From Clostridia bacterium (lineage in GTDB: Bacteria; Bacillota; Clostridia; Oscillospirales; Acutalibacteraceae), in assembly GCA_017560255.1 (NCBI GenBank), contig JAFYOI010000001.1, forward strand, positions 1 through 64,000: a stretch of 64,000 bases of DNA, in the 5' to 3' direction. Numbering within the stretch: the first letter of the stretch is position 1; every line of letters begins with the position of its first letter. Positions 1 to 64,000 of this stretch are shown here, in pieces. Made by a program: the position numbers and the translations under genes. The notes below the pieces were generated by a model, which was given only the letters and a program-made list of their open reading frames with translations, ran no database searches and had not been told where the DNA came from.

Positions 1-22
1 TAATTAAATAGATAAATAAAAT

Positions 23-562
23 ATGATACAGAGGATAGTCACTAAACAACTTAAGAGGGTAGATGCTGTAATCGGTATAGACCCGGATGTAGAGAAAAAC
101 GGGGTTGCATACCTTGACTGCAAGACTAAAAAACTGGAAGTTTCATCACTTGCATTTCCCGACTTGTTGGACTACATCCGTTATGCTATGCGTAGGGCAG
201 AAGTAACACAGAAGAATATCCATATCGTGATAGAGGCAGGTTGGTTGAATAAATCCAATTGGCACCTGAATCCAAGAGATACGAAACAGATAGCAGCTGC
301 CAAGGGGAATGCGGCAGGAAGAAACCATGAAGTTGGTAGAAAGATTGCTGAAATGTGTGAACACTGGAATGTTTCACATGAACTAATGAAGCCTCTTGCA
401 TTGAAGATTGGCGGCGTTCATCTTTGGAAGGGTAAGGACGGGAAGATAACGCACGAGGAGCTTGCTAAAATCACTGGCGTAACAGGGAAAACCAATCAAG
501 AGGGCAGGGATGCGGCTCTGATAGCATGGATTTGGGCAGGGTTTTCCGTGAAATCAATGTAA
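23..562 (+). CDS. RuvC-like Holliday junction resolvase (RNase H fold)
   Basis: A 179-residue protein predicted to cut branched DNA. The RNase H-fold acidic residues are visible: D20 in the first strand (IGIDPD), E71 in a hydrophobic strand (IVIEAG), and D163 in the C-terminal helix (GRDAALIAW), the order expected for phage RuvC-like nucleases. The likely role is resolving recombination or replication intermediates before packaging, which fits its place just ahead of the modification and terminase genes. It begins 22 bases from the window start and is separated from the next gene by an 82-base gap holding a palindromic operator-like site. The fold is inferred from motifs only; other RNase H-fold nucleases are possible. 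Confidence 0.75.
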   Translation: MIQRIVTKQLKRVDAVIGIDPDVEKNGVAYLDCKTKKLEVSSLAFPDLLDYIRYAMRRAEVTQKNIHIVIEAGWLNKSNWHLNPRDTKQIAAAKGNAAGRNHEVGRKIAEMCEHWNVSHELMKPLALKIGGVHLWKGKDGKITHEELAKITGVTGKTNQEGRDAALIAWIWAGFSVKSM

Positions 563-585
563 AAACACCCTTTTTTAGTTTAGAA

Positions 586-604
586 ACGCTTATAATGTAA
601 ACAC
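586..604. promoter_or_regulatory. Operator-like 19-bp site upstream of the ParB-like gene
   Basis: ACGCTTATAATGTAAACAC lies in the gap before the gene at 645. It matches the near-palindromic consensus RTGCTTATAATGTAAGCAC also seen at 12851, 13032 and 45149, always upstream of a transcription unit. The protein that binds it is unknown. Confidence 0.45.
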
Positions 605-644
605 TTTTATGTAAATTCGCCGAAAAATAGAAAAATACTCGAAT

Positions 645-1436
645 ATGAAGACAGAAGAAGTAAAACTATCACAGGTGAAGGTAAATAACGAGAATCCTCG
701 TTCAATCACCACAGAGAAGTTCGCGAAGTTGGTGAACTCAATCCTTGTATTCCCAAAGATGCTGAATATCCGTCCGGTTGTCGTTGACAACAAAATGACT
801 GCACTCGGTGGGAACATGCGTCTTCAAGCGTTGAAAGCCATTGCGAAAATGAACAAGGAGGATGTAAACAAACGCTTGTTGGCTTTAAATGACTTCTTGA
901 AGAAAAGCGGAGGGGAGAAGAAGAAAATCGTTGACTATTGGACTGAATGGCTTTCAAATCCTACCATTGAGATTATTAATGCAAAGGACTTGACGGAAGA
1001 TGAGCGTAAGCAGTTTGTGATTAAGGACAACGTTTCCTTCGGTACATGGGATTATGATGCTTTGGCGAACAAATTGGATAACGGAAGCCTTGACGATTGG
1101 GGTATGGATGTGTGGAATGCCGCACCTACATCGTTCGCACCAATGGCACAATCACCAAGCCAACAATCATACATCCCGAACGAACCCGATCCAAGCGAGG
1201 ATGACAATCCGAATGCACAATTCCAGGATGCACTACCACCGGAATTGCAGGGGCTTGACCTAACGCCCGACAAATTGCCCGAAATCAAGGGTTCGGATGA
1301 AACGGCAATGGAACGTGTTATCATCGTCTATCCGAAGGAACGGTTGCAGGAAGTATTGAATCTGCTCGGTTTGACAGCACTTGAAAAGGTTGTTTACAGA
1401 CTTGAAGAAATTCTACCCGAAGCCGATAAGGAATGA
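645..1436 (+). CDS. ParB/Srx-fold domain protein, first gene of modification operon
   Basis: A 263-residue protein with an N-terminal ParB-like domain: an N-P-R-S turn near residue 18, a segment RPVVVDNKMTALGGNMRLQA near 45-65 that corresponds to the GxxR box of ParB/sulfiredoxin folds, then a helical region. The C-terminal half (from about 165) is proline- and acid-rich and probably disordered, ending in a short conserved-looking helix (ALEKVVYRLEEIL). ParB-fold proteins in phages can be nucleases, CTP-binding switches or modification-linked factors; which applies here cannot be told. Its stop overlaps the next start by 4 bases, so it is translationally coupled to the hypermodification genes. 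Confidence 0.7.
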   Translation: MKTEEVKLSQVKVNNENPRSITTEKFAKLVNSILVFPKMLNIRPVVVDNKMTALGGNMRLQALKAIAKMNKEDVNKRLLALNDFLKKSGGEKKKIVDYWTEWLSNPTIEIINAKDLTEDERKQFVIKDNVSFGTWDYDALANKLDNGSLDDWGMDVWNAAPTSFAPMAQSPSQQSYIPNEPDPSEDDNPNAQFQDALPPELQGLDLTPDKLPEIKGSDETAMERVIIVYPKERLQEVLNLLGLTALEKVVYRLEEILPEADKE

Positions 1437-2107
1437 AATACGAAGATTACATACGATACCACAGAAGGGGGGATGCAGGTGTAGAGGAAAGGATGATTGC
1501 TTCACTTGCAAGGCATTTCAATATGTCCCGTTGGGATAGTTTCAGATTTGCCTACTATTTCACTACAACTTACCATATCCCAAGTGCCTTGAAGTTGTTC
1601 TTCAATCCGGCAACACCGAAAAGCGAATTGAAGTTCAGAACGGATAGGCGGTATGTGCGTATCGGAGAAACCTTCCAACGGTTGATGAAACAACTTGTTC
1701 CTTCCTTGCTTGATGAACTTGACAAGGCAAAGACCACAACGGAGCAATACGAAATTGTTTCCAGTTGGTATTTCTTCGGAAGGTACGCTACATTCCTGTT
1801 TCTTGAAGTCTGGTCGAAGTTGAGCGGTAAGCAAATAATTGACGACCTCGCACTTAATTGGGAGAAAGAAGAGAATTACACAAAGGGGGCGGTAATCGTT
1901 GCAGGTACGCAAGAAAAAGAGGCTCTTACGCAATTTATCGAACGTGCAAAGAAAGATGCTGATGATAATGTATTCTCCCTTGAAACAAGCCTATGTGCCG
2001 TATGCAAGATGAAGAAGGGTACACGTTGGGAAGGTTACTACACCGAAAGACTTCTTGAAGATGTGAAGGGGTGTCAATGGGAATCTTTAATTTGGAGTTT
2101 GCTATGA
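1433..2107 (+). CDS. Amino-acid:DNA transferase-like protein (aGPT-Pplase family candidate)
   Basis: A 224-residue helical protein. Two segments resemble the alpha-glutamyl/putrescinyl thymine pyrophosphorylase family (also called amino acid:DNA transferases): the central SSWYFFGRYATFLFLEVW (about residues 106-123) and the C-terminal SLETSLCAVCKM followed by RWEGYYTERL (about 182-207). In known phages such enzymes replace the activated group on a phosphorylated 5-hydroxymethyl-deoxyuridine in DNA with an amino acid or polyamine. The assignment is from remembered motif patterns and is strongly supported by the neighbours: a kinase overlapping downstream by 4 bases, then GNAT and radical SAM enzymes. 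The amino donor cannot be predicted. Confidence 0.62.
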   Translation: MKYEDYIRYHRRGDAGVEERMIASLARHFNMSRWDSFRFAYYFTTTYHIPSALKLFFNPATPKSELKFRTDRRYVRIGETFQRLMKQLVPSLLDELDKAKTTTEQYEIVSSWYFFGRYATFLFLEVWSKLSGKQIIDDLALNWEKEENYTKGAVIVAGTQEKEALTQFIERAKKDADDNVFSLETSLCAVCKMKKGTRWEGYYTERLLEDVKGCQWESLIWSLL

Positions 2108-2640
2108 ATGCGAAAGTGATTTATGTTGCTGGTGTTCCTGCCTCGGGAAAGACAACATTGTTCAAGGGAATCCGTGAAAGATTCTTTTCCCGGTCAATAG
2201 AGTTCAGAAAAGGTAAGGCAAGAGGGGTTCAGAGTGAGGACGGTCGTTTCAAGATGCTTGGCGTTTTTGACGGCTCCACATTTGAAGGCACAGACCGTTT
2301 GAGCATGACGGTGATTGATGATGCTATATCCTACATCAAGGGGCAGAAGGAACGGACGGTGATATTCATAGAGGGTGACAGGCTCTTCAACTTCCGTTTC
2401 TTGAACGAGGTAAGGGCAAGCGTCATTCTGATAGATGCCTTACCGGAAATCCTTGCAGAACGCCACAAGGCAAGAGGGGATAACCAAACTGAAACATTCC
2501 TTCAAAGTAGAAGGTCTAAAGTTGAGAACTTCGCACGGAAGTACAACATCCGGAGAGCATACAATAATACACCGGAGGATGGAGAAAGAATATTGAAATT
2601 CATCATTAAGATTGCAGAAGAATATGTGGAGAGCATTTGA
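2104..2640 (+). CDS. P-loop kinase, 5-hydroxymethyl-dU DNA kinase-like
   Basis: A 178-residue P-loop protein with Walker A GVPASGKTT at residues 10-18. A GTDRLSM motif near residue 65 and IFIEGDRL near 95 are features I associate with phage 5-hydroxymethyluracil DNA kinases, which phosphorylate the hydroxymethyl group of bases already in DNA. I chose the ATG at 2104 because it overlaps the previous stop as ATGA; an in-frame start lies 33 bases upstream inside that gene. Together with the transferase-like gene before it, it would make and then consume a phosphorylated base. No thymidylate-synthase-like hydroxymethylase is recognisable in the window, so the source of the hydroxymethyl base is unexplained. 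Confidence 0.68.
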   Translation: MNAKVIYVAGVPASGKTTLFKGIRERFFSRSIEFRKGKARGVQSEDGRFKMLGVFDGSTFEGTDRLSMTVIDDAISYIKGQKERTVIFIEGDRLFNFRFLNEVRASVILIDALPEILAERHKARGDNQTETFLQSRRSKVENFARKYNIRRAYNNTPEDGERILKFIIKIAEEYVESI

Positions 2641-3052
2641 CCGTAACAGCATGGATGATGTAAGGCTGCTTGAAAACATCTGCCGCAATAGCGGAAGTCC
2701 ATCGGTAAGGAAAGAAGCTGCTTATATCAGACGGGCTATTTATCTTACGAAGGACAAGCCGCAAAACCTGTGGTGTTGGATATACGATGATTGTGCGTTC
2801 TATATGTGTACAAGATGCAAGAAACACATTCGTGGTATTCTGACCGTAGTACACAAGGATATGCACAGGAAAGGCATTGGGAAACTCATCAACAACCACA
2901 GGCTTTGGATGATGAAGCAGGTAGGGATAGATACATTCAAGTTCAGAACCAATCAGAATGAAGAAGCGGTAAATTTTTGGACTGCACAAGGGGCAAGGAT
3001 TGTAGATGTGAACGGAAACGACTACGAAATGGAACTTAAAATCAAATTATAA
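2624..3052 (+). CDS. GNAT-family N-acetyltransferase, modification operon
   Basis: A 142-residue protein with the GNAT acetyl-CoA-binding signature: a strand ending RGILTVVHKDMHRKGIGKLI (the R/Q-x-x-G-x-G/A loop is RKGIGK, about residues 85-90), then an NQNEEAVNFWTAQGARIV segment typical of the last strands and helix. ATG at 2624 is preferred to the TTG at 2612; it overlaps the end of the kinase gene by 17 bases. In thymidine-hypermodifying phages, GNAT enzymes have been proposed to act on the amino-bearing base side chain, so this may tailor the modified base. A role in acetylating a protein cannot be excluded. Confidence 0.7.
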   Translation: MWRAFDRNSMDDVRLLENICRNSGSPSVRKEAAYIRRAIYLTKDKPQNLWCWIYDDCAFYMCTRCKKHIRGILTVVHKDMHRKGIGKLINNHRLWMMKQVGIDTFKFRTNQNEEAVNFWTAQGARIVDVNGNDYEMELKIKL

Positions 3053-3057
3053 CGATT

Positions 3058-4314
3058 ATGCCAAACAAATATTATCAAAGTCCTCGTTGGAGTAATGAGA
3101 TTGCAGATTGCAGTATGCCTATGACATTTGATACATATAGCAATTGCTCATTTGGATGTCTGTATTGCTTCGCTCAATTCCAACGTGGCGTAGGTGATAC
3201 GAAAGAAGCCTACTTGCATAAGGATGTCCGCAATGTTTCGGTTGAGAGAATCAAGCGGATGTTTACTGACCCGGACAAGTACGGAGGTCAGTTCAAGGAA
3301 TATATCAAGCAGAGAAAGGTCATGCAATGGGGTGGATTGTCAGACCAGTTTGATGGGTTTGAGCGTCAGAGGGGCGTTACTCTCGAACTTTTGAAATTCT
3401 TTAAGGAAATTGACTACCCTCTATGCTTCTCAACAAAGGCAGCTTGGTTTACGGAGGACGACCGTTACATGAGCCTTATAGAAGGTCAGAAGAATTGGAA
3501 CTTCAAGTTTTCAATAATTACGCTCGATGATAAGGTAGCACACATCATTGAGAAGGGCGTTCCTTCACCTCAAAAGCGACTTGATGCCATTGAACGTATT
3601 GCAAAGGCAGGTGCAGGAGGTGCGACCCTTCGTCTTCGTCCGTTCATCATCGGCATTTCTGACAAGACATACCTTGACTTGATTCGTGAGGCACACAACA
3701 GGGGTGCTGATGCAATGAGTACGGAGTTCTTTTGTGTTGAGATGAGAAGCCCGACCTTAAAGGCGTTCATGCCTACTTTCAATGAGGTGTGCGGATTCGA
3801 TGTGATGAAGTTCTACAAACTCAATTCCGTTTCATCTGGCTATCTCCGTCTGAACAGGAAGGTTAAGGAGCCTTTCATGCGTAATATGAAGAATCTTTGC
3901 GATGAGTTGGGTATGCGTTTTTACGTTTCGGATGCTCACTTCAAGGAATTGTGCTGTAACGGTTCGTGCTGTGGACTTCCGCCGACATGGAATTATTCGC
4001 GTGGTCAATGGTGTGAAGCCTTGCAGATTGCCAAGAACAGCCCGGATAGTCTTGTACGTTGGGCTGATGTAAAGACTGACATCATGGGGCTTATCTCCCA
4101 ATTCCAATGGATTCGTGCCAACGGGTTCAATTGCAATAGTTCTGAAAAGCGTGCCAAGTATGAAGGTATGACTATGGCGGATTATATGCGTTGGTTATGG
4201 AACAACCCTCAAAGCGGTCAAAGCCCGTACAAGTTGTTTGAAGGTGCATTGGTGCCAGTCGCAAAGGATGAGGAAGGAAACCTGATTTATAAATTCAATG
4301 GGGCAAGATTCTGA
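3058..4314 (+). CDS. Radical SAM enzyme, probable base-tailoring step
   Basis: A 418-residue radical SAM protein. The iron-sulfur cluster motif CSFGCLYC places cysteines at 30, 34 and 37 (CxxxCxxC). The general layout, with RPFIIGISD near residue 190, resembles SplB-like radical SAM enzymes. A second cysteine-rich patch (CCNGSCC, about residues 302-308) suggests an auxiliary cluster or metal site. In phages with hypermodified thymidine, a radical SAM enzyme rearranges the attached amino-acid side chain, which is the most likely role here given the adjacent kinase, transferase and GNAT genes. It begins 5 bases after the acetyltransferase and ends 2 bases before the small terminase gene. Confidence 0.8.
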   Translation: MPNKYYQSPRWSNEIADCSMPMTFDTYSNCSFGCLYCFAQFQRGVGDTKEAYLHKDVRNVSVERIKRMFTDPDKYGGQFKEYIKQRKVMQWGGLSDQFDGFERQRGVTLELLKFFKEIDYPLCFSTKAAWFTEDDRYMSLIEGQKNWNFKFSIITLDDKVAHIIEKGVPSPQKRLDAIERIAKAGAGGATLRLRPFIIGISDKTYLDLIREAHNRGADAMSTEFFCVEMRSPTLKAFMPTFNEVCGFDVMKFYKLNSVSSGYLRLNRKVKEPFMRNMKNLCDELGMRFYVSDAHFKELCCNGSCCGLPPTWNYSRGQWCEALQIAKNSPDSLVRWADVKTDIMGLISQFQWIRANGFNCNSSEKRAKYEGMTMADYMRWLWNNPQSGQSPYKLFEGALVPVAKDEEGNLIYKFNGARF

Positions 4315-4316
4315 TT

Positions 4317-4871
4317 ATGGGAGCACCTGGAAAGAAGATGAAGGACTATCGGCAAGCACAGATCGTTCGTCTTGACATCATCGCCGGGCTTTACAAGCGT
4401 GGGTATTCCTACCGTGCCATCCGTGAGGAAGTCATGGCAAGGCTTGATTTGGAAGCCTATTCGCTCCGCACCGTACACAAGGATGTTAATACGCTCCTTG
4501 AAGAATGGAGAAGGACACGGATTGAAAATTTCGACCTTTCCGTACAATTGGAACTGGAGCGTATCGATGATATGATTCGTGAGGCATGGGCGGCTTGGGA
4601 CAAGTCAAAGACCGACTATGAACGCAAGAAAGCGAAACAGCAGGGCGTTCCCGGCGGAGGTGATGATGGTGAAGGTGTCGTGACCGTGAAAATGGAACAG
4701 CAGAAGGAAGAAGTCATTTGCTACGGCGACCCTCGCTATCTTGAACTTGTGCATAAACTATCACAGGAACGCCGAAAGCTGCTTGGCTTGTATGCACCGG
4801 AGAAGAAAGACATCAAGAATGAGTTTTCATTTGCAAATATGTTGAAGGAAACAAGCGTAGATGAAGAATAG
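4317..4871 (+). CDS. terS: Terminase small subunit (probable)
   Basis: A 184-residue protein with an N-terminal helix-turn-helix region (about residues 15-65: LYKRGYSYRAIREEVMARL, then RTVHKDVNTLLEEWR), a charged helical middle, a glycine-rich linker near 115, and a C-terminal helix (YLELVHKLSQERRKLLGLYA) of a kind common in small terminases. It would recognise the packaging site and load the large subunit. The gene sits directly before the large terminase and overlaps it by 11 bases. Assigned mostly from position and the DNA-binding N-terminus. Confidence 0.7.
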   Translation: MGAPGKKMKDYRQAQIVRLDIIAGLYKRGYSYRAIREEVMARLDLEAYSLRTVHKDVNTLLEEWRRTRIENFDLSVQLELERIDDMIREAWAAWDKSKTDYERKKAKQQGVPGGGDDGEGVVTVKMEQQKEEVICYGDPRYLELVHKLSQERRKLLGLYAPEKKDIKNEFSFANMLKETSVDEE

Positions 4872-6450
4872 AAGGAAACAGGAATCGGATATGCGTAAGA
4901 ACGCAAAGAAATTGTTTGCGGCTTGGCGTAAGGATTGGAACTTGTTCATACGGGATGCCCTCGGGGTTACTCTTGACGACGAACAGAAGGCAATCGTATC
5001 GGCAGCACAAAACAGCAAACTCGTTTCGGTGCGTAGCGGTACGGCACGGGGTAAGGACTTCGTGGCGGCTTGCGTTGCTGTTTGTTTCCTGTACCTAACT
5101 CCGAAGTGGAACAAGAAGGGGGAATTGATAAGCAATACCAAAGTGGCTCTAACTGCTCCGACAGACCGACAGGTAAAGAATATCATGATGCCGGAAATAT
5201 CACGCTTGTTCAACAGAGCAAAAAGAAGGGGATTTGAATTGCCCGGTAAACTTAACACATACGACATCAGAACAGAAAACGATGAATGGTTTTTGACCGG
5301 ATTTAAGGCTGACGAACACAACCATGAAGCGTGGTCGGGATTCCATGCCGTGAATACAGCATTCATTGTAACGGAAGCAACGGGTATCCTTGATGATACC
5401 TATTCTGCTATTGAAGGTAACTTACAGGGTAATTCGTTGCTTATGCTTGTGTTCAACCCGAACACTACCGTAGGATATGCGGCAAGAAGTCAGAAGTCAG
5501 ACCGTTGGAAGAAGTTCAGACTTAACAGCCTTACGGCTCCCAATGTGGTAGAGAAGAAAATATCATTGCCCGGACAAGTGGATTATGATTGGGTGAAGGA
5601 CAAGGTGGATAACTGGTGTGAACCAATTTCAGAAGATGATGTGAAGGAGAGCGAAAATGACTTCAAGTTCGAGGGTCAATGGTACAGACCTTCCGACCTG
5701 TTCAGAAAGAAGGTGTTGGGCGAGTTTCCGAAAGTTGATGAAGATGTGCTTATTCCTCAGACTTGGATTGAACTTGCACAGGAGCGTTGGAAGGATTATC
5801 ATCTTGAATCTCACAATGATGCTTCCGTAGGTGTCGATGTGGCAGGTATGGGGCGTGACTGCTCCGTTTTCTGTTACAGGTACGGGAATTATGTTTCGCG
5901 ATTCGAGAAACAAAATTCGGGAGGAAAGGCAGACCACATGAAGGTTGCAGGAAAGGCATTGAACTTCATCAAGGCTCATTCCGGTTGTACGCTCTCGATA
6001 GACACTATCGGGGAAGGGGCAGGTGTTTATTCCCGTATCGTTGAGGTGTACGAAAATGAAGAATACATCATCAGTTGCAAGTATAGTGAGGGTGCAAAGG
6101 ATTCAAGCGAAAACGACCTCACGGACATAACAGGGGAATACACATTTGCCAACATGAGGGCTTATCTTCATTGGTGCGTCCGTGATTGGCTTAACCCGGA
6201 TAATGGTATGAATGCCATGCTTCCGCCTGGTGGCTCGTTTCTTGAAGAAGCAACAGAAATCAAATGGAGTTTTCTTAGCAATGGGCGAATAATCATTGAA
6301 CCGAAAGAGGACATCAAGCAGCGTCTTGGGCATTCGCCGGATGAATTTGACGCATTGGCAAATACGTTTCACCCGGATGCGGTGAGGATGACCGGAAAAG
6401 CAGTAGTTGAAGAAATGGACTACGAAGAATTGGAGGATATGTTATATTAA
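4861..6450 (+). CDS. terL: Terminase large subunit (ATPase/nuclease)
   Basis: A 529-residue DNA-packaging motor protein. The ATPase half shows a variant Walker A RSGTARGKD near residue 58, a TAPTDRQVKN motif, and a Walker B-like strand AFIVTEATG near 170. The nuclease half shows the RNase H-type acidic residues: DASVGVDVAGMGRD near 320, then LSIDTIGEG near 380, and SPDEFDALANTF near the C-terminus. I kept the first ATG at 4861, which overlaps terS; the ATG at 4891 has a better upstream purine stretch and is an alternative start. Length is typical of the family. Confidence 0.88.
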   Translation: MKNRRKQESDMRKNAKKLFAAWRKDWNLFIRDALGVTLDDEQKAIVSAAQNSKLVSVRSGTARGKDFVAACVAVCFLYLTPKWNKKGELISNTKVALTAPTDRQVKNIMMPEISRLFNRAKRRGFELPGKLNTYDIRTENDEWFLTGFKADEHNHEAWSGFHAVNTAFIVTEATGILDDTYSAIEGNLQGNSLLMLVFNPNTTVGYAARSQKSDRWKKFRLNSLTAPNVVEKKISLPGQVDYDWVKDKVDNWCEPISEDDVKESENDFKFEGQWYRPSDLFRKKVLGEFPKVDEDVLIPQTWIELAQERWKDYHLESHNDASVGVDVAGMGRDCSVFCYRYGNYVSRFEKQNSGGKADHMKVAGKALNFIKAHSGCTLSIDTIGEGAGVYSRIVEVYENEEYIISCKYSEGAKDSSENDLTDITGEYTFANMRAYLHWCVRDWLNPDNGMNAMLPPGGSFLEEATEIKWSFLSNGRIIIEPKEDIKQRLGHSPDEFDALANTFHPDAVRMTGKAVVEEMDYEELEDMLY

Positions 6451-6462
6451 ATTTGATTGGAT

Positions 6463-7845
6463 ATGGATATAAACGAAATCATCAGTGCCGAAAGGAACGG
6501 GAATGACATCATTTCCGACCTCAAAAAGAAAAGTATCGTGGTTCCTTCTTGGGATAAGTTACGCAAGGAGTACGAACCAAAGGAACATCCAGTAATGGAT
6601 AAGGCTGCCTATCCCGATAAGACAAGCAAGAATGGGAAAGTTGAAAAGGTTACACGTATAACCCTTTCATTGCAGAAATTATCGGTGAAGCGTATGACCG
6701 AATTAATGTTCACGATTCCTGTTCAACGCATCTACAAGCCGGAGAATGAACAGGAAAAGAAGGTTGCGGAAATAATGGAAGCAATCTTCACGAAAAATCG
6801 TATTAACAGCATCAATATTGAGCGTGGAAACAACCTGTTTGCGTCATGTGAAAACATCACTCTTTGGTACAGCCAGGAACAGGATACGATATATGCCGGT
6901 AATACCAGTAAATTAAAGTTGCGTTGCAAGAATTATTCACCGAAAAACGGAGAACGATTGTACCCGTTGTTTGACGAATACGATGATTTGATAGCACTTT
7001 CTGTTGAATATAACAGAGTTGAGGATGGTAAAACAACCACATATTTTGACACATATACGGATAGTTTTCATATCCGTTGGGCAAAAGAAGGTGCTAATGT
7101 AATTGAAGAAGTTCGCGAAGAAATCAAGATCGGCAAGATTGCAGGAATTTATATTCACCGTCCTACTCCTATATGGGAGGATGAATCGGAAAATGTTTAT
7201 GAAGCAGAGTGGACGCTTTCAAGACAGGGGAACTATATCCGTAAGAATGCACGTCCGAATTGGGTAGTCTTTTCTGACAATAAAATCAAGCATGGAAAGG
7301 AGAACAACAATGATAATGAAGGTCGTAATGTAATGCAATACGGCAAGGAAGACAAGGCAGGTTATGTGACTTGGCAACAGGCTGCTGATACGGTCAAGTT
7401 CCATATTGACGAAATCAAGCGAAACTTCTTTATGTCTTTGCAGCTGCCCGATATGTCAATGGAAAACATGAAAGCAACTCCTATGTCCGGCGAAGCCCGT
7501 AAAATGATGTTTATTGATGCTCAATTGAAGGTTACGGATGAAAGTGGTGCATGGCTTGAATTCTTCGACCGTGAAATAAATGTATTGCGTGCTTTCATGA
7601 AGAAGATGTTCCCTTCATTGGGTTCTGCGATTGATAGCCTCATTGTTGAAACGAAAATTACAAAGTTCCAAATTAACGATGATTCAGAGAAAATAAGCAA
7701 TCTCACCAATGCTGCTGGAGGCAAACCTATAATGAGCCAAAAGACTGCAATCCGTGAACTTGGTTATGTGGAAGATGTGGACGATGAACTTCAACAGATA
7801 AATGAAGAATCATCGATAGGCGTGTTCAATGAACCTACCATTTGA
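6463..7845 (+). CDS. Phage portal protein
   Basis: A 460-residue protein directly after the large terminase. Its length, position and composition (an N-terminal alpha/beta region with LQKLSVKRMTELMF, then a long helical region with the ISNLTNAAGGKPIMSQKTAIRELGYVED type ending typical of portals) support a portal. It would form the dodecameric ring through which DNA enters the head. ATG 6463 is chosen over a TTG at 6457. The gene is followed closely by the small Cys-rich protein and the MuF protein, the usual portal-MuF order. Confidence 0.8.
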   Translation: MDINEIISAERNGNDIISDLKKKSIVVPSWDKLRKEYEPKEHPVMDKAAYPDKTSKNGKVEKVTRITLSLQKLSVKRMTELMFTIPVQRIYKPENEQEKKVAEIMEAIFTKNRINSINIERGNNLFASCENITLWYSQEQDTIYAGNTSKLKLRCKNYSPKNGERLYPLFDEYDDLIALSVEYNRVEDGKTTTYFDTYTDSFHIRWAKEGANVIEEVREEIKIGKIAGIYIHRPTPIWEDESENVYEAEWTLSRQGNYIRKNARPNWVVFSDNKIKHGKENNNDNEGRNVMQYGKEDKAGYVTWQQAADTVKFHIDEIKRNFFMSLQLPDMSMENMKATPMSGEARKMMFIDAQLKVTDESGAWLEFFDREINVLRAFMKKMFPSLGSAIDSLIVETKITKFQINDDSEKISNLTNAAGGKPIMSQKTAIRELGYVEDVDDELQQINEESSIGVFNEPTI

Positions 7846-7847
7846 CA

Positions 7848-8045
7848 ATGGCGAAGAAGTTAGCAAAGATTGTTTATAACTGCGAAGAATGTACGCATTC
7901 CTATGACCTGCATGAGAAGGGGGCTAACGGGCTACCTTTCCTGTGCAGGTGTAGAGTGAATCCCGTGCGTTCCCGGTTTCTTAAAAAGGACGGTTGCAGC
8001 CAATTCAAGAAAGGGCTTTTGATATGGCAAAGGGAACAGATATGA
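7848..8045 (+). CDS. Small Cys-rich (zinc-ribbon-like) protein
   Basis: A 65-residue basic protein with cysteines as CEEC near residue 13, CRC near 34 and a final C near 50, a possible zinc site. It sits between portal and MuF genes; its stop overlaps the MuF start as ATGA. It resembles small conserved proteins of Bacteroides phages between portal and head genes, but I cannot assign a function. Confidence 0.7.
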   Translation: MAKKLAKIVYNCEECTHSYDLHEKGANGLPFLCRCRVNPVRSRFLKKDGCSQFKKGLLIWQREQI

Positions 8046-9934
8046 AAATAAATGTTGGAATATACGACAAGAAGCATTTGAATAACCTTCTGAAAGCAAC
8101 GGAGAATCAGATAAAGTTGATTGATGATGCGGTCAAGAAGGCTTCAAGGATTGGTGAAACATCAGGTTTCAAGGACAATGGAAAACCGTTTTTATTTGAC
8201 GATTATCCGGTTGTCAAGGCTCGTATTGACGAGTTGTTGCAGGAACTTCACAAGAATTTAGTAACATCCATAGAGGAAGGGAACAAGGAAGAATGGCTTC
8301 TTTCTTGCGAGAAGAATGATAAAATGGTTGATTCAATCATCTTGTCAAGCGGTGTATCGAGAACGCAAATTTCGCAATGGAAACAGCCTAATTTGTCGGC
8401 TCTGAATGCTTTCCAAGCCCGAAAGGTGGAAGGTATGGGTCTTTCTGCAAGGGTATGGAACATTACAGACCAGTTGAAGGAAGAATTGGAATTGGCACTT
8501 GACATTGGCTTGGGCGAGGGTAAGAGTGCTGCTGCATTGAGCCGTGATGTGCGTAAGTTCCTAAAAGAACCCGACAAGTTGTTCCGTAGAGTTAGGGATA
8601 AACATGGCGTACTTCGCTTGTCAAAGGCTGCAAAAGCATATCATCCCGGTCAAGGGGTTTATCGTTCTTCATATAAGAATGCGATGCGTCTTGCCGCAAC
8701 AGAAAATAACATGGCTTACCGTTCGGCAGACCACGAGCGTTGGAAGCAGCTTGATTTCGTTATTGGAATTGAAATCCGAACATCTAACAACCATCCTGTT
8801 TACGACATTTGTGATGAATTGAAAGGTGAATATCCGAAAGATTTCAAGTATGTTGGTTGGCATCCTAAATGTCGGTGCTATGCTGTTGCTGTACTTCCTA
8901 CTATGGAACAATTCTTGGAGTATCAAAACAAGAGGCTTGCAGGAGAGGATGTTTCGGATTTCAAGTTTGACGGAGAGATAAAAGACGTTCCGGATAATTT
9001 CAAAGGGTGGCTTGATAGGAATAAAGAACGTGCTAAATATCAGAAGAATCTTCCGTACTTCATCAAGGATAACGGCAAGTATGTACCTAAAAAGTGGATT
9101 GATGAATTTGGATCGCTTGCGAAGAAATCCGACAAGGGTATCGTTACGGATGTGAAGGAAGCTCTTTATAAATTGAAGGAACCGACCTACGTAACAGAAA
9201 AGGAAGTGCGTACAATGATTGAGAATTTCGCAAAAGCTGAACCGGATTTGTTCTACGGCGGTCTTTCCAAAGTGAAGGTCTCAAAGACTGGTGGGGCTTT
9301 CATGTCTTGTGGCAGAGCATATATGAAAAAGGACGGTTCATACTACAAAAAGGATGGAAACATATTGACGATACATAATTTTGATTTCAAGCAAAAGGAT
9401 GCTTTGGGCAATGAAACCATATTCAATCCGCTTCACGAAGTAAAGGAGGCAATGAAATCTATTTCAGCAAATAGGGATTTGACATTCAATCAAGAATACG
9501 CCATAGAAAGCATTTGGCATGAAATACGCCATGCAGGAGCAATGGGATGGAAAAACGGTCTTAAAAAACACCCGGAAGACGTGCGTGCTGCAATGGAATG
9601 TATCAATCAATTTTGTGCAAGGCGTTCTTACGGGAAATTCCTTCGTGCGATAGGTGGAAATGTGAAGAATAAGAAGGAAATTATCGAACACGGGTATGGT
9701 TATTATGGATATTTGAAAAACTGGGAAAAACTTTTGAAGACTATCAATGTTTCAAGTTCTGAAGCCTATGCCCATTTTAATAGATTGATAATGGTTGAAC
9801 CATATGAAAACATCTTCGGTTGTATAGTTGATTTTTTAGTATCAAAAGGAGTTAAGAAAACTAAAGCCGAAGTGATTGTTAAGTCACTCCGGCATACAGA
9901 AGTTGTTTTTGATTCGGCTCTTATGGGTGTGTAA
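8042..9934 (+). CDS. MuF-like head morphogenesis protein with C-terminal HExxH domain
   Basis: A 630-residue protein. The N-terminal 300 residues form a MuF-type minor head domain, with RLAATENNMAYRSADHERW and the diagnostic GWHPKCRC motif. The C-terminal 300 residues are unrelated to MuF and contain HEIRH (H493-H497), a zincin-type metalloprotease motif, followed by helices. MuF proteins are packaged in or on the capsid, so the extra domain could be a head maturation protease or an ejected effector. ATG 8042 overlaps the previous stop; an upstream TTG at 7994 is unlikely. It converges with, and overlaps by 14 bases, the minus-strand gene that follows. Confidence 0.8.
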   Translation: MKINVGIYDKKHLNNLLKATENQIKLIDDAVKKASRIGETSGFKDNGKPFLFDDYPVVKARIDELLQELHKNLVTSIEEGNKEEWLLSCEKNDKMVDSIILSSGVSRTQISQWKQPNLSALNAFQARKVEGMGLSARVWNITDQLKEELELALDIGLGEGKSAAALSRDVRKFLKEPDKLFRRVRDKHGVLRLSKAAKAYHPGQGVYRSSYKNAMRLAATENNMAYRSADHERWKQLDFVIGIEIRTSNNHPVYDICDELKGEYPKDFKYVGWHPKCRCYAVAVLPTMEQFLEYQNKRLAGEDVSDFKFDGEIKDVPDNFKGWLDRNKERAKYQKNLPYFIKDNGKYVPKKWIDEFGSLAKKSDKGIVTDVKEALYKLKEPTYVTEKEVRTMIENFAKAEPDLFYGGLSKVKVSKTGGAFMSCGRAYMKKDGSYYKKDGNILTIHNFDFKQKDALGNETIFNPLHEVKEAMKSISANRDLTFNQEYAIESIWHEIRHAGAMGWKNGLKKHPEDVRAAMECINQFCARRSYGKFLRAIGGNVKNKKEIIEHGYGYYGYLKNWEKLLKTINVSSSEAYAHFNRLIMVEPYENIFGCIVDFLVSKGVKKTKAEVIVKSLRHTEVVFDSALMGV

Positions 9935-10142
9935 TAGTACGCCAAAAATCATTTTTCATATTGAGAGGGAGTTTATCGGCATATTCCTTTGCCTTCTCCT
10001 TCTCGTTTCTCAAATAAAACAATGATGCTAAATCAAGATTTGCATCATCTTCCGTTGCATGTGCTAAATAGAAATCCTTGTCAAGCATTCCTATCATTCT
10101 GCACTCTTCTTTGGTTATATTATAATCAAAAACCGTTTTCAT
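9921..10142 (-). CDS. Small hypothetical protein, accessory island
   Basis: A 73-residue acidic protein, last gene of the minus-strand island. It is helical with YLRNEKEKAKEYADKLP, a tetratricopeptide-like look, and has no recognised family. Its 3' end overlaps the end of the MuF gene on the other strand by 14 bases. Confidence 0.6.
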   Translation of the reverse strand: MKTVFDYNITKEECRMIGMLDKDFYLAHATEDDANLDLASLFYLRNEKEKAKEYADKLPLNMKNDFWRTITHP

Positions 10143-10154
10143 GGCACAAAGATA

Positions 10155-10382
10155 TTATTTATTCTGCTGTTTTCGGTAAATATTATGCTTGGAAATTATA
10201 CATTTCCGTGTTTTCTTCGGCTTACCGACCTCAATCTTGTATGACCAAAGGCTTGCCAATGTGCATCCGACCTGTTCGGGTGTGAACACTTCGTATATTG
10301 CAGCCAATGAACCGAAATAATGCTCTCCCTGTTCGCCGGGAAATTCTACCTTGACAATGTTTGATGTAGTTATTTTCTTCAT
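10155..10382 (-). CDS. Small hypothetical protein, accessory island
   Basis: A 75-residue basic protein (MKKITTSNIVKVEFPGEQG and a mid-region EVFTPEQVGCTLASLWSYK). It resembles small proteins from Bacteroides mobile elements that begin with a short strand and carry a helix before a basic tail, but I cannot name a family. An in-frame upstream extension is absent; the alternative overlapping frame at 10231-10434 is judged a shadow. Confidence 0.6.
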   Translation of the reverse strand: MKKITTSNIVKVEFPGEQGEHYFGSLAAIYEVFTPEQVGCTLASLWSYKIEVGKPKKTRKCIISKHNIYRKQQNK

Positions 10383-10457
10383 TTTTCAAGCGAGTTTGAC
10401 GATTGTTCCACTTTTGATAAACCCTTTGCCGCAATTGTTGTTCTTGCGGCTAAAAGG

Positions 10458-10784
10458 CTAATTTTGCTTTGCCAAATCCTGTTCACAGCAGAATGATGTG
10501 ATTTCACGCTCAACCTGTTCGCGGCTAAGGCTTATTCTTCGGCTTCCTGCATAATGTTTTCCGTCATAGGCAAAACATAATATGTAGTATTCCTCACCCG
10601 TTTCTAAATCGTCAGAATCCGGCTCACCCATGAAGAACCAACCACCGTTGCAATACGGACGGTTCCACCTAACAGGAGGAACACCGTTTAACAATTGGTT
10701 GTACCATTCATTTGATATTTCCTCAAATGGTGCGTTCTGTTCAAGTTTCAAGCATCCGTTTATGATTGCCATATCAGTTTTCAT
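10458..10784 (-). CDS. Hypothetical protein, accessory island
   Basis: A 108-residue protein rich in tryptophan, glycine and acidic residues (WNRPYCNGGWFFMGEPDSDD, then EEYYILCFAYDGKHYAGSRRISL). No family recognised. The start at 10784 overlaps the end of the upstream gene; an ATG at 10772 giving 104 residues is equally reasonable. It is co-directional with the LPD-like gene and probably co-translated with it. Confidence 0.65.
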   Translation of the reverse strand: MKTDMAIINGCLKLEQNAPFEEISNEWYNQLLNGVPPVRWNRPYCNGGWFFMGEPDSDDLETGEEYYILCFAYDGKHYAGSRRISLSREQVEREITSFCCEQDLAKQN

Positions 10785-11940
10785 TTAGAAGGTTGGTAAT
10801 GAATTCACTTCGTTTCTCGTTGTTTATGTCCGTTCCAAACAGGACACGGGCAGCACCGTAAACGGCGTTGTTTGTAAGTTGGCGTTGCCAACATCCATTA
10901 TTCCTTGACCATTTGAACCCGTTATGCTTCAATGATGAAATGATATCAGAAGAAGGTTTTGAATCGTGGAAAATCTGCAAGCGGTCTTCTGAATAGTTCT
11001 TTACGACTGAACCACCTTCAAATTCCAATTCGTAGTTTTCCTTTTCCTTGCTTTCTTCCTGCTTCTTGATGATTGCTTCTGCTACTTCTGCAAGTTTCCA
11101 AACCTTGTGTCTGCTTGTGAAAATAGGTTTCTTCATTCCTTCGTTGAGGGATTTTACAAGTTCCATAGCCTTTAATAGAAGGGTTGACTTCCCATTCTTG
11201 GCAAGGGTTTCAAGTCTGTTGTAAAGGTTGGAAACAATCAAGGATCGATGAAGTATAAGGACACCTTCATCAATACCGGAAACGGTCTTTGCGGTGCTTC
11301 TGATGTCTGATTCAATACGCTTCCATTCTTCATTTTCCTTTTCTTCGGGGCTTTTAGCATTCTCAATGCGTTTTGCGGCATTCTTTGCATATTTTTCACG
11401 CCATTCGTAGAAATCTCTTGAAGCCTTGTCATAGACATTGTTATGCTTCTGTTGGCTTGCAACAGGGAATTTTGCAGGTCCCGTGATTGCCGCACTCATT
11501 ATACGGGAATGCTTTGCGTATAGGTCGCTTACCTTTTCCTTGAATTTTTGAATGTATGTTTCGTGTTCTGATTCCGGGATTTCTTTCAAGTCTTCAAGAA
11601 GACATCTTTCGTAGTCAATGATACTTCTCAATGCCCGTTCGTCAGGTGTGAAACTTGTAGAATAATAGGCACGGTAAGCGGAATGGTACAAGTCTTCAAG
11701 TGAAAACGGGTAAGACCATGAAACGACCTCCCATTTTTCAAGTTCGATATTGTGGTTTTTCACAATGGAAGCATTATTTTCTCCTTGCTTTGCCAAATGT
11801 GCAAACTCTGGGCGGATGATACTTCCGATGTTTGTTCCTCTGTAAAACCAATCCCATTCGCCCAAAGAAGGGTTTCCAATCAGTCTTACTTTTGCTGCAC
11901 GGTGGCAGTTCTTCGTTGATAAAATTACTTGTTCACTCAT
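10774..11940 (-). CDS. Large helical protein with polyvalent-type C-terminal module
   Basis: A 388-residue protein. The N-terminal 290 residues are mostly charged helices. The C-terminal module (about 300-365: VVKNYSEDRLQIFHDSKPS, then LKHNGFKWSRNNGCWQRQLT) is a unit I know from plasmid and phage polyvalent or antirestriction-type proteins. Such proteins are often injected with the DNA or made early to counter host defence, but no enzymatic site is visible. It is the largest gene of the minus-strand island and lies among late genes, like a moron. Confidence 0.65.
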   Translation of the reverse strand: MSEQVILSTKNCHRAAKVRLIGNPSLGEWDWFYRGTNIGSIIRPEFAHLAKQGENNASIVKNHNIELEKWEVVSWSYPFSLEDLYHSAYRAYYSTSFTPDERALRSIIDYERCLLEDLKEIPESEHETYIQKFKEKVSDLYAKHSRIMSAAITGPAKFPVASQQKHNNVYDKASRDFYEWREKYAKNAAKRIENAKSPEEKENEEWKRIESDIRSTAKTVSGIDEGVLILHRSLIVSNLYNRLETLAKNGKSTLLLKAMELVKSLNEGMKKPIFTSRHKVWKLAEVAEAIIKKQEESKEKENYELEFEGGSVVKNYSEDRLQIFHDSKPSSDIISSLKHNGFKWSRNNGCWQRQLTNNAVYGAARVLFGTDINNEKRSEFITNLLNEN

Positions 11941-11952
11941 GTTGTTGTGGAT

Positions 11953-12357
11953 TTAATTGTTTATTAAATAGTCTATCTTATCCTTGATTGACAGGGCAAA
12001 TGCAAGCCCGTTATTTCCGAATGCCTGTGCTTCTGTACAGATATTGTCACGATAAGTGAGAAAACAGGATGTTCCGCTTGGAAGGTCAATTCCCAATCTC
12101 GGTTTTCCAAAGTGCATATCAATTTCAATCTTCGGTCTTCTGCTAACCTTTTCACGGTCTTCTTCAAACATCGGGATGATGTATTTACATGATTCAACCG
12201 TAATGGAGCGACCTTCCATCATCGCCTTTACACCCAAATAATTGTTTCCCCAAAAGTTGTCTTTCATAGCGTCAATGGTACGCTTTCCAACTTCAATGTA
12301 GCCGTATTCCTTTGCGGTATTTTCGGCTACCAACAGCATTGCTTGATTTGCATCCAT
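11953..12357 (-). CDS. Hypothetical protein, accessory island
   Basis: A 134-residue protein with an N-terminal helix and a C-terminal half of strands (KIEIDMHFGKPRLGIDLPSG). No family recognised. It starts 1 base after the DUF3873-type gene ends and 12 bases precede the next gene, so it belongs to the same minus-strand transcript. Confidence 0.65.
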   Translation of the reverse strand: MDANQAMLLVAENTAKEYGYIEVGKRTIDAMKDNFWGNNYLGVKAMMEGRSITVESCKYIIPMFEEDREKVSRRPKIEIDMHFGKPRLGIDLPSGTSCFLTYRDNICTEAQAFGNNGLAFALSIKDKIDYLINN

Positions 12358-12358
12358 A

Positions 12359-12577
12359 TTAGTTTCTTTTTAGATTGTTCTTTGAAATCCATTCGTTACG
12401 CTTACGGCGGCAGTCTTCAAGGTTTGTACCTATGCAACTGAATAGTTCACCTTCGAGGGTGCGGTAATCATACTGCATACGCTTTACATTCTTTCGACCT
12501 ATTTTTGTGTTGAAGGTCGTATAGTTCTCCTTCCCGGCTGCACAAACGCTGCAACCGTTGACGTTGATTGTACCCAT
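12359..12577 (-). CDS. DUF3873-type small protein
   Basis: A 72-residue protein of the pattern NGCSVCAAGKENYTTF ... QYDYRTLEGELFSCI ... LEDCRRKRNEWI, which matches my memory of DUF3873 proteins of Bacteroides conjugative and phage elements. Function unknown. The start is placed at 12577, which begins 2 bases after the upstream gene's stop; a longer reading to 12631 would overlap that gene. Confidence 0.7.
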   Translation of the reverse strand: MGTINVNGCSVCAAGKENYTTFNTKIGRKNVKRMQYDYRTLEGELFSCIGTNLEDCRRKRNEWISKNNLKRN

Positions 12578-12579
12578 AG

Positions 12580-12822
12580 TTATTTGCAATAAAATGAAAC
12601 CTGTAAACCTCTTCTCAACTTGCATACGCATTTGTCAAGACCTGCATTCAGTGCCCGGTCAATGAACTTATTGAGAAGGTCAATTCCGATAAGTGCGATT
12701 ATACCTGCTACACCAACAAGTTTATTGATTCTGTTGCCTTGTGCGTCCAATCCGTAAACCTTGATGCGAAAGTTTCTGTTGATGAAACTCTTTGTGAATC
12801 TTAAAATGCTACTCTTTTTCAT
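12580..12822 (-). CDS. Small basic protein with one hydrophobic segment
   Basis: An 80-residue protein, first gene of the minus-strand island. A hydrophobic stretch (VGVAGIIALIGIDLLNKFI, about residues 36-54) is probably a membrane helix, preceded by a basic N-terminus and followed by two cysteines. It follows a well-formed Bacteroidetes promoter and palindromic operator. Function unknown; a membrane-acting exclusion factor is one possibility. Confidence 0.6.
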   Translation of the reverse strand: MKKSSILRFTKSFINRNFRIKVYGLDAQGNRINKLVGVAGIIALIGIDLLNKFIDRALNAGLDKCVCKLRRGLQVSFYCK

Positions 12823-12850
12823 AATTCTAAAATTTTGTTGTTGTTTTTAA

Positions 12851-12869
12851 GTGCTTACGATGTAAGCAC
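12851..12869. promoter_or_regulatory. Palindromic operator in the accessory-island leader
   Basis: GTGCTTACGATGTAAGCAC is a perfect inverted repeat with 8-base arms and a 3-base centre. It lies just downstream of the minus-strand -7 element, over the expected transcription start, so a bound protein would block the accessory operon. Related sites are at 586, 13032 and 45149. Confidence 0.65.
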
Positions 12870-12873
12870 ACTA

Positions 12874-12904
12874 CGAAGATAGCCCGTTATTTTAGAATAA
12901 CAAA
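12874..12904 (-). promoter_or_regulatory. Bacteroidetes-type promoter for the minus-strand island
   Basis: Read on the minus strand: TTTG (12904-12901), a 19-base spacer, then TATCTTCG (12881-12874), close to the consensus TTTG-N19-21-TAnnTTTG. The expected start site is about 12867, leaving a 45-base leader with the palindromic operator. Confidence 0.7.
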
Positions 12905-13031
12905 ATATTTTTGGAGAAATTTTATAAACTTTTCTGTTGATATTCTGTAATAGCCAAGTAGTTTGATGTTTAGCGTTTTGAGAAAATCTAAATGAAAAAC
13001 CGTCTAAATATACCTTATTAAAAGAAATTTT

Positions 13032-13050
13032 ATGCTTATAACATAAGCGC
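13032..13050. promoter_or_regulatory. Palindromic operator at the capsid-operon promoter
   Basis: ATGCTTATAACATAAGCGC has inverted arms GCTTAT/ATAAGC and matches the 19-bp operator family. It occupies the -33 region of the plus-strand promoter whose -7 element is at 13066, so its ligand could repress or activate the capsid and tail operon. Together with 12851 it makes a two-site divergent control region. Confidence 0.6.
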
Positions 13051-13065
13051 AATTAAAATTTTCAC

Positions 13066-13073
13066 TACTTTTG
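13066..13073 (+). promoter_or_regulatory. -7 element of the capsid/tail operon promoter
   Basis: TACTTTTG is a perfect TAnnTTTG element, 24 bases before the scaffold ATG. No clear TTTG is found 19-21 bases upstream; the operator at 13032-13050 sits there instead, suggesting an activator-dependent or repressible late promoter. Confidence 0.6.
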
Positions 13074-13096
13074 CGGTAAACTAATTGGTTTATCAT

Positions 13097-13822
13097 ATGA
13101 AAAAACAGATTTTAGATGCACTGAAAGCCAAATTTGTGGGGGTCAGTGAAGCGATTTTGAACAGGATTGCCGATAAAATCGCCAAGACTGTAACAACCGT
13201 TGAAGAAGTTGCAACCGCAGTTGAGGGGGTGACATTTCAACAAGTTCTCGAAAGTTACGGTGACAGCAGGGCTACAGAAGCACAGCAGAGTGCAGTAACG
13301 AATTACGAGAAAAAGCATGGTCTTAAAGACGGAAAGAAAGTTGAAACAGGCGAAGGCGGTAAGCCGGGCGGTGAAAACAAAGTGGGTGCAGGTGAAGAAG
13401 GAAAAGGCAGTGACCTTGCAGCACAGATTTCGGCAGCAGTAAGTGAAGCAATCAAGCCTTTGAACGATAAACTTGCAATCTTGGAAGGTGAGAAAACGGC
13501 AAACAGCCGTAAGACAGCCTTGAACAAGATTTTGGAAGGAGCACCCGAAAAAATCCGTCAGCGTTACGAAAAGGACTTTGCTCGTATGAATTTCAAGGAT
13601 GATGAGGATTTCGGTGGTTGGATTGATGAAATCACACCCGACATTGAAACCATCAAGAATGATTACGAATCGAAGGGTGGAGTAGTAACCGGGACAAAGG
13701 GCGGTAGAGCAAAAGGTGCAGGTGAAGGTAATGAGAACCCGTATATCAAGGCTCGTATCGCAAGACAAGAGGCAGCGAAGCCAGCCCCTGCCATTATTGG
13801 GCTGCAATCTGAAACTAATTAA
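13097..13822 (+). CDS. Capsid scaffolding-like protein
   Basis: A 241-residue, highly charged, mostly helical protein with a glycine/lysine/glutamate-rich linker (about residues 80-110) and a C-terminal helical region with LNKILEGAPEKIRQRYEKDF. Its composition, size and position just before the decoration and major capsid genes fit a scaffold that shapes the procapsid. ATG 13097 is preferred to a TTG at 13085. First gene of the capsid-tail operon. Confidence 0.65.
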   Translation: MKKQILDALKAKFVGVSEAILNRIADKIAKTVTTVEEVATAVEGVTFQQVLESYGDSRATEAQQSAVTNYEKKHGLKDGKKVETGEGGKPGGENKVGAGEEGKGSDLAAQISAAVSEAIKPLNDKLAILEGEKTANSRKTALNKILEGAPEKIRQRYEKDFARMNFKDDEDFGGWIDEITPDIETIKNDYESKGGVVTGTKGGRAKGAGEGNENPYIKARIARQEAAKPAPAIIGLQSETN

Positions 13823-13827
13823 CCAAT

Positions 13828-14379
13828 ATGGACGTGAATTTCAAGCATCAAGAAGCGGCTAAACAGGAACCTATTCGCATTGAACAGGTGTTTGCCGAAA
13901 AGCCGGGCGGCGGCTTGGTGGAAAATCCCACCTTTGACGCTCCTGCCACAACTGCCGTTGGTGAAAAGGACGGGAAATTTGCTCTGATTAAGGCTTACAG
14001 ACTTGTTGCAGCCGTAGCATCAGGCGACACTACCATTAGCATTGCGAAGGGTAGCGGTGTTGCGGAAGGTGATGTTATCGCAACAGGTAAGAAGGGTGTT
14101 GCTTGTACGAAGGTAGATACATCAGCCGAAGACAAGGATGTAGTAACCGTGACACTCGGTGTTGACATCCCTAACGGTAAGGTACTTTATCAAGCCAAGG
14201 CGGCTGACGCAAGCAATGCTGAACCGTTGCTCACTCCTGTTTACGTAACAGGCAACTATGTATATGCTAATCAAGGCGACCAAGGTGTACGCTTGATTAA
14301 CGGTGCAAATTTGAGAAAGGAAACAGCGAATATCGCAAGCGAGGTAGCCGCATTGCTGCCAATGATTCAACTTGTATAA
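13828..14379 (+). CDS. Head decoration / fiber-like protein
   Basis: A 183-residue beta-rich protein. Residues 60-130 have small-residue strands (DTTISIAKGSGVAEGDVIATG) like a head-fiber or decoration domain, and the end (LRKETANIASEVAALLPMIQLV) is helical. It lies 5 bases after the scaffold gene and 13 before the major capsid gene, the usual site of decoration proteins. Probably on the outer capsid surface; assigned by position and composition. Confidence 0.6.
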   Translation: MDVNFKHQEAAKQEPIRIEQVFAEKPGGGLVENPTFDAPATTAVGEKDGKFALIKAYRLVAAVASGDTTISIAKGSGVAEGDVIATGKKGVACTKVDTSAEDKDVVTVTLGVDIPNGKVLYQAKAADASNAEPLLTPVYVTGNYVYANQGDQGVRLINGANLRKETANIASEVAALLPMIQLV

Positions 14380-14385
14380 GGAGGA
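14379..14385 (+). promoter_or_regulatory. Strong Shine-Dalgarno before the major capsid gene
   Basis: AAGGAGG lies 7 bases before the ATG at 14393. Most genes here lack such a strong site, so this fixes the start and probably boosts capsid protein output. Confidence 0.7.
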
Positions 14386-14392
14386 TTGACAT

Positions 14393-15508
14393 ATGGCAAT
14401 GAATAAACCATTATTTGACATTGACCAACCGGGAATGCATGTGACCGTGAATTCTTACAAGCCGGGTAACGGTTTGGCATGGCAGCAACTCTTCCCGTTG
14501 AAGTACAGCCCGAAATTTGACATTAAGGGTTTGGAAGGTAACGAAGGTATTCCAGTAGCCGCAGACCGTGTAGCCTTCAATACTAAGGCTCCGAAGAAAA
14601 CCCGTAAGACGGTCGGTACTTGGAGCGGTAAACTCGGCAAATATTCAGTTTCCCGTGAAAAGGACGAAATTGAAATCAATGAGTACCAGGATTTGCAGGT
14701 AATCGCCGCATCCAATACGGAAGATGCTGCAACAGCAAAACACCTCGTGGATATTGTTTACGATGACCTCGACTTCTGTAACAACGCAATGGACTACAAG
14801 GTGGAAATTGATGCTATGCGTATCGGCTCATCCGGTAAACAGACCTTCTCAAAGAAGATTGACGGTGATTTCGCAACCGAAGACATCATCAATTTCAACG
14901 TTCCTACCGCTAACTTCAAGGGTGCATCTGTCGTTTGGTCAGATTCAGAAAATGCGGACGGCTTGAAGGATATTGCGGACGCACAGGATGCTATTGCAAG
15001 CAAGGGCGGAAAGAAGCCTCGTTTCGTGTTCATGGAAAAGAAGAAGTTCCAACAACTCTGCAACCAAGCATCCGTAGCAAGACGATTGTATCCGCTTGCA
15101 AAGGAAAATACGGTTACTTCTGACATGATTACGCTTGCCGCAATCAACAGATACATGACCGATGAAAGTAGGGGTTGGCCGCAGATCGTCATTCTTGATA
15201 CCTACGCGACTATCCAATACAAGGACGGTAGCGAAGAAACTATCAAGCCTTGGAATGTGAATGTCGTAACCCTTGCACCTGTTGCACAATTGGGTTGGAC
15301 TTACTACAAGCCAGTTCCGAATGTTCCAAATACGGAAGCATTGCAGGAACAGGGTTCGTACTACAAGATGACCCGTTATTCTGACATCAATCCGATGTTG
15401 GAGGTGACTATGGCAGAAGCATATGTACAGCCGGGATTGATTAACCGTGCATCGCTCGTGTTCATTAATACGGCTGCAACAACTTGGAACAACGGAGACG
15501 CTAAGTGA
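14393..15508 (+). CDS. Major capsid protein
   Basis: A 371-residue protein. The P-domain-like middle with TVGTWSGKLGKYSVSREKDE and long helices, the segment KKPRFVFMEKKKFQQLCNQA, and the C-terminal APVAQLGWTYYKPVPN region have the pattern of HK97-fold coat proteins of Bacteroides siphoviruses (capsid E-like). Position after scaffold and decoration genes and the strong ribosome-binding site support this. It forms the icosahedral shell. Its stop shares a base with the next start. Confidence 0.82.
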   Translation: MAMNKPLFDIDQPGMHVTVNSYKPGNGLAWQQLFPLKYSPKFDIKGLEGNEGIPVAADRVAFNTKAPKKTRKTVGTWSGKLGKYSVSREKDEIEINEYQDLQVIAASNTEDAATAKHLVDIVYDDLDFCNNAMDYKVEIDAMRIGSSGKQTFSKKIDGDFATEDIINFNVPTANFKGASVVWSDSENADGLKDIADAQDAIASKGGKKPRFVFMEKKKFQQLCNQASVARRLYPLAKENTVTSDMITLAAINRYMTDESRGWPQIVILDTYATIQYKDGSEETIKPWNVNVVTLAPVAQLGWTYYKPVPNVPNTEALQEQGSYYKMTRYSDINPMLEVTMAEAYVQPGLINRASLVFINTAATTWNNGDAK

Positions 15509-15837
15509 TGAATGTACTGCAATCTTTGAAGAGCCTATCAAGTTACCCTATCCCTACGGCTACGGTTGAAGATGTAGCCGAGGGTGTGGGCTTGAAAATT
15601 GATTCCGAAATGAGTATGGAACTTCGTAACGGGAAAGAATACAAACGTGCGAAAGCAGGTGTTTTTCTTTTCCTTTCAGAAGCACCGAATGTAACGCAGG
15701 GAGGAATCAGTTATAGTTTTTCCGAAAGCGAGAGAAAGCGTTTTCGGGATAGAGCCAACAATATCTTGTGCGAGTTGGGTGAAAGTAGTGATGATGCTGC
15801 CTTGCCCGAATTTGGTTATAAAGGAGAAGATTTATGA
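15508..15837 (+). CDS. Head-tail connector-like protein
   Basis: A 109-residue protein with a helical N-terminal region, a central charged segment and a helix SESERKRFRDRANNILCELGE. It lies directly after the capsid gene, where the adaptor that binds the portal (gp6/gp15-like) is usually encoded. Start at ATG 15508 overlaps the capsid stop; a GTG 3 bases upstream is possible. Assigned mainly by position. Confidence 0.5.
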   Translation: MNVLQSLKSLSSYPIPTATVEDVAEGVGLKIDSEMSMELRNGKEYKRAKAGVFLFLSEAPNVTQGGISYSFSESERKRFRDRANNILCELGESSDDAALPEFGYKGEDL

Positions 15838-16157
15838 TTATTGAAAACGGAAAATTGCAGGTGATTACAAAAACGGGTGGAGGTGTGAGAAACGGAATGC
15901 CCGTGAAAGTTTCTGAAACGCCCGGAAGCCCAATTCCCTGTAATATCAAAACTAATACCAATGACCATAAGGGTAAAGTGGTTGACGGTGAGTTCACTCG
16001 TTCTTCATTTGAAATTCTTGTGGATTCTGTTTATTTCCCTCATTTTACTGCTGAGTATGTCATTCTGACAGATAACAGGGGAAACGGTATTGGTAAGTTC
16101 CGTGTGCAGGATATTCAGCATCTTGATTGTGTAGGAGCCGTTAAAATTACCGTCTGA
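15834..16157 (+). CDS. Head-closure-like protein
   Basis: A 107-residue beta-strand protein (QVITKTGGGVRNGMPVKVSE ... YVILTDNRGNGIGKFRVQDI) in the slot where head-closure or stopper proteins are encoded. It overlaps the previous gene by 4 bases. The family is not certain. Confidence 0.5.
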   Translation: MIIENGKLQVITKTGGGVRNGMPVKVSETPGSPIPCNIKTNTNDHKGKVVDGEFTRSSFEILVDSVYFPHFTAEYVILTDNRGNGIGKFRVQDIQHLDCVGAVKITV

Positions 16158-16158
16158 T

Positions 16159-16596
16159 ATGCCTATAAGACAAGTTACGCCGCAATCTGCGGTTAAAGGA
16201 TTCTTGAATAGAAAACTTGACCTCGTGAGAGAAACGATAATAGGAAACCTCGCTTTTGTCGGGGAGCAAGCGTTGAAACAGGCGAGAACTGGACACAGGT
16301 ATAAAGACCAAACAGGAAACTTGACAAGTTCCATCGGTTATTGCATACTTGATAATGGAAGGGCGGTTTTTGAAAGCGACTTTGCAACGGTGCTGAATGG
16401 CAAGAAAGGTTCGGAAGAAGGACGCAAGTTCCTCCGTAGGCTTATCTCCAAGAACTCGAAGGGTATTGTGTTCATAATGGTTGCAGGTATGCCGTATGCG
16501 TACTATGTGGAGGCGATGAGCCTTGATGTGTTGGAATCGGCGGAACGCCTTGCAAAGAGGATGGTTCCGCAAATTATGAAGGCATTAAAACTTTGA
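16159..16596 (+). CDS. HK97 gp10-like neck / tail completion protein
   Basis: A 145-residue protein with an N-terminal helix, a QARTGHRYKDQTGNLTSSIGY motif (the 'R-t-G-n-L-r-sSi' pattern typical of HK97 gp10-like proteins) and a closing helix. It would join head and tail. One base separates it from the previous gene. Confidence 0.7.
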   Translation: MPIRQVTPQSAVKGFLNRKLDLVRETIIGNLAFVGEQALKQARTGHRYKDQTGNLTSSIGYCILDNGRAVFESDFATVLNGKKGSEEGRKFLRRLISKNSKGIVFIMVAGMPYAYYVEAMSLDVLESAERLAKRMVPQIMKALKL

Positions 16597-16598
16597 TT

Positions 16599-17012
16599 AT
16601 GGCAATAAAGACAATATTACAGATTGAGCAGATGATATATGGAGCATTGGAAACATTCTTTGAAGGGGAAATTTCCGGATTGCTTTATACAAGCGGTTTG
16701 CGTCCGTTGGATTCTGAACTTGAAGATGCTGTAATCAATGTAGGTTCTACATCTGCTGAACAGATTCAAGAGGGTAGTGTTAATCTGAACATTTATGTTA
16801 AGGATATTGACAACAACTCCGGTAGGCTTGTGCCGGACAAGGGAAGGTTGGATGAACTTTCTATGTATGCGGAAGATGTTGTTGAAATTCTTAATGGTGC
16901 AGATACAGACTTTGAATTTTGGAGGGGTAGAGCAGTTGAATACATTGCTGAACCGAACATCAATCAGCACTTCGTCAATATCAACTTGAATTTTAAATGT
17001 ATAACTTTTTAA
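16599..17012 (+). CDS. Tail terminator-like protein
   Basis: A 137-residue alpha/beta protein (YVKDIDNNSGRLVPDKGRL, then AEPNINQHFVNINLNFKCI) in the position of tail terminator proteins, between the gp10-like protein and the tail tube. ATG at 16599; a TTG at 16593 overlaps the previous gene. Confidence 0.55.
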   Translation: MAIKTILQIEQMIYGALETFFEGEISGLLYTSGLRPLDSELEDAVINVGSTSAEQIQEGSVNLNIYVKDIDNNSGRLVPDKGRLDELSMYAEDVVEILNGADTDFEFWRGRAVEYIAEPNINQHFVNINLNFKCITF

Positions 17013-17024
17013 AGATTTAAGACT

Positions 17025-17522
17025 ATGGCAAATAAGAAAATAATGGCTTGGTCTAAGTGTACCTTTGAAATCGGCAAGACTGGCGAAAACGATGCTATGG
17101 CTACCGAATTGACGAGTATCGGTACAATTAAGAACCAATCAAGTTCTCTCGAACCGTCAGAAGGTGAAGCACTCGAAATGAAGGCTACTGGAGGTGAAAC
17201 CGTAGCTAAGGAAGTGCAGGAAGGAGGATTCAAAGCAACAACAAGAGTAATTGAACCTACCGATGAACTGGAAACCATGCTTGGCATCTCAAAATCAGGT
17301 ACAGACGGGGAAACACAAGTGAATACACATGTCGTTTCGGGTGATTGGTCCTTGAAAATTACTCCTAAAAATGTCGGAGCAAAGGGTATAAAGGCTCCTA
17401 AGTGTTCAATCACCTACAAGCCTGGATGGGATGAAAAGGAAGGTAACTATGCGGATATTGAATTTGAAATCCTCAAGGGTGATGCTGGTTATTGGTATTC
17501 ACGATTCACCAAAAAAGCGTAA
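17025..17522 (+). CDS. Major tail tube protein
   Basis: A 165-residue, beta-rich protein with the pattern of siphovirus tube proteins: N-terminal MAWSKCTFEIGKTG, a mid-region TVAKEVQEGGFKATTRVIEP, and C-terminal YADIEFEILKGDAGYWYSRF. It would polymerise around the tape measure. Followed by a 113-base gap that holds a tRNA-like sequence. Confidence 0.72.
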   Translation: MANKKIMAWSKCTFEIGKTGENDAMATELTSIGTIKNQSSSLEPSEGEALEMKATGGETVAKEVQEGGFKATTRVIEPTDELETMLGISKSGTDGETQVNTHVVSGDWSLKITPKNVGAKGIKAPKCSITYKPGWDEKEGNYADIEFEILKGDAGYWYSRFTKKA

Positions 17523-17547
17523 GACTTTTTTGCTTTGTTCATAATGG

Positions 17548-17617
17548 CGGGCTTTCGTCTATCGGTTAGGACACGCTCCGTTAGGAGTGGAGCCGGGTTC
17601 GATTCCCGGAAGCCTTC
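17548..17617 (+). tRNA. tRNA-like sequence with a 6-nt anticodon loop
   Basis: A cloverleaf can be drawn: acceptor CGGGCTT/AAGCCTT (1:72 is a mismatch), D stem GTCT/GGAC, anticodon stem CGCTC/GAGTG, T arm CCGGG-TTCGATT-CCCGG. The body is like bacterial tRNA-Glu. The anticodon loop is only six bases (CGTTAG) and has no clear U33, so no anticodon can be assigned; no CCA is encoded. It may be a decayed tRNA or an unusual tRNA-like RNA inside the late transcript between tube and chaperone genes. Confidence 0.55.
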
Positions 17618-17635
17618 AACTAAAAATTATCTCTC

Positions 17636-18187
17636 ATGGAAAGCATAGAAAAGAAAGTAACGGATGCTATACTTCAACGTGCTTCTGACAGCATTGAAAT
17701 TGAAGGTGTGAAATACGGGATTGCTCCTGCAACTCCGGCAACGCTTATTTTGATTTCTGAAATGGTAGCAAGTTTCCCGGATTTTGATTCGGATAGTGAA
17801 AACATGCTAAAAGAAGTGTTAAAGACAGCCAAGGATTTATCTGTAATAGGTAGGATTGCCGCAGTATTGATATTGGGTGCAAAAAGATTAAAGGAACATC
17901 GTTTGGTAACGGTAGAAAGACAGGTCGTGTCAAAGCGTTTTTCTTTGCGTAAGTTCGGTTTTGTCAAATGTAATAAGATTGTCAAGGATGAGGTGGAAGA
18001 AGTGGAACGATTGTCGGAATTGATTCTTGACAATTGCGACAACAGCAATCTTCGGAATATCATAATGTCAAGGCTCGTAGATATGCAGGTCTTGGATTTT
18101 TTCGCTATTACCACTTCCCTAAGCGTGGCAAATCATCTAAAACCAACAAGGGAAGTGGAAGCGACAGCGACAGCATTTGGGGGTTGA
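17636..18187 (+). CDS. Tail assembly chaperone, upstream part (gpG-like)
   Basis: A 183-residue protein with helices resembling siphovirus tail assembly chaperones (VKYGIAPATPATLILISEMV near the N-terminus). It lies between the tube and tape-measure genes and overlaps a second reading frame in the -1 register, as in the lambda G/GT arrangement. The chaperone would keep the tape measure unfolded and recruit tube subunits. Confidence 0.68.
   Translation: MESIEKKVTDAILQRASDSIEIEGVKYGIAPATPATLILISEMVASFPDFDSDSENMLKEVLKTAKDLSVIGRIAAVLILGAKRLKEHRLVTVERQVVSKRFSLRKFGFVKCNKIVKDEVEEVERLSELILDNCDNSNLRNIIMSRLVDMQVLDFFAITTSLSVANHLKPTREVEATATAFGG
18175..18187 (+). promoter_or_regulatory. Putative -1 programmed frameshift site
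   Basis: The end of the chaperone frame reads GCA TTT GGG GGT TGA. The homopolymeric ATTTGGGGG run allows slippage to the -1 frame, which continues ATT TGG GGG TTG and stays open to 18381. This would fuse the two chaperone frames. It is not a perfect X-XXY-YYZ heptamer. Confidence 0.5.
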
Positions 18188-18381
18188 TATATTCATGGGC
18201 GAAGATATTCAATGTTACTCCCGATTATGTCCTGTTCGAAATGAGTTATGAGAATCTGATTATGTACGGTTGTGCTGCACCGCACCATGATGACGAGAAG
18301 GATGATTGGGATGCTTCAATTGATGCAAACGACCCCAATAATTTCAATAATGGCAACGATGAAGAAGTATTTGTAAGATGA
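18178..18381 (+). CDS. Tail assembly chaperone, frameshifted extension (gpT-like)
   Basis: About 68 residues in the -1 frame relative to the upstream chaperone (IWGLIYSWAKIFNVTPDYVL, then FEMSYENLIMYG), a pattern typical of the T part of lambda-type GT fusions. The acidic, asparagine-rich C-terminus ends in an ATGA overlap with the tape-measure start. It has no good start of its own; the open frame extends back to about 18034 but the N-terminal part is low-complexity shadow, so it is best read as an extension made by frameshifting. Confidence 0.6.
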   Translation, partial: WGLIYSWAKIFNVTPDYVLFEMSYENLIMYGCAAPHHDDEKDDWDASIDANDPNNFNNGNDEEVFVR

Positions 18382-21300
18382 AGAACGAAGAAGGAAAGAG
18401 TTACTATGAACTTTTGTTGAATGTCGATAAGACAAGCGTCAATAAGGCGATGCAGGAGTTTAGCCGTATTGGTAATCATGCCGAGGTGGAGGGCAAACGC
18501 ATTGACAACATCTTCAAGAAGGTTGGAGCAGGTATGGCTGCTTACTTTGCCGTTGATACGTTGACCGGGTTCGGAAAGGAAGTCATCAAAGTAAGGGGGG
18601 AAATTGAAAGCCTTGAAGTTTCCTTTGGTGTCTTGTTGGGGAGCGAGGATAAGGCTAAGAAATTCTTCGGCGAATTGAGGGAGTTTGCCGTTGAAACTCC
18701 TATGGGATTGAACGACCTTGCCAAAGGGGCACAAACCATGTTGGGGTTCAATATGGCTGCTGAAAAGGTGATGCCGACATTGAAGCAGATTGGCGATATT
18801 TCTATGGGTAATTCCCAACGGTTCAATTCGCTTGTACTTGCGTTTGCACAAATGCATTCCGCAGGGAAACTTATGGGAACGGATTTATTGCAGATGATTA
18901 ACGCAGGGTTCAATCCGCTTTCCGTTATTGCTGAAAAGACAGGTAAGAACATTTCCGTACTTAAAGATGAAATGTCGAAAGGAGCTATTTCGGCGGATAT
19001 GGTTGCTGATGCCTTTGCTTCTGCTACGGCAGAAGGTGGGAAGTTCCATAATATGCTCATGAAGCAATCGAAAGGCATTGAAGGTGCGAAAGCCAATTTT
19101 GAAGGTGCAATCCAGGATGTGATTAACGGAATCGGAACGGATTTACAACCAGTGATCGTTGATGCGTATTCGCTTGGCACAAAGTTGGCAAAGAATTATG
19201 AAACGGTAGGCTCCGTTCTTCTTTACTTGATTTCCACCTACGGCACATACAAGGCTGCTTTGATTGCAGTGAACACCATTGAGAAAGTGAACATTGCCAT
19301 ATTGAGACAAGCCATAGTTGAAAAGCGTTTGGCGGCTATGTCTAACATCACCTTGTCAAATTCGGCTGCAATAGCAGCAGCTAAGACAAAGTTACTTTCC
19401 ATTGCCCAAAAGGGGCTTGTTACATCGTTGAAGGGATTGGGAAAGGCTCTTACGAATCCTTATCTGCTTGCCGCTACTGCAATCACTACGGCAGGATTCG
19501 CATTATATGAGTTTATCAACCGTGAAACGGAAGCGGAACATATGCAGCGTACCTACAATGATACAAAGCAACGTGCCGCAGAACTGGAGGAAGAACACAA
19601 GGAAAAGGTGAATGAACTCATTGAGAGCATAGAGGATGAAACGGCGGCTGAAATGGAGCGTGCCGGAGCAATGGAAACCTTGAAGCAGCTTTATCCCGGT
19701 ATCATTGAAAAGTACATAGACGAAGAAGGGCATCTTAAAAACCTTATCGCATTGAAGAAGGAACTTGCAGGGGTGGATGCTGAACGCAAGCAACAGGACA
19801 ACCGTAATGAATTGGCGGAACTTGACAGACAGATACGGGAGCGTGAAGCGTATTTGACTAATATGAGAAGTGGCGACCAATCGGCTTATGATGATGAAGC
19901 GAAGGTTATTGAAGAACTTCGCCGACAACGGGAAATTGCCCGGCAGAATGTCGCTTCTGATTACATTAACAATGCCATTTCAAAGGCAAAGGGAAAGAGC
20001 GATGCGGAACTTCAAGCGGAGATTTCCGCTTATCAGAAAGCATTGAGCGATAATCAAGGCGGTGAATGGTTCGGTAGTGGAAAGGACTTCAAGACAGAGG
20101 AAATACGCAAATACATCAGTGCGTTGGTTGACCTGCAAGCGGCAAGAGCCGGGGTTGTTCAAAACAAGGACTACTGGAAGAAGCAGAAGGAGGATGCCGA
20201 AAAGGCTCTTGAAGCAATGGCGGTAACTGAAAAGGGTTCGTTGAAATGGAATCAGACCGTCAGCAGAATCCGTGAAGCGGAAAAGAACTTGGATATGTAT
20301 AGCATTCCTTCGGGTAAGTCAGGCGGAAAGGCTGACAACAATCAGCAACAAATGGCTGATGAACTCCTTTCAATGCGTAGAGCCAACCAACAAGCGGAAA
20401 TTGACTTGATGAAGGAAGGTTCAGAAAAGAAACGTGCCCAAATCGAACTGAACTATCAGAAAGAGATAGACGAGGTGAAGAAGCAGAAAAAGGCTTGGGA
20501 GGACGAGCAGAACGGTATTCTTACAGATGAACAACGCTCTGCTTTGGGTGCGAAAGCCGCAAACGCTATGAAATCGAGGGAAACCGGGCTTGCAAACATC
20601 ACCAAGGAGGAAACGGAAGAAGCCAACAGAGCCATGAACGAATACCTTGCCGAATACGGTTCCTACCTTGAAAAGCGTAATGCCACTATCGCACTCTATG
20701 ACGAACGGATAAAAAATGCAGCAACGCAGGGTGAAAAGGATACGCTTGCAGCCAAGATGCGTGAGGAACTATCCGCACTGGATATGGAAGCCAACAAGAC
20801 CACATCCGCAATTGCAAGGCTGTTCGATGACATGAGCAGCAAGACGGTGAAGGATATGCGTGAAATAGCCGCAATGGGCGAAGAAGCGTTCCAGTTTCTC
20901 ATGTCGGGCGAATGGGATGAGGAAAAGGGTATCAAACTCGGAATTTCCAAAGAAACATTTGAAACGCTACGCAAATCACCGGAAGAACTTGAAAAGATAC
21001 GCAAGGGCATCAAGGATGTAACGGATGCGGCAGACAAGTCGGAAAACGCTTTCGGCAAAATGGCAAAGGGCTTGGAAAAGGTGTTCAAGGCAGGGGAAAG
21101 CAGAAAGCAACTTCAAGAAGGGTTGGAACTTATTGAAGGAGGCTTGAATGACTGCCTACAAGTGGGCGGCTTCCTTTCTGATACGCTTTCTTCACTCGGT
21201 GACGCTTTCGGTTCGGGTACTTTGAGCGGAATCGCAGAAGGTCTGAATGTCGCTATGGATGCAGCAAGTTCGGCTATGTCCGGTGCTGAGGTCGGCAAGA

Positions 21301-22316
21301 TGTTCGGTCCAATCGGAGCGGCTATTGGCGGTGCTATCGGATTGGTATCATCGCTTGCAGGTTCGTTCGCAAAGCTGCATGACAAGAAGCATGAAAAGCG
21401 TATTCAGAAAATCCAAGAACAAATAGAAGTTTTGGAAAAGAACTATGACAAACTTTCCCGTTCCATTGAGAAAGCCTATTCAAAGGACGCTTCAAAACTC
21501 ATCGAAGACCAGAATACACTACTTCAACAGCAGAAAATACTCATCCAACAGCAAATCAAGGAGGAAGAGGACAAGAAGAATACCGATAATGGAAGAATCA
21601 AGGAGTGGAAGGCTCAGATAGAGGAAATCGACCAACTCATAGCCGACAACAAGGAAAAGGCTATCGATGCGATATTCGGTGAGGACGTGAATGCTGCTAT
21701 TGACGATTTCGCATCATCCTATGCCGAAGCGTGGGCTTCAAGCGAGGACAAGGCAGAATCAGCCAAGGACACCGTAAAACGCATGATGCGTCAGATGGTG
21801 ACAGAATCAATCAAGGCGGCTATCCAGTCTTCGGGAAAGATGGAGCAGATACGGCAGAAGTTACAGCAGTTCTACGCTGACAACGTGCTTTCCGGTTGGG
21901 AACAGGATTACATTTACCGTATGGCAGAGGAACTGCAAAAGCAACTTGACAGCCAGTTCGGGTGGGCTGATTCACTCATGACCGACCCGAAGGATGATGA
22001 GGAAACGGAACGTGAGGGAGTGAAGAAGGGCATCGCAACGGCTTCGCAGGAAAGCGTGGACGAGAACAATGCAAGGCTTACCACCATCCAAGGGCATACG
22101 TTCGGTATCAAGGCTGATACGGAGGCTATGAGGAAGGAAATGGCTGCTGCAAGGGAAATGCAGCGTGAAGTTAGGGACTTGGCTTATACGGCGGTGGAAC
22201 ACCTTGCGGAAATATCCAAGAACACCCGTGAACTTTACGAAACCAACAGGCGATTGAAGTCGGTAGAGGAAAGTTTGGACGACATTAATACAAGAGGAGT
22301 AATCATAAGAAAATAA
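18378..22316 (+). CDS. Tail tape measure protein
   Basis: A 1312-residue protein, the longest in the genome. The N-terminal 350 residues carry the tape-measure domain (FGVLLGSEDKAKKFFGELRE, MGLNDLAKGAQTMLGF, QMINAGFNPLSVIAEKTGK), followed by hydrophobic segments near 280-380, long coiled coils (400-900), a glycine/alanine-rich hydrophobic patch near 970-1010 (MFGPIGAAIGGAIGLVSSLAG) and more coiled coil. It sets tail length and may form a membrane channel for DNA. The start overlaps the chaperone extension. Confidence 0.88.
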   Translation: MKNEEGKSYYELLLNVDKTSVNKAMQEFSRIGNHAEVEGKRIDNIFKKVGAGMAAYFAVDTLTGFGKEVIKVRGEIESLEVSFGVLLGSEDKAKKFFGELREFAVETPMGLNDLAKGAQTMLGFNMAAEKVMPTLKQIGDISMGNSQRFNSLVLAFAQMHSAGKLMGTDLLQMINAGFNPLSVIAEKTGKNISVLKDEMSKGAISADMVADAFASATAEGGKFHNMLMKQSKGIEGAKANFEGAIQDVINGIGTDLQPVIVDAYSLGTKLAKNYETVGSVLLYLISTYGTYKAALIAVNTIEKVNIAILRQAIVEKRLAAMSNITLSNSAAIAAAKTKLLSIAQKGLVTSLKGLGKALTNPYLLAATAITTAGFALYEFINRETEAEHMQRTYNDTKQRAAELEEEHKEKVNELIESIEDETAAEMERAGAMETLKQLYPGIIEKYIDEEGHLKNLIALKKELAGVDAERKQQDNRNELAELDRQIREREAYLTNMRSGDQSAYDDEAKVIEELRRQREIARQNVASDYINNAISKAKGKSDAELQAEISAYQKALSDNQGGEWFGSGKDFKTEEIRKYISALVDLQAARAGVVQNKDYWKKQKEDAEKALEAMAVTEKGSLKWNQTVSRIREAEKNLDMYSIPSGKSGGKADNNQQQMADELLSMRRANQQAEIDLMKEGSEKKRAQIELNYQKEIDEVKKQKKAWEDEQNGILTDEQRSALGAKAANAMKSRETGLANITKEETEEANRAMNEYLAEYGSYLEKRNATIALYDERIKNAATQGEKDTLAAKMREELSALDMEANKTTSAIARLFDDMSSKTVKDMREIAAMGEEAFQFLMSGEWDEEKGIKLGISKETFETLRKSPEELEKIRKGIKDVTDAADKSENAFGKMAKGLEKVFKAGESRKQLQEGLELIEGGLNDCLQVGGFLSDTLSSLGDAFGSGTLSGIAEGLNVAMDAASSAMSGAEVGKMFGPIGAAIGGAIGLVSSLAGSFAKLHDKKHEKRIQKIQEQIEVLEKNYDKLSRSIEKAYSKDASKLIEDQNTLLQQQKILIQQQIKEEEDKKNTDNGRIKEWKAQIEEIDQLIADNKEKAIDAIFGEDVNAAIDDFASSYAEAWASSEDKAESAKDTVKRMMRQMVTESIKAAIQSSGKMEQIRQKLQQFYADNVLSGWEQDYIYRMAEELQKQLDSQFGWADSLMTDPKDDEETEREGVKKGIATASQESVDENNARLTTIQGHTFGIKADTEAMRKEMAAAREMQREVRDLAYTAVEHLAEISKNTRELYETNRRLKSVEESLDDINTRGVIIRK

Positions 22317-22323
22317 TTATACT

Positions 22324-22749
22324 ATGGACATCGTGGAAGCAATGACAGAAGGAATCAAGGCAAACGGAGCGTGCAAGGCATTCAAGGGCGGTACGCTTGA
22401 ACAGCTTGCGGAACAACTATTCACCCCACAAGGGGTTGAGTTCGTAATGAAGACCGGGTACCCACGTCTTTACGAGTTCCGTGAAATACAGAAGCAGACT
22501 GACTTGAAGAAGTACGGTATCTATGTGGATGCAGGGGAAATCAGCCTTACGGAGAAACGCAAGGTATTCCTTATAGGCAATACCGTAGCCAAAATAACAT
22601 ATCGTGAACTGGCTAAGAACAACGTATATCTGCTTCATGGTGCGAAAGCCGACATAAAGGCATCGGGGTATGCGGTAATCAAGGTTGAGCAGGATTCCAG
22701 TTCATCCGTTGAGAGTGAAGCGACTGAAAAGGCTGTTATCTTATGGTAG
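22324..22749 (+). CDS. Tail-associated hypothetical protein
   Basis: A 141-residue protein between tape measure and distal tail genes. N-terminal helix (MDIVEAMTEGIKANGACKAF), then mixed strands, with a serine/glutamate-rich end. Proteins of this kind are common at this position in Bacteroides phages but have no known function. Its end overlaps the next gene by 7 bases. Confidence 0.6.
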   Translation: MDIVEAMTEGIKANGACKAFKGGTLEQLAEQLFTPQGVEFVMKTGYPRLYEFREIQKQTDLKKYGIYVDAGEISLTEKRKVFLIGNTVAKITYRELAKNNVYLLHGAKADIKASGYAVIKVEQDSSSSVESEATEKAVILW

Positions 22750-23717
22750 GCAAACTTTTCATAGACGGTAAGGATGCTTTCTCCGAATATGGGGTGTTCG
22801 TTGAGCAGTACGGATATAAGGCTTTGATTCAAATGCCCGGCTTCAAGAACGTCACAACCACGGAATGGGAAGAATATGACGGTGAGGAAGCGGATCTAAT
22901 GAATCCGTTGCTTGATTCAAAGACGTTCGGCATCCAGTTCTGCATTACGGATGCCGTTGGTGCAGGTGACCTATACGAACTGATTTCGGACAAGGCATAC
23001 CACATCTTCGAGTTCAAGGAACTTGCAAGGTCGTACAAACTCCGTTTGGTAAGCAATCCGTCATACAGCACGTTCATCAAGGCAGGGAAATTCACTCTGA
23101 ACTTTTCGGATGACTTCCCTCCAGTCGTGCCGAGCGATGAAACTGACACGGAAGCACTGGATGAATACAACATGCTCCTGAATGAATCACCGTTATCATC
23201 CGCACCAAGCGGATTCAAGCAGAAGGGTTATACACTGGATGATGTGGATTTTTCCCTTTTCGGGGTATATCTTACGGAAGGTACGGTTGACAATCTCCAC
23301 AAGGCACCGGAAGTAAGAAGCAATCTGAAAACGGACAGCAAGAGCATTGCAGGGATGAAGTATGACGATGAGAACGTGAATTACCGGGCAAAGGATACCG
23401 TACTCAATCTGTTCATCCTTGCGGACAACATAGGTGACTTTTGGAAAAGGTGGAATGCCTTGTTTACCATACTTCTGCAACCGGAGCAAAGGAGCATCTA
23501 CATGGAAGATACACTTGAGGAATACGAATGCTACTACAAGAGCAATTCAGTTACGAAGTTCGACATCCTGCCAAACGGCAAGATTTGGTGTGAGTTCACG
23601 GTAACGATGCGTCTTACCAATACACGACCAACGGGCAACTATCTTGTATTGGCTACCGAGGACGGGGAACTGGTGATAACAGAAGAAGATGAAAGCGTAA
23701 TCGTAATCAGAGTATAA
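22743..23717 (+). CDS. Distal tail-like protein
   Basis: A 324-residue protein. The opening KLFIDGKDAFSEYGVFVEQ and the two similar beta-rich halves (one near 1-110, another near 165-290 containing RAKDTVLNLFILADNIGDFW) suggest a duplicated distal-tail (Dit) type fold at the tail tip. Position after the tape measure agrees. The C-terminal strand-rich tail (NYLVLATEDGELVITEEDES) may contact the next tail protein. Confidence 0.6.
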   Translation: MVGKLFIDGKDAFSEYGVFVEQYGYKALIQMPGFKNVTTTEWEEYDGEEADLMNPLLDSKTFGIQFCITDAVGAGDLYELISDKAYHIFEFKELARSYKLRLVSNPSYSTFIKAGKFTLNFSDDFPPVVPSDETDTEALDEYNMLLNESPLSSAPSGFKQKGYTLDDVDFSLFGVYLTEGTVDNLHKAPEVRSNLKTDSKSIAGMKYDDENVNYRAKDTVLNLFILADNIGDFWKRWNALFTILLQPEQRSIYMEDTLEEYECYYKSNSVTKFDILPNGKIWCEFTVTMRLTNTRPTGNYLVLATEDGELVITEEDESVIVIRV

Positions 23718-23729
23718 AAATCAAGGACT

Positions 23730-24578
23730 ATGGCAACAAAGAAACGTATATCAGAACTTCCCGAAAGTACCGACTTCAAGGGATTATGGACTATCGGTGT
23801 GAACGCACTGAACAAGAGCGTGAAGGTATCGCTTGAATACATTTCAACGAAGGTAAGCCAACTTATCACTTCGGTGAACAGCGTAATATCAAGTGCAACA
23901 ACTGCAACCGATTCGGCTAATAGTGCGGCTTCTTCCGCTAATACGGCAGCATCATCAGCCAATACAGCAGCATCATCAGCCAATACAGCCAAGAAGAATG
24001 CGGACACCGCTACGGCAAATGCCAATGCTGCAACCAAGAGTGCGAACGATGCGGCGGCTACTGCAACCCAAGCGGCAACAACCGCTACCAATGCGGCAAA
24101 AACGGCTGATGAAGCAACCCAAGCGGCACAGCAAGCCAAGAAGAATGCGGACACCGCTACGGCAAATGCCAATGCTGCAACCAAGAGTGCGAACGATGCG
24201 GCTAAGGAATGCCAAGAAATCGTTGATGAAGCACAGAATACCGACAGCTTGAATCTCGTTCCTAAATCTATGGATTTGGAATATCCGAAGGAAATCACCT
24301 ACGGAAACCTTGCGGAACTTTTCATCAAGGCTTACTTATACCCTGCAAGCGTGAGGGGAAACGTGCTTTTTCTCGGTGACAACAAGGCTGTTTCGGTAAC
24401 TCCGGACGGTCGCATTACCGTACTGGAAGCAGGATTGAGCACAATCCATGTAATCCCAACCGGAAACACAGCGATATATCGGAGCATCCAAATCAAGGTG
24501 AGCAATCCTACTTTTCGGATGGTTCAGACACGGGCACAATTGCTGCTTACCGGAAGCGGAGAACTGATTTTGAACTAA
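23730..24578 (+). CDS. Alanine-rich stalk protein with C-terminal Ig-like domain
   Basis: A 282-residue protein. After a short N-terminal attachment region (KKRISELPESTDFKGLW), residues 50-165 are an Ala/Ser/Thr/Asn-rich repeat of a trimeric coiled-coil stalk type. The C-terminal 110 residues look like an Ig-like (Big2-type) beta domain (VRGNVLFLGDNKAVSVTPDG, then GLSTIHVIPTGNTAIYRSIQ). It is probably a tail-tip fiber holding the DGR-diversified protein encoded next. The stalk includes a long exact DNA repeat, so stalk length may vary. Confidence 0.65.
   Translation: MATKKRISELPESTDFKGLWTIGVNALNKSVKVSLEYISTKVSQLITSVNSVISSATTATDSANSAASSANTAASSANTAASSANTAKKNADTATANANAATKSANDAAATATQAATTATNAAKTADEATQAAQQAKKNADTATANANAATKSANDAAKECQEIVDEAQNTDSLNLVPKSMDLEYPKEITYGNLAELFIKAYLYPASVRGNVLFLGDNKAVSVTPDGRITVLEAGLSTIHVIPTGNTAIYRSIQIKVSNPTFRMVQTRAQLLLTGSGELILN
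23987..24055 (+). repeat. 69-bp direct repeat in stalk gene, copy 1
   Basis: Identical to 24134-24202 (offset 147 bases = 49 codons). Encodes the Lys-Lys-Asn-Ala-Asp-Thr-Ala type stalk unit; in-frame recombination would lengthen or shorten the stalk by 49 residues. Confidence 0.85.
24134..24202 (+). repeat. 69-bp direct repeat in stalk gene, copy 2
   Basis: Second copy of 23987-24055. Confidence 0.85.
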
Positions 24579-24592
24579 TAAAATTTTAATCT

Positions 24593-26032
24593 ATGGCATT
24601 AACAGCAGACCAAGAAGCGGTTGTAATACAGATTATAGCCGCATTTCAGAACGGCAAGCGACTATCAGACTTGCCACACGCAAAAGGTGAAGACCCGTTC
24701 TCGTTCATCGTTGGTGTAATGGAGGAAGGGGAAAGCAAGCAGACAAACATGTCCAAACTTCTGCCCTATCTTGAAGATGAATGTGCATACGGAATCCAGT
24801 TCGACACTTCGGTATCTTCACCGACTTGTACGAGAATCGGGAATACCGGACTTCACAAGACCTTGCCGATCCAAAGCAGGATGAAGGGATGCTTGCTCGA
24901 TGATGACGGTAAGGTAGTGGAATATCTCAATCCGAAAAGTTGGGAAGGTCATGTCCGTGACGGTTCACGTGGGCAGGTCATGGTTGAACTTCCTGCACAT
25001 TACAGAAAGTTTGAAACAAGCGGAACAATCAGACGTGTCCGCATTTCGGAATATCCATTGCCAGGCTATCATCTTGTACCGAAGCAATACGTTTCTGCAT
25101 ACGAAGCAACCGTACAGCGTTCAACAACGAAGTTATGTTCCGTAGCTAACAACGATGCGGACTATCGAGGAGGTGGAAACCAATCGGATTGGGACGGTAC
25201 ATATCGTTCCGTATTAGGTCGTCCTGCTACTTCAATCAGCAGAACGAATTTCCGTTCCTATGCAAGAAAACGTAAGACATCTACAACGGAATGGAACTGC
25301 ATGACGTATGACATTCAGAAGGAATTGTACTGGTTGTTCGTAATTGAATACGCTACACTCAATTCGCAAGCGGCATACAATGCGGCTAAGGATGCCAACG
25401 GATACGCACAAGGCGGATTGGGTGACGGTGTAACCACTTGGGACGGTACATCCTGGAGTAACTTCAACGGCTATCATCCGTTCGTTCCGTGCGGTCATAC
25501 GGATAGTTTGGGAAACAATTCGGGAACGGTTTCATACAACGTACTTGATTCAGCAGGTGCTACATTGAAAACATTCAGCGTACCTCGTTATCGTGGTGTT
25601 GAAAATCCTTTCGGGCACATTTGGCAATGGACAGACGGTGTCAATGTTCGTATCAGTCCGACATCGGCAAACGGGGGTGACGATTTGAGCAAGGTTTTCG
25701 TATGCTCCAACCCTGCATCATTCACCGATAGCAGTTATACTGGTTACAGCCATGTAGGCAATGAAGCACGTGCGGAAGGATATGCAAAGAGCCACATCTT
25801 CGGGGAATATGGGGAAATCATACCGGATGCTATCGGTGGCGGTTCCACTACCTACCTTTGCGACTACCATTATACCAACATTCCCACCTCGGAAACATTG
25901 CGTGGGGTGCTGTTCGGCGGTGATGCGACTAACGGTGCGGCTGCGGGCTTCGCCTATGCGTATTCGACTGACGTCCCCTCGACTACGGCTGCGTATATCG
26001 GTTCTCGCCTTTGCTTTATTCCTTCGAACTAA
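24593..26032 (+). CDS. DGR target protein 1, C-type-lectin-like receptor-binding tail protein
   Basis: A 479-residue tail protein whose last 45 residues are encoded by a variable repeat. The C-terminal half has the look of a C-type lectin/formylglycine-generating-enzyme fold (FGHIWQWTDGVNVR near 345, then RGVLFGGDA and the closing GSRLCFIPSN). The diversified residues sit on codons whose template is AAT/AAC, the usual scheme for a lectin-fold ligand-binding surface. Together with position after the stalk protein, this makes it the likely host-receptor binder, varied by the retroelement to change host range. N-terminal 330 residues would anchor it to the tail tip. Confidence 0.85.
   Translation: MALTADQEAVVIQIIAAFQNGKRLSDLPHAKGEDPFSFIVGVMEEGESKQTNMSKLLPYLEDECAYGIQFDTSVSSPTCTRIGNTGLHKTLPIQSRMKGCLLDDDGKVVEYLNPKSWEGHVRDGSRGQVMVELPAHYRKFETSGTIRRVRISEYPLPGYHLVPKQYVSAYEATVQRSTTKLCSVANNDADYRGGGNQSDWDGTYRSVLGRPATSISRTNFRSYARKRKTSTTEWNCMTYDIQKELYWLFVIEYATLNSQAAYNAAKDANGYAQGGLGDGVTTWDGTSWSNFNGYHPFVPCGHTDSLGNNSGTVSYNVLDSAGATLKTFSVPRYRGVENPFGHIWQWTDGVNVRISPTSANGGDDLSKVFVCSNPASFTDSSYTGYSHVGNEARAEGYAKSHIFGEYGEIIPDAIGGGSTTYLCDYHYTNIPTSETLRGVLFGGDATNGAAAGFAYAYSTDVPSTTAAYIGSRLCFIPSN
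25902..26009 (+). repeat. DGR variable repeat VR1
   Basis: 108 bases aligned to the template at 26504-26611. By eye there are 12 differences, all at template adenines (12 of 24 adenines changed to G, C or T) and none at other bases. This adenine-specific pattern is diagnostic of mutagenic retrohoming. Confidence 0.95.
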
Positions 26033-26044
26033 CGGAGCGACACG

Positions 26045-26074
26045 ACCTATCTGCCCGATTCATGGCAGATAGGT
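26045..26074 (+). other. Hairpin just downstream of VR1
   Basis: ACCTATCTGCC and GGCAGATAGGT form a perfect 11-bp stem with an 8-base loop, 36 bases after the VR1 end. DGRs often have a hairpin or cruciform at this point that helps target recognition; a transcription terminator is the alternative, though the T-run after it is poor. Confidence 0.65.
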
Positions 26075-26116
26075 TTGGCTCTTTAATGAATTGTATAACA
26101 AAATAGAAATAATAAT

Positions 26117-26479
26117 ATGAACAACAATGTAGAAAACATGGAAGATGACGGAAGTTTGGGTTTTCTGAACATTCCACGTGATGAGAACAGCAGAAGTTTC
26201 AATTGCGATGAGACAACACAATCGAAGTTGGTGAACACCACGTTTTGGGTTGTGGACTTCATAGAGGATGTTCAAACCAAGTTCAGCAAGCAGAAAGGAA
26301 CGAAAGGTCAGACGCTTGTCAAAATCAAGCCGGAAAAGGATAGTCCGGAAGGTCATGCCAAAAAGTTCTTCACTGGTTCGGCTGATATTCTTTACGTCTT
26401 GAAGAAAATCAAGGAATTGGGCAAGTTCCCAAGAAAGGTGACTTTGAGAGGTAACGGAAACAGATTCTATTTTGAGTAA
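26117..26479 (+). CDS. DGR accessory protein (unassigned family)
   Basis: A 120-residue protein between VR1 and TR, in the position where DGRs encode their accessory subunit. It does not look like the four-helix Avd: the N-terminal 35 residues are acidic and polar, and the rest alternates strands and helices (TTFWVVDFIEDVQTKFSKQK, LVKIKPEKD, HAKKFFTGSADILYVLKKIK, KVTLRGNGNRFYFE), compatible with a small nucleic-acid-binding OB-like fold. It probably aids template RNA or cDNA handling. I recall similar genes beside Bacteroides-phage DGRs but no function. Confidence 0.65.
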   Translation: MNNNVENMEDDGSLGFLNIPRDENSRSFNCDETTQSKLVNTTFWVVDFIEDVQTKFSKQKGTKGQTLVKIKPEKDSPEGHAKKFFTGSADILYVLKKIKELGKFPRKVTLRGNGNRFYFE

Positions 26480-26503
26480 ATGATATTTGGGTTGGTTGCT
26501 CTT

Positions 26504-26611
26504 GTGGGGTGCTGTTCGGCGGTAATGCGAATAACGGTGCGAATGCAGGCTTCGCCTATGCGAATTCGAATAACGTCCCCTCGAATACGAATGCGAATAT
26601 CGGTTCTCGCC
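26504..26611 (+). repeat. DGR template repeat TR
   Basis: A 108-base non-coding template with 24 adenines grouped as AAT/AAC codon positions, 130 bases upstream of the reverse transcriptase start. It matches VR1 over its full length and VR2 over its last 70 bases, differing only at adenines. The template RNA is probably transcribed together with the RT gene. Confidence 0.95.
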
Positions 26612-26740
26612 AATGATTTTCAACGGTTAAATTATTTTTCGGAGCAACGACCTTGCCACTCGGCAAAAGATTTCAAACCATCAGAAAGGGGTTGGTAGGC
26701 TAAAGCCGAACATCCCGAATATGAAAAGAAAAGCATACGG

Positions 26741-27769
26741 ATGAAAAGGATAGGAAACTTATACGAACGGATTATTTCGATTGACAATTTGCGTCTTGCC
26801 GATGAAAAGGCAAGGAAGGGCAAGTTGCAGTCATACGGTGTGAGGGTTCACGACCGCAACCGTGAAGCGAATATCCTTGCTCTGCATGATACGCTTAAAA
26901 GAAGGGCTTTCAAGAACTCGGAATATTCTACGTTTACGATATTCGAGCCTAAGGAACGGCTTATATTCCGACTGCCATACTATCCCGACAGAATATTGCA
27001 TCATGCAATAATGAATGTACTGGAGCCTATATGGGTTGGAGTGTTTACGACCGACACGTATAGTTGCATAAAAGGACGGGGTATTCACGGTGTAATGCGT
27101 GGAGTGAAACGGGCAATGAAAGACAATGAGAAAAGCCGATATTGCTTGAAGCTGGATGTACGAAAGTTCTATCCAAGCATAGACCATGACATATTGAAGA
27201 CCATTATCAGACGTAAGATAAAGTGCAAGGACACCCTACGGCTACTTGATACTATCATTGATAGTGCGGAGGGTGTGCCAATCGGCAATTATCTGAGCCA
27301 ATATTTGGCGAATCTGTTTCTGACTTACTTCGACCATTGGATAAAGGAGGTAAAGAAGATTCGGTACTATTTCCGATATGCGGATGATATGGTTTTCCTA
27401 TCTGACAGCAAAGAGGAACTGCACGGCTTGCTTGCCGACATCAAGTCTTACCTATCCTCTCTCAACCTTTCACTGAAAGGCAATGAGCAGGTTTTCCCGA
27501 TAGCATACAACCGGGAGGACAAGCACGGAAGGGGGCTTGATTTCGTGGGCTTTGTGTTCTATCGTAATCAGACACTTATCCGCAAGGGTATAAAGAAGAC
27601 GTTTTGCCGCAAGACAGCCAAACTGAACAGACGGAATGATTTGGATGCGAAAGCGTACAAGCAGGAAGTCTGTTCCTGGCTCGGTTGGGCGAAATACAGC
27701 GATTCTAAGAATTTATTGAAGAAAACCATTAAACCCAAGTATTATGAAACGTGCGTATTACGACATTAA
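26741..27769 (+). CDS. DGR reverse transcriptase
   Basis: A 342-residue reverse transcriptase. Motifs are in order: LDVRKFYPSID (138-148), VPIGNYLSQYLAN (179-191) with the IGxxxSQ form found in DGR enzymes in place of the QG of group II intron enzymes, and catalytic YADD at 213-216. There is no maturase or endonuclease domain. It would copy the TR RNA with errors opposite adenines, giving cDNA that replaces the VRs. It lies directly after TR and overlaps the next tail gene by 26 bases. Confidence 0.95.
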   Translation: MKRIGNLYERIISIDNLRLADEKARKGKLQSYGVRVHDRNREANILALHDTLKRRAFKNSEYSTFTIFEPKERLIFRLPYYPDRILHHAIMNVLEPIWVGVFTTDTYSCIKGRGIHGVMRGVKRAMKDNEKSRYCLKLDVRKFYPSIDHDILKTIIRRKIKCKDTLRLLDTIIDSAEGVPIGNYLSQYLANLFLTYFDHWIKEVKKIRYYFRYADDMVFLSDSKEELHGLLADIKSYLSSLNLSLKGNEQVFPIAYNREDKHGRGLDFVGFVFYRNQTLIRKGIKKTFCRKTAKLNRRNDLDAKAYKQEVCSWLGWAKYSDSKNLLKKTIKPKYYETCVLRH

Positions 27770-28154
27770 GCCCTCAAACTATGAGGCAGTGGGCAACGGT
27801 AGCCATATGTACCGTTGGGACATCAAGGAAGAAAAGGTCACAGACCAAATGGCGGTTGCTGAAGGTGATGAACATCAGCCGGGCGAACGGATTCAGTATT
27901 CATGCCTTGAAGTTGTTGTTTGGGCACCAGTAACGAGCAACGGAATCCTGCAAGCGGTTCTTGAAGCTAAGTTCCCGAACAACCGTGAACAGAAGTACAT
28001 CAACGAATATAATGCCGCATTGCTCGGCTATTACGGTGATGAGGGAAGCGATGAAGCACAGGAAAAAATCAATGCTTACAAGGAGTTCCTTTATCAACGT
28101 GCCTTGCTGAAAACGCAAGTTGATGAGGACTGCAAGAAACTTGGTATCATCTAA
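27744..28154 (+). CDS. Hypothetical protein after RT, tail region
   Basis: A 136-residue protein. Residues 1-40 are mixed and polar (YDIKPSNYEAVGNGSHMYRW), then KIEEKV-type charged segments and a long C-terminal helix (INAYKEFLYQRALLKTQVDE). It overlaps the RT gene and lies before the large tail-tip protein; it may be a tail assembly factor, but no family is recognised. Confidence 0.65.
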   Translation: MKRAYYDIKPSNYEAVGNGSHMYRWDIKEEKVTDQMAVAEGDEHQPGERIQYSCLEVVVWAPVTSNGILQAVLEAKFPNNREQKYINEYNAALLGYYGDEGSDEAQEKINAYKEFLYQRALLKTQVDEDCKKLGII

Positions 28155-28170
28155 AAACTAATTAAGAGCC

Positions 28171-31100
28171 ATGATTAAGTTACATTTCAATGGAACAACG
28201 CTTGAAGTGCATGAGAGCGATAGCAGCTACCGTTATCGCTCCCTCATGGCTAAACCTCAACTCGTTCTGAAATTCTCCCTGCCAGAATACAAGGAAATCC
28301 CTATCGGTACATGGTGTGAATTCATGGGGAAGCGGTACACCCTGCCATCCCCACAGAACATAAAGAAGCACGGAAAGCGTAACATCGACTATACATTGAT
28401 AATGGTCGATGATGAAGACAATTTGGGTAATTTCAAGTTCCGTAATCCGGTGGACGGTCGCTTGAAGTGGTCGATGTGTGCCAAGCCGAAAGAATTTCTT
28501 CAAGCGATTGTAGATTGTATGAACAAGCGTGATAGCGGTTGGTCGGTAGGCTCATACATTGATTCAACTGAAAAGACAATCGAGTTCAACCATGTCTATT
28601 TGGATGAAGCGTTGCAGGATGTAGCGGCTACATTTGATACGGAATATGAAGTGAACGGCAATGTGATTTCTCTCGGCAAGGTGGAGTATTTCAAGGATTC
28701 TCCGCTAAATTTGTCATACGGCAAGGGAAACGGATTCATGCCGGGTGTAGGTCGTTCCACGTTGAGCGATGAAAAGCCTATCAAGATTCTGTACGTTCAA
28801 GGTGGGGAAAAGAACATAGACCGTTCCAAGTACGGTTCCCCAACGCTTCTTCTGCCAAAGAGCCAATCACTGGAATATGAGGGAAGGACTTACGGAACAG
28901 ACAAGGACGGACTTTATATCCAACGCACGGACAAGGTATCGGATGCGGTCAAGGATGATAGTTTGGATTGTTCGGAAATCTACCCTTCAAGGGTGGGAAC
29001 GGTTTCATCCGTAAAGGTTGTGGATGCAGAAAGCAACTTCTATGATTTCACGGACAACACCATTCCCGATGAACTTGATTTCAATGACTATATCATTGAG
29101 GGGGAAACTCCAGTAATCCGTTTCCAGTCGGGTATGCTTGCAGGGGAAAAGGATTTTGAGTTCAAGTATATCCATAAGGACGAGGAAGGCAATGCCGTAA
29201 GACGGTTTGAACTTGTTCCGCAGGAAATAGACGGTCAGACGATGCCGAATGCGTCCTTTGCTCCAGTTGTAGGCGACAAGTACGCAATATTCGGAATCAT
29301 GCTTCCCGATGCTTATATCTGCAATGACAAGGACAAGTCGGGGGCTTCATGGGATATGTTCCGTGAGGGGGTGAAGTACCTTTACGAGCATGAGGAACAG
29401 AAGTTCACATTCAGCGGTGAACTGCAAGCGTTATGGGCGAAGCGTAATTGGGAGAATGTGGGCGGTAAGTTGGTTGTTGGCGGCTATGTTATGTTCCGTG
29501 ATGAGCAGTTCGCTACGGAAGGTGTTCTTATCAGAATAACCGGAATCAAGGAATATTTGACTTCACCATATTCACCTACTATTGAAATATCCAATTCGGT
29601 AGCAGGGAAAAGTTTCTCATCAACGATGCGTGACATCGAGAATACGGAAGTTAAGATAGATGACACAACGAAGTATATCATCCAGTTCACGAAAAGAAGA
29701 TTCCGTGATGCCCAGGAAACGATGCTCATGCTTGAAGATGCGATGCTGAACTTTTCGGGTTCAATCAATCCGGTTACCGTTCAGACAATGGCGGCTCTTG
29801 TAGGCGATGAAAGCCTCCAGTTCCGTTTCGTATCATCCAAGACCAGTTTGAAGCAGGTAGCATACAGCATTACCTACGATACAGCGGCAAAGCAGCTGCA
29901 TTGTCCTCACGGATTCCTTCAGCACATGACATTGGGCATAAAGTCTATTGCTTCTGAACACAAGGCAAGCGAGTACAAGACTTGGGAAATGAACGAGTTC
30001 CTTTCGGGTGTTCTGAACGAACCGAAGAAGAAATACTATCTGTACGCAAAGGTGAGCAGCACATCCACCGATACGCAGGGTAACTTCATTCTTTCGGAAA
30101 CGGCAATAGATATGAATGCGGTGAGCGGATATTATCATTTGCTTACAGGTGTTCTGAACAGCGAATACGAGGGGGGACGGTCGTTCGTCACCTTATACGG
30201 GTTCACGGAGATATTGCCGGGCAGAATCACTACGGACAAGATTGTATCAACGGACGGTAATACCTACTTTGACTTGTCGCTTGGAGAGATCGGCGGGAAC
30301 ATCAAAATCAAGGCAGGTTCTTCCGGATTGAATAACTTTGAGGAATTTGAGGAATTGAGCAACCAAATTTCTGCACTTGACAAGGCTTTGGGTAAAACGG
30401 ACGGTGCAATTGAGGATTTGGAGGACTATATAGACGGTGCATTTGCGGACGGCATCATCACGGAAGCGGAAGCAAAGGCGATTGAAAAGTACATCAATAC
30501 GGTAAATAGCACCAAGGCAGGAGTTGAAGCGACCTATAACAAGTTGTATGCAAACTCCTATTTATCGGGTACACCTAAGACAAACCTTTTGAATGCCAAG
30601 ATTACGCTTTTCGGTGCTATTGATGATTTGCTTTCCGCTATTAATACAGCCATTGCGGACGGTGTGGCAACGGTGGCTGAAAAGAACAATGTAGATTCCA
30701 AGTTTACATCGTTCAATTCTGCCTTATCATCATTTAATACGGCAGTAGAAGCAGCGAACAAGGCTATACAAGACGAGTTGAAGGATAGTGCGGATGCCCA
30801 ATTTGAGGTGTTGAGCAACCAAATTTCTGCACAGGTCACACGTATCGATACGATAAACAATACTATATCAAGTGCCGGGTGGATTACTAAAGCGGACGGT
30901 AATACCTTTTGGGCTTCAAAGACTATGGAGAATGGAGACACATTGATTTCCTATATCAATCAAGCGGCAGGCTCCACTACCATTGCATCGAGCAAGATTA
31001 ACCTTGTCGGTGCTGTTACGTTCAATTCATTCAGTACAGCATTGCAGGGAACAATCAACGGAAAGGCAGATTCTTCTGACCTTGGCGACCTTGCAAGTAA

Positions 31101-32070
31101 GGATTCTGTTTCAAAGGCAATGCTTGACAGCGTTTTGAGTTCTCTTATTGACGGGAAAGCGGATGCATCCGGATTAGGTTCTTTGGCTTATAAAAGTGCA
31201 GTTGAATCCGCTATGCTTGGGAGTACGATTATTGTTGGCGGCTATTTGAATACGGATTACATCAAGGTGAAGAAGATTGAAGCCATTGAAGGAACGATAG
31301 CCGGATTCCATATTAGCGGTACTGGGCTTATCAATACCGGATTTGATAACGATGCTTATCTGATATTCCGTAATGACACACACAAGACCTTTGCCGGAAT
31401 TGGTGGTAATGTGCTACCTTCTTCAACCGGGTTACGTGCTGTTGCAAGATTCGAGAATCATGATACGGAGGATTTTTGGTACATGGGGGCTAATTATGCC
31501 ATGCTCGTTTCGGCACAAGGTGGTCGTGAAAATGTGGCTATACAATTGAATGGCGGGTCAGTGGCTTGCTTGGCTCTCAAAACACAGATTATTGGTCACG
31601 ATAACATAGTCCAGAGCACAGCTCCCACATCTAAATATATTACTTTAGGGAGGGATGTAGGCAGTCTATATGTCTCAACACATTTCAACTGGAAGTCAAG
31701 TTCGTCAGCAACGTCTTATGAATCAAAGGCGAGAGATATATACCTGACACTTCCAACGATGGATGTCTATGATGATGGCCATACCATTAAAATTAAACGA
31801 GGGTCGAATAATAGTAAATGGGTTTATATCTCTCCGGGTGGGAGCTATAGAATGGTCTATAACTCATCAACAGGAACGTATGTCCGCACATACGGGACAA
31901 CATATATTATGTACGACGGAGCTTCATATGCAACAACTTCCGATAAATTAGGCATAGAAAGTGAAGGTGATGCTATGGAACTTGTCTATCATCGTGACTT
32001 GCAGATAACAATAAACAACATAACTTATTACGGATGTTGGATTCAGCATAAACATCCAAGAAGCTGGTAA
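28171..32070 (+). CDS. Tail tip / central fiber protein
   Basis: A 1299-residue protein. The N-terminal 500 residues resemble a tail hub (compare KLSLPEYKEIPIGTW-type strands and KRYTLPSPQNIKKHG). Residues 720-980 form coiled coils with two helical repeats starting LSNQISA, and a linker follows. The C-terminal 300 residues are beta-rich, with IKVKKIEAIEGTIAGFHISG-type tip-domain features, and the last 150 residues are rich in Tyr, Ser, Thr and Gly, like an adhesin tip. It would form the central tail spike. The last part has fewer Gly/Lys-Glu motifs than the rest and may have been exchanged separately. Confidence 0.7.
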   Translation: MIKLHFNGTTLEVHESDSSYRYRSLMAKPQLVLKFSLPEYKEIPIGTWCEFMGKRYTLPSPQNIKKHGKRNIDYTLIMVDDEDNLGNFKFRNPVDGRLKWSMCAKPKEFLQAIVDCMNKRDSGWSVGSYIDSTEKTIEFNHVYLDEALQDVAATFDTEYEVNGNVISLGKVEYFKDSPLNLSYGKGNGFMPGVGRSTLSDEKPIKILYVQGGEKNIDRSKYGSPTLLLPKSQSLEYEGRTYGTDKDGLYIQRTDKVSDAVKDDSLDCSEIYPSRVGTVSSVKVVDAESNFYDFTDNTIPDELDFNDYIIEGETPVIRFQSGMLAGEKDFEFKYIHKDEEGNAVRRFELVPQEIDGQTMPNASFAPVVGDKYAIFGIMLPDAYICNDKDKSGASWDMFREGVKYLYEHEEQKFTFSGELQALWAKRNWENVGGKLVVGGYVMFRDEQFATEGVLIRITGIKEYLTSPYSPTIEISNSVAGKSFSSTMRDIENTEVKIDDTTKYIIQFTKRRFRDAQETMLMLEDAMLNFSGSINPVTVQTMAALVGDESLQFRFVSSKTSLKQVAYSITYDTAAKQLHCPHGFLQHMTLGIKSIASEHKASEYKTWEMNEFLSGVLNEPKKKYYLYAKVSSTSTDTQGNFILSETAIDMNAVSGYYHLLTGVLNSEYEGGRSFVTLYGFTEILPGRITTDKIVSTDGNTYFDLSLGEIGGNIKIKAGSSGLNNFEEFEELSNQISALDKALGKTDGAIEDLEDYIDGAFADGIITEAEAKAIEKYINTVNSTKAGVEATYNKLYANSYLSGTPKTNLLNAKITLFGAIDDLLSAINTAIADGVATVAEKNNVDSKFTSFNSALSSFNTAVEAANKAIQDELKDSADAQFEVLSNQISAQVTRIDTINNTISSAGWITKADGNTFWASKTMENGDTLISYINQAAGSTTIASSKINLVGAVTFNSFSTALQGTINGKADSSDLGDLASKDSVSKAMLDSVLSSLIDGKADASGLGSLAYKSAVESAMLGSTIIVGGYLNTDYIKVKKIEAIEGTIAGFHISGTGLINTGFDNDAYLIFRNDTHKTFAGIGGNVLPSSTGLRAVARFENHDTEDFWYMGANYAMLVSAQGGRENVAIQLNGGSVACLALKTQIIGHDNIVQSTAPTSKYITLGRDVGSLYVSTHFNWKSSSSATSYESKARDIYLTLPTMDVYDDGHTIKIKRGSNNSKWVYISPGGSYRMVYNSSTGTYVRTYGTTYIMYDGASYATTSDKLGIESEGDAMELVYHRDLQITINNITYYGCWIQHKHPRSW

Positions 32071-32097
32071 ATGTTCAACCATTAAATATATGATTTT

Positions 32098-32397
32098 ATG
32101 AAAGTAAATTTTAATCAGAAGGTCAAAGACCACAGAGGTAAGGAAGTGGATATTGTTATCTCTGAAAAGTTGAGTGAGTTAATGTGGTATGCAGGTTCGT
32201 CGGCAGACCACCAGTTTACCCGTGAAGAGAAATTCCGGGCATACAAGATTTCCCAAAAGCTGATTGCACATGACGGGAATATCGAAATCGATGTGGATGA
32301 AGCATCGTTCATCAAGGATATGGCAAGCAAGTACCTTGCAGCAGGGGTATTCGGGCAAGTTTGCGATATTATAGAAAATGTCGAACTTAAAGACTAA
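32098..32397 (+). CDS. Hypothetical protein in lysis region
   Basis: A 99-residue acidic/basic mixed protein (KVNFNQKVKDHRGKEVDIVI, then helix EEKFRAYKISQKLIAH and VDEASFIKDMASKYL). No family recognised. It lies in the small-gene block between the tail tip and the amidase. Confidence 0.65.
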   Translation: MKVNFNQKVKDHRGKEVDIVISEKLSELMWYAGSSADHQFTREEKFRAYKISQKLIAHDGNIEIDVDEASFIKDMASKYLAAGVFGQVCDIIENVELKD

Positions 32398-32402
32398 GAA
32401 TC

Positions 32403-32672
32403 ATGGAAATTATCAAGAGTACCAATCAAAGTGGTGTATCAAAAATAAACGATACACTGAAAATCAAGTATTCGCTTTCAGTCAAGGATGATAAAGTGAA
32501 GTCCTTTACCGGGCAGATTGTGAAGGAAGACAATATCGTAGGGTTCTGTAATGCGAACGCAAACGGTGTAATGGGTTTTTCGTTGAATGAGGAACACGGG
32601 CTAACCAACGAAGAAATGACAGCAACTATTCAGCAGTTCGCAAGTGATACAATCAACACGTTCGGAGGATAA
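32403..32672 (+). CDS. Hypothetical protein in lysis region
   Basis: An 89-residue protein with a beta-hairpin-rich N-terminus (LKIKYSLSVKDDKVKSFTGQ) and a C-terminal helix (LTNEEMTATIQQFASDTINT). No family recognised. Starts 5 bases after the previous gene. Confidence 0.65.
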   Translation: MEIIKSTNQSGVSKINDTLKIKYSLSVKDDKVKSFTGQIVKEDNIVGFCNANANGVMGFSLNEEHGLTNEEMTATIQQFASDTINTFGG

Positions 32673-32676
32673 GGTT

Positions 32677-33081
32677 ATGGAAGTTTCAACATTACTGACC
32701 TCAATAGGCGGTGTTCTTATGGCAATGGGTGGGTGGGAGTTCGTGAAATGGCTTCTTACGGGCAAGAGCAATTCACGAATCGCAAAGTCAAATGCAGATT
32801 TGGCTGAATTGAAAGCCGACACGGATGAATATCATCTGCTACGTGAGCGTTTAGAAGTTTCGGACAAGCATCTTTTGGAAAAGGAAAAGCAGCTTTATGA
32901 TAAGGAACAGCGATTCCATGAACAGACCTTGCTTGTGCGTGATTTACAGAAGCAGCTATTGGAAAAGACGCAGGAAAACGGGGAACTGAAAGCGGAAATC
33001 AGTGCCTTGAAAGCCGAACGTGCCATGAAGTTGTGCGAACGTAAAGGATGTAACAACAGACAACCGCAAAGCGGATATTGA
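32677..33081 (+). CDS. Membrane/coiled-coil protein, holin candidate
   Basis: A 134-residue protein. Residues 4-26 are hydrophobic (STLLTSIGGVLMAMGGWEFV) and probably cross the inner membrane once; a long charged coiled coil (about 40-115) and a short Cys-containing tail (CERKGC) follow. Its place just before the amidase suggests a holin or a lysis regulator. The ATG at 32677 has GGAGG about 10 bases upstream; an upstream start would overlap the previous gene. Confidence 0.6.
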   Translation: MEVSTLLTSIGGVLMAMGGWEFVKWLLTGKSNSRIAKSNADLAELKADTDEYHLLRERLEVSDKHLLEKEKQLYDKEQRFHEQTLLVRDLQKQLLEKTQENGELKAEISALKAERAMKLCERKGCNNRQPQSGY

Positions 33082-33145
33082 ATCTGAATCTACTAACATC
33101 GGGGGTGTGTGGTTTTCTGCACACCCTTGAAGAAATCTATTTGCT

Positions 33146-33742
33146 ATGAAAATTTTGATTGATAACGGTCATGGGGAGAATACACCGGGGAAACGGAGCC
33201 CGGACGGTATTTTCCGTGAATACAAGTATGTGCGTGAAATTGCAGAAGCGGTGGAACGTGAATTGAAGTCCAAGGGATATGATGCCGAACGCATCGTGCG
33301 TGAGAATGTCGATGTTCCTTTGGCTGAACGTACCCGTAGAGTGAATGAAATATGCGGCAGAATCGGAACGTCAAAAGTGGTGCTTGTTTCCATTCACTGC
33401 AATGCGGCAGGGAACGGCACGGAATGGATGAACGCAAGCGGATGGAGTGCGTACACGTCCAAGGGGATGACGAAATCCGATACTCTGGCCGAACTAATGT
33501 ACAAGGAAGCCGAACGGAACTTTGCAGGGCGGAAAATCCGGAAGGACTATTCGGACGGTGATGCGGATTGGGAAGAAGGGTTCTACATCTTGAAGAAGAC
33601 GAAATGCCCGGCTGTTCTGACTGAAAACTTCTTTATGGACAACAAGCAGGATGTTTCGTATCTGTTATCACTGGAGGGAAGAAACCAAATCGTAAAGACC
33701 CATGTCGATGCGATTATTAAATACGTTGGGCAGTATGAGTAA
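33146..33742 (+). CDS. N-acetylmuramoyl-L-alanine amidase (endolysin)
   Basis: A 198-residue Amidase_3-type zinc enzyme. Visible metal and catalytic residues are H9 in IDNGHG, E25 in REYKYVREIA, the second histidine in VSIHCNA near 84, and a glutamate in VLTENFFM near 160. It would cut the amide bond between peptide and glycan in the host wall at lysis. No signal peptide or wall-binding domain is present, so release depends on the membrane protein upstream. The 3' end overlaps the next gene by 8 bases. Confidence 0.88.
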   Translation: MKILIDNGHGENTPGKRSPDGIFREYKYVREIAEAVERELKSKGYDAERIVRENVDVPLAERTRRVNEICGRIGTSKVVLVSIHCNAAGNGTEWMNASGWSAYTSKGMTKSDTLAELMYKEAERNFAGRKIRKDYSDGDADWEEGFYILKKTKCPAVLTENFFMDNKQDVSYLLSLEGRNQIVKTHVDAIIKYVGQYE

Positions 33743-34331
33743 GTCAAGTAAGGTTCTTTGGGTAGCATGGGTTTTGTTGCTCATTGCATGGATCGTCAAT
33801 TTTGGTACGAAGAATGACTACCAGGAAAGTACTGAAAGACAGACATTCGTAGATACTATTCCGTTTTACAAGCCAGTTCCTAAGGATAGTTTCGTTATTC
33901 GATACGTCACGGCAAAATTGCCGAAAACGGAATCAAAATTGCCTAATGATGTGAAAGAATCACATGAAAGCGGTGAAATATTGCAGAAAACACACAAAAT
34001 CGGTAAAATTTTATTCGATAGTGTAAATCTCGGCAATGATTCATTTGCTCACGAAATTGATTTCGGGAACAAACCGGACAGCGTGGATGTGGATGTACCA
34101 ATTACGCAGAAGGTTTATAGCGATGATAGTACATATACTGCATACGTTAGCGGTTATCAAGTACAATTGGATAGCTTGATTTTCCAACGGAAGCGTGAAG
34201 TTATAACTATTACCAAATGGGAGCCTCCGAAAAGGTGGAGTATCGGAATACAGGCAGGATATGGAATGTCAAGGAACGGGATGCAGCCATACATCGGAAT
34301 CGGTGTATCATACAACTTGTTTTCCTTTTGA
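33735..34331 (+). CDS. Membrane-anchored lysis protein, DUF6808-like, spanin candidate
   Basis: A 198-residue protein. One N-terminal membrane segment (VLWVAWVLLLIAWIVNF, about residues 7-23) is followed by a soluble region and a C-terminal stretch of alternating residues ending in a Phe (IGIQAGYGM, then IGIGVSYNLFSF) that looks like an outer-membrane beta hairpin. Joined inner- and outer-membrane elements in a protein made next to the endolysin fit a single-molecule spanin, but this is inference; similar proteins are filed as DUF6808 in Bacteroides. The start at 33735 overlaps the amidase stop. Confidence 0.55.
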   Translation: MSKSSKVLWVAWVLLLIAWIVNFGTKNDYQESTERQTFVDTIPFYKPVPKDSFVIRYVTAKLPKTESKLPNDVKESHESGEILQKTHKIGKILFDSVNLGNDSFAHEIDFGNKPDSVDVDVPITQKVYSDDSTYTAYVSGYQVQLDSLIFQRKREVITITKWEPPKRWSIGIQAGYGMSRNGMQPYIGIGVSYNLFSF

Positions 34332-34342
34332 TTGGATTTTCT

Positions 34343-34373
34343 GTTGTGATTTGCTTTCATTTTAGTAACTTTG
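34343..34373 (+). promoter_or_regulatory. Bacteroidetes promoter for a short RNA
   Basis: TAACTTTG at 34366-34373 is a perfect -7 element; GTTG at 34343-34346 lies 19 bases upstream as a weak -33. The expected start is about 34380. There is no gene between it and the terminator at 34449. Confidence 0.6.
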
Positions 34374-34379
34374 CATCGT

Positions 34380-34449
34380 TGTTGTGGAACGGGGAGAAAT
34401 CCCTAATCCGAAAAGCGTACCCCATGCTACTCTTTGGGTACGCTTTTTT
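34380..34449 (+). ncRNA. Predicted ~70-nt small RNA
   Basis: Bounded by the promoter at 34366 and a strong intrinsic terminator. It contains a hairpin GGGA-GAAA-TCCC (34392-34403) with a GNRA loop, an unpaired stretch CTAATCCG, and then the terminator stem. It matches no RNA family I recognise. It lies between the converging lysis and integrase genes, where it could act on repressor, integrase or host mRNAs. Confidence 0.5.
34411..34449 (+). terminator. Intrinsic terminator of the late operon / small RNA
   Basis: GCGTACCC (34415-34422) pairs with GGGTACGC (34436-34443), extended by AAAA opposite a run of six T after the stem. It would end transcription from the tail/lysis genes and the small RNA. 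Confidence 0.85.
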
Positions 34450-34450
34450 C

Positions 34451-34522
34451 TTGCGTTCTCGCAACGATTGATTTCAAGCCAAAGAAGGTTTCAACGGCGG
34501 AAAGTTCGTTGCGAGAACGCAA
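34451..34522. repeat. 17-bp perfect inverted repeat next to the integrase gene
   Basis: TTGCGTTCTCGCAACGA (34451-34467) and its reverse complement (34506-34522) are separated by 38 bases. It lies between the late terminator and the integrase stop codon. Possible roles are a second terminator-like structure for the integrase transcript or a recombination site. Confidence 0.7.
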
Positions 34523-34538
34523 AATTTGAAGAAAATAA

Positions 34539-35762
34539 CTACCGTTTTCCGTATAAGACCCAATCTAATACCTTTCTATTGGCTGAATCAACCTTTTTCC
34601 GGTCAAAATCAATGTAGATGTCAGTAACGGTATTACCTCCGTGTCCGAGTGCTGCCGCAATCGTTTCTTTCGGTATTTCAAGTTCGGCGGCAATCGTAGC
34701 CCATGAATGTCTTGCCCAATATGTAGTTATACTCGGGTAAATCGGTTTGAATGTTTTTGCTCCATATTTTCCGATTGTTGTTTTTCCGATTCTCTGCAAG
34801 GCTTTATTAAGACGCTTTGCATAATAATGGTGGTTGTTACAGGTGTCGTGCATATTCAGCAAGAAGGATTCTCCACGATATTTGTCTATCAGTTCCATTG
34901 CCTCGGGTTCTATCTTGATTGAATACAGGCGACCTGTTTTGGCTCGGTAATATTCTATTCTTCCATCATTGTTGATTCCTTTCAAGTTGAATAGGTCAAT
35001 CGTGTTTATTCCCATAAGGAAGAAAATCAGTTTGAACATATCAAGATGTCGTTGTGCGTAATCTTCAACAGGATAATTGAACAGGGTTCTAAGTTGTTCA
35101 GCCGTTAATGAACGCTTTGCCGTTGGAACAGGGCGTATCTTGAATCGGCGGAAAGGGTAGGAGTTTGTCACTTCGTCTTCAATCGCATCATTGAACACAG
35201 CACGGATGTTTCGTAGGTGAATGTTACGTGCATTCTTTGAAGGTGCTGTTTTTGCGAGGAACGATTCAAAGGAAACGAGCCATTCACGGGTGATGTCCTC
35301 AAATGTCAACTTATCCAAATTCGGGTCGAACACCTTCATCCGGTTGTAGGTGTGAAGATATACGCCTTTAGTGCTTTCCTTCTTGTTCCCGGCGAACTTC
35401 TTTAGCCTGTAAGAAAAAAGACGATCCACGGGGATTGATTCTTCTTCCGGCTTTCCCTTGTATAGTATTTCGATATGGTTCTTTAAGTCGAGAGCCTTCA
35501 TCTTGGCATATTCTCCCGATTCAATCAGTTTGAGAAGTTCGGAATCCGCATCAAGTTTCCTACGGGTGATGTAGGTGTTTAGGAACATCTTGTTAGGGTG
35601 GTTGCTAATCTTCCCTGTCTTTTTATCCCATTGTTCCGGTAGAAGGGAGATATTCAAATGGAGTAGAGCAGTCTTGCCGTTCTTTGTGATGGCAAGTTTA
35701 AGCGGAGCAGGTTTCCCTTTCGCTGTTGCTCTTGTATCAAGGTAGAATTTTGTTGTTGCCAT
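34539..35762 (-). CDS. int: Tyrosine recombinase / integrase
   Basis: A 407-residue tyrosine recombinase of the Bacteroides type: an N-terminal arm-binding-like domain with TRATAKGKPAPLKLAITKNG, a SAM-like core-binding domain (about 100-200), and a catalytic domain. The second box TYWARHSWATIAAEL, then LGHG and DIYIDF with the nucleophilic tyrosine are clear. The usual first catalytic arginine is replaced: the motif reads LMGINTIDLFNLK, as in IntDOT-like enzymes. It would integrate and excise the phage. ATG 35762 is preferred to one at 35825, which adds 21 unconserved residues. Confidence 0.9.
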   Translation of the reverse strand: MATTKFYLDTRATAKGKPAPLKLAITKNGKTALLHLNISLLPEQWDKKTGKISNHPNKMFLNTYITRRKLDADSELLKLIESGEYAKMKALDLKNHIEILYKGKPEEESIPVDRLFSYRLKKFAGNKKESTKGVYLHTYNRMKVFDPNLDKLTFEDITREWLVSFESFLAKTAPSKNARNIHLRNIRAVFNDAIEDEVTNSYPFRRFKIRPVPTAKRSLTAEQLRTLFNYPVEDYAQRHLDMFKLIFFLMGINTIDLFNLKGINNDGRIEYYRAKTGRLYSIKIEPEAMELIDKYRGESFLLNMHDTCNNHHYYAKRLNKALQRIGKTTIGKYGAKTFKPIYPSITTYWARHSWATIAAELEIPKETIAAALGHGGNTVTDIYIDFDRKKVDSANRKVLDWVLYGKR

Positions 35763-35777
35763 AAAACAATTGCCTAC

Positions 35778-35796
35778 TTGCAGGTATTTTGCAGGT
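35778..35796. repeat. Paired TTGCAGGT repeats, integrase-proximal
   Basis: TTGCAGGT at 35778-35785 and 35789-35796, 11 bases apart, just upstream of the integrase start. An identical pair with the same spacing is at 36178-36196. Such short direct repeats flanking the tRNA region could be arm-type integrase sites. Confidence 0.5.
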
Positions 35797-35883
35797 GAGA
35801 ATATGCGGAAATGTGCATCACTCATCCGAAATGTGCAAAACAGGACTTTTTTTTAATGGCGTTTCAAGCGTATGGGAATAAAA

Positions 35884-35918
35884 AAATCAGGTAGCATCTG
35901 ATGATTACTATCTGATTT
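35884..35918 (-). terminator. Hairpin downstream of tRNA-Tyr
   Basis: AAATCAGGTAG (35884-35894) pairs with CTATCTGATTT (35908-35918); one G-T pair. On the minus strand it follows tRNA-Tyr and ends in a T run, so it is a likely intrinsic terminator. Confidence 0.65.
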
Positions 35919-35923
35919 CTTTG

Positions 35924-36006
35924 TGGGCAAAGATGGATTCGAACCACCGAAGGCGTAAGCCAGCAGATTTACAGTCTGCCCCATTTGGCCACTCTGGTAT
36001 TTGCCC
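35924..36006 (-). tRNA. tRNA-Tyr (GTA)
   Basis: A complete class II tRNA on the minus strand: acceptor GGGCAAA/TTTGCCC, anticodon arm GCAGA-CTGTAAA-TCTGC with anticodon GTA, a long variable arm with a TTCG loop, and T arm loop TTCGAAT. The discriminator is A; CCA is not encoded. It resembles host Bacteroides tRNA-Tyr. It could supply Tyr codons, replace a host tRNA lost to an anticodon nuclease, or mark an attachment site. Confidence 0.92.
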
Positions 36007-36030
36007 GTCCGTTTAGGATGTTTTTTAAAG

Positions 36031-36069
36031 AAAAATCAGATAGACTCTTGCGAAAACTATCTGATTTTT
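36031..36069 (-). terminator. Hairpin between tRNA-Gly-like and tRNA-Tyr
   Basis: AAAAATCAGATAG (36031-36043) and CTATCTGATTTTT (36057-36069) form a perfect 13-bp stem. It repeats the ATCAGATAG unit of the hairpin at 35884; a third half-unit is at 36147-36155. Probably a terminator after the tRNA-Gly-like sequence. Confidence 0.65.
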
Positions 36070-36071
36070 GT

Positions 36072-36144
36072 AGAGCGGAAGACGGGGCTCAAACCCGCGA
36101 CCCTCAGCTTGGAAGGCAAATTCCATTCGCTCTGAACGCTCTTA
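36072..36144 (-). pseudogene. Degenerate tRNA-Gly (TCC)-like sequence
   Basis: On the minus strand the 3' half matches a Bacteroides tRNA-Gly: anticodon loop CTTCCAA (TCC), then GGGTCGCGGG, T loop TTTGAGC and acceptor strand CTTCCGC plus TCT. The 5' half does not pair properly: the expected GCGGAAG acceptor strand and D arm are missing and the anticodon stem is poor. An intact 3' half beside the integrase is what an attP core that integrates into a tRNA-Gly gene would look like; simple decay is the alternative. The gene-free stretch 35763-36155 holds only this, tRNA-Tyr, their hairpins and the TTGCAGGT repeats. Confidence 0.55.
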
Positions 36145-36155
36145 TTATCAGATAG

Positions 36156-36473
36156 TTATTCTTTGTTCTCTTTCTCTTTGCAGGTTTTTTGCAGGTTTTT
36201 CACTATTTCGGCATCATATCCGAACTCAAAGAAAGAGCCTTGTCCGGTCAAGAGCCAAAGGGGCGAAATCTTGTAGTCCCTCACGAGGTTTTCAAGCCAT
36301 GCTACCTGGAATATGTCCCTTTCGGGTTGTTTTTCGCAAGTATAGAAATTACGGCGGTTAATTTCGTACCTACGGGTAAATGTCTGTTTCCCTCTAATTA
36401 TCTTGTTTGCTTTAAGCAACTGGATTGCTTCAAAGAAACGAAGGACTATTTTCACGCTTTGTTCCGTTTGCAT
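36156..36473 (-). CDS. HTH-type regulator of the Bacteroides phage kind
   Basis: A 105-residue protein. The pattern LKANKIIRGKQTFTRRYEIN, then AWLENLVRDYKISPLWLLTG-GQGSFF, with a Ser-Pro-x-Trp-Leu-Leu-Thr-Gly end, is typical of CI-like N-terminal domains of Bacteroides phages. The ATG at 36473, with AGGAAG upstream on the minus strand, is chosen over one at 36551. It overlaps the next regulator gene by 22 bases and is read with it. Confidence 0.6.
   Translation of the reverse strand: MQTEQSVKIVLRFFEAIQLLKANKIIRGKQTFTRRYEINRRNFYTCEKQPERDIFQVAWLENLVRDYKISPLWLLTGQGSFFEFGYDAEIVKNLQKTCKEKENKE
36178..36196. repeat. Paired TTGCAGGT repeats, distal to the integrase
   Basis: TTGCAGGT at 36178-36185 and 36189-36196, with the same 11-base spacing as the pair at 35778, exactly 400 bases away. 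It lies in the last codons of the regulator gene, so a coding constraint is an alternative explanation. Confidence 0.45.
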
Positions 36474-36892
36474 AATTCTTCCTGTTTTTGATATGCCGCT
36501 TTGAATCGGCTTGCTATTTGTTCGTTCCTTACCGAAAGAAGTCTTTCCCACTTCTCGATTACTTCTTCATCGAAGTTTACCTTTCCGTCTGAAAGTTCCC
36601 GTAATTCGTCCGGTGCCATTACTGGCATGTACTTTTCAAGTTGGAGAAGACGGAAGATGTGGCTTTTCATTATATCATAGCCGGAATCAATCATTACTCC
36701 CTCTCCGAGCAGAAGCCAACGTGCATTGAGTTCGGGGAACTTTTCAAGCAGTGCCGTTATAGGCTTGATTCCCATGCTTCCCTCACGGATGAGTTTGTTC
36801 AGATATTGCGGCGACCAGCCCATAAGTTCGGCGAAGTCTGCCTGTATTCCGTTTGTCTTATATTGTATGAGTTCAAGTAATCTGTTCTGCAT
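36452..36892 (-). CDS. HTH regulator (XRE-like)
   Basis: A 146-residue protein. Residues 12-40 contain a helix-turn-helix (QADFAELMGWSPQYLNKLIR) followed by the FPELNARWLLLGEG phage repressor motif near 55. The C-terminal half is a charged helix (EEVIEKWERLLSVRNEQIAS) likely for oligomerisation. It is probably one of several DNA-binding regulators of the lysogeny module. The next gene begins one base after. Confidence 0.7.
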   Translation of the reverse strand: MQNRLLELIQYKTNGIQADFAELMGWSPQYLNKLIREGSMGIKPITALLEKFPELNARWLLLGEGVMIDSGYDIMKSHIFRLLQLEKYMPVMAPDELRELSDGKVNFDEEVIEKWERLLSVRNEQIASRFKAAYQKQEELCKRNKA

Positions 36893-36893
36893 A

Positions 36894-37694
36894 TCAATTA
36901 TTGTTTAATCCAAATGAATTAGTACCTAATTTTCGTTTGAATAGTTGTTCCTTTCGTATGGCTTCTTCGGCTGTAACCGTTTTTGGGAGCAGCATCAATA
37001 TTGAGAATTGGAAATACTTACATGCGTAATCCCATTCCTTGTCAATCAATTCTTTCAATGATTTGTTTCCACCATGTCCGTTTGTTGCAACATATTCCTT
37101 CCACCTTCCCCAAAAACCGTCATCGCCATAAGCGGAGCCGATGTATTGTTTCCCGGTCTTGGTGTCGCATATCAAATAAATGCCCTTTACGACAGAAAGG
37201 ACATTACGCCAGTCTTTGTATTCGTTTACGATAATTTCTTGAAGTTCGTTGAATTCAAGAATCAAGTCGAAATAGTCAGTGAAACGTTTATAGTGAAGAC
37301 CGGGTGAAATTTCCAATACTTCCATTTCGTTCTTTATCCATTGATGCCATGAAATGGCATTCTCCCAACGGATTATAACCCGTTCCTTCAAGTCGTCATA
37401 TCCTCCAACTTCTGACATTGAATATTCATATCCTTCATGGATCGCCTTTTTCCCATTCACTTTGTAAACACCTACAAACCTTGCTTGCAGACCTTCTTCG
37501 CCAATAAAGGAAACTATGTAATCGACCTTATTAAAAACATCCTTTTCCTGTTTGTTCTGATATTTCAAGAATGCTTTCCTGTCAGTTCTATACATATTAT
37601 ATAAGTCCTTACCCTTTTCTTTATGGCGTACAAGTTTTATTGCGGCACATTTATCAAGACCTCTATTGTATAATAGTTCTTGAATGGTTATCAT
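36894..37694 (-). CDS. GIY-YIG nuclease with N-terminal extension
   Basis: A 266-residue protein. The C-terminal 90 residues are a GIY-YIG nuclease domain: GIYLICDTKTGKQYIGSAYG near 168, the arginine in GRWKEY, the glutamate in IRKEQLFKRKLG and the closing FGLN. The N-terminal 165 residues are an unrecognised alpha/beta domain (VDYIVSFIGEEGLQARFVGV). The gene sits between two repressor-type genes on the same strand and is probably expressed in the lysogen, so a role in superinfection exclusion or defence is plausible; a homing endonuclease is the alternative. Confidence 0.8.
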   Translation of the reverse strand: MITIQELLYNRGLDKCAAIKLVRHKEKGKDLYNMYRTDRKAFLKYQNKQEKDVFNKVDYIVSFIGEEGLQARFVGVYKVNGKKAIHEGYEYSMSEVGGYDDLKERVIIRWENAISWHQWIKNEMEVLEISPGLHYKRFTDYFDLILEFNELQEIIVNEYKDWRNVLSVVKGIYLICDTKTGKQYIGSAYGDDGFWGRWKEYVATNGHGGNKSLKELIDKEWDYACKYFQFSILMLLPKTVTAEEAIRKEQLFKRKLGTNSFGLNNN

Positions 37695-38120
37695 TTATTC
37701 CTTACCTGCTTCTACGATTGCAATCAGCCGTTCTATTTGATTGTCCTTCCGTTCTATGGTTGCAAGTAAACGGTCTATCTGTTCATCCTTCTTTTTCAAT
37801 AGTTCAATAAAGGAATCGGTTTCATTCTTGTTTACCGTCACAGAATGCCCGTTTATATTATCACCATTTTGGTTGTTTTGAATAACCTTGTCGTTTAGGA
37901 ATTGTTCTCCTTCACCAGTCAAAACCCATTCCGGATTTATGTTAAGTTTATCTGAAATTAAATTCATAAAGTTTTCACTTAACTTTAACTTTCCATTTAT
38001 TACAGATGAAAAGTGAGGGCTTGCGTAGCCTAAAAAATCAGCCATATCTGCCTTTTTATAGATTCCTATCTTCAAAAAGGCTGTTTTTAGCACTTCATTA
38101 AGTCGTTCTAATTCAGACAT
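37695..38120 (-). CDS. CI-like phage repressor
   Basis: A 141-residue protein. The N-terminal helix-turn-helix (KKADMADFLGYASPHFSSVI, about residues 21-40) and the LNINPEWVLTGEGEQF motif near 62 are typical of Bacteroides phage repressors. The C-terminal 60 residues form a coiled coil with two KKDEQIDRLLATIERK-type repeats for oligomerisation, not a peptidase-like domain. It is divergent from the early plus-strand operon, with a 160-base control region between them. Confidence 0.75.
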   Translation of the reverse strand: MSELERLNEVLKTAFLKIGIYKKADMADFLGYASPHFSSVINGKLKLSENFMNLISDKLNINPEWVLTGEGEQFLNDKVIQNNQNGDNINGHSVTVNKNETDSFIELLKKKDEQIDRLLATIERKDNQIERLIAIVEAGKE

Positions 38121-38189
38121 ATAGAAATAAATTTTAATTTAATGTGAAAAATAATTCATAAAATACTTTCGTATATGAAAATAATTTAA

Positions 38190-38226
38190 GAACTTTGTAC
38201 CGTGTTTATAAAACGATTTATAAAAC
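38190..38226 (+). promoter_or_regulatory. Early promoter region with TTTATAAAAC direct repeats
   Basis: A candidate -7 element GAACTTTG (38190-38197) for the early operon lies just upstream of two TTTATAAAAC repeats (38205-38214 and 38217-38226), 12 bases apart with a palindromic TTTATAAA core. They overlap the expected transcription start, so they are candidate operators for the divergent CI-like repressor. Confidence 0.5.
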
Positions 38227-38280
38227 AGCGGTAAAAGTAATAATAAAAATCGAATAAACTAAAAAGTTGATTGAAAAATT

Positions 38281-38490
38281 ATGGAAGTAGATGTAAGAAC
38301 GCCGATTGAAAAGGCGAGAGATGAAAGACATGAGAAGATTTGCAACCGTTATCTTCAACTGACTGCCGAGAACAGGGATTGCAAGCCGCATAGAATTTTT
38401 GCGGTAATAGCAAGAGAATTATGCATGACGGTTCCGGGCGTGAAGAATGTGATTGTTCAGAAGGGCTTGTATCAGACTGCAAGCAAGTAA
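38281..38490 (+). CDS. Small HTH-like protein, early operon
   Basis: A 69-residue protein, first gene of the rightward early operon. Residues 25-60 (CKPHRIFAVIARELCMTVPG, then NVIVQKGLY) look like a small helix-turn-helix. It may be a Cro-like regulator, but this is from position and a loose helix pattern only. Confidence 0.55.
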   Translation: MEVDVRTPIEKARDERHEKICNRYLQLTAENRDCKPHRIFAVIARELCMTVPGVKNVIVQKGLYQTASK

Positions 38491-38510
38491 TAACCTTAAA
38501 ATTCATTGTC

Positions 38511-38705
38511 ATGATTAGAAGAATTTTCCTTTGGTGTCAAGTGGTGTTTTCCGCAATGCTCCTGTTATGGTCATCGTTGATGTGCATCGGCTGTATCTTC
38601 AGTGACGCACATAGATTCTATGTTGTCGTTCTTGCCTTGTTCGCTGTACTTGCGTACAAGTTGCTTGAAGTTACACGTTCAGAACTGAAAGGAGGCGGAT
38701 TATGA
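38511..38705 (+). CDS. Small membrane protein
   Basis: A 64-residue protein with two probable membrane helices (about residues 6-27 and 33-50) and a basic end. No family recognised. An upstream in-frame extension to 38421 overlaps the previous gene and is rejected. Confidence 0.55.
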   Translation: MIRRIFLWCQVVFSAMLLLWSSLMCIGCIFSDAHRFYVVVLALFAVLAYKLLEVTRSELKGGGL

Positions 38706-38902
38706 TTACGGCGGTTGAACCGAAAGTGGAAGCGGCAGGGCGTTACTCCGTGGCACAGGCTTCGGAAGCCCTCGGCATCCATCGGAACACGCTCCGCAAC
38801 TACACGGAGCAGGGACTAATCAAATGCGGATTCAGAAGACAGACCGCACGGAAATTCTATCTCGGCAGTGAAATATTGAAGTTTTGGAGGGCACAACTAT
38901 GA
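38702..38902 (+). CDS. Excisionase/MerR-type HTH protein
   Basis: A 66-residue winged helix-turn-helix protein (RYSVAQASEALGIHRNTLRN, then YTEQGLIKCGFRRQTARKFY), the pattern of excisionases and MerR-like helix domains. It probably directs excisive recombination with the integrase. It overlaps both neighbours by 4 bases. Confidence 0.75.
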   Translation: MITAVEPKVEAAGRYSVAQASEALGIHRNTLRNYTEQGLIKCGFRRQTARKFYLGSEILKFWRAQL

Positions 38903-39072
38903 CAGCGAAGGATAAGGAACTTATAGAGAAAGCGTGGGGGATTCATTGTACGCAATGGTATATGATAGAAGGCATGATTGATGAAGCGGAATCGGATGAA
39001 GCGAAAGAACGTCTAAGAGTTATTGCCGTTTCCAAGTATCATAGGGAAGAGGCTATGGCAGGTTGCTTATGA
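38899..39072 (+). CDS. Small hypothetical protein, early operon
   Basis: A 57-residue acidic helical protein (KELIEKAWGIHCTQWYMIEG, then EAKERLRVIAVSKYHREEAM). The start at 38899 overlaps the previous stop as ATGA. It resembles small conserved early proteins of Bacteroides phages; function unknown. Confidence 0.6.
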   Translation: MTAKDKELIEKAWGIHCTQWYMIEGMIDEAESDEAKERLRVIAVSKYHREEAMAGCL

Positions 39073-39443
39073 TAGTTGGGATAACAAGAGGTGAATACCT
39101 TGAATATTTACAGAATGGAAGTATCTGTATCAAGGATTACCCGGTCAGTTTCCCTTCACGTTGGCAAACTGGTTATAGAATGATAAATTTTGAAGAAGTG
39201 CTTGAAGCATATCGGATAGCAACGGAATTATCACCTTCCGCAAGTTATAGGAATTCGAAAAGATTGATTGCGGCGGTTGAGTTCGGTTTGATACGAGTTG
39301 AGGATTTTGGAGAGAATTACATTCTTGAAGCAAGGGAAAGGGAATATAACAAGGCGATAGTTGAAAGATTGAGAACACACGGATATGAAGCGGAAGAAGT
39401 TGGTTGTTTCCGGTTGATTGACGTGAAAAAGAAACCAAGGTAG
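39069..39443 (+). CDS. Hypothetical protein, early operon
   Basis: A 124-residue protein with a short beta N-terminus (VGITRGEYLEYLQNGSICIK) and a helical C-terminus. No family recognised. The start overlaps the previous stop as ATGA. The stop TAG overlaps the first base of the tRNA-like gene that follows. Confidence 0.6.
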   Translation: MIVGITRGEYLEYLQNGSICIKDYPVSFPSRWQTGYRMINFEEVLEAYRIATELSPSASYRNSKRLIAAVEFGLIRVEDFGENYILEAREREYNKAIVERLRTHGYEAEEVGCFRLIDVKKKPR

Positions 39444-39590
39444 GATGATTAGTTCAACGGTAGAACGACGCAGGTTAGAGGTAAAATGGTTGGAGAAGGA
39501 TAATGCAAGCAAACTTTAACTCATGGTATAAATTTAAGGTTAACTAAATCAATAGGTGCGTAAGTATGGGTTCGAATCCTGTATCATCCA
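39443..39590 (+). tRNA. tRNA-like gene with an 84-nt anticodon-loop region (interrupted tRNA)
   Basis: Both halves of a canonical tRNA are present. Acceptor GGATGAT (39443-39449) pairs fully with ATCATCC (39583-39589); discriminator A; D stem GTTC/GAAC with a 7-base loop; anticodon stem ACGCA (39468-39472) pairs fully with TGCGT (39557-39561); T arm ATGGG-TTCGAAT-CCTGT has two wobble pairs. Between the anticodon strands lie 84 bases (39473-39556) in place of seven, so the insert is about 77 bases. This is too short for a known group I intron, and U33 is not evident. It may be an interrupted pseudogene, a tRNA with an unknown intron, or a tRNA-like RNA. Confidence 0.75.
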
Positions 39591-39636
39591 CAAAGCAATG
39601 CCGGAAGCTGTAAGAAGGCGAAAACAGAACAGCAAT

Positions 39637-40524
39637 ATGAGTGAAATCATTGAAATCAAGCAAGCGGAAGTCTTGCAGGCTATCAATCGTAGCGAGATTG
39701 ATATGCAGGTAGCAACAGCGAAGCAGTATCCGAGAAACCTGCCGGAAGTCTTGAACAAGATTGCGACATACGCAACTATGGACATTGAAACTGCGGAAGA
39801 TTGCTTCTATGCGTTGAGACGTAAGGGTAGTAACGGCGACCAGTTGATTGAAGGTCTTTCAGTAAGAATGGCGGAAATCATTGCAGGGGCTTGGGGAAAC
39901 CTCCGTGTTCAGACAAGAATTATCGGTAATGACGGTAAGACAATCACGGCACAGGGCATCTGCCACGACCTTGAAACGAACTTGGCGGTATCGGTTGAGG
40001 TGAAGCGAAGAATCACCGACAAGTACGGAAAGACATATTCGGAAGATATGCAGGTAACAACCGGGAATGCGGCATCAGCGATTGCTTTCCGTAATGCGGT
40101 GTTGAAGGTGGTGCCAAAGGCTGTAACGAAGAAAGTCATTGCGGATGTGAAACAGGTTGCGTTGGGTCAGTCGCTTGACCTTGAAACGAGCCGTCAGAAC
40201 ATGATCGCTTATTTTGCCAAGTTGGGCGTGACGGAAGATATTATCCTTGAATATCTCGGCATGAAGAAGCGTGAGGAAATAGACAAGGAAGCGGTGTTCG
40301 AACTTCGTGCAACGGCGAACGCTATCAAGGAGGGTACAACTACCGTACAGGATAGTTTCTTCAAGCCTATCGATGAACGCCGACAGGCGGAAGCGGCAAG
40401 GAAGAAAGCCGAAGAAGCCAAAAACAAGGCACAGGAAGCAATGAGCAAGCAGCGTAAGGGGTCTGCCAAGAGCGATGAAGTTCCGGCAAACGTAGATGCT
40501 GAAACAGGCGAAATAAAACAGTAA
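39637..40524 (+). CDS. Single-strand annealing protein candidate
   Basis: A 295-residue protein. The core (about 15-210) has NLPEVLNKIATYATMDIETA, a MAEIIAGAWGNLRVQTRIIG strand pair and AASAIAFRNAVLKVVPKAV, in the style of phage recombination proteins encoded beside YqaJ exonucleases. The last 60 residues are a charged, probably disordered tail. By position it would coat and anneal single strands made by the exonuclease. The family is not certain. ATG 39637 is chosen; an ATG at 39598 would start just after the tRNA-like gene. Confidence 0.55.
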   Translation: MSEIIEIKQAEVLQAINRSEIDMQVATAKQYPRNLPEVLNKIATYATMDIETAEDCFYALRRKGSNGDQLIEGLSVRMAEIIAGAWGNLRVQTRIIGNDGKTITAQGICHDLETNLAVSVEVKRRITDKYGKTYSEDMQVTTGNAASAIAFRNAVLKVVPKAVTKKVIADVKQVALGQSLDLETSRQNMIAYFAKLGVTEDIILEYLGMKKREEIDKEAVFELRATANAIKEGTTTVQDSFFKPIDERRQAEAARKKAEEAKNKAQEAMSKQRKGSAKSDEVPANVDAETGEIKQ

Positions 40525-40558
40525 TTAACAGGAACCGTGTTCCACAACAACAAATAAT

Positions 40559-41518
40559 ATGAGTTATACCATTATCAAACCAAAAGACCGCAAGGAATGG
40601 TTGAAACACCGTGAAAGCGGTATCGGGTCTTCGGAAGTCGGTACGATTCTCGGATTGAACCCGTTTGAAACGCCGTATCAGTTATGGCGTAGAAAGAAGG
40701 GATTGGATGCACCGAAGGAAGAAACCTTTGCCATGAAAGCCGGGCATTATCTCGAAGATGCCGTTTCCTGCTTCTATCATGATGCAACAGGCAAGGAAAT
40801 AATCAAGGCTTCGGCAGGTGATTGGCTTATCGTGAATAACGAGAAACAATATCTTAGAGTTTCGCCAGACAGAACATATTGGATTCCAGGTATGCCTAAG
40901 ACTAACCATAACAAGGGAATATTGGAATGCAAGACTACCCAACTGGAAGTGGATGCGGATAGTTTGCCGCAACATTGGTTCTGCCAACTTCAATACCAAT
41001 TAGGGGTTGCGGAACTTGAACAGGGTGCATTGGCGTGGCTTACTATGGGGCGTGATTTCAACTACCGTGACATCACATTTGATATAGAGTTCTACAATTG
41101 GATGATTGAGGGTGTCGATAAGTTTTGGATTGACAATATCCAAGGTAATCAAGAGCCTTTGCCTATGAATGTCAATGATATTCTTTTGAAAAATCCTCGC
41201 CATATTGTAGGCAAGACGGTAGAAGCGGATGAATCACTTGCTTTCCATTGCCGCAAGTTGAAGGAAATCAAGGAGGAAATAAGCAGTCTTGAAGGAGTGA
41301 AGAAGGAAATCGAGAACGAGATAAAGATGGTTCTCGGTGATGCGGAAGCACTTGTTGCACCGGGTAGTAATCCGGGGAATCCTACAATCCTCGCTACATG
41401 GAAGTCCGCTAAGGACAGCGTGAAATTTGATGAGAAGAAGTTTGCAAAGGATAATCCGGAACTCTATGCAAACTATCAGAACACCGTTCCGGGGTCAAGA
41501 AGATTTTTAATTAAGTGA
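40559..41518 (+). CDS. YqaJ-like viral recombinase exonuclease
   Basis: A 319-residue PD-(D/E)XK nuclease. The opening KEWLKHRESGIGSSEVGTIL and NPFETPYQLWRRKKG are classic YqaJ motifs; the metal-binding box is VSPDRTYW followed by GILECKTT (E-x-K), and QLQYQLGV follows. It would resect double-strand DNA ends for recombination with the annealing protein encoded upstream. The C-terminal third is helical with a charged coil. Confidence 0.88.
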   Translation: MSYTIIKPKDRKEWLKHRESGIGSSEVGTILGLNPFETPYQLWRRKKGLDAPKEETFAMKAGHYLEDAVSCFYHDATGKEIIKASAGDWLIVNNEKQYLRVSPDRTYWIPGMPKTNHNKGILECKTTQLEVDADSLPQHWFCQLQYQLGVAELEQGALAWLTMGRDFNYRDITFDIEFYNWMIEGVDKFWIDNIQGNQEPLPMNVNDILLKNPRHIVGKTVEADESLAFHCRKLKEIKEEISSLEGVKKEIENEIKMVLGDAEALVAPGSNPGNPTILATWKSAKDSVKFDEKKFAKDNPELYANYQNTVPGSRRFLIK

Positions 41519-41521
41519 TAT

Positions 41522-41920
41522 ATGAAGAAAGGTAATTTTTCGGGCAAATTGAATTTGCTAAAATTTAAAAGTGCTTGCATTGTAAGTGTAAAGGGGAAGA
41601 CTGCTACAAAGAGAGGTGTTTTCATCCCTATTGAGGATAACAATATGTTTATTTCGGCTGACGAAGAAATGAAGCCGAAAGGGGCGTATGTAGATTTTAT
41701 CGCATTCGAGAATACGGAATTAGGAAGATACGGTGACACACACTCAATCCGTCAGTCTGTTGCAAAAGAAGTAAGAGATAGAATGTCAGAGGCGGAAAAG
41801 AACGCTATCCCGTTCCTTGGAAACATGAAGCCTTACGAAATTCAGAATGCCGCACAGGATGCGAATGCACCGTATGTTGAAACCGTGCCGGATGAATGTT
41901 ATGAAGATTTGCCGTTCTAA
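41522..41920 (+). CDS. SSB-like protein with acidic C-terminal tip
   Basis: A 132-residue protein with a beta-strand N-terminal half (LKFKSACIVSVKGKTATKRG, then GVFIPIEDNNMFI) compatible with an OB fold, and an acidic tail ending YEDLPF, which mirrors the DDDIPF tip of bacterial SSB. Next to the exonuclease and annealing protein, it is best read as the phage single-strand binding protein. The OB fold is inferred. Confidence 0.6.
   Translation: MKKGNFSGKLNLLKFKSACIVSVKGKTATKRGVFIPIEDNNMFISADEEMKPKGAYVDFIAFENTELGRYGDTHSIRQSVAKEVRDRMSEAEKNAIPFLGNMKPYEIQNAAQDANAPYVETVPDECYEDLPF
41571..41589. promoter_or_regulatory. Possible weak operator-like site inside the SSB-like gene
   Basis: GTGCTTGCATTGTAAGTGT resembles the 19-bp operator family but is less symmetric and lies in coding sequence, so it may be chance. 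Confidence 0.2.
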
Positions 41921-41930
41921 ATGACGTGAA

Positions 41931-42161
41931 ATGTATCTTATCAGCAATCAGCAACGGCGTGAAATAACGGACTTCCTTACTGCATTCGTTGAGTTGACAG
42001 CCGACAATGGTAGCAACCGGATATTCAATATGAAACGCCGTGCCGGGTTGCTGATTAAGAAACTCAACAGGAAGGAAGAAATAGACATTAAAACATTAAA
42101 AGCAATAAAAGATGGATTCAAAAATAGAAGTGAAGAAGGAGGACTTGAAGAAGTTGTTTGA
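41931..42161 (+). CDS. Small hypothetical protein, recombination region
   Basis: A 76-residue basic/acidic helical protein (QQRREITDFLTAFVELTADN). No family recognised. Its 3' end overlaps the start of the second DGR target by 50 bases. Confidence 0.55.
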   Translation: MYLISNQQRREITDFLTAFVELTADNGSNRIFNMKRRAGLLIKKLNRKEEIDIKTLKAIKDGFKNRSEEGGLEEVV

Positions 42162-42699
42162 TACACTTACAAATTATCCTCAAATATCAAAAGAACAGGT
42201 TGAACATGAAATGAAGAAGACATTCGGCGATGATGTGTTCAAGCCAAAGGACATCAAGGAGCGTGTTAAGACATTCGAGGACGCTTGCCGTGAATTGGGT
42301 GATGAACATCCGTTTGTAAAGGAATGGCATTTGGGAGAAAATTTGAGTGAAGACCTTGAAGCGTATTTGAAGTTGAGAGTAATTGTAGCTGCTATCAATG
42401 AAGGTTGGAAACCTGAATTTACGGAAGACGAATGGCGTTATTATCCTTGGTTTTGGCTATACACACAAGATGAAATCAACAATATGCCGTGTGAAGAGAA
42501 GGTACGCAGAAACTTGCAAATCAAACAAATCGGACATTTTGCGGGCTTCGCCTCTGCGTATTCGAATAACGTCCCCTCGAGTACGGATGCGAGTTTCGGT
42601 TCTCGCCTTTGCTTGAAAAACAGCGAACTCGCCACGTATTGCGGAAAACAATTCATTGAACTTTGGATGAAATTCACCACCGTTCAAACAGGAAAATAA
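42112..42699 (+). CDS. DGR target protein 2 (remote VR2), non-structural early gene
   Basis: A 195-residue protein in the early, recombination/replication gene block. Residues 1-140 include a helical N-terminus and a WFWLYTQDEI motif. Residues about 143-166 are encoded by VR2 (GFASAYSNNVPSSTDASFGS, then RLCL), and a conserved-looking tail follows (ELATYCGKQFIELWMKF). It shares the GSRLC end of VR1 with the tail protein but is otherwise unrelated. Proteins with this WFWLY...GSRLCF...LA-YAGKQF layout are common in Bacteroides phages; function unknown. Diversification of a non-structural protein suggests binding to variable intracellular targets. Confidence 0.75.
   Translation: MDSKIEVKKEDLKKLFDTLTNYPQISKEQVEHEMKKTFGDDVFKPKDIKERVKTFEDACRELGDEHPFVKEWHLGENLSEDLEAYLKLRVIVAAINEGWKPEFTEDEWRYYPWFWLYTQDEINNMPCEEKVRRNLQIKQIGHFAGFASAYSNNVPSSTDASFGSRLCLKNSELATYCGKQFIELWMKFTTVQTGK
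42538..42607 (+). repeat. DGR remote variable repeat VR2
   Basis: 70 bases aligned to the 3' part of TR (26542-26611). By eye there are 9 differences, all at template adenines (9 of 18) and none elsewhere. VR2 lies about 16 kb from TR. Upstream of 42538 similarity stops. Confidence 0.92.
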
Positions 42700-42707
42700 C
42701 ATTAACC

Positions 42708-42726
42708 GGGGAGGTGGAATCTCCCC
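42708..42726 (+). other. Hairpin downstream of target 2
   Basis: GGGGAG and CTCCCC form a 6-bp stem with a 7-base loop, 100 bases after VR2 and just after the gene's stop. It may aid VR2 targeting or separate transcripts. Confidence 0.4.
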
Positions 42727-42740
42727 ACAAATCAAAGAAT

Positions 42741-43166
42741 ATGGAACAAGTATTAGGACAGGAACTTGAAGGAATCCAAAGAGTGAATTTCCTTCGTGAC
42801 AACTGCGATGTAGTTGAAAATTTGGGTTACACCAAAGCAATTCCGAGTGAAAAACTGGAAGGATTGAAAGAAAGATTGGTTGAGAACAACATCCAACTTC
42901 GTGATGTGAGAGCGGACAAGAAGGCTGCTAACAAGATTTACAATGAGCAGATTAAGCAGCTTGAAGAAAGCAACGATGAAGTTACTGCAAAGTTGAAGGA
43001 GAAGAGTGAATACGTGATGGAAGAGTGCTTTAAGTTCGTTGACCATGAAGAACGTAAGGTAGGATATTACAACCATGAAGGTTTGCTTGTCTTCTCCCGT
43101 CCTGCAAGACCGGAGGAATTACAGAAGACAATCTATCATATGCAGAGAACAGGAACAGAAGGTTAA
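42741..43166 (+). CDS. Coiled-coil hypothetical protein
   Basis: A 141-residue charged protein, mostly coiled coil (KLEGLKERLVENNIQLRDVR, QIKQLEESNDEVTAKLKEKS), ending in a small mixed region (YYNHEGLLVFSRPARPEELQ). No family recognised. ATG 42741 is chosen over an upstream start at 42663, which lies inside the previous gene. Confidence 0.6.
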   Translation: MEQVLGQELEGIQRVNFLRDNCDVVENLGYTKAIPSEKLEGLKERLVENNIQLRDVRADKKAANKIYNEQIKQLEESNDEVTAKLKEKSEYVMEECFKFVDHEERKVGYYNHEGLLVFSRPARPEELQKTIYHMQRTGTEG

Positions 43167-43185
43167 ATCATTAAATTTTAAGAAA

Positions 43186-43929
43186 ATGGAAGCGAAAATC
43201 AAAGAAGAAGTGAAACAGCAGATTGCTGAAATGTTGGCAAACGGTCTTCCGCAAGGTTGCGGAGAAATTATCATCCGTGAAGGGAAAGCGTTGGAAGTGA
43301 AAGAGCCTGTAAAGGTTGCCATAGCAGGTACGATTGATGCTCCTGCACGTTGGTTGGAAACTCGTTTCGACTGCTTGAAGGAAAAGTCGTGTCATGTGAT
43401 TGTAAATCGTGAGAAGATGCTAATCCTTCTCCAATGCAATGAGAACAATCATTACGGAAGTAGGATTCTTGGAGAATTGGAAATCTCACCGGAAATCAAG
43501 AAGTTCAGAATCAACGAAGGACATTACATAAGCAATTTTGAAATGGCTGAACTCTTCAAGATGAACCGTTCTCATTTTGAGAACAAGACCACAGCGATGA
43601 ATCTTGTATCAGAATTGCAGAACTTCAAGGCTAAGGTTGACAAGGAACTTGAACAGAGCAACAATAACCGTGGCGACAGAAGAATCCTCATTAACCAGGC
43701 GGTTGAACACAACTTGCCGGAAGCGTTCAACCTCTGCTTGCCGATCTTCAAGGGAACACCTAAGCAGACCATTCAAGTTGAAGTGTATGTGAATCCTTCG
43801 GACTTCACTTGTACGCTTGTTTCACCGGAATGTAACGACCTCATTGAAGAAATGCGTGATGCAGAGATTGATTCAGTCTTGGAACGCATCAAGGAGCGTT
43901 GCCCTAACATCGTGATTATTGAACAATAA
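43186..43929 (+). CDS. YfdQ/DUF2303-like protein
   Basis: A 247-residue protein. The pattern VKVAIAGTIDAPARWLETRF, HVIVNREKMLILLQ and the late VNPSDFTCTLVSPECNDLI resemble DUF2303/YfdQ phage proteins, of unknown function, found beside recombination genes. The start is ATG 43186, with an upstream extension to 43075 rejected as it overlaps the previous gene. Family assignment is loose. Confidence 0.5.
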   Translation: MEAKIKEEVKQQIAEMLANGLPQGCGEIIIREGKALEVKEPVKVAIAGTIDAPARWLETRFDCLKEKSCHVIVNREKMLILLQCNENNHYGSRILGELEISPEIKKFRINEGHYISNFEMAELFKMNRSHFENKTTAMNLVSELQNFKAKVDKELEQSNNNRGDRRILINQAVEHNLPEAFNLCLPIFKGTPKQTIQVEVYVNPSDFTCTLVSPECNDLIEEMRDAEIDSVLERIKERCPNIVIIEQ

Positions 43930-43939
43930 TGTTTGACCC

Positions 43940-43979
43940 GTTCCCCCTGTGCTTTTCGTGGTTGCGGTGCAGGGGGAAC
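43940..43979 (+). other. GC-rich hairpin before the helicase gene
   Basis: GTTCCCCCTG (43940-43949) and CAGGGGGAAC (43970-43979) form a perfect 10-bp stem. It ends in A rather than T runs, so it is not a typical terminator and may be an attenuator or RNA-stability element. Confidence 0.45.
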
Positions 43980-43992
43980 AAAATTTCGCAAG

Positions 43993-45147
43993 ATGTACGA
44001 GTTAAGAGATTATCAGAAACAGGCGGTTGATTCTGCGGTGAGATTCTTTGCCAATCCGGTTAAGAGGAATGGCGTTATCGTATTGCCTACTGGAGCCGGG
44101 AAAAGCCTTGTGATTGCTAACATAGCCATTCAGCTGAATGCACCTGTCCTTGTCTTTCAGCCATCCAAGGAAATCCTTGAACAGAACTATGAAAAATTAT
44201 GCTCATACGGTGTTATGGGTGTCGGCATCTATTCTGCGTCCTTTGGACGTAAGGATGTGCAACGGATAACATTTGCGACAATCGGCAGCGTGAAGAATCA
44301 CAAGGATTATTTCAGACGGTTCCAGTATGTGATTATTGACGAATGCCACTTCGTGAATGCGGAAGCCGGGATGTACAAGGATTTCATCGATACAATCCAA
44401 TGCAAGGTGTTGGGATTGACAGCAACGCCTTACAGATTGTATTCTACCCGTTTCTATGGCTCTATGCTCCGTTTTATTACAAGAACGAAACCAAGGATAT
44501 TTGACGAACTGCTGTATCATGTACAGGTGAAGACTTTGTGCGATAGGGGGTATCTTTCGCCGTTGAACTACTATCAGATGAATGTGGTTGATACAAGCAG
44601 GTTGAAAGTGAACAGCACGGGTGCGGACTTTACGGATGCAAGCGTTAGAAGGCTATATAGGGAAATCAAGTTCAACGATAGCCTTGAAAACATCATCCAA
44701 CGCCTGCTGGTCGCCGGAAGGACTTCGATTCTTGTCTTCACACGGTTTATTGAAGAAGCGGAATACATAGCCCGTGCTTGCGGCTCGAATGCGGCAGTAG
44801 TTTCAAGCGATACAGCAAAGAAAGACCGTGAGGCAATACTTTCCCTGTTCAAGCAGAAGAAAATCAATGTAGTGGCAAATGTGGGTGTCCTAACAACGGG
44901 TTTTGACTTCCCGCAACTCGATACGATTGTTGTAGCCCGTCCTACGATGTCGCTTGCACTTTGGTATCAGATGGTCGGTAGGGCAATCAGACCTTATCCC
45001 GGCAAGTTGGGTTGGATTGTTGATTTGTGCGGAAATTACAGGCGGTTCGGTCGTGTGGATGATTTGACGCTCAAACAGACAAGACCGGGCATTTGGGCAG
45101 TCTTTTCGGGAAACAGACAACTCACGAACGTATTTTTTAACAAATAA
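43993..45147 (+). CDS. DEAD-box/SF2 helicase
   Basis: A 384-residue superfamily 2 helicase. Walker A is LPTGAGKS (31-38), Walker B is IIDECHF (DECH) near 122, and the SAT-like motif is LTATPYR near 150. The C-terminal RecA domain has LVFTRFIEEAEYIA and VGRAIRPYPGK with the arginine finger near 345. It resembles UvsW/YeeB-type phage recombination or replication helicases. The open frame extends to 43933 but the first ATG is at 43993. Confidence 0.85.
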   Translation: MYELRDYQKQAVDSAVRFFANPVKRNGVIVLPTGAGKSLVIANIAIQLNAPVLVFQPSKEILEQNYEKLCSYGVMGVGIYSASFGRKDVQRITFATIGSVKNHKDYFRRFQYVIIDECHFVNAEAGMYKDFIDTIQCKVLGLTATPYRLYSTRFYGSMLRFITRTKPRIFDELLYHVQVKTLCDRGYLSPLNYYQMNVVDTSRLKVNSTGADFTDASVRRLYREIKFNDSLENIIQRLLVAGRTSILVFTRFIEEAEYIARACGSNAAVVSSDTAKKDREAILSLFKQKKINVVANVGVLTTGFDFPQLDTIVVARPTMSLALWYQMVGRAIRPYPGKLGWIVDLCGNYRRFGRVDDLTLKQTRPGIWAVFSGNRQLTNVFFNK

Positions 45148-45148
45148 G

Positions 45149-45167
45149 TGCTTATAATGTAATCATT
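45149..45167. promoter_or_regulatory. Operator-like 19-bp site upstream of the replication gene
   Basis: GTGCTTATAATGTAATCAT matches the RTGCTTATAATGTAAGCAC family. It lies between the helicase stop and the start of the initiator-like gene at 45173. Confidence 0.5.
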
Positions 45168-45172
45168 CAGAT

Positions 45173-46027
45173 ATGGAAGGTTGGATAAGAATACAGAGGA
45201 CGATTACAGAGCATTGGATTTGGAATGACCCTGTAAAATTGAAGTGGTGGCTTGACTTGTTGATGTTGGCGAACTACTCCGAAACCAAGGTCAATGTCGG
45301 TTTGCAGATATATGAGTGCGGAAGGGGTGAGGTGATTTCAAGCCTTGGAGGACTTGCCAAGCGTTGGGGTGTGACAAAAGACCGTGTGAGGAACTTTTTG
45401 GTACTTCTTGAAAAGGATGCTATGATTTCACACGAAAGTTACACGAAGTTTACACGAATAACTATCTGTAATTATGATAGTTATCAGACTGATTTACACG
45501 ATAACCAAACGATTGCCAAACGCTCGCCAAACGATTGCCAAACGATTGCCAAACGCTCTATATATATTAAAGAAAAAAAGAATATTAAAGAAAACCCCTT
45601 ATCTAAAGATAAGGGTCAAAAGAAAGTTGACGAGCAACTTTCTCCTTCAAATTCGGCTGAATTTGAAGCCTCTATTCAAAGGGAAAAATTGCCGTCAAAA
45701 GAAATCAAGGATATTTGGAATGAGTGCTGCCCGAGTTTCCCGAAACTTCTCACAATATCAGAGAACCGTAAGAACAAGATGCGTAACCGCATCGCCGAAA
45801 TGGGAGGAGCGGAAAAGGCGTTGGAGATTCTGAAAGGCATTTTCCAAAAAATGGAATCATCCGCATTCTTGAAAGGCGATAACAAGCGTGGTTGGAAAGC
45901 ATCCTTTGACTGGCTTTTCGAGAATGACAAGAATTGGGTAAAGGTTTGGGAGGGGAACTATGACAGCAACAACCATTCATCCGGTAGTAAACAATCATCA
46001 GACGTAAACGACATATGGAACATTTGA
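45173..46027 (+). CDS. Replication initiator / DnaD-like protein
   Basis: A 284-residue protein. The N-terminal winged-helix domain (GWIRIQRTITEHWIWNDPVK, then GLAKRWGVTKDRVRNFLVLL, about residues 1-85) is of the phage replisome-organiser type. The middle is a low-complexity linker encoded over five 11-bp iterons (about 112-130) and basic stretch, and the C-terminal 120 residues are helical (FLKGDNKRGWKASFDWLFEN) like DnaD-type domains. It would bind the internal iterons and hand over to the DnaC-like loader that overlaps its end. Confidence 0.7.
   Translation: MEGWIRIQRTITEHWIWNDPVKLKWWLDLLMLANYSETKVNVGLQIYECGRGEVISSLGGLAKRWGVTKDRVRNFLVLLEKDAMISHESYTKFTRITICNYDSYQTDLHDNQTIAKRSPNDCQTIAKRSIYIKEKKNIKENPLSKDKGQKKVDEQLSPSNSAEFEASIQREKLPSKEIKDIWNECCPSFPKLLTISENRKNKMRNRIAEMGGAEKALEILKGIFQKMESSAFLKGDNKRGWKASFDWLFENDKNWVKVWEGNYDSNNHSSGSKQSSDVNDIWNI
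45505..45559 (+). repeat. Five 11-bp iterons, putative replication origin
   Basis: Five head-to-tail copies of CCAAACGATTG with small changes (the second and fifth read CCAAACGCTCG/T). They lie in the initiator gene and are followed by AT-rich sequence. The 11-base period keeps all copies on one face of the helix, as in iteron-type phage and plasmid origins such as lambda ori. Confidence 0.75.
45560..45600 (+). other. AT-rich region beside iterons, putative unwinding element
   Basis: ATATATATTAAAG and following A-rich bases directly follow the iterons. Such AT-rich stretches beside iterons usually melt first at origins. It also codes for a Lys/Ile/Asn-rich linker in the initiator. Confidence 0.5.
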
Positions 46028-46785
46028 AAGACATATTGGACAAAGTGAAATCCCGAGGGTTGTTCAATTCAATCGAACGGTTTACTTACAAGCCTTATGA
46101 TATGGATTATGCCTTGAAGGTCGTGAACGGGTTGGGAAGGAGCCGTACACCGAAATTCAAGATAGACGAAGAGAACAGATTCACTTACGAAAACCTTATC
46201 CGTTGGGTTCACGGCGACTCTGAAATGCTTTGCTTGAATCCGGAAACGAGGGAGCCAATGAAGGGAAGGTTGAATGCAGGAATCTACATTGCAGGAAACA
46301 CGGGTACCGGGAAGTCTTGGGCTTTGGAGATAATGACAGCATACAGCCTCATTGACAATGTCCAGTTTAAGGTGGATGACAATAACTGGTGCTTGCATTG
46401 GGAAAATGTAAGGGCTGATTCGATTTGCGAGGAATTTGCACGTGAAGGCTCCGTTGAGAGGTTCAAGAGAAGATGCATTCTCGGCATTCAAGACTTGGGG
46501 GCTGAACCTGTTGAAAGCCTGTATATGGGAAACCGTCTTGAAGTTCTTCGCTCTGTTCTTGAAAGCAGAGGTGACCGTACGGACCGCATTACGCTGATAA
46601 CTTCAAATTTCCCTATCAGTCACGTGAAACTGGCGGAGCGTTACGGGGATCGGGTGGCAAGCCGACTGGCTGAAATGTGCAACTACTTTGAAATAAGGGG
46701 GCGTGACAGGAGGAAAATTGAATTAAACAACGGAGAGCAACGAAAAGACTTGCCGCCAAACAAGGCTTCAAATGCAAGAAGATAA
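46015..46785 (+). CDS. DnaC-like helicase loader (AAA+ ATPase)
   Basis: A 256-residue AAA+ protein. Walker A is GNTGTGKS at 94-101, Walker B is IQDLGAEP near 162, and sensor-like ITSNFP near 195. It has the shape of DnaC/IstB-type loaders and would bring the host replicative helicase to the origin in the gene before. It overlaps that gene by 13 bases. No replicative helicase gene is seen in the genome, so host DnaB is presumably used. Confidence 0.8.
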   Translation: MEHLKDILDKVKSRGLFNSIERFTYKPYDMDYALKVVNGLGRSRTPKFKIDEENRFTYENLIRWVHGDSEMLCLNPETREPMKGRLNAGIYIAGNTGTGKSWALEIMTAYSLIDNVQFKVDDNNWCLHWENVRADSICEEFAREGSVERFKRRCILGIQDLGAEPVESLYMGNRLEVLRSVLESRGDRTDRITLITSNFPISHVKLAERYGDRVASRLAEMCNYFEIRGRDRRKIELNNGEQRKDLPPNKASNARR

Positions 46786-46835
46786 TTGCACTCGATTGAA
46801 TTTTGAAGAAAATAACCGATAAATCCACAGCAACA

Positions 46836-47177
46836 ATGGTAGCAGTAAAGAGAGAGGCGTACTTGAAACGCCTTGAAGAATTAAGAGAAAAGCAAAAGAC
46901 CGTTACGGATGCGGAAGAATTGAAGAAGATTGCAGGGCAAATCAAGTATGTTGAGAAAATGATTTACCGTAGCAGCTTTCCGCCGGAGCGTAAGGATTAC
47001 ACCGTAAAGGTGAAGTTAGTGTTTGAAGGTGAACTGACCGTATATACTCCAAGCAAGAAGGAGGCTTTGGAAACCGTAAAGAGAAATTTCAATGCAAGGC
47101 TCGGTGAAGTAACGGCATTTACACCGGAAATATTAAACTGGGATATTCCCGTTAAACCTCAAATGATTTTACGATGA
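46836..47177 (+). CDS. Hypothetical protein
   Basis: A 113-residue protein with an N-terminal coiled coil (REAYLKRLEELREKQKTVTD) and a small C-terminal beta domain (YTVKVKLVFEGELTVYTPSK). No family recognised. ATG 46836 is used; a TTG start at 46803 is less likely. Overlaps the next gene by 4 bases. Confidence 0.6.
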   Translation: MVAVKREAYLKRLEELREKQKTVTDAEELKKIAGQIKYVEKMIYRSSFPPERKDYTVKVKLVFEGELTVYTPSKKEALETVKRNFNARLGEVTAFTPEILNWDIPVKPQMILR

Positions 47178-48775
47178 AGAATCTGTTATACATAGACTTG
47201 TTTTGCGGAGCCGGGGGGACATCTACGGGCGTAAACTCCGCACGAATGAACGGCGAACAATGTGCCGAAGTGATTGCTTGCGTCAATCATGATGCCAATG
47301 CGATTGCATCCCATGCATCGAACCATCCCGAAGCACTCCATTTTACGGAAGACATACGAACATTGGAACTTTCGCCGCTCGTTGAACATCTTGGAAAGTG
47401 CAGGGACGAGAATCCGGGAGCGTTGGTCGTTCTTTGGGCTTCGCTTGAATGCACGAATTTCAGTAAGGCAAAGGGCGGTCAGCCGAGGGATGCGGATAGC
47501 CGCACATTGGCGGAACATCTGTTCAGATACATCGAGGCTATCAATCCCGACTACATTCAGATTGAGAATGTCGAAGAATTCATGTGTTGGGGTGAAGTTG
47601 ATGAGAACGGGAAACCGATTTCGAAGGATAAGGGAAAGAGTTATGTCCGTTGGGTCTGTAATGTGAAGAAGTATGGTTACAGGTTTGATTACCGCATATT
47701 GAACGCTGCCGATTATGGGGCATATACAAGCCGCAAACGCTTCTTCGGTATATTCGCTAAAAAAGGGTTGCCGATTGTTTTCCCGGAGCCTACACACTGC
47801 AAGGACGGTTCGGAAACGTTGTTCGGGAAATTGAAGAAGTGGAAACCAGTAAAGGATGTTCTTGATTTCAGCGATGAGGGTAATACGATTTTCCGCGAAA
47901 AGCCTCTTTCGGAAAAGACGCTCGAACGCATTTATGCCGGGTTGATAAAGTTTGTTGCAGGTGGAAAGGATGCTTTCTTGGTGAAATGGAACTCAATGAA
48001 CCGTAACGGGAAATACAATGCACCTGGAATAGATGAACCGTGTCCGGTTGTGGCTACACAAAACAGGCTTGGGCTTGCTAAGGTCTCATTCCTGTCAAAG
48101 CAGTATAGCGGTAGCCCGGATAGCAAGAACATATCCGTAGAAGAACCTGCCGGAACAATTACAACGATAGACCACCATGCGTTTGTTTCAGCATACTATG
48201 GGAACGGTCATAATCATTCTGTGGATGTTCCTTCGCCTACATTGACAACAAAGGACAGGTTGGCACTTATCCAGTCGGAATGTTTCATAGATATGCAGTA
48301 CGGGAACGGCACGGCATCTTCCGTAGATACACCTGCAAATACCGTTACGACAAATCCGAAGTTCAATCTCGTAACCGTCAAGAGGCATTATCTTATGAAC
48401 CCTCAATTCAAATCGGCGGGAGGCTCGATTGAAAAGCCGTGCTTCACGCTCATTGCCCGTATGGACAAGATGCCACCTTATTTGGTCTCTACGGAAAGCG
48501 GAGAGGCTGTTATTGAGGTCTATTCAACGGACAGCCCGATGACTGCTAAAATCAAGGAATTTATGGCTCTATACGGCATTATTGACATCAAGATGCGGAT
48601 GCTGAAAATTCCCGAACTGAAAAAGATTATGGGATTCCCCGAAGACTATGTGCTTGTTGGTTCACAGGCAGACCAAAAGAAGTTCATTGGGAATGCCGTT
48701 GAAGTGACGATTGCCCGTGCTTGGTGTGAGGCTCTATGTATGAAGTTAACAAATGAAATCAGAAAGACAGCATAA
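47174..48775 (+). CDS. C5-cytosine DNA methyltransferase
   Basis: A 533-residue DNA methyltransferase. Motif I is DLFCGAGG (8-15), motif IV is LECTNFSKAKGG with the catalytic cysteine at C93, and motif VI is IENV (130-133). The usual Pro-Cys of motif IV is Glu-Cys here, as in some phage enzymes. Motifs IX/X (GFPEDY, FIGNAVEVTIA) are at the C-terminus. A long middle target-recognition region (about 270-460) with repeated TITTIDHHAF/TLTTKDRLAL-like units may recognise more than one site. It would protect phage DNA from host restriction. It overlaps the next methyltransferase by one base. Confidence 0.85.
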   Translation: MKNLLYIDLFCGAGGTSTGVNSARMNGEQCAEVIACVNHDANAIASHASNHPEALHFTEDIRTLELSPLVEHLGKCRDENPGALVVLWASLECTNFSKAKGGQPRDADSRTLAEHLFRYIEAINPDYIQIENVEEFMCWGEVDENGKPISKDKGKSYVRWVCNVKKYGYRFDYRILNAADYGAYTSRKRFFGIFAKKGLPIVFPEPTHCKDGSETLFGKLKKWKPVKDVLDFSDEGNTIFREKPLSEKTLERIYAGLIKFVAGGKDAFLVKWNSMNRNGKYNAPGIDEPCPVVATQNRLGLAKVSFLSKQYSGSPDSKNISVEEPAGTITTIDHHAFVSAYYGNGHNHSVDVPSPTLTTKDRLALIQSECFIDMQYGNGTASSVDTPANTVTTNPKFNLVTVKRHYLMNPQFKSAGGSIEKPCFTLIARMDKMPPYLVSTESGEAVIEVYSTDSPMTAKIKEFMALYGIIDIKMRMLKIPELKKIMGFPEDYVLVGSQADQKKFIGNAVEVTIARAWCEALCMKLTNEIRKTA

Positions 48776-49527
48776 TGGAAAGAGTTGAATTGTATAACGA
48801 CCATTTTCAGAATTTCAAGGTTTACGGGATTCCGAAGGCACAACTTATCATTGCTGACCCTCCGTATAATCTTGGGAAGAACGCCTACGCAAGCAATCCG
48901 GCTTGGTACAAGGATGGCGATAACAAGAACGGCGAAAGCGAACTTGCAGGAAAGGAGTTTTTCGATACGGACAAGGATTTTCGCCCGGCTGAATTTATGC
49001 ACTTCTGTTCGCAGATGTTGGTGAAAGAACCGAAGGAACCGGGGAAGGCTCCATGCATGATAATCTTCTGTGAGTTTGAACAGCAGTTCAAGTACATAGA
49101 GCTTGGAAAGCGTTACGGATTCAATCACTACATAAACCTTGTGTTCCGCAAGAATTTTTCGGCACAGGTGCTGAAAGCGAATATGAAGGTGGTTGGGAAT
49201 TGCGAATATGGGCTGATTCTCTACCGGGATAAGCTGCCGAAGTTCAACAATGAGGGCAGGATGATTTTCAATTGCATGGAATGGGAACGGGATAATGATA
49301 CGCCGAAGTTTCACCCGACACAGAAGCCCGTCCCATTATTGAAACACCTGATTCGGACGTTCACCGATGAAAACGATGTCGTGATTGACCCTTGCGCCGG
49401 AAGCGGTTCAACGTTGAGGGCGGCGGCAATGCTGAACAGGCGTGCATACGGCTTCGAGATAAAGAAGCAGTACTACAAGGAAGCGAAAGAAAAGATGCTG
49501 AATAACATTCAAAAGACATTGTTCTGA
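48775..49527 (+). CDS. N6-adenine/N4-cytosine DNA methyltransferase
   Basis: A 250-residue beta-class enzyme. Motif IV is DPPYNLG (28-34), the later FHPTQKPVPLL and VVIDPCAGSGST are the SAM-binding motifs X and I in the permuted order of this class. Paired with the cytosine methyltransferase, it would mask phage DNA against restriction. Target base (adenine or cytosine) cannot be told; DPPY favours adenine. Confidence 0.85.
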   Translation: MERVELYNDHFQNFKVYGIPKAQLIIADPPYNLGKNAYASNPAWYKDGDNKNGESELAGKEFFDTDKDFRPAEFMHFCSQMLVKEPKEPGKAPCMIIFCEFEQQFKYIELGKRYGFNHYINLVFRKNFSAQVLKANMKVVGNCEYGLILYRDKLPKFNNEGRMIFNCMEWERDNDTPKFHPTQKPVPLLKHLIRTFTDENDVVIDPCAGSGSTLRAAAMLNRRAYGFEIKKQYYKEAKEKMLNNIQKTLF

Positions 49528-49528
49528 T

Positions 49529-49729
49529 ATGAAGAAATGTAGGCATTGCAGATGGCTGAACTTCGACTTCTTTCGTTTAAGATACGAATCCTTTCAAAAG
49601 TCTGTGTGCGGTATTCATGGAATGTGTACGGTTGATTTGGATTCTGACAAGAAAGAGAATTTGAATGGTAGAGGAAGCTGTTCATATGAACCGAAAGGAA
49701 GAGCCGTTCAGTTGTCATTGTTCGATTGA
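49529..49729 (+). CDS. Small Zn-finger protein with C-terminal clamp-binding motif
   Basis: A 66-residue protein with cysteines as CRHC near residue 4, C near 27, C near 32 and C near 51, a likely zinc site. It ends in QLSLFD, a textbook bacterial beta-clamp-binding motif (QLxLF). Such small phage proteins can hijack or block the host sliding clamp. It follows the methyltransferase by one base. The link to the clamp is inference from the motif. Confidence 0.7.
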   Translation: MKKCRHCRWLNFDFFRLRYESFQKSVCGIHGMCTVDLDSDKKENLNGRGSCSYEPKGRAVQLSLFD

Positions 49730-49762
49730 CAACATGATTTTAAAGATATAAAATTATTACCT

Positions 49763-49924
49763 ATGGACAAACAATTTGTAGCAGCAGTAAAAGAAATGCG
49801 GATTGCACAAAAAGAGTATTTCCGCACGAGAGACAAGAAATCATTGCAAAGGAGCAAATCATTGGAAAAGATGGTTGATGAACTCTTGGCAAAGTATGAT
49901 AATCCACAAAAAGAATTGTTTTAA
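49763..49924 (+). CDS. Short helical protein with QxxLF C-terminus
   Basis: A 53-residue basic helical protein (DKQFVAAVKEMRIAQKEYFR, then KSLEKMVDELLAKY) ending PQKELF, which again looks like a sliding-clamp-binding tip. Small proteins of this type recur in Bacteroides mobile elements; function unknown. It overlaps an unlikely longer frame. Confidence 0.6.
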   Translation: MDKQFVAAVKEMRIAQKEYFRTRDKKSLQRSKSLEKMVDELLAKYDNPQKELF

Positions 49925-49937
49925 TCAATTAGTTGGT

Positions 49938-50213
49938 ATGATACAAATAGATTCAAAGTATAAAATTCCGTTAGTTGGAATTTATAATGCAGGGGTTTAT
50001 GAATGCCCTTACTGTGGTCATAGTGTGTTGGAAGATTTTTTCAAACATATATGCGGTTTTTCAGAAGCATATATAGGTGTTGTCAAGATAACGGAGTGTC
50101 CTAAATGCTTTAAAAAATATTATAGCCATGCTTCTGAAGGTGATTATAGTCTTTTTATTTCAGAAGTTAAAAATCAGACAAATGTTCATTTCAAGGAAGG
50201 AGGTGCACAATGA
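49938..50213 (+). CDS. Small zinc-ribbon protein
   Basis: A 91-residue protein with CPYC (about residue 23) and CPKC (about 55) spaced as a zinc ribbon. ATG 49938 is the first sensible start; an upstream start at 49803 overlaps the previous gene. No function recognised. Confidence 0.65.
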   Translation: MIQIDSKYKIPLVGIYNAGVYECPYCGHSVLEDFFKHICGFSEAYIGVVKITECPKCFKKYYSHASEGDYSLFISEVKNQTNVHFKEGGAQ

Positions 50214-50389
50214 AAATAGACAGCAAAGGTTATATAATCTTGACACCGAAAGAGAGTGAAGAAATCTCGGATTTATTGGCTACGCTTGAAGCGATGCGTG
50301 GTGCATATGACGAAGACTTTACAAAAGATTGCATAAAAGCCGGTAGATATTCTGACAAGATACTAAAATTAAAAGAAGATTTATCATGA
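50210..50389 (+). CDS. Small hypothetical protein
   Basis: A 59-residue acidic helical protein (IILTPKESEEISDLLATLEA). The start overlaps the previous stop as ATGA and a GGAGG site lies 8 bases upstream. Its stop overlaps the next start. Confidence 0.6.
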   Translation: MKIDSKGYIILTPKESEEISDLLATLEAMRGAYDEDFTKDCIKAGRYSDKILKLKEDLS

Positions 50390-50601
50390 AGTTAGGAAAA
50401 AGATTTTCCCGGTTGAAGCGAAGATGCAATGCAGGGGCAATAAATATGACATTCACAAGAAAAGATGACGGTTCGGAGTTGAAACCGCATAGAAAACTGA
50501 ATATGCTGTTGGTGTTGTCTTTCCTTGGTAATGTGAGCAAGAAAGCAATTGATAATGAATTTAACAAAATGAATCGAAGATATGGAAAACAAAACAAGTA
50601 A
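50386..50601 (+). CDS. Small basic hypothetical protein
   Basis: A 71-residue, strongly basic protein (KLGKRFSRLKRRCNAGAINM). Possibly DNA- or RNA-binding; no family recognised. It overlaps both neighbours. Confidence 0.55.
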   Translation: MKLGKRFSRLKRRCNAGAINMTFTRKDDGSELKPHRKLNMLLVLSFLGNVSKKAIDNEFNKMNRRYGKQNK

Positions 50602-50935
50602 TGCACCAATCGCAATGGCGGAAGACTATTGGGCTAACAGCCATTTCAGTGTAGCTCGTTATAGTGGTGGTATTAAGGCGTTCGGACATGAATATCAAAT
50701 AGTGAACAAGGAAGGTATAACAATCTTTGAGTTGAGCGATTCCACAAGCAAGTATTATGTCGGGGACGAAAACATGGCAATTGAGCCGGGCGAACCTGCC
50801 GACCTTGTACGGGTTGAATGGATTCCGGTTTACAAGGCGTTGAAGCGTGAAGCCTTCATAGAGTACTTGAAAACAAATCCGACATTGGAACAGGCTTTGG
50901 AATACATCGAAAACAAGAAGGGAGGTCAAGCATGA
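50582..50935 (+). CDS. Hypothetical protein
   Basis: A 117-residue acidic protein (NSHFSVARYSGGIKAFGHEY, then IPVYKALKREAFIEYLKTNP). No family recognised. The stop overlaps the next start. Confidence 0.6.
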   Translation: MENKTSNAPIAMAEDYWANSHFSVARYSGGIKAFGHEYQIVNKEGITIFELSDSTSKYYVGDENMAIEPGEPADLVRVEWIPVYKALKREAFIEYLKTNPTLEQALEYIENKKGGQA

Positions 50936-51222
50936 AAACAACGATCTTCGTTTTGGTGCTCCTGTTCGTGTGTGCTTTCGTTGGAGGTTTGGAAGTCTCA
51001 TTCAGCCCGTTCTATGTACGATTGAATAATTGGGAAAGCCTTGTAGGTTACATCTTGGTATTCCTTGCGTTCCTGTTCATGAATTTAGGGGCGTACAGGA
51101 ATGGATATGAACTTGGATGGAAAAGAGGTTCTGAATACGTGATTGAATATCTGAAAAAACTTTCGGAACAGAAGAAAACAGAACAAAGCAATGAACACGT
51201 TTCACCAGGAGCCGAGATTTGA
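50932..51222 (+). CDS. Membrane protein with two hydrophobic segments
   Basis: A 96-residue protein. Residues 3-20 (TIFVLVLLFVCAFVGGLE) and 38-54 (VGYILVFLAFLFMNLGA) are probable membrane helices; the C-terminal helix is charged. Function unknown. Confidence 0.6.
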   Translation: MKTTIFVLVLLFVCAFVGGLEVSFSPFYVRLNNWESLVGYILVFLAFLFMNLGAYRNGYELGWKRGSEYVIEYLKKLSEQKKTEQSNEHVSPGAEI

Positions 51223-51532
51223 TTGCGTGAACTTTGCTCTTTGCGGCATACACTCGTTGAGCAAGTGCCGCAGGTACAAGGGGGAGTTGCCGGAGTGTGC
51301 CGGATGTAATCTTGTACGCAGGAAATCGAAAACGCTTAACGGTGTAGAGCCAAACAGGAAGGTTTGTCCGCATTGCGGAAAGGAACTGAACATTACGATG
51401 TTCGGGTTACGCAAGGTTCATCGTAACGGGAATGAATACATTTATCGGGCTTCGTGGTGCAAGTTGTGTACTGCCAAGAAGCACTTGGAGAGGTATAGAA
51501 GAAAGAATTTATTAACAACAAGTAAAGAGTAG
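51191..51532 (+). CDS. Zinc-ribbon protein
   Basis: A 113-residue basic protein with eight or more cysteines, including CRRY, CAGC, CPHC and CKLC, that could form two zinc ribbons; KKHLERYRRK near the C-terminus is basic. It may bind nucleic acid. No family recognised. Confidence 0.65.
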   Translation: MNTFHQEPRFDCVNFALCGIHSLSKCRRYKGELPECAGCNLVRRKSKTLNGVEPNRKVCPHCGKELNITMFGLRKVHRNGNEYIYRASWCKLCTAKKHLERYRRKNLLTTSKE

Positions 51533-51536
51533 CGAT

Positions 51537-52025
51537 ATGAAACTAAGTATCAAAGTAATCAAGGAAGTGGATGCAAAGTACATTCAAGTTAATACCGCAA
51601 TCCGTTATTGGCATTATACGGAAGTGAACGGTGAATATGATATAAACTTCATGGAAACGAAAGGGGAGGGTGAACCGAATATTCCATGTGCCGTAAAGGT
51701 CAAGGATGAGCCGGAAACGCATATTTGTTCAGACCATTGGCATTGGAAACCTCTAATCAACATCGAAACGGGTCAGATTGAAAATTGGAAGAAAGGAGTT
51801 ACAGGAAATGTGCTTTACAAGGTCTGTGACGAGTTCGCCTGTGATGTGCTTGACGGTGAAAAGAATGTTGTTCACTCGTATGAGGGTTATGTACCCGATT
51901 TCATGTGTCCGAGAGAGGCAGGATACGGAGATTACATCGATATGTGGATTGATGAAGAAGGATTCATCGAGGATTGGGATAAGTCAGAGGTTGAAGAATT
52001 TTTCAATGCGGAGGATGAGGAATGA
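51537..52025 (+). CDS. Acidic hypothetical protein
   Basis: A 162-residue strand-rich acidic protein (YIQVNTAIRYWHYTEVNGEY, DHWHWKPLINIETGQIENWK) with an extremely acidic C-terminus. Acidic proteins of this kind can be DNA mimics that block restriction or other DNA-binding proteins, but nothing more supports that here. Overlaps the next short frame. Confidence 0.55.
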   Translation: MKLSIKVIKEVDAKYIQVNTAIRYWHYTEVNGEYDINFMETKGEGEPNIPCAVKVKDEPETHICSDHWHWKPLINIETGQIENWKKGVTGNVLYKVCDEFACDVLDGEKNVVHSYEGYVPDFMCPREAGYGDYIDMWIDEEGFIEDWDKSEVEEFFNAEDEE

Positions 52026-52120
52026 CAAAGTTATATAAGTTCAGTTTTTTCGGGAAAAAGTTTCTTGTCGGTTGGTTTTCCAATGCGTGCAGTGTATGGA
52101 AATTGAGAATTTACACATAA
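52022..52120 (+). CDS. Very short ORF
   Basis: A 32-residue basic peptide (KLYKFSFFGKKFLVGWFSNA) whose start overlaps the previous stop as ATGA. Translational coupling is the only support. Confidence 0.35.
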   Translation: MTKLYKFSFFGKKFLVGWFSNACSVWKLRIYT

Positions 52121-52132
52121 AGACCAAAGTAT

Positions 52133-52432
52133 ATGGATTTGAATAAAGCAGCAAGACGGGCATACAACAATGCTGTTGCCCGTAAGAAGATAACAGGCAA
52201 ATTGAACCACAAAGAGAGCGTGCGTACATTGAAGGATGAATTTGATGAGTTCGAGAATGCGGATGAGAATCTTCCGAGCAATCATCTTTCGGAATATTCA
52301 GAAGCAGTTGAGGAATTGACAGATGTTCTGATAGGCTCAATGACAGAACTATATCTCCGTGGTGTCGATTTGGAAGCCGTTGTACACGCAAAGTTGAAGT
52401 ATAATGAGAACAGATTAAATCAGAGAAGATGA
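52133..52432 (+). CDS. MazG-like nucleotide pyrophosphohydrolase
   Basis: A 99-residue helical protein with the EFDEFENA ... EYSEAVEELTDVLIGSMTEL pattern of MazG-type proteins: E-x-x-E and E-x-x-D metal-binding pairs. It would hydrolyse nucleoside triphosphates or lower (p)ppGpp to favour phage replication. Overlaps the ASCH gene by 4 bases. Confidence 0.7.
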   Translation: MDLNKAARRAYNNAVARKKITGKLNHKESVRTLKDEFDEFENADENLPSNHLSEYSEAVEELTDVLIGSMTELYLRGVDLEAVVHAKLKYNENRLNQRR

Positions 52433-53550
52433 AAGCACTTACTATTAAGCAACCTTGGGCGAGCCTTATCGCCCTTGGTTTGAAGAATATAGAAAACCGT
52501 ACCTGGAAAACCAATTATCGTGGTAGAATCCTAATCCATGCGGCTTCCAAGCCCGTAAAGGAGGGTTGGGATGCACTCAATGAAATGCAGTTGGCAAAGA
52601 CTTTCGGGAGCAAGTACAAACTTTATGGTGATAATGAAGAACTTCCTATGGGTGCCATTGTCGGTAGTGTAGAGATTGTGGATTGTGTTCAGAACCATCC
52701 TTCCATTTGGGCGGAAGAAGGTGTTTGGAATTGGGTTTTGGCGAATCCTGTAATGTTTGATGAGCCGATAAAAGGCGTGAAGGGCAAACTTTCGTTTTGG
52801 GAGTATGAAGGTGAACTTCCCAAGAACAGAGAAAGCCAAGAACAGAGAAAGCCAAGAACAGAGAAAGCCGTTCCAAGTCTGAATGAGGTTAATGAGGCGG
52901 CTTTCTTGAAGAAAGTTTCTGACGGTGTTCAGCAGTTGGTTGACAATCTTACATTGAATGAACAGATGAGGGTTGCACTTGTTCCGCTGATTCTTGAACA
53001 GATCGCCTGGATTTATGCAGACAAGGCGATGTCCTGTGCTGCACGTGATAAGGTAAGTTTATTGAAGAAATTGAGCCGGGTGCTGAAACTCGTTCATCAG
53101 AAATGGAATGATGAATTGAGGCGTGACCTTGATTTTAATCACATGAAGAATGTAGATGAACAGGTAAAGATGTGCGTTGAAGGGCATTTGGCACATGACT
53201 TGACGATTCTTTATTGGACGGTAAATCGTGAGTTCAAGAGAGCCGTACCGGAATATCCGCACGAGGAATTGAGGACTTACGCAATCATTTCAACGCTTTT
53301 CATAGACCTGCTGAAAGAGTACAATTTGAAGATTGATGCCTTGCTTGCTGAGAAATTGAACAATAAGGACTTGGAGGAAAGCGTAATACCGCCAATCATC
53401 AAGGAACTACGCAAGGGTATGGTAGCATTTGCAGGGGTTGAAGGGAAGTTCAATTATGACAATAAAGATGTGAAGTTGGGAATGGATATTATTGGCAAGA
53501 AGATTGAACGGATTGAATTTGGAATATTTAGGAAGGATGATGAGAGATGA
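52429..53550 (+). CDS. ASCH domain protein fused to helical domain
   Basis: A 373-residue protein. The N-terminal 130 residues are an ASCH/PUA-like domain (ALTIKQPWASLIALGLKNIE, NRTWKTNYRGRILIHAA, GAIVGSVEIVDCV), an RNA- or modified-base-binding fold. Residues 130-150 are a repeated basic linker, and the C-terminal 220 residues are all helical with no recognised family. The linker is made by three 16-bp DNA repeats, so a repeat gain or loss would shift the frame and remove the second domain. Confidence 0.75.
   Translation: MKALTIKQPWASLIALGLKNIENRTWKTNYRGRILIHAASKPVKEGWDALNEMQLAKTFGSKYKLYGDNEELPMGAIVGSVEIVDCVQNHPSIWAEEGVWNWVLANPVMFDEPIKGVKGKLSFWEYEGELPKNRESQEQRKPRTEKAVPSLNEVNEAAFLKKVSDGVQQLVDNLTLNEQMRVALVPLILEQIAWIYADKAMSCAARDKVSLLKKLSRVLKLVHQKWNDELRRDLDFNHMKNVDEQVKMCVEGHLAHDLTILYWTVNREFKRAVPEYPHEELRTYAIISTLFIDLLKEYNLKIDALLAEKLNNKDLEESVIPPIIKELRKGMVAFAGVEGKFNYDNKDVKLGMDIIGKKIERIEFGIFRKDDER
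52820..52867 (+). repeat. Three tandem 16-bp repeats in ASCH gene
   Basis: CCAAGAACAGAGAAAG occurs three times in tandem. The unit is not a multiple of three, but three copies (48 bp) keep the frame. Gain or loss of one unit would truncate the protein after the ASCH domain. Confidence 0.85.
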
Positions 53551-53731
53551 ATATACAGAATACGTCGTGTATGACATCACGATGAAGGTTTACGGAGAAT
53601 ATGAAGATATAATCGTAAAACAGCAGGAGAAGGAATACAAGCCTTACAGGGAAAGACTTCATCCGTATGACAAAAAAAGGTGTTTCAAGCCGAAAAACTA
53701 TTGGAAAAGAACCCGGTCAAACCCTCGCTGA
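53537..53731 (+). CDS. Small hypothetical protein
   Basis: A 64-residue basic protein (MRDEYTEYVVYDITMKVYGE, then PYDKKRCFKPKNYWKRTRSN). It overlaps the end of the ASCH gene and an open frame at 53667. No family recognised. Confidence 0.5.
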   Translation: MMRDEYTEYVVYDITMKVYGEYEDIIVKQQEKEYKPYRERLHPYDKKRCFKPKNYWKRTRSNPR

Positions 53732-53867
53732 TTTTGGGGAAGGGGGGATTATAGGGGGGAAGGGGGTGTTGAAAAAATACCTCCTTTTTCCCGTCTATGA
53801 AAATGAAGATGAAATGAAGATGAAAAAAAAGTGCAATAATGTGCAAAGAGTAATTATAACTAATTGA
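53667..53867 (+). CDS. Doubtful ORF spanning a G-rich tract
   Basis: A 66-residue open frame (MTKKGVSSRKTIGKEPGQTL) that runs through the G-rich tract. The tract encodes Gly-rich, low-information sequence, so this may not be a real gene. Confidence 0.25.
   Translation: MTKKGVSSRKTIGKEPGQTLADFGEGGIIGGKGVLKKYLLFPVYENEDEMKMKKKCNNVQRVIITN
53736..53766 (+). other. G-quadruplex-forming tract
   Basis: Four G runs of 4, 6, 6 and 5 in 31 bases, separated by short A/T loops: a strong intramolecular G-quadruplex motif. It is striking in a genome of about 40 percent GC. It lies 124 bases upstream of the resolvase gene copy and about 100 bases before the wrap point. Confidence 0.8.
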
Positions 53868-53889
53868 TAATTAAATAGATAAATAAAAT

Positions 53890-54429
53890 ATGATACAGAG
53901 GATAGTCACTAAACAACTTAAGAGGGTAGATGCTGTAATCGGTATAGACCCGGATGTAGAGAAAAACGGGGTTGCATACCTTGACTGCAAGACTAAAAAA
54001 CTGGAAGTTTCATCACTTGCATTTCCCGACTTGTTGGACTACATCCGTTATGCTATGCGTAGGGCAGAAGTAACACAGAAGAATATCCATATCGTGATAG
54101 AGGCAGGTTGGTTGAATAAATCCAATTGGCACCTGAATCCAAGAGATACGAAACAGATAGCAGCTGCCAAGGGGAATGCGGCAGGAAGAAACCATGAAGT
54201 TGGTAGAAAGATTGCTGAAATGTGTGAACACTGGAATGTTTCACATGAACTAATGAAGCCTCTTGCATTGAAGATTGGCGGCGTTCATCTTTGGAAGGGT
54301 AAGGACGGGAAGATAACGCACGAGGAGCTTGCTAAAATCACTGGCGTAACAGGGAAAACCAATCAAGAGGGCAGGGATGCGGCTCTGATAGCATGGATTT
54401 GGGCAGGGTTTTCCGTGAAATCAATGTAA
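53890..54429 (+). CDS. RuvC-like resolvase, second copy
   Basis: Wrap copy of the gene at 23-562. In this copy its true upstream region (53732-53889) is visible, with the G-rich tract and AT-rich leader. Confidence 0.75.
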   Translation: MIQRIVTKQLKRVDAVIGIDPDVEKNGVAYLDCKTKKLEVSSLAFPDLLDYIRYAMRRAEVTQKNIHIVIEAGWLNKSNWHLNPRDTKQIAAAKGNAAGRNHEVGRKIAEMCEHWNVSHELMKPLALKIGGVHLWKGKDGKITHEELAKITGVTGKTNQEGRDAALIAWIWAGFSVKSM

Positions 54430-54452
54430 AAACACCCTTTTTTAGTTTAGAA

Positions 54453-54471
54453 ACGCTTATAATGTAAACAC
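54453..54471. promoter_or_regulatory. Operator-like site, second copy
   Basis: Wrap copy of the site at 586. Confidence 0.45.
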
Positions 54472-54511
54472 TTTTATGTAAATTCGCCGAAAAATAGAAA
54501 AATACTCGAAT

Positions 54512-55303
54512 ATGAAGACAGAAGAAGTAAAACTATCACAGGTGAAGGTAAATAACGAGAATCCTCGTTCAATCACCACAGAGAAGTTCGCGAAGTTGGT
54601 GAACTCAATCCTTGTATTCCCAAAGATGCTGAATATCCGTCCGGTTGTCGTTGACAACAAAATGACTGCACTCGGTGGGAACATGCGTCTTCAAGCGTTG
54701 AAAGCCATTGCGAAAATGAACAAGGAGGATGTAAACAAACGCTTGTTGGCTTTAAATGACTTCTTGAAGAAAAGCGGAGGGGAGAAGAAGAAAATCGTTG
54801 ACTATTGGACTGAATGGCTTTCAAATCCTACCATTGAGATTATTAATGCAAAGGACTTGACGGAAGATGAGCGTAAGCAGTTTGTGATTAAGGACAACGT
54901 TTCCTTCGGTACATGGGATTATGATGCTTTGGCGAACAAATTGGATAACGGAAGCCTTGACGATTGGGGTATGGATGTGTGGAATGCCGCACCTACATCG
55001 TTCGCACCAATGGCACAATCACCAAGCCAACAATCATACATCCCGAACGAACCCGATCCAAGCGAGGATGACAATCCGAATGCACAATTCCAGGATGCAC
55101 TACCACCGGAATTGCAGGGGCTTGACCTAACGCCCGACAAATTGCCCGAAATCAAGGGTTCGGATGAAACGGCAATGGAACGTGTTATCATCGTCTATCC
55201 GAAGGAACGGTTGCAGGAAGTATTGAATCTGCTCGGTTTGACAGCACTTGAAAAGGTTGTTTACAGACTTGAAGAAATTCTACCCGAAGCCGATAAGGAA
55301 TGA
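54512..55303 (+). CDS. ParB-like protein, second copy
   Basis: Wrap copy of 645-1436. Confidence 0.7.
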   Translation: MKTEEVKLSQVKVNNENPRSITTEKFAKLVNSILVFPKMLNIRPVVVDNKMTALGGNMRLQALKAIAKMNKEDVNKRLLALNDFLKKSGGEKKKIVDYWTEWLSNPTIEIINAKDLTEDERKQFVIKDNVSFGTWDYDALANKLDNGSLDDWGMDVWNAAPTSFAPMAQSPSQQSYIPNEPDPSEDDNPNAQFQDALPPELQGLDLTPDKLPEIKGSDETAMERVIIVYPKERLQEVLNLLGLTALEKVVYRLEEILPEADKE

Positions 55304-55974
55304 AATACGAAGATTACATACGATACCACAGAAGGGGGGATGCAGGTGTAGAGGAAAGGATGATTGCTTCACTTGCAAGGCATTTCAATATGTCCCGTTG
55401 GGATAGTTTCAGATTTGCCTACTATTTCACTACAACTTACCATATCCCAAGTGCCTTGAAGTTGTTCTTCAATCCGGCAACACCGAAAAGCGAATTGAAG
55501 TTCAGAACGGATAGGCGGTATGTGCGTATCGGAGAAACCTTCCAACGGTTGATGAAACAACTTGTTCCTTCCTTGCTTGATGAACTTGACAAGGCAAAGA
55601 CCACAACGGAGCAATACGAAATTGTTTCCAGTTGGTATTTCTTCGGAAGGTACGCTACATTCCTGTTTCTTGAAGTCTGGTCGAAGTTGAGCGGTAAGCA
55701 AATAATTGACGACCTCGCACTTAATTGGGAGAAAGAAGAGAATTACACAAAGGGGGCGGTAATCGTTGCAGGTACGCAAGAAAAAGAGGCTCTTACGCAA
55801 TTTATCGAACGTGCAAAGAAAGATGCTGATGATAATGTATTCTCCCTTGAAACAAGCCTATGTGCCGTATGCAAGATGAAGAAGGGTACACGTTGGGAAG
55901 GTTACTACACCGAAAGACTTCTTGAAGATGTGAAGGGGTGTCAATGGGAATCTTTAATTTGGAGTTTGCTATGA
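55300..55974 (+). CDS. Amino-acid:DNA transferase-like protein, second copy
   Basis: Wrap copy of 1433-2107. Confidence 0.62.
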   Translation: MKYEDYIRYHRRGDAGVEERMIASLARHFNMSRWDSFRFAYYFTTTYHIPSALKLFFNPATPKSELKFRTDRRYVRIGETFQRLMKQLVPSLLDELDKAKTTTEQYEIVSSWYFFGRYATFLFLEVWSKLSGKQIIDDLALNWEKEENYTKGAVIVAGTQEKEALTQFIERAKKDADDNVFSLETSLCAVCKMKKGTRWEGYYTERLLEDVKGCQWESLIWSLL

Positions 55975-56507
55975 ATGCGAAAGTGATTTATGTTGCTGGT
56001 GTTCCTGCCTCGGGAAAGACAACATTGTTCAAGGGAATCCGTGAAAGATTCTTTTCCCGGTCAATAGAGTTCAGAAAAGGTAAGGCAAGAGGGGTTCAGA
56101 GTGAGGACGGTCGTTTCAAGATGCTTGGCGTTTTTGACGGCTCCACATTTGAAGGCACAGACCGTTTGAGCATGACGGTGATTGATGATGCTATATCCTA
56201 CATCAAGGGGCAGAAGGAACGGACGGTGATATTCATAGAGGGTGACAGGCTCTTCAACTTCCGTTTCTTGAACGAGGTAAGGGCAAGCGTCATTCTGATA
56301 GATGCCTTACCGGAAATCCTTGCAGAACGCCACAAGGCAAGAGGGGATAACCAAACTGAAACATTCCTTCAAAGTAGAAGGTCTAAAGTTGAGAACTTCG
56401 CACGGAAGTACAACATCCGGAGAGCATACAATAATACACCGGAGGATGGAGAAAGAATATTGAAATTCATCATTAAGATTGCAGAAGAATATGTGGAGAG
56501 CATTTGA
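55971..56507 (+). CDS. 5-hmdU DNA kinase-like protein, second copy
   Basis: Wrap copy of 2104-2640. Confidence 0.68.
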   Translation: MNAKVIYVAGVPASGKTTLFKGIRERFFSRSIEFRKGKARGVQSEDGRFKMLGVFDGSTFEGTDRLSMTVIDDAISYIKGQKERTVIFIEGDRLFNFRFLNEVRASVILIDALPEILAERHKARGDNQTETFLQSRRSKVENFARKYNIRRAYNNTPEDGERILKFIIKIAEEYVESI

Positions 56508-56919
56508 CCGTAACAGCATGGATGATGTAAGGCTGCTTGAAAACATCTGCCGCAATAGCGGAAGTCCATCGGTAAGGAAAGAAGCTGCTTATATCAGACG
56601 GGCTATTTATCTTACGAAGGACAAGCCGCAAAACCTGTGGTGTTGGATATACGATGATTGTGCGTTCTATATGTGTACAAGATGCAAGAAACACATTCGT
56701 GGTATTCTGACCGTAGTACACAAGGATATGCACAGGAAAGGCATTGGGAAACTCATCAACAACCACAGGCTTTGGATGATGAAGCAGGTAGGGATAGATA
56801 CATTCAAGTTCAGAACCAATCAGAATGAAGAAGCGGTAAATTTTTGGACTGCACAAGGGGCAAGGATTGTAGATGTGAACGGAAACGACTACGAAATGGA
56901 ACTTAAAATCAAATTATAA
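56491..56919 (+). CDS. GNAT acetyltransferase, second copy
   Basis: Wrap copy of 2624-3052. Confidence 0.7.
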   Translation: MWRAFDRNSMDDVRLLENICRNSGSPSVRKEAAYIRRAIYLTKDKPQNLWCWIYDDCAFYMCTRCKKHIRGILTVVHKDMHRKGIGKLINNHRLWMMKQVGIDTFKFRTNQNEEAVNFWTAQGARIVDVNGNDYEMELKIKL

Positions 56920-56924
56920 CGATT

Positions 56925-58181
56925 ATGCCAAACAAATATTATCAAAGTCCTCGTTGGAGTAATGAGATTGCAGATTGCAGTATGCCTATGACATTTGATA
57001 CATATAGCAATTGCTCATTTGGATGTCTGTATTGCTTCGCTCAATTCCAACGTGGCGTAGGTGATACGAAAGAAGCCTACTTGCATAAGGATGTCCGCAA
57101 TGTTTCGGTTGAGAGAATCAAGCGGATGTTTACTGACCCGGACAAGTACGGAGGTCAGTTCAAGGAATATATCAAGCAGAGAAAGGTCATGCAATGGGGT
57201 GGATTGTCAGACCAGTTTGATGGGTTTGAGCGTCAGAGGGGCGTTACTCTCGAACTTTTGAAATTCTTTAAGGAAATTGACTACCCTCTATGCTTCTCAA
57301 CAAAGGCAGCTTGGTTTACGGAGGACGACCGTTACATGAGCCTTATAGAAGGTCAGAAGAATTGGAACTTCAAGTTTTCAATAATTACGCTCGATGATAA
57401 GGTAGCACACATCATTGAGAAGGGCGTTCCTTCACCTCAAAAGCGACTTGATGCCATTGAACGTATTGCAAAGGCAGGTGCAGGAGGTGCGACCCTTCGT
57501 CTTCGTCCGTTCATCATCGGCATTTCTGACAAGACATACCTTGACTTGATTCGTGAGGCACACAACAGGGGTGCTGATGCAATGAGTACGGAGTTCTTTT
57601 GTGTTGAGATGAGAAGCCCGACCTTAAAGGCGTTCATGCCTACTTTCAATGAGGTGTGCGGATTCGATGTGATGAAGTTCTACAAACTCAATTCCGTTTC
57701 ATCTGGCTATCTCCGTCTGAACAGGAAGGTTAAGGAGCCTTTCATGCGTAATATGAAGAATCTTTGCGATGAGTTGGGTATGCGTTTTTACGTTTCGGAT
57801 GCTCACTTCAAGGAATTGTGCTGTAACGGTTCGTGCTGTGGACTTCCGCCGACATGGAATTATTCGCGTGGTCAATGGTGTGAAGCCTTGCAGATTGCCA
57901 AGAACAGCCCGGATAGTCTTGTACGTTGGGCTGATGTAAAGACTGACATCATGGGGCTTATCTCCCAATTCCAATGGATTCGTGCCAACGGGTTCAATTG
58001 CAATAGTTCTGAAAAGCGTGCCAAGTATGAAGGTATGACTATGGCGGATTATATGCGTTGGTTATGGAACAACCCTCAAAGCGGTCAAAGCCCGTACAAG
58101 TTGTTTGAAGGTGCATTGGTGCCAGTCGCAAAGGATGAGGAAGGAAACCTGATTTATAAATTCAATGGGGCAAGATTCTGA
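56925..58181 (+). CDS. Radical SAM enzyme, second copy
   Basis: Wrap copy of 3058-4314. Confidence 0.8.
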   Translation: MPNKYYQSPRWSNEIADCSMPMTFDTYSNCSFGCLYCFAQFQRGVGDTKEAYLHKDVRNVSVERIKRMFTDPDKYGGQFKEYIKQRKVMQWGGLSDQFDGFERQRGVTLELLKFFKEIDYPLCFSTKAAWFTEDDRYMSLIEGQKNWNFKFSIITLDDKVAHIIEKGVPSPQKRLDAIERIAKAGAGGATLRLRPFIIGISDKTYLDLIREAHNRGADAMSTEFFCVEMRSPTLKAFMPTFNEVCGFDVMKFYKLNSVSSGYLRLNRKVKEPFMRNMKNLCDELGMRFYVSDAHFKELCCNGSCCGLPPTWNYSRGQWCEALQIAKNSPDSLVRWADVKTDIMGLISQFQWIRANGFNCNSSEKRAKYEGMTMADYMRWLWNNPQSGQSPYKLFEGALVPVAKDEEGNLIYKFNGARF

Positions 58182-58183
58182 TT

Positions 58184-58738
58184 ATGGGAGCACCTGGAAA
58201 GAAGATGAAGGACTATCGGCAAGCACAGATCGTTCGTCTTGACATCATCGCCGGGCTTTACAAGCGTGGGTATTCCTACCGTGCCATCCGTGAGGAAGTC
58301 ATGGCAAGGCTTGATTTGGAAGCCTATTCGCTCCGCACCGTACACAAGGATGTTAATACGCTCCTTGAAGAATGGAGAAGGACACGGATTGAAAATTTCG
58401 ACCTTTCCGTACAATTGGAACTGGAGCGTATCGATGATATGATTCGTGAGGCATGGGCGGCTTGGGACAAGTCAAAGACCGACTATGAACGCAAGAAAGC
58501 GAAACAGCAGGGCGTTCCCGGCGGAGGTGATGATGGTGAAGGTGTCGTGACCGTGAAAATGGAACAGCAGAAGGAAGAAGTCATTTGCTACGGCGACCCT
58601 CGCTATCTTGAACTTGTGCATAAACTATCACAGGAACGCCGAAAGCTGCTTGGCTTGTATGCACCGGAGAAGAAAGACATCAAGAATGAGTTTTCATTTG
58701 CAAATATGTTGAAGGAAACAAGCGTAGATGAAGAATAG
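58184..58738 (+). CDS. terS: Terminase small subunit, second copy
   Basis: Wrap copy of 4317-4871. Confidence 0.7.
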   Translation: MGAPGKKMKDYRQAQIVRLDIIAGLYKRGYSYRAIREEVMARLDLEAYSLRTVHKDVNTLLEEWRRTRIENFDLSVQLELERIDDMIREAWAAWDKSKTDYERKKAKQQGVPGGGDDGEGVVTVKMEQQKEEVICYGDPRYLELVHKLSQERRKLLGLYAPEKKDIKNEFSFANMLKETSVDEE

Positions 58739-60317
58739 AAGGAAACAGGAATCGGATATGCGTAAGAACGCAAAGAAATTGTTTGCGGCTTGGCGTAAGG
58801 ATTGGAACTTGTTCATACGGGATGCCCTCGGGGTTACTCTTGACGACGAACAGAAGGCAATCGTATCGGCAGCACAAAACAGCAAACTCGTTTCGGTGCG
58901 TAGCGGTACGGCACGGGGTAAGGACTTCGTGGCGGCTTGCGTTGCTGTTTGTTTCCTGTACCTAACTCCGAAGTGGAACAAGAAGGGGGAATTGATAAGC
59001 AATACCAAAGTGGCTCTAACTGCTCCGACAGACCGACAGGTAAAGAATATCATGATGCCGGAAATATCACGCTTGTTCAACAGAGCAAAAAGAAGGGGAT
59101 TTGAATTGCCCGGTAAACTTAACACATACGACATCAGAACAGAAAACGATGAATGGTTTTTGACCGGATTTAAGGCTGACGAACACAACCATGAAGCGTG
59201 GTCGGGATTCCATGCCGTGAATACAGCATTCATTGTAACGGAAGCAACGGGTATCCTTGATGATACCTATTCTGCTATTGAAGGTAACTTACAGGGTAAT
59301 TCGTTGCTTATGCTTGTGTTCAACCCGAACACTACCGTAGGATATGCGGCAAGAAGTCAGAAGTCAGACCGTTGGAAGAAGTTCAGACTTAACAGCCTTA
59401 CGGCTCCCAATGTGGTAGAGAAGAAAATATCATTGCCCGGACAAGTGGATTATGATTGGGTGAAGGACAAGGTGGATAACTGGTGTGAACCAATTTCAGA
59501 AGATGATGTGAAGGAGAGCGAAAATGACTTCAAGTTCGAGGGTCAATGGTACAGACCTTCCGACCTGTTCAGAAAGAAGGTGTTGGGCGAGTTTCCGAAA
59601 GTTGATGAAGATGTGCTTATTCCTCAGACTTGGATTGAACTTGCACAGGAGCGTTGGAAGGATTATCATCTTGAATCTCACAATGATGCTTCCGTAGGTG
59701 TCGATGTGGCAGGTATGGGGCGTGACTGCTCCGTTTTCTGTTACAGGTACGGGAATTATGTTTCGCGATTCGAGAAACAAAATTCGGGAGGAAAGGCAGA
59801 CCACATGAAGGTTGCAGGAAAGGCATTGAACTTCATCAAGGCTCATTCCGGTTGTACGCTCTCGATAGACACTATCGGGGAAGGGGCAGGTGTTTATTCC
59901 CGTATCGTTGAGGTGTACGAAAATGAAGAATACATCATCAGTTGCAAGTATAGTGAGGGTGCAAAGGATTCAAGCGAAAACGACCTCACGGACATAACAG
60001 GGGAATACACATTTGCCAACATGAGGGCTTATCTTCATTGGTGCGTCCGTGATTGGCTTAACCCGGATAATGGTATGAATGCCATGCTTCCGCCTGGTGG
60101 CTCGTTTCTTGAAGAAGCAACAGAAATCAAATGGAGTTTTCTTAGCAATGGGCGAATAATCATTGAACCGAAAGAGGACATCAAGCAGCGTCTTGGGCAT
60201 TCGCCGGATGAATTTGACGCATTGGCAAATACGTTTCACCCGGATGCGGTGAGGATGACCGGAAAAGCAGTAGTTGAAGAAATGGACTACGAAGAATTGG
60301 AGGATATGTTATATTAA
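58728..60317 (+). CDS. terL: Terminase large subunit, second copy
   Basis: Wrap copy of 4861-6450. Confidence 0.88.
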   Translation: MKNRRKQESDMRKNAKKLFAAWRKDWNLFIRDALGVTLDDEQKAIVSAAQNSKLVSVRSGTARGKDFVAACVAVCFLYLTPKWNKKGELISNTKVALTAPTDRQVKNIMMPEISRLFNRAKRRGFELPGKLNTYDIRTENDEWFLTGFKADEHNHEAWSGFHAVNTAFIVTEATGILDDTYSAIEGNLQGNSLLMLVFNPNTTVGYAARSQKSDRWKKFRLNSLTAPNVVEKKISLPGQVDYDWVKDKVDNWCEPISEDDVKESENDFKFEGQWYRPSDLFRKKVLGEFPKVDEDVLIPQTWIELAQERWKDYHLESHNDASVGVDVAGMGRDCSVFCYRYGNYVSRFEKQNSGGKADHMKVAGKALNFIKAHSGCTLSIDTIGEGAGVYSRIVEVYENEEYIISCKYSEGAKDSSENDLTDITGEYTFANMRAYLHWCVRDWLNPDNGMNAMLPPGGSFLEEATEIKWSFLSNGRIIIEPKEDIKQRLGHSPDEFDALANTFHPDAVRMTGKAVVEEMDYEELEDMLY

Positions 60318-60329
60318 ATTTGATTGGAT

Positions 60330-61712
60330 ATGGATATAAACGAAATCATCAGTGCCGAAAGGAACGGGAATGACATCATTTCCGACCTCAAAAAGAAAAG
60401 TATCGTGGTTCCTTCTTGGGATAAGTTACGCAAGGAGTACGAACCAAAGGAACATCCAGTAATGGATAAGGCTGCCTATCCCGATAAGACAAGCAAGAAT
60501 GGGAAAGTTGAAAAGGTTACACGTATAACCCTTTCATTGCAGAAATTATCGGTGAAGCGTATGACCGAATTAATGTTCACGATTCCTGTTCAACGCATCT
60601 ACAAGCCGGAGAATGAACAGGAAAAGAAGGTTGCGGAAATAATGGAAGCAATCTTCACGAAAAATCGTATTAACAGCATCAATATTGAGCGTGGAAACAA
60701 CCTGTTTGCGTCATGTGAAAACATCACTCTTTGGTACAGCCAGGAACAGGATACGATATATGCCGGTAATACCAGTAAATTAAAGTTGCGTTGCAAGAAT
60801 TATTCACCGAAAAACGGAGAACGATTGTACCCGTTGTTTGACGAATACGATGATTTGATAGCACTTTCTGTTGAATATAACAGAGTTGAGGATGGTAAAA
60901 CAACCACATATTTTGACACATATACGGATAGTTTTCATATCCGTTGGGCAAAAGAAGGTGCTAATGTAATTGAAGAAGTTCGCGAAGAAATCAAGATCGG
61001 CAAGATTGCAGGAATTTATATTCACCGTCCTACTCCTATATGGGAGGATGAATCGGAAAATGTTTATGAAGCAGAGTGGACGCTTTCAAGACAGGGGAAC
61101 TATATCCGTAAGAATGCACGTCCGAATTGGGTAGTCTTTTCTGACAATAAAATCAAGCATGGAAAGGAGAACAACAATGATAATGAAGGTCGTAATGTAA
61201 TGCAATACGGCAAGGAAGACAAGGCAGGTTATGTGACTTGGCAACAGGCTGCTGATACGGTCAAGTTCCATATTGACGAAATCAAGCGAAACTTCTTTAT
61301 GTCTTTGCAGCTGCCCGATATGTCAATGGAAAACATGAAAGCAACTCCTATGTCCGGCGAAGCCCGTAAAATGATGTTTATTGATGCTCAATTGAAGGTT
61401 ACGGATGAAAGTGGTGCATGGCTTGAATTCTTCGACCGTGAAATAAATGTATTGCGTGCTTTCATGAAGAAGATGTTCCCTTCATTGGGTTCTGCGATTG
61501 ATAGCCTCATTGTTGAAACGAAAATTACAAAGTTCCAAATTAACGATGATTCAGAGAAAATAAGCAATCTCACCAATGCTGCTGGAGGCAAACCTATAAT
61601 GAGCCAAAAGACTGCAATCCGTGAACTTGGTTATGTGGAAGATGTGGACGATGAACTTCAACAGATAAATGAAGAATCATCGATAGGCGTGTTCAATGAA
61701 CCTACCATTTGA
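60330..61712 (+). CDS. Portal protein, second copy
   Basis: Wrap copy of 6463-7845. Confidence 0.8.
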   Translation: MDINEIISAERNGNDIISDLKKKSIVVPSWDKLRKEYEPKEHPVMDKAAYPDKTSKNGKVEKVTRITLSLQKLSVKRMTELMFTIPVQRIYKPENEQEKKVAEIMEAIFTKNRINSINIERGNNLFASCENITLWYSQEQDTIYAGNTSKLKLRCKNYSPKNGERLYPLFDEYDDLIALSVEYNRVEDGKTTTYFDTYTDSFHIRWAKEGANVIEEVREEIKIGKIAGIYIHRPTPIWEDESENVYEAEWTLSRQGNYIRKNARPNWVVFSDNKIKHGKENNNDNEGRNVMQYGKEDKAGYVTWQQAADTVKFHIDEIKRNFFMSLQLPDMSMENMKATPMSGEARKMMFIDAQLKVTDESGAWLEFFDREINVLRAFMKKMFPSLGSAIDSLIVETKITKFQINDDSEKISNLTNAAGGKPIMSQKTAIRELGYVEDVDDELQQINEESSIGVFNEPTI

Positions 61713-61714
61713 CA

Positions 61715-61912
61715 ATGGCGAAGAAGTTAGCAAAGATTGTTTATAACTGCGAAGAATGTACGCATTCCTATGACCTGCATGAGAAGGGGGCTAACGGGCT
61801 ACCTTTCCTGTGCAGGTGTAGAGTGAATCCCGTGCGTTCCCGGTTTCTTAAAAAGGACGGTTGCAGCCAATTCAAGAAAGGGCTTTTGATATGGCAAAGG
61901 GAACAGATATGA
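61715..61912 (+). CDS. Small Cys-rich protein, second copy
   Basis: Wrap copy of 7848-8045. Confidence 0.7.
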   Translation: MAKKLAKIVYNCEECTHSYDLHEKGANGLPFLCRCRVNPVRSRFLKKDGCSQFKKGLLIWQREQI

Positions 61913-63801
61913 AAATAAATGTTGGAATATACGACAAGAAGCATTTGAATAACCTTCTGAAAGCAACGGAGAATCAGATAAAGTTGATTGATGATGCGGT
62001 CAAGAAGGCTTCAAGGATTGGTGAAACATCAGGTTTCAAGGACAATGGAAAACCGTTTTTATTTGACGATTATCCGGTTGTCAAGGCTCGTATTGACGAG
62101 TTGTTGCAGGAACTTCACAAGAATTTAGTAACATCCATAGAGGAAGGGAACAAGGAAGAATGGCTTCTTTCTTGCGAGAAGAATGATAAAATGGTTGATT
62201 CAATCATCTTGTCAAGCGGTGTATCGAGAACGCAAATTTCGCAATGGAAACAGCCTAATTTGTCGGCTCTGAATGCTTTCCAAGCCCGAAAGGTGGAAGG
62301 TATGGGTCTTTCTGCAAGGGTATGGAACATTACAGACCAGTTGAAGGAAGAATTGGAATTGGCACTTGACATTGGCTTGGGCGAGGGTAAGAGTGCTGCT
62401 GCATTGAGCCGTGATGTGCGTAAGTTCCTAAAAGAACCCGACAAGTTGTTCCGTAGAGTTAGGGATAAACATGGCGTACTTCGCTTGTCAAAGGCTGCAA
62501 AAGCATATCATCCCGGTCAAGGGGTTTATCGTTCTTCATATAAGAATGCGATGCGTCTTGCCGCAACAGAAAATAACATGGCTTACCGTTCGGCAGACCA
62601 CGAGCGTTGGAAGCAGCTTGATTTCGTTATTGGAATTGAAATCCGAACATCTAACAACCATCCTGTTTACGACATTTGTGATGAATTGAAAGGTGAATAT
62701 CCGAAAGATTTCAAGTATGTTGGTTGGCATCCTAAATGTCGGTGCTATGCTGTTGCTGTACTTCCTACTATGGAACAATTCTTGGAGTATCAAAACAAGA
62801 GGCTTGCAGGAGAGGATGTTTCGGATTTCAAGTTTGACGGAGAGATAAAAGACGTTCCGGATAATTTCAAAGGGTGGCTTGATAGGAATAAAGAACGTGC
62901 TAAATATCAGAAGAATCTTCCGTACTTCATCAAGGATAACGGCAAGTATGTACCTAAAAAGTGGATTGATGAATTTGGATCGCTTGCGAAGAAATCCGAC
63001 AAGGGTATCGTTACGGATGTGAAGGAAGCTCTTTATAAATTGAAGGAACCGACCTACGTAACAGAAAAGGAAGTGCGTACAATGATTGAGAATTTCGCAA
63101 AAGCTGAACCGGATTTGTTCTACGGCGGTCTTTCCAAAGTGAAGGTCTCAAAGACTGGTGGGGCTTTCATGTCTTGTGGCAGAGCATATATGAAAAAGGA
63201 CGGTTCATACTACAAAAAGGATGGAAACATATTGACGATACATAATTTTGATTTCAAGCAAAAGGATGCTTTGGGCAATGAAACCATATTCAATCCGCTT
63301 CACGAAGTAAAGGAGGCAATGAAATCTATTTCAGCAAATAGGGATTTGACATTCAATCAAGAATACGCCATAGAAAGCATTTGGCATGAAATACGCCATG
63401 CAGGAGCAATGGGATGGAAAAACGGTCTTAAAAAACACCCGGAAGACGTGCGTGCTGCAATGGAATGTATCAATCAATTTTGTGCAAGGCGTTCTTACGG
63501 GAAATTCCTTCGTGCGATAGGTGGAAATGTGAAGAATAAGAAGGAAATTATCGAACACGGGTATGGTTATTATGGATATTTGAAAAACTGGGAAAAACTT
63601 TTGAAGACTATCAATGTTTCAAGTTCTGAAGCCTATGCCCATTTTAATAGATTGATAATGGTTGAACCATATGAAAACATCTTCGGTTGTATAGTTGATT
63701 TTTTAGTATCAAAAGGAGTTAAGAAAACTAAAGCCGAAGTGATTGTTAAGTCACTCCGGCATACAGAAGTTGTTTTTGATTCGGCTCTTATGGGTGTGTA
63801 A
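61909..63801 (+). CDS. MuF-HExxH head protein, second copy
   Basis: Wrap copy of 8042-9934. Confidence 0.8.
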   Translation: MKINVGIYDKKHLNNLLKATENQIKLIDDAVKKASRIGETSGFKDNGKPFLFDDYPVVKARIDELLQELHKNLVTSIEEGNKEEWLLSCEKNDKMVDSIILSSGVSRTQISQWKQPNLSALNAFQARKVEGMGLSARVWNITDQLKEELELALDIGLGEGKSAAALSRDVRKFLKEPDKLFRRVRDKHGVLRLSKAAKAYHPGQGVYRSSYKNAMRLAATENNMAYRSADHERWKQLDFVIGIEIRTSNNHPVYDICDELKGEYPKDFKYVGWHPKCRCYAVAVLPTMEQFLEYQNKRLAGEDVSDFKFDGEIKDVPDNFKGWLDRNKERAKYQKNLPYFIKDNGKYVPKKWIDEFGSLAKKSDKGIVTDVKEALYKLKEPTYVTEKEVRTMIENFAKAEPDLFYGGLSKVKVSKTGGAFMSCGRAYMKKDGSYYKKDGNILTIHNFDFKQKDALGNETIFNPLHEVKEAMKSISANRDLTFNQEYAIESIWHEIRHAGAMGWKNGLKKHPEDVRAAMECINQFCARRSYGKFLRAIGGNVKNKKEIIEHGYGYYGYLKNWEKLLKTINVSSSEAYAHFNRLIMVEPYENIFGCIVDFLVSKGVKKTKAEVIVKSLRHTEVVFDSALMGV

Positions 63802-64000
63802 TAGTACGCCAAAAATCATTTTTCATATTGAGAGGGAGTTTATCGGCATATTCCTTTGCCTTCTCCTTCTCGTTTCTCAAATAAAACAATGATGCTAAAT
63901 CAAGATTTGCATCATCTTCCGTTGCATGTGCTAAATAGAAATCCTTGTCAAGCATTCCTATCATTCTGCACTCTTCTTTGGTTATATTATAATCAAAAAC
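63788..64000 (-). CDS. Small accessory protein, second copy, cut by window end
   Basis: Wrap copy of 9921-10142; its first nine bases, including the start codon, lie beyond the window. Confidence 0.6.
   Translation of the reverse strand, partial: VFDYNITKEECRMIGMLDKDFYLAHATEDDANLDLASLFYLRNEKEKAKEYADKLPLNMKNDFWRTITHP

Follow-up and report, generated by a model that had tools for sequence, protein, structure and literature searches.

The window, that is, the whole stretch of 64,000 nucleotides that was analyzed, carries a DGR with the standard phage layout, in which a reverse transcriptase (RT), a template repeat (TR), and VR1 lie beside a PHROG 5302 tail protein, and a second VR (VR2) in a remote gene, target 2 (T2). 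The TR and both VRs were located by scanning the 53,867-bp circle described below, with mismatches at non-A template bases penalized.

24593–26032, + strand: target 1, a 479-residue tail protein with VR1 at its C-terminus (phrog_5302, E 2e-139)
25902–26017, + strand: VR1, 116 bp; TR adenines changed at 15/27, non-A changes 0
26117–26479, + strand: 120-residue protein between target 1 and TR (phrog_19665, E 3e-40)
26504–26619, + strand: TR, from the scan of the circle, with an IMH*-like 3' end
26741–27769, + strand: DGR reverse transcriptase, 342 residues (Pfam RVT_1, E 3.5e-20; phrog_1423, E 5e-121)
39556–40524, + strand: PHROG 3657 protein, a recombination gene upstream of T2
40559–41518, + strand: YqaJ/RecE-like exonuclease, a recombination gene upstream of T2
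42112–42699, + strand: T2, 195 residues, with VR2 near its C-terminus (phrog_11581, i.e., PHROG 11581, E 8e-63, residues 4–192)
42538–42614, + strand: VR2, 77 bp; TR adenines changed at 12/21, other bases at 0/56
42597–42614, + strand: IMH-like 3' end of VR2 (CGGTTCTCGCCTTTGCTT), read from the sequence; same as in VR1, with TR differing at AATGA
43933–45147, + strand: SF2 helicase, a replication gene downstream of T2
45173–46027, + strand: DnaD/O-like helicase loader, a replication gene downstream of T2
46015–46785, + strand: ATPase clustering with DnaC-like loaders, a replication gene downstream of T2

The TR is located 120 bp upstream of the DGR-type RT, a feature that marks membership among DGRs. 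The 12 mismatches between VR2 and TR all fall on the 21 adenines (P = 8e-9 for random placement), and this A-specificity rules out a chance origin of VR2. The original prediction had VR2 ending at 42607, with adenine-only differences at 9 of 18 positions; over these first 70 bp we obtain the same count, and the match extends 7 bp more. Its coordinates for the T2 reading frame are correct, and its distance of about 16 kb holds for the TR (16.0 kb), the actual separation from the end of the RT being 14.8 kb. VR1 and VR2 have the 3' end CGGTTCTCGCC-TTTGC in common, where the TR reads AATGA; as expected from known DGR anatomy, these would constitute the IMH*/IMH pair. Both VRs read the TR in one common frame, in which AAY template codons become NNY so that no stop codon arises, and the encoded peptides are very similar. 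Even at a low scan threshold, only VR1 and VR2 were returned from the window and the circle, with no third VR.

The PHROG 19665 protein, whose homologue adjoins the RT in 11/15 related loci, is a candidate DGR accessory protein. Directly upstream of target 1, the reading frame at 23730–24578 contains internal repeats of 21 bp with 126–168 bp spacing and codes for an A/T/N-rich repeat; it is probably a fiber or linker protein.

Judged by its sequence, the contig is a circular or concatemeric phage genome, of gut type, within a bacterial bin: its 77,994 bp run 1.45 times, without differences, around a circle of 53,867 bp. As a consequence, 10,133 bp are counted twice in the window, positions 1–10133 recurring at 53868–64000 with zero mismatches. 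When 295 genomes from the order of the bin were searched for T2 relatives with a single sequence, the window itself was the sole match, which makes the host assignment uncertain; the phage may have a host other than the bin.

T2 is flanked upstream by recombination genes and downstream by replication genes, the DnaC label of the ATPase being transferred from its annotated homologue in phage Versailles, and two DNA methyltransferases lie beyond this ATPase. The gene had been described as sitting between an SSB-like gene and a helicase. The helicase is indeed downstream, at 43933, with two genes between, and the upstream neighbor (41522–41920) has no detectable SSB relationship.

VR2 in relatives and in near-identical strains

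A tblastn search with T2 in annotated phages gave nine records, six of them LoVEphage-like. Four phages (one LoVEphage, Versailles, BT-TP2, and the crAss-like cr56_1) were scanned with the TR region against the tail and T2 regions, and in each of them the TR is matched twice, by VR1 in the RT-adjacent tail gene and by VR2 within the homologue of T2. TR adenines are changed in VR2 at 12/26 positions in LoVEphage, 14/22 in Versailles, 18/24 in cr56_1, and 14/33 in BT-TP2, with no change at other bases in any of them. With a T2 profile search the family grew by 80 viral loci, taken from 307 relatives, and by 57 loci in genomes. Among the larger viral (IMG/VR) records, 29/37 contain the RT. Their RT-adjacent TR matches VR2 in 27 cases, with changes at 434/704 TR adenines vs 12/2078 other bases; nearly all of the 27 carry VR1 beside the RT as well. 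On these linear contigs, RT and T2 are separated by 1.0–56.6 kb, with a median of 20.9 kb. The same TR/VR2 match was found in 17 of the 22 bacterial genomes tested (263/448 TR adenines changed vs 4/1353 others). Within the family, four loci (L138, L143, L132, and L150) have T2 genes with shortened or decayed-looking VR regions; an RT match is present in the L143 record and there is none in those of L132 and L150.

Comparison of closely related genomes indicates that VR2 is in use. Six LoVEphage-like genomes have an identical TR and a VR2 that is variable at 23/26 TR-A positions and at 0/87 others; between two of their number, OY731433 and MW660583, 20 differences in VR2 contrast with 1 in 1072 flanking bases. 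Five pairs from other phage lineages show 0 changes in approximately 400 bp outside VR2 and 9–14 inside, 56/57 of which are at TR adenines, and all 15 VR2 changes of a sixth, more distant pair are at such positions. The original prediction had regarded a VR2 that is invariant in relatives, or changes at non-A positions, as evidence against it, and near-identical relatives instead vary in VR2 at TR adenines. One could imagine that VR2 is an inactive relic, left by gene conversion or by a duplication, long ago, of the tail-gene VR; the close similarity of the VR1 and VR2 peptides and the few family members with decayed-looking VRs, i.e., the four loci mentioned above, would fit. However, near-identical strains differ almost solely at TR-A positions within VR2, which refutes a relic in the relatives and makes it most improbable overall. 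For the window phage, an A-masked TR pattern revealed no close strain in IMG/VR, and 98 related genomes scanned with it gave back the three copies already known and no others, so activity has to be argued from the relatives. On these sequence comparisons, VR2 is a true and active DGR target, in the window phage by extension from its relatives.

Family, location, and predicted fold of target 2

The PHROG 11581 profile spans the whole T2 protein and is matched by 94/94 aligned homologues. It is the only match that the protein libraries gave, a family annotated as 'unknown function'; Pfam, NCBIfam, PADLOC, and PDB sequences returned none. T2 thus has no match among the known anti-phage defense families in PADLOC, Pfam, and NCBIfam, PADLOC being a collection of defense rather than counter-defense systems. 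Replication or recombination genes occur within 6 kb of T2 in 52/81 non-redundant loci, and the LoVEphage homologue is near several methyltransferase genes. Judged by gene content, T2 is most likely non-structural, and the proposal that one DGR diversifies two unlike proteins, the second encoded by a non-tail gene, is borne out, T2 relatives being found among early genes in many phages.

T2 could still be a virion or ejected protein merely encoded in the early region, its variable segment binding the host surface or being injected. This would agree with known phage DGR targets, mostly tail ligand binders (PMC8144416), and with one database in which the Versailles homologue is annotated as a 'tail protein'. 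However, the PHROG tail match of T2 corresponds to the TR-derived stretch alone (residues 141–171), many phages that are unrelated to each other carry T2 amid genes for recombination, replication, or methyltransferases, and in Mu-like prophages the entire cassette is placed in the early block, away from the packaging genes. We thus consider a virion protein quite unlikely. T2 of the window displays no membrane or signal-peptide-like stretch (maximum KD 0.71); among its homologues a hydrophobic, signal-peptide-like N-terminus is seen in 0/127, and any stretch above 1.6 in 8/127.

The prophage cassettes come from a group of Bacteroidota loci in which two or three tandem PHROG 11581 genes, each with a VR, lie immediately upstream of the TR and RT. 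Part of this group consists of Mu-like prophages, which also encode MuA-like and MuB-like proteins, a terminase, and a portal; in four of them (L218, L221, L226, and L233, around position 10000–12000) the two or three tandem genes, TR, and RT are in the early block. No further VR, including a tail VR, was detected in the four loci tested within the additional 20–40 kb fetched, a span that covers the late genes in part; these cassettes hence look like DGRs devoted to T2.

AlphaFold2 (AF2) modeling provides a first view of the scaffold. For T2 of the window (mean pLDDT 84.9) and for a short relative (84.6), the predicted structures are helical on either side of the VR, with pLDDT values of 47–60 inside the VR region. 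A fold search with the two models against the PDB gave no match at E ≤ 0.001, and matches among viral models were uncharacterized relatives only. Outside the helices there remain approximately 70 residues, which a full C-type lectin domain would exceed, and the scaffold is thus predicted to be helical and too short for such a domain. This supports the earlier view that T2 misses the lectin domain of target 1, insofar as the full domain is absent from the two helical models. The VR of T2, modeled with low confidence, may nevertheless hold a partial, lectin-like hairpin, since the TR imposes nearly the same peptide on both targets.

Proposed mechanism and relation to known systems

Based on the above data, we propose, with a probability of about 0.8 for the explanation as a whole, that VR2 is a working second VR of the phage's own DGR and that T2 is a non-virion early binder. 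The RT would copy the TR RNA, misincorporating opposite adenines, and the resulting cDNA would home into VR1 of the tail protein and, in trans across approximately 15 kb, into VR2, presumably in an RT-dependent manner, with the IMH-like 3' end that the two VRs have in common as the guide. The outcome would be T2 variants with a constant, mostly helical scaffold, comprising the first ~110 residues plus two paired helices at the C-terminus, which may display approximately ten randomized residues in one surface segment. As a non-virion early protein, T2 would presumably remain within the cell, where its most likely use would be to bind a variable partner, either a host defense or host-takeover factor or the product of a rival phage. 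We thus favor T2 as a binder, diversified and probably intracellular, whose partner would be a variable factor of the host or of a rival phage. A function in counter-defense specifically is plausible, and we put it forward tentatively.

A related possibility is that T2 is a factor of phage–phage conflict, in superinfection exclusion or lysogenic immunity, whose variable segment matches rival phages and not host proteins. Many T2 carriers are temperate, as judged by an integrase or MuA/MuB, and gut prophages commonly carry the family, as might be anticipated for such a factor. However, the T2 gene belongs to lytic early operons and is not beside repressor or lysogenic-conversion genes, so that this role appears unlikely. 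Taking the intracellular binder further, we see a nearly even chance that PHROG 11581 constitutes a dedicated class of intracellular DGR-diversified binders, built on a scaffold of its own that is mainly helical and not a lectin. Throughout the Bacteroidota phages such a binder would serve as a remote second target in some cases; in others, namely Mu-like and other prophages, two or three tandem copies would be the targets of a stand-alone early cassette that has no tail target. In either arrangement it would be aimed at a variable intracellular partner.

With the DGR of BPP-1 (mtd), the reference for phages, the window phage shares the RT, TR, A-specific variation, VR at the 3' end of the target, and IMH/IMH* elements; BPP-1 has a single tail target, whereas the window phage has a remote second one and a PHROG 19665 protein in place of a recognized Avd. 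Phage DGRs with two targets are also known in the Bacuni (PMC8143477) and tentaclin (PMC10743442) phages, with one Bacuni target far from the RT, but the published descriptions assign lectin folds, and a role in host adhesion or the tail, to both targets there. The closest precedent is Quimbyvirus ('Quimbyviridae'; Benler 2021, PMC8008677), where a distal, non-structural second target among defense-related genes was described as unprecedented in phages. As in the window phage, one DGR serves two VRs, the second in a distal non-structural gene, which in Quimbyvirus is near methyltransferases, a MutY-like gene, and a tRNA ligase, and near-identical genomes show A-specific variation as the T2 relatives do. 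That account concerns one genus and calls both targets C-type lectin proteins, whereas T2 represents one family across unrelated phages, located in a recombination/replication block and too short for a full lectin. It is worth noting that one B. dorei prophage (CP011531.1) is matched by Quimbyvirus, apparently LoVEphage-like, as well as by LoVEphage itself and that the T2 neighborhood of LoVEphage fits the published description of the second Quimbyvirus target; on these grounds that target, compared by description and not by reading frame, is probably a T2 homologue.

A second precedent (Nature 2025, PMC12629997) reports four species of gut prophages with a distal second VR near counter-defense genes; its main text presents these double-VR prophages without a protein family, fold, or strain-level test. 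The window phage therefore joins an already known kind of remote non-structural second target, and the novelty implied by the original prediction was overstated in light of these two reports. What appears new, in that we did not find it in the accessible literature (as distinct from supplements and many subscription papers), is the family-wide generality, the tandem-only prophage cassettes, and the argument for a helical scaffold.

DGRs are regarded as a means of varying surface ligands. Surveys restricted to RT-adjacent targets, one of which states that remote targets would go undetected (PMC8144416), overlook a whole class of targets. With one TR for both, neither the tail protein nor the early protein can depart from the common VR scaffold, a coupling that is interesting in itself. 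Since the T2 family is widespread and present in isolates (LoVEphage-like phages, BT-TP2, and Versailles), with strain variation that is visible, its partner and phenotype can be searched for directly. Lastly, dozens of gut phages diversify a conserved early protein alongside their tail tip; the implication is that rapid variation is needed against something intracellular as well.
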